Source: Syntrophaceae bacterium (lineage in GTDB: Bacteria > Desulfobacterota > Syntrophia > Syntrophales > UBA2185). From it: a DNA stretch of 22,275 nucleotides. Where the stretch lies: the NCBI GenBank assembly GCA_017885225.1, contig JAFNGM010000258.1:14045-36319 (forward strand), given 5' to 3'. The notes below the pieces were generated by a model that made no database searches, had not been told where the DNA came from, and saw only the letters and a list, made by a program, of their open reading frames with translations. Numbering within the stretch: the stretch's first letter is position 1; each line of letters begins with the position of its first letter. Below are positions 1-22,275 of the stretch, one piece after another. Made by a program: the position numbers and the translations under genes.

Positions 1-1159
1 CGCCCATATATCCCAATGTTGTCTCCCAGAAGGAAAGATCATACTTCGTTTTTTCATACATCTTGGCATTTACGATCGCAATTCCCGCCATCTCCGCGAG
101 AGCAGAAACAAACGCCACTTCTTCACGGCTGTATTGCCTCGCCTCCTGGGAATAGAGCCGCAATATTCCTATCACACGCTTCCTCGCGATTATCGGGGTC
201 GAAAGGATAGAAACGATTCCTTCCTGGGCTTTTTCGGCGACGTATTCGACGCGAGAGTCAGTTCTCGCATCAGGGATCAAGACAGGAGTACCTTCCAGGG
301 TATCACGGATGCTTTTGTCTATATGAAGGGGACCTTTTTTGAGGTAATGATCGCTCAATCCTCTCGATGCAACCAGTTCCAACTCCCGCGATATTTCGTT
401 TATGAGGCGAAGCGAGCATGCTTTCACACCTGTGGCTGCGAGTACTTTTTCAATCACCAGCGCGATCACCTGGGCGGAATCCAGCGAAGACAGAATGGTC
501 CTCGTAATCTCATGAAGCCCTCTAAAATATTCAAGGCTTTTTGCTGGATCAATCGGCTCCAGGGCAAACGACTTCAACCCCTGCTTCCGATTCCGGGGTT
601 CTTCAGTGAGTTCAACGCCGAACTTTTTAAGAAGGGAAGACAGCTTGACCCCTGCATCCTCATAGATCTTCGCATTGGCAATAGCCAGACCGCCGATTTC
701 AGCCAGGGCCGAAACGAACTCAATCTCTTCGTCACTATAATCCCGGGGCTCCCCTGAGTAAAGCCTGAGAATCCCGATGACCCTGCTTTTTGCAATTACA
801 GGAACTGAGAGAATGGTATTGATACCCTCTTCCATTTTTTCTTTCTGATACTGGATTCTCGGATCTTCGAAGGCATCTTTAATGGTTACAACTCTCCCCT
901 TCAGTACTTCCGGTATGCTTTTATCAGAACTTAAAACACCTTTTTGCAAATATTTTCTACTGAGCATATACGAAGCAACCAATTCCAGCTGTCTGGTCTT
1001 TTCATCCAAAAGCCTGAGGCTTCCCGCCTTGGCACCCAGTGTCTTCACCGTTCTCTTCACGAGAAGTGCGAGCATCTCCTTGAGGGATAAAGAAGAAAAA
1101 ATCGTTTGACTGACCTCGAAAAAAGCTCGAAAATACTCAATTGTCTTATGCGTGCCCAT
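1..1159 (-). CDS. Tandem GAF-domain sensor protein (partial, C-terminus beyond window)
   Basis: The frame is open on the minus strand from an ATG at 1157-1159 to the window edge, giving 386 residues and no stop. An AGGAG lies about 11 nt upstream of the ATG. Two GAF-type modules are visible at about residues 8-168 and 210-370. They are clear internal duplicates with a 202-residue offset: both start with S/TxEYF, both contain SLRL, LELVAS, DKSI and VIGILRLYS, and both end with FVSALAE followed by A-I-x-N-AK-x-YE. GAF domains bind small ligands or chromophores and often act as input modules of signalling proteins. No output domain (kinase, cyclase or HTH) is reached before the edge, so the type of output is unknown. 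The gene lies 70 bp downstream of a MORN gene on the same strand and is probably co-transcribed with it. GAF assignment is confident; the ligand is not predictable. Confidence 0.85.
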   Translation of the reverse strand, partial: MGTHKTIEYFRAFFEVSQTIFSSLSLKEMLALLVKRTVKTLGAKAGSLRLLDEKTRQLELVASYMLSRKYLQKGVLSSDKSIPEVLKGRVVTIKDAFEDPRIQYQKEKMEEGINTILSVPVIAKSRVIGILRLYSGEPRDYSDEEIEFVSALAEIGGLAIANAKIYEDAGVKLSSLLKKFGVELTEEPRNRKQGLKSFALEPIDPAKSLEYFRGLHEITRTILSSLDSAQVIALVIEKVLAATGVKACSLRLINEISRELELVASRGLSDHYLKKGPLHIDKSIRDTLEGTPVLIPDARTDSRVEYVAEKAQEGIVSILSTPIIARKRVIGILRLYSQEARQYSREEVAFVSALAEMAGIAIVNAKMYEKTKYDLSFWETTLGYMG

Positions 1160-1229
1160 AATCGTCGTGCTCCTGAAAGGACATCCTGTAAAACCCTGCA
1201 AAGGTGTTGGTTATGTGACGCCTGTCCGC

Positions 1230-1829
1230 CTATCTTGCATCTTTTTTGAAGATGAACTTAAATTTATCACCCTTCCATTCGCCTTCATGTTTTGATCCAT
1301 CGGGGAGAGTTAAAATACCCTTCCCGAAATACTTGTCTTCCTTCCACTCCCCTTCATATTTGGAACCATCCGGGAAAGTCAACATACCCTTTCCATGAAA
1401 CATATTGTTTACCCATTGACCATCGTATTTTTTTCCGTCCGGTAACGTTAAAACACCCCTCCCATTCTTACTTCCATTTTTCCATTGCCCGGAATACTTG
1501 CTTCCGTCAGGCAGGGTTAACGTCCCCATCCCTTCAATATCTCCTTCCTTCCACTCGCCTTCATACCGGCTTCTATCCGGAAGAACCATGAGTCCCCGGC
1601 CGGCAGGAAGCCCACTGTTCCATTTACCTTTATACTCACTTCCATCGGACCATTTGAATGATCCTTCTTCGTGAAACAGTCCTTTTCTGAATTGACCGTT
1701 ATATCTGCTTCGATCAGGATGAGCATACACTCCCAGGCCGTTATAAAGATCATCCTGCCATTCAAACTCTATTTTTTCATTCTCAGATATTTTTTTCACC
1801 AGCTTTTTCAATGTCCGATTACTCCCCAC
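1230..1829 (-). CDS. Small MORN-repeat protein (7 repeats)
   Basis: This 199-residue protein has a short basic leader (KKLVKKISENEK) followed by seven 23-residue MORN units, roughly residues 30-190, of the form GxGxLTLPDGSKYEGEWKxG. MORN repeats form elongated beta-hairpin solenoids used in protein or lipid binding and scaffolding. There is no signal peptide or membrane segment, so it is probably cytoplasmic. The start is a GTG at 1827-1829 without a good Shine-Dalgarno. The upstream MORN-coil gene stops only 12 bp before it, so translational coupling is plausible. The N-terminal leader (L-K-K-L-V-K, then W-x-D-x-x-Y-x-G-x-GV) matches the N-terminus of the upstream 1107-residue protein (L-Q-R-L-V-R, then WKDAPYSGQGV). 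This supports a separate paralogous gene rather than a frameshifted tail. The partner is unknown. Confidence 0.85.
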   Translation of the reverse strand: MGSNRTLKKLVKKISENEKIEFEWQDDLYNGLGVYAHPDRSRYNGQFRKGLFHEEGSFKWSDGSEYKGKWNSGLPAGRGLMVLPDRSRYEGEWKEGDIEGMGTLTLPDGSKYSGQWKNGSKNGRGVLTLPDGKKYDGQWVNNMFHGKGMLTFPDGSKYEGEWKEDKYFGKGILTLPDGSKHEGEWKGDKFKFIFKKDAR

Positions 1830-1841
1830 ACATCAAAGATA

Positions 1842-4800
1842 TCACTTTCCAATAAACTTACCGTTTTTGAACTGACCATCATATCTTTTACCGTCAGGAA
1901 ATGTCATTATCCCCCGGCCATTCGGGAGACCATTTTCCAGTTCACCCTCGTATTTTCTCCCATCTTTCAGAGATAACGTCCCCTGTCCATGATACTTGTT
2001 GTTTTTAAACTCGCCTTCATACCGGTCACCGCTGGGATATGTTAAAATCCCTTTTCCGTTTGACAATCCGTCCTTAAATTCACCATCATACTTAGTACCA
2101 TCTGCCAATACTAAAACTCCCTGCCCTTCATACTTTCCTTTTCTAAACTCCCCTTCATATTTTTTCCCGTCAGGATGGGCATCGCTCCCCTTCCCATGGC
2201 ACAAGTTATTTTTCCATTCACCCGAATATCTACGCCCGCTGGGCATGGTCAGGAATCCATCACCCTCCCGCACATCTTTTTTCCAGTGCCCCACATAGAC
2301 AGAACCGTCCGGCAGGGTCAAAATGCCCTGACCATCCCTTTCACCGACTTTCCACTCTCCCACATACTCTCCGCCATTAGGAAAGGCCATGGTTCCATGC
2401 CCGTCCGGCAGATCATCCTTCAACTCACCTACATAACTCCGCCCGTCAGAATAGTTTGCAGACCATTGCCCATGAGAAATATCCGTCTTTTTTATGGTTG
2501 AGACAGGCCCCTCTTCCAAGGAAAATTTTTCCTTTGCCACCGCTTCCATCTCTACCATAATTCTCACCTCTTCCGCTCTGAATTCCGCATCCGTATCCAA
2601 GGCGAGTCTTGCTTTCACAATCGATTCCATTTCCGCCATGATTCTGGTCTCTTCCGCCTTGAACTTTGCATCCGCTTCCTCTCTCGCCTTTGCCAAAGCC
2701 TCTCTTGCTCTCAATTCAGCCGCCAAGCGGATTGTTTCTTCTGCTTTTGTCCTCGCTTCCATCTCCGCTTTAAGCCTGGCTTCCTCTTCCGCTTTCGCTC
2801 TCCTCTCGGCCTCCTTTCGTGCTTTTGCCTCCTCAGCCAACAGGATCTCAACTTCAGCTCTTACCTTCGCTTCTGTCTCGGCCTTGGTTTTCGCTTCTAT
2901 ATCATCTCTTGCCTTCAGCTCAGCCGCCAGGCGGGCCGCCTCTTCTGCCTTCGCTCTTGCTTCAGCTTCTGCGTTAAGCCGGGCCGCTTCCTCCATTTTA
3001 AGCCTTGCTTCAACTTCCGCCCTGATCTTCGCTTCTTCTTCTTCTATTTCCTTCAACTTTGCCGCCAGGCGGGCCGCTTCTTTCGCCTTCGCCTTCGCTT
3101 CCGCTTCCTCTTCTTCTTTTACTTTCAACTCTGCTCTCAAGCGGGCTAATTCCTCCGTTTTGCCTTTGGCCTCCGCCTCTGCCGCGAGCCTCGCCACTTC
3201 CTCCACTTTTATCCGCGCTTCGGCCTCTTCCTTGGCTCTTCGTTCCGCCTCTTCCCTTACCTTCGCCTCTTCCGCCAAGCGGGCATCTTTAGCCCTGGCT
3301 TTCGTTTCCGCCTCTTCTCGTGCCTTCAGTTCCGCTTTTTCTCTTGCCTTCAGCTCGGCTGCCAAGCGGGCCGCTTCTTCCGCCTTTGCCTTCGCTTCCG
3401 CTTCTGCTTTATGTCTTGCTTCTTCTGTCTTGACTCTTTCTTCCGCCTGTATCCTGGCTTTTGTTTCCGCTTCCTCTTTTGCCTTCAGCTCCGCGGCGTG
3501 GCGGGCCGCCTCTATCGCTTTCGCCTTCGCTTCTGACTCTGCCTCCTCTTTCGCCTTCAACTCAATCATCAAGCGGGCAACCTCTTCCGCTTTGGCTCTC
3601 GCTTCCGCTTCTGCGTTTGCTTTGGCCTTCAGCTCAATCATCAAGCGGGCAACCTCTTCCGCTCTCGCCTTCGCTTCAACTTCTGCTTTCTCCTTGGCTT
3701 TCAATTCATCCATCAGGCGGGCTATCTCTTCCTCTTTCGCTCTCGCTTCCGCCTCTGCCTTCAGCCTGGCTGCCTCTTCCGCCTTAATTCTCGCTTCCGC
3801 CGCCTCTCTGGTCTTCGCCTCCGTTTCCTCTATTGCTTTTAACCTGTCCGCCAGCAGGGCAAATTCCTCCGCTTTCGCCCTTGTTTCTGCTTCGGCTTCC
3901 TCTTTCACCTTCAGTATGGCTGCCAACCGGGAGGCCTCTTCCTCTTTATTTTTTTCCTCAGCGTCTGCTTTTATTCGTGCCTTCATCTCCGCCGCCAAAC
4001 GGGCGGCCTCTTCCGCTTTCGCCCTCGCTTCCGCTTCCGCTTCCGCTTTCGCCTTCAACTCAGTCATCAAGCGGGCAACCTCTTCTGCGTTCGCCTTCGC
4101 TTCAACTTCTGCTTTCTCCTTGGCTTTCAATTCAGCCATCAGGCGAACTATCTCTTCCGCTTTCGCCCTCGCATCCGCCTCTGCCTTCAGCCTGGCTGCC
4201 TCTTCCGCCTTAATTCTCGCTTCCGCCGCCTCTCTGGTCTTCGCTTCCGCTTCCTCTATTGCCTTTAACCTGGCCGCCAACAAGGCCGTTTCTTGCCCTT
4301 TGGCTTTGATTTCCGCTTCGGCTTCCTCTTTCACCTTCAGCACAGCCGACAATCGGGTTGCTTCTTCCTCTTCGTTTTTCGTTTCAGCGGCTGCCTTTAT
4401 TCGCACCTTCAGTTCTGCAGCCAGACGGGCAGCCTCCTCCGCCTTCGCCCTCGCTTCCGCCTCCGCATCCGCTTTCGCCTTCAGCTCCTCCCTTAAGCGG
4501 GCCACTTCTTTTGCGTTCGCCTTCGCTTCAACTTCTGCTTTCTCCTTTGCTTTCAATTCAGCCATCAGGCGGGCTATCTCTTCCGCTTTCGCCCTCGCTT
4601 CCGCCTCTGCTTTCAGCTTGGCTTCCTCCTCCACCATGGCCCGTCTCTCTGCTTCCTGCCTTGCCTTGGCTTCCGCTACTAACCGTGCTTCTATTTCGGC
4701 CTTCGCTTTCGATTCCGCCGCCTCTCGGACTGCCGCTTCTTCCACCCTTTTTCTGGCTTCCGCTTCCTCCCTTCTCCTCACTAAAAGCATGGCCTTTGAC

Positions 4801-5165
4801 TCTTCTGCCAAGGGAGCATCTTCCTCTTTGGCTTTGGCTGTCACTACAGCTGCCACCTTCTTTTTCAGTTGTGAGAGATCCCCTGCGGTACTGCCGCCCT
4901 CCCACGTATCTTCGTATTTTTCCCCTGAAGCACATATATAGCAACCGTTCCCGTGAGGAAGGCCATTGCGCCATTCGCCTTCGTATTTGCTGCCGTCAGG
5001 CCAAACATATACGCCCTTCCCATGGGGATTATCATCCTCCCAATCGCCCTCGTATGAGCTCCCGTCAGGCCAGATAAAAACCCCCTGTCCGCTATATGGA
5101 GCATCTTTCCATGCAACTTTGAATTGTTCTGTGACGGATGTTCCCCTCACCAAGCGCTGCAACAT
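1842..5165 (-). CDS. MORN / long Ala-Glu-Lys coiled coil / MORN protein, 1107 aa
   Basis: Three parts are visible. About three MORN repeats lie at residues 24-92. An Ala/Glu/Lys/Arg-rich region at about 97-880 resembles TolA-type or single alpha helices, with unbroken AEEAARLAAELKAK-like units. Nine MORN repeats fill 897-1104, the first degenerate. There is no signal peptide or transmembrane segment, so it is probably a cytoplasmic elongated scaffold. At 0.15 nm per residue the middle would be about 115 nm if fully helical (inference). The helix is built from 24-residue units arranged in a 142-residue super-repeat. The ATG at 5163-5165 is preceded by AAAAGG, and a strong promoter lies at 5209-5237. 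It heads a probable operon with the small MORN and GAF genes. MORN and coil calls are secure; function is unknown, with cytoskeletal or polar scaffold the most natural guess. Confidence 0.88.
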   Translation of the reverse strand: MLQRLVRGTSVTEQFKVAWKDAPYSGQGVFIWPDGSSYEGDWEDDNPHGKGVYVWPDGSKYEGEWRNGLPHGNGCYICASGEKYEDTWEGGSTAGDLSQLKKKVAAVVTAKAKEEDAPLAEESKAMLLVRRREEAEARKRVEEAAVREAAESKAKAEIEARLVAEAKARQEAERRAMVEEEAKLKAEAEARAKAEEIARLMAELKAKEKAEVEAKANAKEVARLREELKAKADAEAEARAKAEEAARLAAELKVRIKAAAETKNEEEEATRLSAVLKVKEEAEAEIKAKGQETALLAARLKAIEEAEAKTREAAEARIKAEEAARLKAEADARAKAEEIVRLMAELKAKEKAEVEAKANAEEVARLMTELKAKAEAEAEARAKAEEAARLAAEMKARIKADAEEKNKEEEASRLAAILKVKEEAEAETRAKAEEFALLADRLKAIEETEAKTREAAEARIKAEEAARLKAEAEARAKEEEIARLMDELKAKEKAEVEAKARAEEVARLMIELKAKANAEAEARAKAEEVARLMIELKAKEEAESEAKAKAIEAARHAAELKAKEEAETKARIQAEERVKTEEARHKAEAEAKAKAEEAARLAAELKAREKAELKAREEAETKARAKDARLAEEAKVREEAERRAKEEAEARIKVEEVARLAAEAEAKGKTEELARLRAELKVKEEEEAEAKAKAKEAARLAAKLKEIEEEEAKIRAEVEARLKMEEAARLNAEAEARAKAEEAARLAAELKARDDIEAKTKAETEAKVRAEVEILLAEEAKARKEAERRAKAEEEARLKAEMEARTKAEETIRLAAELRAREALAKAREEADAKFKAEETRIMAEMESIVKARLALDTDAEFRAEEVRIMVEMEAVAKEKFSLEEGPVSTIKKTDISHGQWSANYSDGRSYVGELKDDLPDGHGTMAFPNGGEYVGEWKVGERDGQGILTLPDGSVYVGHWKKDVREGDGFLTMPSGRRYSGEWKNNLCHGKGSDAHPDGKKYEGEFRKGKYEGQGVLVLADGTKYDGEFKDGLSNGKGILTYPSGDRYEGEFKNNKYHGQGTLSLKDGRKYEGELENGLPNGRGIMTFPDGKRYDGQFKNGKFIGK
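3530..4636 (-). repeat. 426-bp tandem super-repeat inside the coiled-coil region
   Basis: Near-identical marker segments recur at exactly 426 bp. CTTCAACTTCTGCTTTCTCC on the plus strand begins at 3674, 4100 and 4526, and TTAATTCTCGCTTCCGCC begins at 3784 and 4210. In protein terms one unit is 142 residues, made of four 24-residue segments plus 30 and 16. Copies are roughly 4211-4636, 3785-4210 and a partial third below 3785. A finer 72-bp (24-residue) direct duplication is seen at 3561/3633 (CTCAATCATCAAGCGGGCAA). The high nucleotide similarity points to recent tandem duplication. Outer boundaries are approximate. Confidence 0.85.
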
Positions 5166-5183
5166 TTTTGCCTTTTAACCTCA

Positions 5184-5198
5184 CTTTTCCGTGAAAAG
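5184..5198. other. Short hairpin in the leader of the MORN-coil gene
   Basis: CTTTTC-CGT-GAAAAG is a perfect 6-bp stem with a 3-nt loop. It lies between the predicted promoter and the ribosome binding site of the 1107-residue gene. It could be an operator or an RNA leader structure, or chance in AT-rich DNA. Confidence 0.3.
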
Positions 5199-5208
5199 GT
5201 CAATGCTT

Positions 5209-5237
5209 ACTATAGTAAAAGAGTTTATAAGTGTCAA
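5209..5237 (-). promoter_or_regulatory. Sigma70-type promoter for the MORN-coil/MORN/GAF operon
   Basis: Read on the minus strand: TTGACA (5232-5237), exactly 17 bp, then TATAGT (5209-5214). The -35 is perfect and the -10 is 5/6. The -10 overlaps a 12-nt palindrome TTACTATAGTAA (5207-5218) that could be an operator. The start codon is about 44 nt downstream of the -10. Confidence 0.7.
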
Positions 5238-5316
5238 AAGAAAAACGGCCTCTCCTGCAAAGACATCGATTCACTTGAGGATGCCCTAAGACGTAAATAT
5301 AATGAATAATAGGCCG

Positions 5317-6264
5317 TCACACGTGGTTTCTCAGCATCAGTTCCAGGGGGTGGGGATTTAGATAATACTGGTTTTTAAGATATGGTTCATCAAATTTCCG
5401 GACATGGTGCCGTATCATCACAATAGGTACAATGAGAGGAATTAATCCTCTACGGTAATCTTCTATGACCTCTGCCAGTTCTCTTCGTTCATCTTCGGAA
5501 ACATGCTTCTTGAAGTAGCCTGCCATATGAAACAGCACGTTCGCATTTTTTTTCAACGTCGCGCTGAGACGGAGGGCATCTGTGAGAGCAGTCATATAGT
5601 CTGCGAGATACTTACCCGCTTCATGTCCCTTCGTATCTGCGACCATACGTCCAAGGATGGTTAAGTGCTTTGGGCTATGCGCCATGATCAGCAGCTTGTG
5701 ACGGGTATGGAAATGAATCAATTCTTTGACAGAACCCTTTTCCTGAATAAGGTCACACCATCGCTTATACACAAACACCCGCTCAATGAAATTTTCTCTC
5801 ATGATGGGATCATGAAGCCGTCCGTCATCAATGACCGGGATGAGAGAGAAATGCTTCACAAAGGCCCCTCCGAATATTCCGGCGCCTTTGCGGTCGGGCA
5901 TTCCCGAAGAAGAATAAATTTTTACGCCCCCAATTCCTGAACTGGGGGATTTGCTCTTGAAAATAAAGCCGCACAATTTCTCGTTTTCCAGCTCCTTACA
6001 TTTTCTCATTTTCCATTGCAGCATCCTTTCCGTGTGGTCGATTCCGGAACGGATTGTAACCAGCCGGGGCGATTCCGGTTCTCCGATAAGCCGCATGGCT
6101 TCCCGCGGGATGCCCAGGCCACACTCGACCTCAGGGCATACAGGCACCCACGTAAAGTAACGCCCAAGGGTATCCGTGATATAGCGGTCATGCTGATGTC
6201 CCCCGTCATATCTCACATTGTTACCCAATAGACACGAACTGATTCCTATTCTAATATTTTCCAT
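5317..6264 (-). CDS. DUF523 (TudS-like) - DUF1722 fusion protein
   Basis: The product is 315 residues. Residues 1-150 match DUF523: RIGISSCLLG at the start, VRYDGGH, VCPEVECGLGIPRE at 42-55 and KSKSPSSG at 103-110. The remainder, from about 190 (HFHTRHKLLIMAHSP) to the end, matches DUF1722, the YbgA-like domain. DUF523 includes TudS thiouracil desulfidase, where cysteines hold a [4Fe-4S] cluster. Here C11 and C43 are present, but the SPSCG cysteine is Ser109; C48 is an extra cysteine nearby. The cellular role of the fused form is not established, so I give no gene symbol. The ATG at 6262-6264 is chosen because GAGG lies 5 nt upstream. An upstream in-frame ATG at 6331-6333 lacks a Shine-Dalgarno and would add 23 residues unlike the family. 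Confidence 0.85.
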   Translation of the reverse strand: MENIRIGISSCLLGNNVRYDGGHQHDRYITDTLGRYFTWVPVCPEVECGLGIPREAMRLIGEPESPRLVTIRSGIDHTERMLQWKMRKCKELENEKLCGFIFKSKSPSSGIGGVKIYSSSGMPDRKGAGIFGGAFVKHFSLIPVIDDGRLHDPIMRENFIERVFVYKRWCDLIQEKGSVKELIHFHTRHKLLIMAHSPKHLTILGRMVADTKGHEAGKYLADYMTALTDALRLSATLKKNANVLFHMAGYFKKHVSEDERRELAEVIEDYRRGLIPLIVPIVMIRHHVRKFDEPYLKNQYYLNPHPLELMLRNHV

Positions 6265-6417
6265 CATTGCCTCATGTATTCCACAACGCCAGCCCATCGG
6301 CTGGATGAAATAGGATATCTCTTTTCCATTCATTTGCCAACATGGTTTTTGATCTTCTGCACGTTCGCAAAGAATAGCACATAACAGAATATTTTATTGA
6401 GAAAGCAGAAAAAAAGT

Positions 6418-6445
6418 TGTCGGCACCACTATGACATTACATAAT
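6418..6445 (+). promoter_or_regulatory. Weak candidate promoter for the methyltransferase gene
   Basis: TTGTCG (6418-6423), 16 bp, then CATAAT (6440-6445). A TATACT also occurs at 6462-6467 but without a good -35. The rest of the 297-bp divergent spacer (6265-6561) is AT-rich and shows no other clear signal. Confidence 0.25.
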
Positions 6446-6561
6446 TACCAAGAAAAAGGTATATACTATCCGGCTTCGTGAAACCGCGGATAGAGAGGAT
6501 GTGTATCTTTCCGCTGAGGAAGGGAATAGTGGATGAAAGTCAGACATAAGGGAGAATGTGA

Positions 6562-7257
6562 ATGGAAAAGAAACCGTCAATCATGGGCAGGATGTTCGAT
6601 AGGATAGCGCCTACATATGATCGGCTCAATACGATTTTCTCCTTTTCTCTTCATAAGGCCTGGAGAAAGGCGGCGATCCAGGCTTTGGAAATACGACGGG
6701 ACGACCTTGTTCTGGATATAGCGTCAGGCACGGGGGACATGGCTCTCATGGCCATGCGCCGCGGCGGAAAGGTCATAGGTATCGATCTCTCATGCCCGAT
6801 GCTCATGCACGCCATGGCGAAGGCGCGGAAACAAGGGTTCGGCACGGAGTACGCTGCGGTACAGGGTGATGCCCTCACGATGCCTTTCCACAATGATACC
6901 TTCAAGACCGCCATGATGGCATTCGGAATTAGAAATGTCCAAAACATGGAGATATTTTTGAATGAAATACATAGGGTACTGACTCCCCGCGGACGCCTTT
7001 CCATACTGGAATTTTCTATGCCGGAGAGACTGCCCTTCAGATGGCTCTATCTGGTATATCTGACTCATGTGATGCCGTGTATAGGTTTCCTTATTTCAGG
7101 GGATTACGAGGCCTATCGGTATTTAAGAGATTCCGTTAAGGGGTTTCCTGCCCCGGAGATAGTGGAGGGGATCATGAAAGGAAGGGCGTTTCGGATCATC
7201 CAGTCAACAAAACTCTCCGGAGGAATATGTCATCTCTATTTAGTGGAGAAACAGTAA
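6562..7257 (+). CDS. menG: UbiE/MenG-family quinone C-methyltransferase
   Basis: This 231-residue class I SAM-dependent methyltransferase has the family signatures. MFDRIAPTYDRLN lies near residue 11, the SAM-binding motif VLDIASGTGDMAL at 50-62, an acidic residue D75 after strand 2 (VIGIDLS), GDALTMPF, and the FGIRNV and DYEAYRYLRDSV blocks typical of UbiE/COQ5/MenG. It would methylate demethylmenaquinone to menaquinone (or the ubiquinone precursor) at the membrane. In a menaquinone-using anaerobe the MenG role is the natural choice, but no other men genes are in view. Length is normal for the family. The ATG at 6562 has GGGAG about 7-8 nt upstream. It is divergent from the DUF523 gene and convergent with the SPOR gene (33-bp gap, no obvious terminator hairpin). 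Confidence 0.88.
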   Translation: MEKKPSIMGRMFDRIAPTYDRLNTIFSFSLHKAWRKAAIQALEIRRDDLVLDIASGTGDMALMAMRRGGKVIGIDLSCPMLMHAMAKARKQGFGTEYAAVQGDALTMPFHNDTFKTAMMAFGIRNVQNMEIFLNEIHRVLTPRGRLSILEFSMPERLPFRWLYLVYLTHVMPCIGFLISGDYEAYRYLRDSVKGFPAPEIVEGIMKGRAFRIIQSTKLSGGICHLYLVEKQ

Positions 7258-7290
7258 CATGACGAAGTCAGGTTCGGCAGACTACTGTCT

Positions 7291-8001
7291 TCATTGAGAT
7301 CGAGACTGGACATAGCTACCGGGATAGGCATCAAAGATTTTCTTTTTCTTCATATAATCGGAGGCTTCATCTGCGGTCGTAAAATATCCGAGGAATATTC
7401 TATACCAGATACCCCGCCCAGGAAGATGAACTTTTTCCATGTGAACATCGGGTTGGCCTTGTTTGAGGTATTCCACAAATGCGACCGCTTCACTCTCGCT
7501 GGCTTCAGGATAGGCTTTCACTTGAATGGCGAAGTTCCAGTTTATTGTGTTTTGTTGTGTGTGCTTCTCCTTCGGACTCCCAGATAATTTTTTCACAGAA
7601 TCTGCGGGAATGGGAGATTTCAGCCATTCTTTCCCGTCAAAATACATTGTGTGCCCCGTCACACTGTTAACCCTCAGCACATAGGTCTTTCCTCCTGAGT
7701 TGATAGAGTCATAACGGTATATTTTTGGCCACACAAGAATGGCGACGACAACAAACGAAAGAGTGAGTAACACCAACGTCGGGACTACACCGAAAATTCG
7801 GAGTATGCGCTTCTTCTCTGCCTGGAAAGGCGATTCTTCCGATTGCTGTTGAAATCCCATTCCCCCTTCTGTCTTTGTTGGTTCCTTCGATTCTTTTTCC
7901 TGTCCTTTACTCTTTTCAGGGGTATCCAAACTTGCGACTTTTTTATAAAGAGCCTCCAGTTCCTTTTCCAGTTCACGTCCTCTCAGTTCATCTTTTTCCA
8001 T
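7291..8001 (-). CDS. Membrane-anchored SPOR-domain protein
   Basis: The 236-residue product has a charged cytoplasmic N-terminus with a short coil (residues 1-25) and a low-complexity linker. One transmembrane helix follows at about 69-92 (FGVVPTLVLLTLSFVVVAILV). A periplasmic part ends in a SPOR-like domain at about 156-232, with FAIQVKAYPEASEAEA-like start, WYRIFLGYFTTADEA and PGSYVQS. SPOR domains bind glycan strands lacking stem peptides at division sites. Topology is type II, with the C-terminus outside. It is the last gene of the minus-strand cluster MinD-like/J-HTH/SPOR, 50 bp after the J-HTH gene. The domain order resembles FtsN/DedD-type proteins, but sequence similarity to those outside SPOR is not evident. 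The ATG has a modest GGTGAG upstream. Confidence 0.82.
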   Translation of the reverse strand: MEKDELRGRELEKELEALYKKVASLDTPEKSKGQEKESKEPTKTEGGMGFQQQSEESPFQAEKKRILRIFGVVPTLVLLTLSFVVVAILVWPKIYRYDSINSGGKTYVLRVNSVTGHTMYFDGKEWLKSPIPADSVKKLSGSPKEKHTQQNTINWNFAIQVKAYPEASESEAVAFVEYLKQGQPDVHMEKVHLPGRGIWYRIFLGYFTTADEASDYMKKKKIFDAYPGSYVQSRSQ

Positions 8002-8051
8002 AATAGTATCTCACCGGCAATCAATCATTGCAGCGATGCCGTGTATCGTGA

Positions 8052-8711
8052 TTATGAATGCTGCTTCCCTACTCGTTTTATATATCCGTCAATGATGACA
8101 TGCTCATCCACCTGTAAATACCTGGCATAAGATTTCAGAAACCCTTTTAGATAAACCATAGGTGGGAAACTGTCAAAGTCATCTCCTTCAATAGCGCGAA
8201 GCATGGAGATCCTTATATTTGTCTCCTCGGCAATTTTCTCCAGAGATATCCCTAATTCCTTTCTTATTTTACATAGATCAGCCCCTGTTAAGCTATCCTG
8301 AGACATGATTTCCTGAATTAACTTATTGTGCGAGACCACATGCTTCAAATCCTCCGTCCTTCGACGTGGTCCTATCATATCGGCGTGTGTTTTTCTGAGA
8401 TCATATATGGATATCGGATCTCTGGTTTTATGATAATAGGGAGCTTCTTCCTCCACTGCGCCGCTTGCAATGAGTGTGCGGTCATACTCCGCTCTGGATT
8501 CGGGATTAATGAGGGTAAGATATGCATCTTCCAGACCGGCTATGATTTCCTTTCTCTCTTCAGGAGTAAAAAAAGAATAACTTACGATGGATTCATCTTT
8601 GTAGAGCTCGAAGGCATTTTTATACGCCCGCCGGATTTCCATCGGTGATGCACCAGGAGAAATCTCCAGCAACTCGTAATGATTTTGTTTTCGGAATGGA
8701 TTCATAGACAC
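8052..8711 (-). CDS. Degenerate J-domain fused to a RodZ-type HTH
   Basis: The 219-residue soluble protein has a J-like N-terminus (about 11-77: HYELLEISPGASPMEIRRAY, later LEDAYLTLINPESRAEYD) that lacks the HPD tripeptide. The loop instead reads LYKDESIVSYSF, so DnaK stimulation is unlikely. Residues about 143-212 form a RodZ/HTH_25-type helix-turn-helix: LCKIRKELGISLEKIAEET, ISMLRAIEGDDFDSFP, VYLKGFLKSYARYLQVDE. In RodZ this fold contacts MreB. Here there is no membrane segment, so the domain may contact the neighbouring MinD-like ATPase or DNA. The start is GTG at 8709-8711 with AGAGG about 9 nt upstream; an ATG at 8703-8705 is the alternative. It sits 69 bp after the MinD-like gene. Domain calls are good; function is inferred from context only. 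Confidence 0.82.
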   Translation of the reverse strand: MSMNPFRKQNHYELLEISPGASPMEIRRAYKNAFELYKDESIVSYSFFTPEERKEIIAGLEDAYLTLINPESRAEYDRTLIASGAVEEEAPYYHKTRDPISIYDLRKTHADMIGPRRRTEDLKHVVSHNKLIQEIMSQDSLTGADLCKIRKELGISLEKIAEETNIRISMLRAIEGDDFDSFPPMVYLKGFLKSYARYLQVDEHVIIDGYIKRVGKQHS

Positions 8712-8780
8712 TCACTGTGCCCTCTGCGGCACTGTAATGCATTCTTCGCCCATTGCAAGGAAAAGATCTTGCGGGGAGCT

Positions 8781-9707
8781 TCATTCTGCAACACCGTGAA
8801 TACACAACTGTGTTTCCTTCAATGATACCATATTCTCATAACACCTTCTTATATCAGAAGCAGTCTGGGTATAGGGATAAATATGGAGAAAAGGCATTTT
8901 TTTACAGATTGAACTATGAACATGGTCATCAAAGCTTATGTTTCCGATAAAGTGGATTTTCAGCCCAAGATGTCTTTCAATAATTTTGCAAATGAGCGCA
9001 CCAATGTTCGGATCGTCCTGTTTCCTCAACTGGTTGAGAACTAACTTGAATTCAAAGCCCCGCAAGGACTGTTCGACAACTCTGCCTCTCTCTGGATCTA
9101 TTTCTTTGATAATATAAAGAAGGATCTCCGGGTTTTGTTCTGTGGCCCGGCTGTCTCTCGTTTTTGCCTCTTCAGCCAGAACTCGGAAGTTATGAACTTT
9201 AAGCTCTTGACGAATCCTCCGGATATACACAGAACGGATCAGGCGGTATATGTTTTCTATCGAAGTGGGCTCCGCCGTTGTCACTAATATGCCTGAATTT
9301 GAAATCATGAAAAAATCGATGGTATTAAAAGATGTTCCCGCACCGAGATCCAAGAGGATATACTCATACGGGAGCTTTGTGATGCTTCTCAGGAGCCTCA
9401 TCTTCTGTTCATGGACAATATTGGTAATATCAAGGCTATTCAGCGCGCTGCTGATGAAATAAAGGTTGGGGATTGCGGTGGTTACAACGGTTTCTTCAAG
9501 AGTGCCGACTTTTTTATTGATGAAATCTGAAATGCTTGTCTCAGGATGGGGAATACCGAGGACAGTATGCAGGTTCGCCGTGCCGAAGTCAATATCAACG
9601 AGAAGCGTCCTGTACCCATTTTTTGCGAGCAGAATCCCGAGATTCCCGGTCAGGAAACTCTTGCCGGTTCCTCCCTTTCCACCTCCAATGGGCCATATAT
9701 GCGCCAT
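8781..9707 (-). CDS. MinD/ParA-family (FlhG-like) P-loop ATPase
   Basis: The 308-residue protein opens with a deviant Walker A, GGGKGGTGKS (residues 8-17, signature Lys11 and Lys16). The switch DIDFGTANLHTVLG and Walker B ILLDLGAGTSFNTID follow. These are hallmarks of MinD/ParA/FlhG ATPases, which dimerise with ATP and position division, flagellar or chemosensory structures. The C-terminus (ending LCIHGVAE) shows no clear MinD-type amphipathic membrane helix, and there is no FlhG-type N-terminal extension or flagellar neighbour. It therefore looks like a separate orphan class. It leads a three-gene minus-strand cluster with the J-HTH and SPOR genes under a strong promoter at 9770-9798. The ATG at 9705-9707 gives the canonical N-terminus; AGGT immediately upstream is a weak Shine-Dalgarno. 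Confidence 0.88.
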   Translation of the reverse strand: MAHIWPIGGGKGGTGKSFLTGNLGILLAKNGYRTLLVDIDFGTANLHTVLGIPHPETSISDFINKKVGTLEETVVTTAIPNLYFISSALNSLDITNIVHEQKMRLLRSITKLPYEYILLDLGAGTSFNTIDFFMISNSGILVTTAEPTSIENIYRLIRSVYIRRIRQELKVHNFRVLAEEAKTRDSRATEQNPEILLYIIKEIDPERGRVVEQSLRGFEFKLVLNQLRKQDDPNIGALICKIIERHLGLKIHFIGNISFDDHVHSSICKKMPFLHIYPYTQTASDIRRCYENMVSLKETQLCIHGVAE

Positions 9708-9769
9708 GGCACCTATCCCAGCTCGATCCTAAGTTACGGTTAAAATAACAGAAACTCGCTTTTGAACGG

Positions 9770-9798
9770 AGTATATAGAAAGCCATTCTGCATGTCAA
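9770..9798 (-). promoter_or_regulatory. Sigma70-type promoter for the MinD-like cluster
   Basis: Minus strand: TTGACA (9793-9798), 17 bp, TATACT (9770-9775). The -35 is perfect and the -10 is 5/6. It lies in the 216-bp gap between lon and the MinD-like gene, about 63 nt before the start codon. This argues that the cluster is expressed independently of lon. Confidence 0.72.
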
Positions 9799-9923
9799 TG
9801 AGGAATTAATCAAGGCAGTTAAGATCTCTGTCCCTCCTGCGATGAAACAATCATCGGGAGTATGCGTAACATTTCTTCTGCGAGCGGTTTGGCGCATACC
9901 CATAAAGAACGGCTGCTAAAGCA

Positions 9924-12272
9924 TCACTTCTCCAAGGCAATCTTTAAGGCCTCAATCATTTCATCCACAAAGTGAAACTGAATATCCTTCTGAACTTTAT
10001 GGGGGATGTCGACCAAATCCTTTTTATTCCATTTTGGGAGGAGTATTGTGGTAATACCGGCCCGGTGGGCCGCCAGAACCTTTTCCTTGATACCCCCGAC
10101 AGGAAGCACAAGCCCCCGCAGGGTAATTTCCCCGGTCATGGCAAGATTCTCCTTGACCTTCTTTCCCGTAAAAAGCGACACCAGCGCCGTCAGCATGGTA
10201 ACGCCTGCCGACGGCCCATCCTTGGGGATAGCCCCGGCGGGTATATGGACGTGAATATCGTGCTCTTCAAAGAAATCTTTTGAAACACCCAGGTCACCTG
10301 AATTGGCGCGGATGAAACTCAAGGCGGCCATCGCCGATTCCTTCATGACATCGCCCAGCTGCCCCGTGAGCGTCAGCCCCTTCTTCCCACTCATGGCTGT
10401 TGCTTCGACAAAGAGAATATCACCGCCCGCCGGCGTCCACGCGAGGCCTGTGGCGACACCCGGCTTGGATGTCCTCGCGCTGACCTCAGAGATTATGCGG
10501 ACAGGCCCCAGATACTTGTGGACATCTTTCACCGTGATGGACGCGTCTTTTGCTTTCCCTTCGGCCACCATGGTTGCAACACCCCGGCATATCGTACCTA
10601 TTTCACGTTCAAGATTTCTCAGTCCGGCCTCCCGCGTATATCCTGAAATAATGCGATTTATGGCGCCTTTCGTAAAACTTACCTGCTCCGGTGCGAGCCC
10701 ATTGGCCTCTCTCTGCCGAGGGATGAGGTAACGTTCGGCAATGTTAACCTTGTCGTCCTGCGTGTAGCCAAGAAGTTCAATCACTTCCATCCTGTCCCGG
10801 AGCGCAGGGGGGATCGTGTCCAGGATGTTCGCAGTGGTAATGAACATGACATGGGAGAGATCGAACGGAACATCGAGATAATGGTCCATAAAGGAATAAT
10901 TCTGCTCCGGATCAAGGACCTCAAGGAGCGCAGAGGAAGGATCTCCGCGGAAATCGCTGCCGACCTTGTCTATTTCGTCCAGGACAAACACGGGATTATT
11001 GGATTCCGCCCTCTTGATACCCTGGATAATGCGGCCCGGAAGCGCCCCTACATAGGTGCGGCGATGTCCTCGTATCTCCGCCTCGTCCCGTACTCCCCCC
11101 AGGGCAATGCGCACAAACTTACGGCCGAGGGCGTGTGCAATGGAGAGGGCAAGTGAGGTCTTGCCTGTACCCGGAGGTCCCGCAAAGCACAGGATTGGCC
11201 CTTTCGAATCAGGCTTCAGCTTCCGGACGGCAAGATACTCAACAATACGCTTCTTCGCTTTATCCAGGCCGTAATGCTCATCATCCAAAATATCCCGTGC
11301 CTTCCTGATATCCATATTGTCTTCCGTGCTCTCATGCCAGGGAAGGGCCGTCATCCAGTCCAGGTATGTCAATGACACAGTATATTCGGCGGATGAATGG
11401 TGCATGCGGGACAGGCGCTCCAGCTCGCGCAGGGCTTCCTTTTTCGCCTCTTCCGGAAGATTTTTCTTCTCAATCTTCGCACGGTATTCCTCTATCTCAA
11501 CCTTAGGTTCATCGGCTTCACCCAGTTCCTGCTTGATTGCCTTGAGCTGCTGCCGGAGGTAGTATTCCCTCTGACTTTTGTCGATATCCTCCTTTACCTG
11601 AGACTGTATCTTATTGCCCAGCTCGAGAATTTCCAGCTGATGACTTATGAGCCGTGTAACTTCTTTCAGGCGCTCTTTTACATCGAGCAATTCCAGAATC
11701 TTCTGTTTTTCTTCCGCCGCCGCGTTCATGATAGACGCGATGACATCAGCCAGAACGCTCGGAGAGTTGATGGACTTCGCCATGGCGCCGAACTCCTGGG
11801 GCAGCACCGGAGACAGTTTGACCATCTTCTCAAAAAGACCGGTCAGGTTCGCCATGAGCGCCTCAACCTCAATATCCTTCTCTACTGCATCTTCAATGAC
11901 TTCGACCTTTGCCCGGGGATATGACTTCCCCTCGACAAATTCACTCAATCTGAATCTGCTCACACCCTGTACAAGAAGACTCGCCCCTGTATCGCCCGTC
12001 TTCGCCATTCTGAGAATTACCGAAGCCGTTCCCATGTCATAAAAATCCTCACGTGTGTTCGTGACCTCCATCGGCGATTTTCTGGACATGACAAGGCCGA
12101 CAATACGATCTCCCGCCATGGCTTCATCGACAAGAGTTACAGACTGTTCACCGAACACTTCAATGGGAAACACCATATTCGGGAACACGACAACGTTAAA
12201 TAACGGCATAACAGGTAAGATGTCGGGTATGGTCAGGACCTTTAACTCCGCAGGTGATTTCTGATCTGCCAT
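9924..12272 (-). CDS. lon: ATP-dependent protease Lon
   Basis: The product is 782 residues, full length for LonA. It has an N-terminal LON substrate-binding domain (about 15-205, MPLFNVVVFPNMVFPIEV), a coiled linker, and an AAA+ domain with Walker A GPPGTGKTS (about 365-373) and Walker B VFVLDEIDKVG. The C-terminal serine protease domain has catalytic Ser in PKDGPSAGVTM (about Ser688) and Lys in GGIKEKVLAAHRAG (about Lys731). It degrades damaged and regulatory proteins in the cytoplasm. The start is the ATG at 12270-12272, because a perfect GGAGG sits 5 nt upstream; the in-frame GTG 12 nt earlier would overlap that site. It follows hsp20 by 63 bp on the same strand, suggesting a heat-shock operon. 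No sigma32 or CIRCE site was recognised. Confidence 0.97.
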   Translation of the reverse strand: MADQKSPAELKVLTIPDILPVMPLFNVVVFPNMVFPIEVFGEQSVTLVDEAMAGDRIVGLVMSRKSPMEVTNTREDFYDMGTASVILRMAKTGDTGASLLVQGVSRFRLSEFVEGKSYPRAKVEVIEDAVEKDIEVEALMANLTGLFEKMVKLSPVLPQEFGAMAKSINSPSVLADVIASIMNAAAEEKQKILELLDVKERLKEVTRLISHQLEILELGNKIQSQVKEDIDKSQREYYLRQQLKAIKQELGEADEPKVEIEEYRAKIEKKNLPEEAKKEALRELERLSRMHHSSAEYTVSLTYLDWMTALPWHESTEDNMDIRKARDILDDEHYGLDKAKKRIVEYLAVRKLKPDSKGPILCFAGPPGTGKTSLALSIAHALGRKFVRIALGGVRDEAEIRGHRRTYVGALPGRIIQGIKRAESNNPVFVLDEIDKVGSDFRGDPSSALLEVLDPEQNYSFMDHYLDVPFDLSHVMFITTANILDTIPPALRDRMEVIELLGYTQDDKVNIAERYLIPRQREANGLAPEQVSFTKGAINRIISGYTREAGLRNLEREIGTICRGVATMVAEGKAKDASITVKDVHKYLGPVRIISEVSARTSKPGVATGLAWTPAGGDILFVEATAMSGKKGLTLTGQLGDVMKESAMAALSFIRANSGDLGVSKDFFEEHDIHVHIPAGAIPKDGPSAGVTMLTALVSLFTGKKVKENLAMTGEITLRGLVLPVGGIKEKVLAAHRAGITTILLPKWNKKDLVDIPHKVQKDIQFHFVDEMIEALKIALEK

Positions 12273-12277
12273 GTAAG

Positions 12278-12282
12278 CCTCC
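12278..12282 (-). promoter_or_regulatory. Ribosome binding site deciding the lon start
   Basis: GGAGG on the minus strand, then CTTAC, then ATG: a 5-nt spacing. It fixes initiation at 12272 rather than at the upstream GTG at 12284. Confidence 0.8.
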
Positions 12283-12335
12283 ACTACTGATTTCAGCGTT
12301 GAATCATGCGAACTTCGTGTGTAATATATGCATTG

Positions 12336-12779
12336 TCAGTCTTCTTGAATAGGTAGTGTATGAATTTTTTCCAAAGGCACCTTCGCGATACAGATTTGCA
12401 GAAGACCATCTGTATACGTTGCCCTTACCGAATCGATATCGATAGGAAATGGGAGGGTAAGTTTTCTTTCAAAATATCCGTAGGTGATTTCAGCACGGTG
12501 AAATCTCGTGTTTTCTGTAATCGGCTTTTCACGCTTCCCATAAATTCTCAGCAGTCTGCGATCAATCTCCACATAGAGATCATCCTTGTGAACCCCTGCA
12601 ATGTCGGCCAGGATTATGATCTCGTCGGGGGCTTCATAAATATCCACCTGAGGACTCCAGATGGTATGAAAAACGGTGAATGTTGAATGAAGCAATCGGA
12701 ACATCTCGTCAAAACTTCTTCGAAACTCGGCGTCAACATACCCTATTTCTTTCGCAAATCTTACTTTTATAAAACTCAT
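12336..12779 (-). CDS. Hsp20/alpha-crystallin small heat-shock protein
   Basis: The product is 147 residues. An alpha-crystallin domain spans about 42-138: SPQVDIYEAPDEIIILADIAGV, then DDLYVEIDRRLLRIYGKRE, FHRAEITYGYFERKLTLPFPID and the diagnostic ATYTDGLLQICIAK. It is an ATP-independent holdase that keeps unfolding proteins soluble. The ATG at 12777-12779 is chosen because AGGAG lies about 6 nt upstream and the N-terminus (MSFIKVRF) is family-like. The frame stays open for 98 more codons, but that stretch runs through a dispersed palindromic repeat and does not look like protein. It precedes lon by 63 bp, so co-regulation of chaperone and protease is likely. Confidence 0.92.
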   Translation of the reverse strand: MSFIKVRFAKEIGYVDAEFRRSFDEMFRLLHSTFTVFHTIWSPQVDIYEAPDEIIILADIAGVHKDDLYVEIDRRLLRIYGKREKPITENTRFHRAEITYGYFERKLTLPFPIDIDSVRATYTDGLLQICIAKVPLEKIHTLPIQED

Positions 12780-12831
12780 GGTTGTCTCCTGTAAATCGAC
12801 GGGTTCGTAAAATCCTGTTTTCGTTTTGATA

Positions 12832-12913
12832 CCCGCGAAAATAGTTTTTGCTCTCACTCCGGACTGAATCCGAAATCCATAGTATTGAAATACTGGTCCC
12901 CCTCTTACGCGGG
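12832..12913. repeat. Degenerate palindromic dispersed repeat
   Basis: Outer arms CCCGCG (12832-12837) and CGCGGG (12908-12913) face each other around an inner hairpin AGTATT-GA-AATACT (12881-12894). Read on the minus strand it contains ATTCCCGCG and TTTCGCGGG ends, resembling the abundant ATTCCCGC-type intergenic repeats of many proteobacterial genomes. Copy number in this genome cannot be judged here. Confidence 0.45.
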
Positions 12914-13100
12914 AATGCAGGTCTTTTACAATTTTCGCCAAAAGTAGCATTAAAAAACACCATTTGTAAAGAATTTCTCTTGTGTGCTCGACACTGTCCT
13001 TTTTCTTCATTTTTGACTGCCGCCGTGGTATATGAATCAAACTGTACACCATATGCTGCGATAAAACATGCATGATGGTATGCCGTCACAAAAATACTAA

Positions 13101-13130
13101 AAATCCCCCCTGCCCCCCTTTATAACAGGG
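13101..13130. repeat. C-rich repeat-like tract
   Basis: AAATCCCCCCTGCCCCCCTT runs into TATAACAGGG, with CCCTG/CAGGG as short arms. It resembles a truncated copy of a common ATCCCCC...GGGGGAT intergenic repeat. A related AAAAATCCCC occurs at about 13736-13745. Confidence 0.35.
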
Positions 13131-13159
13131 TGAATCGAAGGGTTTTTCTGAGGTCTCCT

Positions 13160-13714
13160 ATGCTTCTCAAACCATGGACGATTATTTCAAGTCATGTTGA
13201 TCAGTCATATCGGGTTTTCACCCTGCGGCATGACAGGGCGCGTTCACCGCGCACACACCAGACGCATGATTTTTATGTTCTGGAATCACCTGCCTGGGTA
13301 AATGTCATCCCCCTGACAGCCGAAAACAATGTCGTTCTGATCCGGCAGTACCGTCTCGGCATCCGGGATATGGCGCTTGAGATTCCCGGGGGACTCGTTG
13401 AAGACTCCGACTCACCCGAAGAGGCAGGCCGCCGCGAACTATGGGAAGAAACGGGCTACCGGGAAGAAACTATGATTCCGCTGGGCTATGTACACCCCAA
13501 TCCTGCTATTCAGAATAATCGCTGCTACACGTTCATCGCAAGAAATGCACAACCCACGGGACACCGGAATCAGGATGAACGTGAAGACATCGAGGTCGTC
13601 CTGAAACCCCTTTCGGACATTCCCCGTCTCATCAGGGAAGGAACTATCACCCATGCGCTGGTGATCGCCGCATTCTATCGCTTTTACATGGAGTATCTGC
13701 CGGATATGAAATAA
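13160..13714 (+). CDS. Nudix hydrolase (ADP-ribose pyrophosphatase-like)
   Basis: The product is 184 residues. The Nudix helix lies at about 78-100, GLVEDSDSPEEAGRREL followed by WEETGY, preceded by MALEIPGG as in ADP-ribose/NUDT5-type enzymes. These hydrolyse nucleoside diphosphates linked to another moiety. The metal-binding REL-x-EE-x-G core is intact, but the first box glutamate (Gx5E) is Asp84. An N-terminal beta-strand domain (DFYVLESPAWVNVIPL) fits the ADP-ribose subfamily. The ATG at 13160 is preferred because GAGG lies 6 nt upstream; a GTG at 13130 in the same frame lies within a repeat-like tract. It stands alone on the plus strand, divergent from hsp20. Substrate is inferred only. 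Confidence 0.88.
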   Translation: MLLKPWTIISSHVDQSYRVFTLRHDRARSPRTHQTHDFYVLESPAWVNVIPLTAENNVVLIRQYRLGIRDMALEIPGGLVEDSDSPEEAGRRELWEETGYREETMIPLGYVHPNPAIQNNRCYTFIARNAQPTGHRNQDEREDIEVVLKPLSDIPRLIREGTITHALVIAAFYRFYMEYLPDMK

Positions 13715-14102
13715 AAGAACCCTCATAAGGATATTAAAAATCCCCTCTGGGCTGCCCACTCCAAGAACCTTTCATGGTCCTCTCTTTCCTGGTGCTCCCC
13801 GTCATCCCCGCACTGAAGATCACAGACAGGGGATTGGTGGATGTCACGCAGTTTCATCATGTGCCTTTGTTTGTGTGAAACTTCATCTCCTTCTCTTCAC
13901 TTACTTCAATCATTTACGCACCACTTACGCCTGACATCGTAATGGCTGTGCAGGTCATTTATCTTGACACGCAGGCTGCTTTCACTTACACTCTCCACGC
14001 AAAAAAGAGTGTTCCCGCCAGAAATATATAACCACGCATTATATGTAATGATGATGTGTCTGAGGGGTGTCTTTAACTGTCTCGCAAAAGTGAGGTAACA
14101 CG
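13715..14102. other. 388-bp intergenic region upstream of the 17-repeat MORN gene
   Basis: No open frame with coding character. It contains a small inverted repeat ATCCCC/GGGGAT (13804-13809 and 13829-13834, 19-nt loop), a strong promoter (13964-13992), and a leader of roughly 100 nt ending in GAGGT 7 nt before the ATG at 14103. No rho-independent terminator for the Nudix gene was recognised. Confidence 0.5.
13964..13992 (+). promoter_or_regulatory. Sigma70-type promoter for the 17-repeat MORN gene
   Basis: TTGACA (13964-13969), 17 bp, TACACT (13987-13992). The -35 is perfect and the -10 is 4/6. The same two hexamers with the same spacing recur at 16418-16446. The leader to the start codon is about 100 nt, long enough for regulation. 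Confidence 0.65.
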
Positions 14103-15374
14103 ATGTTTCCTTCTTTGGGCAAGTATTTCGAAAAATTTTTCCGAAAAAAATCTACACGAAAAATCAGCCTCGACAAGGAGCTTATGCTGGACGGACACGG
14201 ATCGATGACCTATACAGGTGGTATGTGCTACGAAGGGGAATGGAAAGATGGCAAGTGGGAAGGACAAGGCACCCTAAGTTATCCCGGCGGTCTCCGTTAT
14301 ACAGGTGAATGGAAAAACAACAAAATGGAGGGCGAAGGAATCATGACCTTCCCCGATGGTGCTCAGTATTCCGGCCAGTTTAAGAATGGCAATTTCAGCG
14401 GACAGGGGTCTATGATCTTTTCCAGTGGCAAAACCTACACAGGTGAGTGGAAGGATGGCGAACCTGGTGGCCACGGAACCATGACCTACCCTGATTACAC
14501 CAGATATATAGGTCATTTTAAGAATGGTGATTTTCACGGCGAAGGAACCATGACCTTTCATGACGGCAGGACCTATGTAGGCCAGTTTAAAAACAACCTG
14601 TTTAACGGCCAGGGAACCATGTCCGGCAACGATGGCACACATTACTTTGGTACCTGGAAGGATAACAAAAAAGAAGGGCGAGGAGTCCTGACCCGCCAGG
14701 ATGGCAGTTCTTACAGCGGGCAGTTTAACAATGATGTATTCAATGGAGAGGGAACACTGACTGAACCGAACGGGAAAAAATATGTGGGACAGTTCAAAGA
14801 CGGCAGGAAGAACGGGCGCGGGATGCTCACGATGCCAGATGGTACCGAGTACATCTGTGAATGGCAGGATGATTTAATAAACGGAAAGGGCATCATAAAA
14901 TTTTCCGACGGCAGAATATACGAAGGGCAATTCAAAGATGATACAATGAACGGGCAGGGGATGCTGACTTTTCCTGATAAAAGAAAATACACAGGTCAAT
15001 TTAAGGACGGTATTTTGGAAGGTTATGGATCAGCGAAATACCCTGACGGGAAAAACTATGTCGGTCAGTGGAAAAACGGTTTGTTCGACGGCCAGGGAAC
15101 CATGACCTACCCTGATGGTGGGGAATACGTGGGGCAGTTTGAGAATGGTATGCCTAATGGACAAGGGACTATGACCCGCCCTGACGGACAATACGTAGGG
15201 CATTTTAAAAACGGGAAGAAGCACGGACAGGGTGCGGTAACATTTGCAAACGGCTCTAAGTACGCAGGTCAGTTTAAGCATGACAATTATCATGGTCAGG
15301 GGACGCTCACGCTTCCCACCGGTGAAAAATACGTAGGTGAATGGAAGGACGGCAAATTTACAGAGATTAAATAA
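14103..15374 (+). CDS. MORN-repeat protein with 17 tandem repeats
   Basis: The 423-residue protein has a short basic N-terminus (about 28 residues, KYFEKFFRKK) and then 17 consecutive 23-residue MORN units to the end. One unit, the fifteenth, is a residue short (TRPDGQYVGHF). Units follow G-x-GTMTYPDG-x-x-Y-x-G-x-FKNG. There is no signal peptide, membrane segment or enzymatic domain, so it is a pure MORN solenoid, probably cytoplasmic. The amphipathic basic N-terminus could contact membranes (inference). Bacterial MORN proteins lack a general assigned role; eukaryotic ones act as membrane-associated scaffolds. It is monocistronic from a promoter at 13964-13992 and converges with the RodZ-like gene with a 1-bp gap between stops. 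It is the third MORN gene in the window and matches the other two in repeat consensus. Confidence 0.9.
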   Translation: MFPSLGKYFEKFFRKKSTRKISLDKELMLDGHGSMTYTGGMCYEGEWKDGKWEGQGTLSYPGGLRYTGEWKNNKMEGEGIMTFPDGAQYSGQFKNGNFSGQGSMIFSSGKTYTGEWKDGEPGGHGTMTYPDYTRYIGHFKNGDFHGEGTMTFHDGRTYVGQFKNNLFNGQGTMSGNDGTHYFGTWKDNKKEGRGVLTRQDGSSYSGQFNNDVFNGEGTLTEPNGKKYVGQFKDGRKNGRGMLTMPDGTEYICEWQDDLINGKGIIKFSDGRIYEGQFKDDTMNGQGMLTFPDKRKYTGQFKDGILEGYGSAKYPDGKNYVGQWKNGLFDGQGTMTYPDGGEYVGQFENGMPNGQGTMTRPDGQYVGHFKNGKKHGQGAVTFANGSKYAGQFKHDNYHGQGTLTLPTGEKYVGEWKDGKFTEIK

Positions 15375-15375
15375 T

Positions 15376-16176
15376 TTATTCCGTGGCCTTACGGTAACCC
15401 GCGGTGATCGCATCCGCCTCTGAATTAAATACGATCCGATTATGTGACCTTATCCTATGATAATACTTCATGCCCGGCTTATGATACAGTTTACTTTTCC
15501 GGTTTCCTATCACCTTTGCCTTTCCCGCTCCTTGTCGAGCGCGGGAAGGCTGAGAACCTAATTCTTTTATGCCTGCGTGGCGTTCTAATGGAACGGGTAC
15601 AATGCCGGGAGATGACCCCTGTGAAGAAGGCTGCGGCGAACTTCCATTTTTCTCTGAAGTTACGGAAGGCGTCGGGTCATTTCTTTGCAGAGAAACTTCC
15701 TGCCTGGTTTCCTTGGAAGGCATTATCTCCTGAATTTCGAGCATCCCTGTTTTTTTTAATGACAGTACGTGGACATACAGATAAAGAAGGACAAAAGCCC
15801 AAATTACAATGCCTGCCCAAAAAATGCCTTCCATAATTTGTTTTCTGGAAAAACGACCGGCCCTTCTCTTTGACTCTGGAGGCTTGTCACCCTCAAAGAA
15901 GATAGATAAATGAGGGACACTATATTCTTTTTGATGATGACGCGCACATTGTGTCTTATAACGATTCAAAATATCCTTTTTATCCAAATTCACATATGCG
16001 GCATACTTTTTTAAATATTGTGAAGTAACTTCCGGACGTGGGATCAAATGAAACTTGTCTTCTTCCAAAGCGTTGATCATAGGAACACTTATGCCTGTGG
16101 AACGGGAAATCTCCTGTACTGAAATAAGGTGTGCTTCCCTTTTTCTTCTTAAATACTGCCCGAGCGTCTCTTTCAT
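15376..16176 (-). CDS. RodZ-like HTH membrane protein with sunset/Ada-like C-terminus
   Basis: The product is 266 residues. An HTH_25/RodZ-type domain lies at about 1-73 (LGQYLRRKREAHLISVQEIS, INALEEDKFHLIPRP, QYLKKYAAYVNLD). A basic stretch, one transmembrane helix at about 116-138 (GIFWAGIVIWAFVLLYLYV) and a Ser/Pro-rich linker follow. The last 45 residues (222-266: VIGNRKSKLYHKPGMKYYHR, then NRIVFNSEADAITAGYRKA) match the sunset/Ada metal-binding-like motif. That motif usually carries cysteines; here the expected position is Met in PGM, so metal binding is doubtful. Topology places this motif outside the cytoplasm. RodZ links MreB to the wall, but the periplasmic domain here differs from RodZ, so I give no symbol. 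The promoter is at 16290-16318. Confidence 0.82.
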   Translation of the reverse strand: MKETLGQYLRRKREAHLISVQEISRSTGISVPMINALEEDKFHLIPRPEVTSQYLKKYAAYVNLDKKDILNRYKTQCARHHQKEYSVPHLSIFFEGDKPPESKRRAGRFSRKQIMEGIFWAGIVIWAFVLLYLYVHVLSLKKTGMLEIQEIMPSKETRQEVSLQRNDPTPSVTSEKNGSSPQPSSQGSSPGIVPVPLERHAGIKELGSQPSRARQGAGKAKVIGNRKSKLYHKPGMKYYHRIRSHNRIVFNSEADAITAGYRKATE

Positions 16177-16220
16177 GAATATTCAAAACCTGTTCTTATG
16201 AGGAACTTATATTTGAGTGA

Positions 16221-16256
16221 ACTGCCCCCGGCTAAAGCTGGCGGCTTCAGAGTTCA
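16221..16256. repeat. Palindromic repeat, copy 1 (IS200/IS605-end-like)
   Basis: A stem centred on GGCTAAAGC (16224-16245) is followed by GCGGCTTCAGAGTTCA. It matches the copy at 17172-17207 at 28 of 36 positions in the same orientation. Some differences fall on opposite sides of the stem, keeping or improving pairing. Confidence 0.65.
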
Positions 16257-16289
16257 TCCTCAAATCCACACGTGGGACAATACAGTAAA

Positions 16290-16318
16290 AGTATAGTGAG
16301 AAAGAGCGCGTGAGTCAA
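16290..16318 (-). promoter_or_regulatory. Sigma70-type promoter for the RodZ-like gene
   Basis: Minus strand: TTGACT (16313-16318), 17 bp, TATACT (16290-16295); 5/6 at each hexamer. The leader of roughly 110 nt contains the palindromic repeat at 16221-16256. Confidence 0.65.
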
Positions 16319-16417
16319 AAGAAAAAGAGCGCAGGATGTCCAGGTTTTTTCGATTATCAAAAAGATTTGATACCATAAGGCTTTATATGAGCATCGTAAT
16401 GAAGCAGTCATTTTTCC

Positions 16418-16446
16418 TTGACACACCACATACTTTTCCCTACACT
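16418..16446 (+). promoter_or_regulatory. Sigma70-type promoter for the lipoprotein gene
   Basis: TTGACA (16418-16423), 17 bp, TACACT (16441-16446). These are the same hexamers and spacing as at 13964-13992. The start codon is 72 nt further on, behind GGAGG at 16506-16510 (7-nt spacing). Confidence 0.68.
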
Positions 16447-16517
16447 TTTCCCGCACCGAAAGGAGTTTTTTTTAAGCGGCAGTTCTGTAAGCGTATAACA
16501 ATAAGGGAGGACAGGCG

Positions 16518-17171
16518 ATGAAAAAGACAGGGATAATTTTTTTGCTGGTGACGACGCTTGCGTGTGCGGGATGTGCGACAATGGAGGATCTCAAAACTTC
16601 AATTACGACAACAGTAACTTCGATAACCTCGAACGTGGACCCGGCGCTCGTCGCGAAGGTACCCGATGATAAGCGGGCCGGATTCCCCAAGGCGGAGTTC
16701 GCGGTCAAGCTGGGGGAAGAAAAATTGAAACTGGCAAAGATGAAGAGTGAGCTGGCTTCAAAGGAGCGAAAGTTAATCGATTATGATGAAGATATGGTGA
16801 ATACTGATCTCAAGGATGCCAGTCTCGATTACGATATTGTGAAGATGGAGGCCATCGATGCGACCCCTGGCCTCGGCAAGAAAGAAGACAATATCAGGGC
16901 GCTTACCAACCTGAAACTGAAGAAAAATGACCTGCAGAGCGACCGGATCAAGATCAATGCCAACAAAGACGCCACCAGGCGGCAGATTCAGGAATTAAAC
17001 GAAACGATCAAAGCCCAGGAAGAGAAGGTCAAGAACTTCACCATGGAAACAGCGAAGCCGGAAAAAAAAGCTGCTCCTCCTGAAAAAGATAAAATTCCAG
17101 AACCGCCTGTAGCTCCTGCGGCTCCCGAACCTCCTGCGGCGCCTAAAGCTCCAGGAGAAAAAGCAAAGTAA
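16518..17171 (+). CDS. Coiled-coil lipoprotein with Pro/Ala-rich tail
   Basis: The 217-residue product has a lipoprotein signal peptide, MKKTGIIFLLVTTLACAGC, with Cys19 as the likely lipidated residue (Cys16 is less likely). Residues about 60-175 are charged and helical with coiled-coil character (GEEKLKLAKMKSELASKERK, TRRQIQELNETIKAQEEKVK). The tail from about 178 is Lys/Pro/Ala-rich (PEPPVAPAAPEPPAAPKAP). I recognise no named family. The architecture recalls envelope spacer lipoproteins and analogues of Lpp (anchor, helix, extended basic tail), but there is no clear C-terminal attachment signature. Strong RBS and promoter suggest high expression. It is bracketed by two copies of a palindromic repeat. 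Lipoprotein call is confident; role unknown. Confidence 0.85.
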   Translation: MKKTGIIFLLVTTLACAGCATMEDLKTSITTTVTSITSNVDPALVAKVPDDKRAGFPKAEFAVKLGEEKLKLAKMKSELASKERKLIDYDEDMVNTDLKDASLDYDIVKMEAIDATPGLGKKEDNIRALTNLKLKKNDLQSDRIKINANKDATRRQIQELNETIKAQEEKVKNFTMETAKPEKKAAPPEKDKIPEPPVAPAAPEPPAAPKAPGEKAK

Positions 17172-17207
17172 ACCGCCATCGGCTATAGCCGATGGCTTCA
17201 GGGTTCA
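17172..17207. repeat. Palindromic repeat, copy 2 (perfect 22-nt palindrome)
   Basis: Bases 17175-17196 are a perfect 22-nt palindrome centred on GGCTATAGCC, beginning 4 nt after the lipoprotein stop codon. GGCTTCAGGGTTCA follows. It matches copy 1 at 16221-16256. It could stop or slow transcription, but no T-tract follows, so I do not call a rho-independent terminator. Confidence 0.75.
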
Positions 17208-17278
17208 AGGATTCAAGGGGTCAAGTAATCAAGGGAATATCTTTGTTACTACTCCCGAGTCCTGGAATCCTCGAACCC
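17201..17278. repeat. Long imperfect inverted repeat (MITE/REP-like)
   Basis: Left arm GGGTTCAAGGATTCAAGG (17201-17218) pairs with right arm CCTGGAATCCTCGAACCC (17261-17278) at 16 of 18 positions, around a 42-nt loop that begins GGTCAAGTAATCAAGG. It looks like a dispersed intergenic hairpin element. It fills most of the space between the lipoprotein and the YkuD gene. Confidence 0.7.
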
Positions 17279-17298
17279 TTAGATCAAACTGAAGTCTC

Positions 17299-17310
17299 CG
17301 CCTAAAGGCG
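17299..17310. repeat. Short palindrome before the YkuD gene
   Basis: CGCCTAAAGGCG, in the context TCTCCGCCTAAAGGCGAGGG, resembles the core (CTAAAG) of the palindromic repeat at 16221-16256. It lies 20 nt before the ATG of the YkuD gene, where no clear Shine-Dalgarno is visible. Confidence 0.4.
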
Positions 17311-17330
17311 AGGGTGCCCCCGGTGTTCCC

Positions 17331-18077
17331 ATGTACAACAGCAATTACATTTTGGTTCTACTCATGATCGTCTCTTCTCTTTTTCTTTTTTCGTCATGCG
17401 GTCAGTGCCACTCTCAGACCCTACTGCACGAATCCCAGCCGTCTCGAGAAGGCAACTTTCCCGCTTATTTAAAGAAACGCATTGGTCACTCCTCTCAGGT
17501 CATTCTCGTCCGGAACATGCAGCCTCACACTGTTTCCGTTCAGGTTATTGCTTTGGAACGGAAAAACGACCGCTGGCGGAGTCCTTTTCTTCCCATGGAA
17601 GGTGTGATCGGGAGGAAGGGATTCGCGCCGCCGGGCGAAAAAAGGGAAGGAGACGGCAGGACGCCCTCAGGGATATTTCCCCTTGGTGCAGTATTTGGCT
17701 ATGAGCCTTCTTTTCCGACGATGATGCCCTATCGGCAGGTTACTGTCGATGACCTATGGGTAGATGACGCACACGCCGCTGACTATAACCGATTAGTGAA
17801 AAGGGGATCAACAAGGGCCTCATCCTATGAGGTGATGAGAAGGGACGACGATTTATACAAATACGGGATCATCGTGGAGTACAATGCGGATCCTGTCATC
17901 AAGGGTTACGGAAGCGCCATTTTTTTTCATCTCTGGAGGGGAAAGGAAGCGCCTACAGAAGGCTGTGTTGCCCTGTCGGAAGAAAACCTCACGCGGATAT
18001 TGCGCTGGTTGAATCCGGAGGCAAGGCCTCTCGCGGTCCTGGGAACAAACGCAACGATCGATGATATGACACAATGA
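17331..18077 (+). CDS. YkuD-family L,D-transpeptidase, probable lipoprotein
   Basis: The 248-residue product starts with a hydrophobic lipoprotein-type signal (LVLLMIVSSLFLFSSC, Cys23). A periplasmic domain follows with the features of the YkuD/ErfK-like group: DGRTPSGIFPLG, YGIIVEYN, and the active site FFHLWRGKEAPTEGCVALSE with His200 and Cys212. Classical YkuD enzymes read SHGC; here it is TEGC, typical of a divergent branch. L,D-transpeptidases form 3-3 peptidoglycan cross-links or attach proteins to the wall. The stop overlaps the start of the VanX-like gene (ATGA, 4 bp), so the two are translationally coupled. The ATG at 17331 has no good Shine-Dalgarno, and a dispersed repeat occupies the upstream region. 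Activity on peptidoglycan is inferred. Confidence 0.86.
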   Translation: MYNSNYILVLLMIVSSLFLFSSCGQCHSQTLLHESQPSREGNFPAYLKKRIGHSSQVILVRNMQPHTVSVQVIALERKNDRWRSPFLPMEGVIGRKGFAPPGEKREGDGRTPSGIFPLGAVFGYEPSFPTMMPYRQVTVDDLWVDDAHAADYNRLVKRGSTRASSYEVMRRDDDLYKYGIIVEYNADPVIKGYGSAIFFHLWRGKEAPTEGCVALSEENLTRILRWLNPEARPLAVLGTNATIDDMTQ

Positions 18078-18847
18078 AACACGCGCCCCGGATCATGCTG
18101 TTATGTTCCCTGATGCTCTTCACCAGCCAGTCGCTGCCGGTGATGTATTGCCACGCTGAGAGCAGGATGCCCGATTCCTTTGAGGATGTGAAAGCGCGAA
18201 TACCTTCCATACTTCTTGATATGCGGTATTACGGTCCGCACAATTTCATCGGCGAGCGGATCGAAGGCTACAACGCACCCAAATGTCTTCTCACGAAGCA
18301 GGCAGCGGCGGCATTAGCCAGGGTCCAGAAAGAACTTGAAGCACAATCCTTATCGCTCAAGGTTTACGACTGCTACCGGCCGCAGCGTGCCGTCGATCAT
18401 TTTGTAAGATGGGCGCAAGACATGAACGACACAAAAACCAAAAAGGAGTTCTATCCCACCATAAAAAAACGCGACCTTCTCCGGAAAGCTTATATCGGCG
18501 CCAGATCCGGCCACAGCAGGGGCAGCAGCGTGGACCTCACTATAGTACCTCTCCCTGCGTCCGAGGAGCCCACGTATCAACCGGGAGATGCACTCTACGA
18601 ATGCTATCTCCCCGCGGGGAAACGCTTCCAGGACAATAGTCTCGACATGGGGACAGGGTTTGACTGTTTTCACGAGCGTTCCCACACGACGAACAGGAAA
18701 CCAGGGGAAAAGCACATGCGCAATCGCCTGCTGCTGAAAAATATTATGGAAAAACATGGCTTTAAAGGCTATGCGAGGGAATGGTGGCATTACACCCTGC
18801 GGCGCGAACCATTCCCGAAAACCTATTTCGATTTCGCCGTCGAATAA
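18074..18847 (+). CDS. D-alanyl-D-alanine dipeptidase, VanX/DdpX family
   Basis: The 257-residue product has a signal peptide ending around residue 29 (CHAES). VanX-family residues are all present: Arg102 in DCYRPQRAV, zinc ligands His147 and Asp154 in SGHSRGSSVDLT, and Glu236 and His239 in EWWHYT, corresponding to the catalytic base and third zinc ligand. VanX enzymes hydrolyse free D-Ala-D-Ala. Periplasmic members such as DdpX salvage it from wall turnover, which fits the signal peptide and the coupling to an L,D-transpeptidase. There is no vanH, vanA or vanRS nearby, so glycopeptide resistance is not indicated. The start overlaps the upstream stop by 4 bp. Family call is strong; recycling role is inferred from location and neighbour. 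Confidence 0.92.
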   Translation: MKHAPRIMLLCSLMLFTSQSLPVMYCHAESRMPDSFEDVKARIPSILLDMRYYGPHNFIGERIEGYNAPKCLLTKQAAAALARVQKELEAQSLSLKVYDCYRPQRAVDHFVRWAQDMNDTKTKKEFYPTIKKRDLLRKAYIGARSGHSRGSSVDLTIVPLPASEEPTYQPGDALYECYLPAGKRFQDNSLDMGTGFDCFHERSHTTNRKPGEKHMRNRLLLKNIMEKHGFKGYAREWWHYTLRREPFPKTYFDFAVE

Positions 18848-18917
18848 TGTTTCCACTTCGGGGGAAGAGCCGCGCATAGAACGTGACGGCCACGCATAAT
18901 TTTCCATGATAACTATC

Positions 18918-18923
18918 AAAGGA
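18918..18923 (+). promoter_or_regulatory. Ribosome binding site deciding the symporter start
   Basis: AAAGGA followed by ATCGCT and ATG at 18930. The upstream in-frame ATG at 18906 has no Shine-Dalgarno, so initiation at 18930 is preferred. Confidence 0.65.
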
Positions 18924-18929
18924 ATCGCT

Positions 18930-20171
18930 ATGCCGATCGTGTCATCAAACTTCTTTAAATCCTATGGGTTTTCGCTGCTCCTTATCGCTTCTATCGGAAT
19001 TGGCTCTGTAGCGGGAGTTGTACTGAAGAAAGAAGCTGTTCTCCTGAAACCCTTCGGGGATTTATTCTTAAACCTCCTCTTTACGGCTATCGTTCCCCTC
19101 GTGTTCTTTTCCATCGCATCAGCCGTTGCCGGCATGTCCAATATGAGCCGTCTGGGAAAGATTCTTTCAGCCATGATGTGCGTGTTCATCCTCACGGGGA
19201 TGGCTGCGTCGGCGATTATGGCCATTGCTGTGCAATTCTATCCGCCAGCGGCAGGTGTTACGCTGGATTTAAATATCCCTGCGGGCGTGGAACAGTTCAA
19301 AACTTCAGAACAGATCGTGCAGGCCTTAGCGGTACCTGATTTTTCAGATATCCTGTCGAAGAAAAATATGCTCGCCCTGATGATCTTCTCCATTATTATC
19401 GGGCTTGCGAGCGCTTCTCTCGGAGAAAAGGGAAAAAGCTTCTCCACATTCCTTGCATCCGCAAACGAGGTAATGATGAAGGTTATCGATTATATCATGT
19501 TCTATGCACCCGTCGGCTTGTGCTCCTACTTCGCGTACTTCGTCGGGGTGTATGGTTCGGACCTGATAGGTTCTTACCTCAGGGCGATGGTTCTCTATTA
19601 CCCCATTACCATCCTCTATTTCTTCTTTGCCTTTACCTTGTATGCGTACATTGCCGCCCGGGGGACCGGTGTAAGAATGTTCTGGAAAAATATCATCCCT
19701 CCGTCTCTCACGGCCCTTGCCACGGCAAGCAGCGTTGCGACCATCCCGTCAAATCTCGAAGCGGCGAACAAGACGGGCATCCCGAGGGACATCAGTGAGG
19801 TCGTCATCCCCATCGGTGCAACGATTCACATGGAGGGTTCTTGTCTCGCCGCCATGCTGAAAATCGCATTCCTGTTCGGGGTATTTCACATGGATTTCTC
19901 AGGAATCCAGACCGTCCTGACGGCAATCGGCATCGCCGTCCTGTGCGGTACCGTGGTGAGCGGGATTCCCGGCGGTGGCGTAATCGGAGAGATACTGATT
20001 ATTTCCCTGTATGGATTCCCCCCGGAGGCCTTCCCGATTATTACGATGATCGGTACCCTCGTTGACCCCCCCGCAACCATGGTAAATGCTATCGGCGATA
20101 ACGTGGCGAGCATGCTCGTTGCCAGGATATTAGGAGGAAACGATTGGATTAAGGAAAAGATAACGCTCTAA
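18930..20171 (+). CDS. DAACS-family sodium/carboxylate or amino-acid symporter, divergent binding site
   Basis: The 413-residue polytopic membrane protein is of the dicarboxylate/amino acid:cation symporter family. It shows KPFGDLFLNLLFTAIVPLVF, hairpin 1 TASSVATIP, transmembrane 7 GATIHMEGSCLA (His300, Glu302), hairpin 2 SGIPGGGVIGE and transmembrane 8 VDPPATMVNAIGDN (Asp379, Ala382, Thr383, Asn386, Asp390). In GltPh the matching residues are N310-M-D312 and D394, R397, T398, N401, D405. The substrate side-chain arginine is therefore Ala, and the NMD sodium motif is HME. A classic aspartate, glutamate or C4-dicarboxylate specificity is doubtful; a small neutral substrate is possible. It follows the VanX-like gene by 82 bp with no evident promoter, so may be co-transcribed; uptake of D-Ala or another wall-derived product is a speculation. 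Confidence 0.9.
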   Translation: MPIVSSNFFKSYGFSLLLIASIGIGSVAGVVLKKEAVLLKPFGDLFLNLLFTAIVPLVFFSIASAVAGMSNMSRLGKILSAMMCVFILTGMAASAIMAIAVQFYPPAAGVTLDLNIPAGVEQFKTSEQIVQALAVPDFSDILSKKNMLALMIFSIIIGLASASLGEKGKSFSTFLASANEVMMKVIDYIMFYAPVGLCSYFAYFVGVYGSDLIGSYLRAMVLYYPITILYFFFAFTLYAYIAARGTGVRMFWKNIIPPSLTALATASSVATIPSNLEAANKTGIPRDISEVVIPIGATIHMEGSCLAAMLKIAFLFGVFHMDFSGIQTVLTAIGIAVLCGTVVSGIPGGGVIGEILIISLYGFPPEAFPIITMIGTLVDPPATMVNAIGDNVASMLVARILGGNDWIKEKITL

Positions 20172-20233
20172 ATTACAAAGCTTCAGGCGCTCACTTCATT
20201 ATTCTTTACCGCCTGCCGATAAATAGTATATTC

Positions 20234-20252
20234 CACTATCGCCATGATAGTG
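20234..20252. other. Perfect 7-bp hairpin
   Basis: CACTATC-GCCAT-GATAGTG. No T-run follows, so it is not a standard terminator; it could be an operator or an RNA structure. Confidence 0.4.
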
Positions 20253-20369
20253 ATCCGGAAACACATACAGTATGCATGCAATGAAAAAATGTTTTTTATA
20301 TCGCTTCTCACTGTTTTGCTTGTGGTTCAGAATGTATCAACCGCTCATGCCCGCGCGCACAATTTCTCC

Positions 20370-20398
20370 TTGACCTTCATTCACTTCTCAACTATTCT
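20370..20398 (+). promoter_or_regulatory. Candidate promoter for the fibronectin-like secreted protein
   Basis: TTGACC (20370-20375), 17 bp, TATTCT (20393-20398); 5/6 and 4/6. The leader to 20583 would be about 180 nt. Confidence 0.45.
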
Positions 20399-20582
20399 GC
20401 GCGCAGTGGGATATGATTTCTTTCATAATTTATTTTACAGAAAAAGGATTCTTGTAGCTTCCATGAGAGCCATACGTGAGAAGGAACTCCGTCATCGTCT
20501 CTCTCACATGCACCTCTGCCGGATATGAAAGTTCTTTCATGCAATAAGGCTTACGATTCAGATTGGCCCATGAGGAGGAAAA

Positions 20583-22275
20583 ATGAAAACAGGAATTTGT
20601 GATGCGCGAAAGAGAATATTTTCCCAGATCGCCTTATTTTCTCTTTTCTTACTATTCACCAGTGTCGGGAATGCGTGGTCCGATGATAGCATGCCGACTG
20701 CAAAAACGCGCCAGGTTTCAAATGTGACCTCCTCTTCCGCCACGCTGAAAGGAACAGTGTATTCCACTAATCCTTCACGCAACGTTTATTATTCATTCCA
20801 GTGGGGTACAACCACCTCTTACGAAAATCAAACGAGAAATCAGAGCGCTGGTATCAGTGCAGATCGTCCGGAAGTTGAAGTTACTGAAGAACTCACCAAT
20901 TTAAGCCCCAACACTACCTATTATTATCGGCTTGCGGTCTCGGACGGCCAAGGTCAGGTGTATGGAGAAGATAAAATCTTTACAACCTATGTTCCTCCAA
21001 CCGTTACAACCGACACGGCCACAAACGTGACCTTTTCTACTGCAACGTTGATCGGGACAGTCAACCCCAACGGGATCAAGACGTCCGTCTGTTTTTATTA
21101 TGGACCCGGGTCGGGTGAAGTAAACACAAGAAAACAAGATGTAGGAAGCGGCACAAGCCCTTTGAGCGCCTCAGCCGCTATAAGCAACCTGCGACCCGGT
21201 ACAACGTATTATTACCGAATGGAAGCCTCCAGCTCAGGGGGAACTGTTTCCGGACCGCAAATGTCTTTCACGACCCCTGCCCTTTTACCAAGTGTGAGCA
21301 CCGACGATGCCGCACACGTAGCCAACCATACGGCAACCTTGAACGGAACGATCAATCCTCACGAAACGAACGTTTCCTACTATTTTCAGTGGGGCCCGAA
21401 TGAAAACCCGTCGGCGTACAAAACTCACATTAGATCGGCGGGGAGCGGCAGTGAGCCTGTAAAAGTCTCAGCCACGGTAGGCGGATTGAAACCGGGTACG
21501 AGCTATTATTACACAATTCTTGCCGACTATAATTACCGGATTGGTGGTGTGGAGAGCAGAGGACAGGCCAACGGCGAGAACCGAACTTTCACAACATTAA
21601 TATCCCCGGGCGCTGCCACAATGCAGGCTACGAATATAACGTCAAATTCCGTCACGTTGAACGCTACAGTTACTCCCAACGGATTACCAACTGTATGGTA
21701 TTTTGAAATCAGAAAATTTTTATTTTTTACTACATGGAAAAGGATAGGCACCAGGGAAGAACCTGTCACTCAAAATTGGAACGCCTCGCTCAATATTTCA
21801 GGGTTGGATCCCGATTCGACCTACCGATTCCGGATCGTTGCAAAAAGTATTGGTGGAACTGCGTATGGGCCGGAAATGAACTTCAAGACTCCTCCTTTTG
21901 CTCCCCCGATCGTTACCACAGGCCCAGCATATAACATAACCAAAAATTCAGCTACCTTAGAAGGAATAGTCAACCCCAGAGGCTCTCCGGTTTCCTATTG
22001 GTTTCAGTATGGTCCAACCGACTCTTACGGAAAATACTCGACGGGGCAGTCAGGTGTTGCTGGTGAGAGCAATGCGACGGTCTCTGTTACGATAAACGGA
22101 CTGATTCCCAAGACTACGTATCACTATAGGCTCATGGCATCGAGCGTGAAGGGCCCCGTCTATGGTCTGGATAAAACATTTACGACACCTTTCTCCCCGC
22201 AAGATGTTGCGACAAGAGTTGTCCCCGGGAGCACCAAAACCCTTATAGCCCCTTCTGCGAAACCTATGGTGACAG
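20583..22275 (+). CDS. Secreted protein with about five fibronectin-III-like repeats (partial)
   Basis: The frame is open from ATG 20583 to the window edge, giving 564 codons without a stop. AGGAGG lies 4 nt upstream. A signal peptide (IALFSLFLLFTSVGNA) ends near residue 31. Five beta-sandwich repeats of about 95-105 residues follow, starting at about residues 42, 139, 236, 340 and 440. Each has the pattern V-x-S-x-x-ATL-x-GTVNPNG, YYFQWG or YWFQYGPT, GL-x-P-x-TTYYYR and FTT. Such FN3-like arrays occur in surface and extracellular proteins of environmental bacteria, where they act as spacers or carbohydrate and protein binding modules. No enzymatic or anchoring domain is seen before the edge. 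Sequence after 22195 (SPQDVATRVVPGSTKTL) may begin a different domain. The total length is unknown. Confidence 0.85.
   Translation, partial: MKTGICDARKRIFSQIALFSLFLLFTSVGNAWSDDSMPTAKTRQVSNVTSSSATLKGTVYSTNPSRNVYYSFQWGTTTSYENQTRNQSAGISADRPEVEVTEELTNLSPNTTYYYRLAVSDGQGQVYGEDKIFTTYVPPTVTTDTATNVTFSTATLIGTVNPNGIKTSVCFYYGPGSGEVNTRKQDVGSGTSPLSASAAISNLRPGTTYYYRMEASSSGGTVSGPQMSFTTPALLPSVSTDDAAHVANHTATLNGTINPHETNVSYYFQWGPNENPSAYKTHIRSAGSGSEPVKVSATVGGLKPGTSYYYTILADYNYRIGGVESRGQANGENRTFTTLISPGAATMQATNITSNSVTLNATVTPNGLPTVWYFEIRKFLFFTTWKRIGTREEPVTQNWNASLNISGLDPDSTYRFRIVAKSIGGTAYGPEMNFKTPPFAPPIVTTGPAYNITKNSATLEGIVNPRGSPVSYWFQYGPTDSYGKYSTGQSGVAGESNATVSVTINGLIPKTTYHYRLMASSVKGPVYGLDKTFTTPFSPQDVATRVVPGSTKTLIAPSAKPMVT

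Follow-up and report, generated by a model that had tools for sequence, protein, structure and literature searches.

On its minus strand, the window (the whole 22,275-nucleotide stretch of DNA analysed here) carries a large gene, 1842..5165, that encodes in a single frame three MORN repeats, an Ala/Glu/Lys/Arg helix of ~770 residues and a further nine MORN repeats. We propose, with a probability of roughly one half, that its product is a tether, probably cytoplasmic, in which two MORN docking modules would be held apart on a long charged helix, with the C-terminal block pairing or meeting a partner. A tether is favoured, and a ruler disfavoured, because the relatives of this gene keep the two ends while changing the spacer in both length and type.

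Frame, domain layout and spacer composition

The frame runs from an ATG at 5165 to a stop at 1842-1844, encoding 1107 aa with zero internal stops, exactly at the coordinates given by an earlier note on this DNA, which had left the minus strand unstated. MORN was the sole Pfam family detected on the protein (E 9.5e-67, 8 stretches), and the 23-residue repeats matching PF02493, together with the modelled beta-hairpin sheet fold, place it among the MORN repeat proteins. In the structure model, the N-terminal MORN block (4881..5093, minus strand, residues ~25-95, as defined by model and family alignment) has its strands at residues 26-89, making three hairpins with pLDDT block means of 75-92, and the C-terminal MORN block (1845..2468, minus strand, residues 900-1107) has its strands at residues 900-1106, making nine. 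The spacer between them (2532..4877, minus strand, residues ~97-878) was modelled mostly as helix, with low to middling confidence. Thus, the order of MORN, long helix and MORN read earlier from the letters was recovered by Pfam, by structure model and by spacer composition, and the claimed lack of a membrane anchor and signal peptide was upheld by a hydropathy scan, in which neither was seen in the large protein (maximal 19-residue mean 0.42; first 60 residues -0.01).

Just upstream on the same strand, at 5237-5209, lies a promoter-like site, TTGACA-17-TATAGT, identified by consensus match only (11/12 positions). Consensus scanning placed further minus-strand sites at 5334, 2066 and 1907, and given the latter two a second transcription start may exist inside the large gene; no minus-strand terminator-like site was found within 1000-5500. 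An 815-aa plus-strand ORF opposite the coil (2494-4941) was taken as a shadow of the coil codons, because it is the minus frame that has the domains, the conservation and the promoter-like site.

Residues 101-870 contain 29% Ala, 24% Glu, 13% Lys and 10% Arg (26% Glu/Asp and 23% Lys/Arg over the spacer), with one Pro and two Gly. The spacer repeats itself at 8, 24 and 142 residues, its strongest period being exactly two residues, and at the DNA level has repeats of 72, 144 and 426 bp. Because charge sits on alternate residues, odd and even positions were shuffled separately to give the null for charge pairs. Against this null, 228 opposite-charge pairs at i,i+4 stood 14.5 SD above expectation, the 27 like-charge pairs at i,i+4 were 11.7 SD below, and like-charge pairs at i+8 were 9.3 SD above. 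With opposite charges at i,i+4, few like charges and little Pro/Gly, the charge pattern of the spacer is that of ER/K single alpha-helices. In controls, the middle domain of E. coli TolA gave 45 opposite versus 5 like pairs at i,i+4, while two coiled-coil arms of MukB gave 17/17 and 17/22, so that the spacer resembles TolA in its opposite-to-like ratio and differs from the MukB coiled coil. Single-helix-like windows covered 765 consecutive residues here; the longest run among 181 other MORN proteins compared was 102.

In this genome the spacer is most likely a single alpha-helix, which would probably be monomeric. Typical natural single alpha-helices are given as 40 to ~200 residues long in PMC5347031, and PMC5378345 names ~200 residues as the longest among myosins. 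Taken as a single helix, the spacer would come to almost four times those ~200 residues, the upper end usually cited; the literature searched yielded no statement on the longest bacterial single alpha-helix.

Distribution of the layout and the adjoining small MORN gene

Twenty-two ORFs, from 21 genomes, have both MORN blocks in a single reading frame, and all these genomes belong to a sample of 149 from the same order, probably Syntrophales; at least 21 of the 149 thus have the layout, several further ORFs being truncated where a contig stops within the coil. At E 1e-30, 43 of the 149 gave at least one match. The genome under study has two family ORFs, the large gene and a 704-aa paralogue (L016), while in another (G027) the N-block and C-block lie at two contig ends. 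In a phylum-wide sample searched at E 1e-40, 2 of 148 genomes matched, namely the own genome and one with a 362-aa ORF. A contig scan yielded 12 loci; the layout was missing from L010 and L012-L015. Querying a protein database gave 577 proteins at E 1e-5, and among the best 120 of these only P0010, P0016 and P0044 showed, by motif spacing, two MORN repeats, 686-806 residues and eight MORN repeats; P0010 and P0016 may equal the L052 protein and the L053 open frame, with which their lengths agree. A database search with the N-block, for which 62 of 170 candidates were listed, missed even these three proteins, so absence from it means little. No family was excluded for being absent from the fold-comparison list. 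Further matching MORN genes (L062/L081, L075, L076 and L080) were left out of the family, having signal-peptide-like starts as judged by eye and no spacer. In the literature searched, i.e. titles and displayed abstracts, no description of a MORN-helix-MORN family was found, in agreement within that scope with the earlier note, which could place the architecture in no described bacterial family, though other papers could exist.

Several further MORN genes were met on the way. In the own genome, six ORFs spread over three contigs match MORN, and the window itself encodes an all-MORN protein of 423 aa (14103-15374, plus strand, 13 Pfam MORN stretches) 9 kb from the large/small gene pair. In a sister species (G001, contig C129), the paralogue of the large gene at 7534-10153 (L064) is broken up over several frames, through either decay or misassembly. 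Precomputed Pfam labels showed MORN repeats and TonB C-terminal domains together in database proteins P0059 and P0089.

The earlier note had missed a conserved small MORN gene next door. This all-MORN gene (1230..1829, minus strand; ORF with Pfam MORN) encodes 199 aa from a GTG, and comparison with relatives suggests the TTG at 1811 as its start, which leaves ~30 bp, with GGGGAG between, after the large stop. In 21 of 22 family loci the large gene is followed directly by an all-MORN ORF of 120-222 aa; in the remaining one (L063) the contig stops short within the large gene. A relative in G042, whose genome is one contig of 3,179,300 bases, lacks the N-block and the long spacer, and no second MORN ORF was found there, MORN matches at E 1e-4 being confined to that relative; this single genome hints that N-block, spacer and small partner go together. 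Whether the small gene equals the large gene minus its spacer was judged by repeat comparison, where repeat 2 was nearest N1 (0.46), repeat 3 was near N2 (0.44) yet nearer C9 (0.47), and the others were ambiguous; that derivation is not claimed.

The next gene on the same strand (2..1201, partial, running past the window start) encodes a two-GAF protein (Pfam GAF_2 and GAF), which follows the small gene in six loci of family f1. HypD and HypF come after it in five of the six (identity checked on the own copy only), and a hydrogenase link was set aside as local synteny, these genes being confined to five loci, all f1. In family f19 a dehydrogenase-like neighbour is common to two or three loci, and a few clusters recur at a distance. 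No gene adjoining the pair and common to different families was seen, and no function was drawn from the neighbourhood. Elsewhere in the window, the minus strand at 8052-8711 and 8781-9707 encodes a DnaJ domain joined to a RodZ-like helix-turn-helix (HTH_25), beside a MinD/ParA-like ATPase, and a second HTH_25 protein is encoded at 15376-16176. On the plus strand, the genes of a YkuD L,D-transpeptidase and a D-Ala-D-Ala dipeptidase (Peptidase_M15) overlap by a few bases (17331-18847), and a long fibronectin-type repeat protein with a signal-like start runs off the window (20583-22274).

Spacer length and type among relatives

Twenty spacers ranged from 388 to 1329 residues (median 721.5), leaving out L008, which has a run of N in its spacer, and L063; the spacer of L058, whose frame breaks in the C-block, was counted, and the broken paralogue L064 was not. 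Even within one genus the spacers of G004, G007 and G008 measured 844, 798 and 554 residues, and between the latter two genomes the N-blocks are 98% and the C-blocks 96% identical. A collapse of repeats during short-read assembly is a possible cause of such differences and is not favoured, the longest exact repeats in these three congeners being 41, 64 and 48 bp. The longest member (L068, 5693-10528, minus strand) has 1588 aa and a spacer of 1329 residues, with both the charge pattern and a heptad signal.

This variation bears on the suggestion of a molecular ruler that fixes a distance. Arithmetic gives a 770-residue helix a length of 115 nm, which speaks for a ruler, but length was not conserved between close relatives with near-identical ends (554 versus 798), spacer type varies as well, and a single helix of ~770 residues would have a broad distribution of spans. 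We rejected the ruler, which now seems scarcely credible.

Alternatively, the spacer might be a functionless low-complexity expansion, close to the disordered artefact of repeat expansion that the earlier note had named as an outcome that would overturn its view. The 72, 144 and 426 bp repeats, and repeat units that differ between lineages, would fit such an expansion. Nei-Gojobori counts on MAFFT alignments, which are rough for spacers where the alignment runs across repeats, put dN/dS against the congener L004 at 0.36 in the N-block, 0.14 in the spacer, 0.10 in the C-block and 0.09 in the small gene, and five other spacer pairs gave 0.11, 0.11, 0.21, 0.26 and 0.41, i.e. 0.11-0.26 in helical pairs and 0.41 in a Pro/Gly-rich pair. 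Across the six pairs, these values (0.11-0.41) place the spacer under purifying selection, and the 0.14 of this gene shows its spacer to be maintained. Frames stay intact up to 1588 aa and the charge pattern is far from random; the spacer dN/dS of 0.14 and charge pairs at 14.5 SD contradict a repeat artefact, and a functionless expansion is very improbable.

The charge pattern itself is widespread, with an i,i+4 z of at least 9.8 in 16 of 21 spacers measured. The remaining values were 5.2 (L053), 4.5 (L063, on 70 residues), 3.2 (L052), -1.9 (L055) and -1.6 (L056); the last two spacers have 23-25% Pro+Gly, and the database protein P0044 has 17%. A tree of the C-blocks puts the two Pro/Gly-rich groups in separate halves, with node labels of 85 and 100 next to the midpoint root; L052 and L053 share one clade there, and the exact position of L055/L056 is weakly supported. 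Inspection of this tree indicates at least three changes of spacer type, where the single-helix label is the default for every row neither coiled-coil nor disordered, including L008, L063 and the heptad-raised L049, L054 and L068.

Could the spacer instead be a two-stranded coiled coil, the protein being a dimeric rod or building cytoskeletal filaments through its MORN ends? Heptad-range power in this spacer was weakly raised (2.48 versus shuffled 1.88 ± 0.24 and 1.80 ± 0.31 in two runs), similarly in SD terms to one MukB arm (2.79, shuffled 1.74 ± 0.40; the other arm 4.15), and VxxLxxxL-like patches recur in its 24-residue unit. Among relatives the power was strong in L052 and L053 (3.76 and 3.53) and clearly raised alongside the charge pattern in L049, L054 and L068 (3.18, 3.02 and 3.02), and P0010, an L052-type protein, bears a tropomyosin Pfam label. 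Also speaking against a single helix, the single-helix run is interrupted in L005, L050 and L051, the longest being 171-210 residues. Nevertheless, no 3.5 period peak appeared across the whole spacer of this gene, its like-charge pairs at i,i+4 are few in contrast to MukB, L011 had a power below shuffled (0.79 versus 1.31) with 4% LIVMF, and the L055/L056 spacers are non-helical. Coiled-coil pairing is thus less likely for this spacer and more open in some relatives, and as an account of the protein it is unlikely.

Reach, docking and likeness to known systems

With the persistence length of ~15 nm reported for single alpha-helices (PMC5347031), a continuous helix of 770 residues would measure 115 nm along its contour, with a calculated rms span of ~55 nm. 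The ~115 nm proposed earlier therefore holds as a contour, if the helix is continuous, and overstates the average span; the word 'rod' is too strong for this protein, all the more as other lineages have heptad-coil-like or Pro/Gly-rich spacers. What outlasts these corrections is 'tether', the ends being kept while the spacer changes. As a tether, the very long charged helix would act as a semi-flexible spacer between MORN heads, and its reach would matter more than its structure. Single alpha-helices are reported as constant-force springs (PMC4183817), a behaviour that would suit a tether.

The two MORN beta-sheet solenoids would be docking modules for protein rather than lipid, and a cytoplasmic location is suggested by the lack of signal or anchor. 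The C-terminal block probably pairs with itself, in the manner of the last MORN1 repeats, or with a partner, for which the small all-MORN protein is the likeliest candidate. The last three repeats of the C-terminal block (C7-C9) are its most conserved (0.65-0.70), which we count indirectly in favour of self-pairing because MORN1 is described as pairing through the same region (PMC7725318).

More broadly, and held with somewhat less than even confidence, this bacterial lineage may make single alpha-helices far longer than described as spacers for MORN heads, repeatedly swapping them for a coiled coil or a disordered chain while heads and partner are kept, such that selection would act on reach and connection and not on structure. 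The L068 spacer would extend ~190 nm if helical; its heptad signal lowers the odds of this broader reading. If monomeric, the spacer studied here is several times the ~200 residues usually cited as the upper end for natural single alpha-helices. With spacers from 388 to 1329 residues that are helical, heptad-coil-like or Pro/Gly-rich while the ends stay the same, the family is a natural series in which to ask what a spacer must do. It is also a bacterial system of two conserved genes that could serve to test whether MORN docks to protein or to membrane, a matter disputed for this very common repeat.

Lipid binding is often assumed for MORN repeats, and junctophilin, with MORN at one end only, was first proposed to tether membranes through lipid-binding MORN. 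On this pattern the two blocks might bind lipid and join membranes or membrane patches, to which PE co-purified with TbMORN1 (PMC7725318) and the basic, partly hydrophobic ends of the f1 small protein (LKKLVKKI, FKFIFKK) would lend weight. According to the same source TbMORN1 bound neither membranes nor vesicles, and the large protein has no membrane anchor, and the basic ends are not conserved outside f1 and f19; a membrane tether is thus improbable, and docking to protein is preferred. Junctophilins (7rxe, 9uo9) have a transmembrane segment (PMC8934682); no such C-terminal anchor was seen in the large protein, whose hydropathy maximum is 0.42.

Among other MORN systems, MORN1 of Plasmodium, Toxoplasma and Trypanosoma (6t4d, 6t69, 6t4r) is eukaryotic, all-MORN and without a long helix; its tail-to-tail dimer (PMC7725318) has only a putative equivalent here. 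In MORN4/Myo3a (6jle) and retinophilin/NINAC the MORN protein binds a myosin rather than another MORN protein. MORN-heliorhodopsins carry some three bacterial MORN repeats, for which a role as cytoplasmic interaction modules has been proposed (PMC8612252); they are from Firmicutes, with MORN fused to rhodopsin, and unlike the large protein lack a long helix. For the spacer, ER/K single alpha-helices share the i,i+4 charge pattern and serve as semi-flexible linkers (PMC5378345, PMC5347031), typically of 40 to ~200 residues against the ~770 predicted here. The TolA middle domain is a long charged bacterial helix with the same i,i+4 pattern, and related TolA and TonB linkers are likewise reported to vary between helix and Pro-rich chain (PMC12204202). 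TolA has an N-terminal membrane anchor, unlike the large protein, which scored 34.5 bits with the TolA model (cut-off 59.45) in a match confined to the coil and so falls outside that family.
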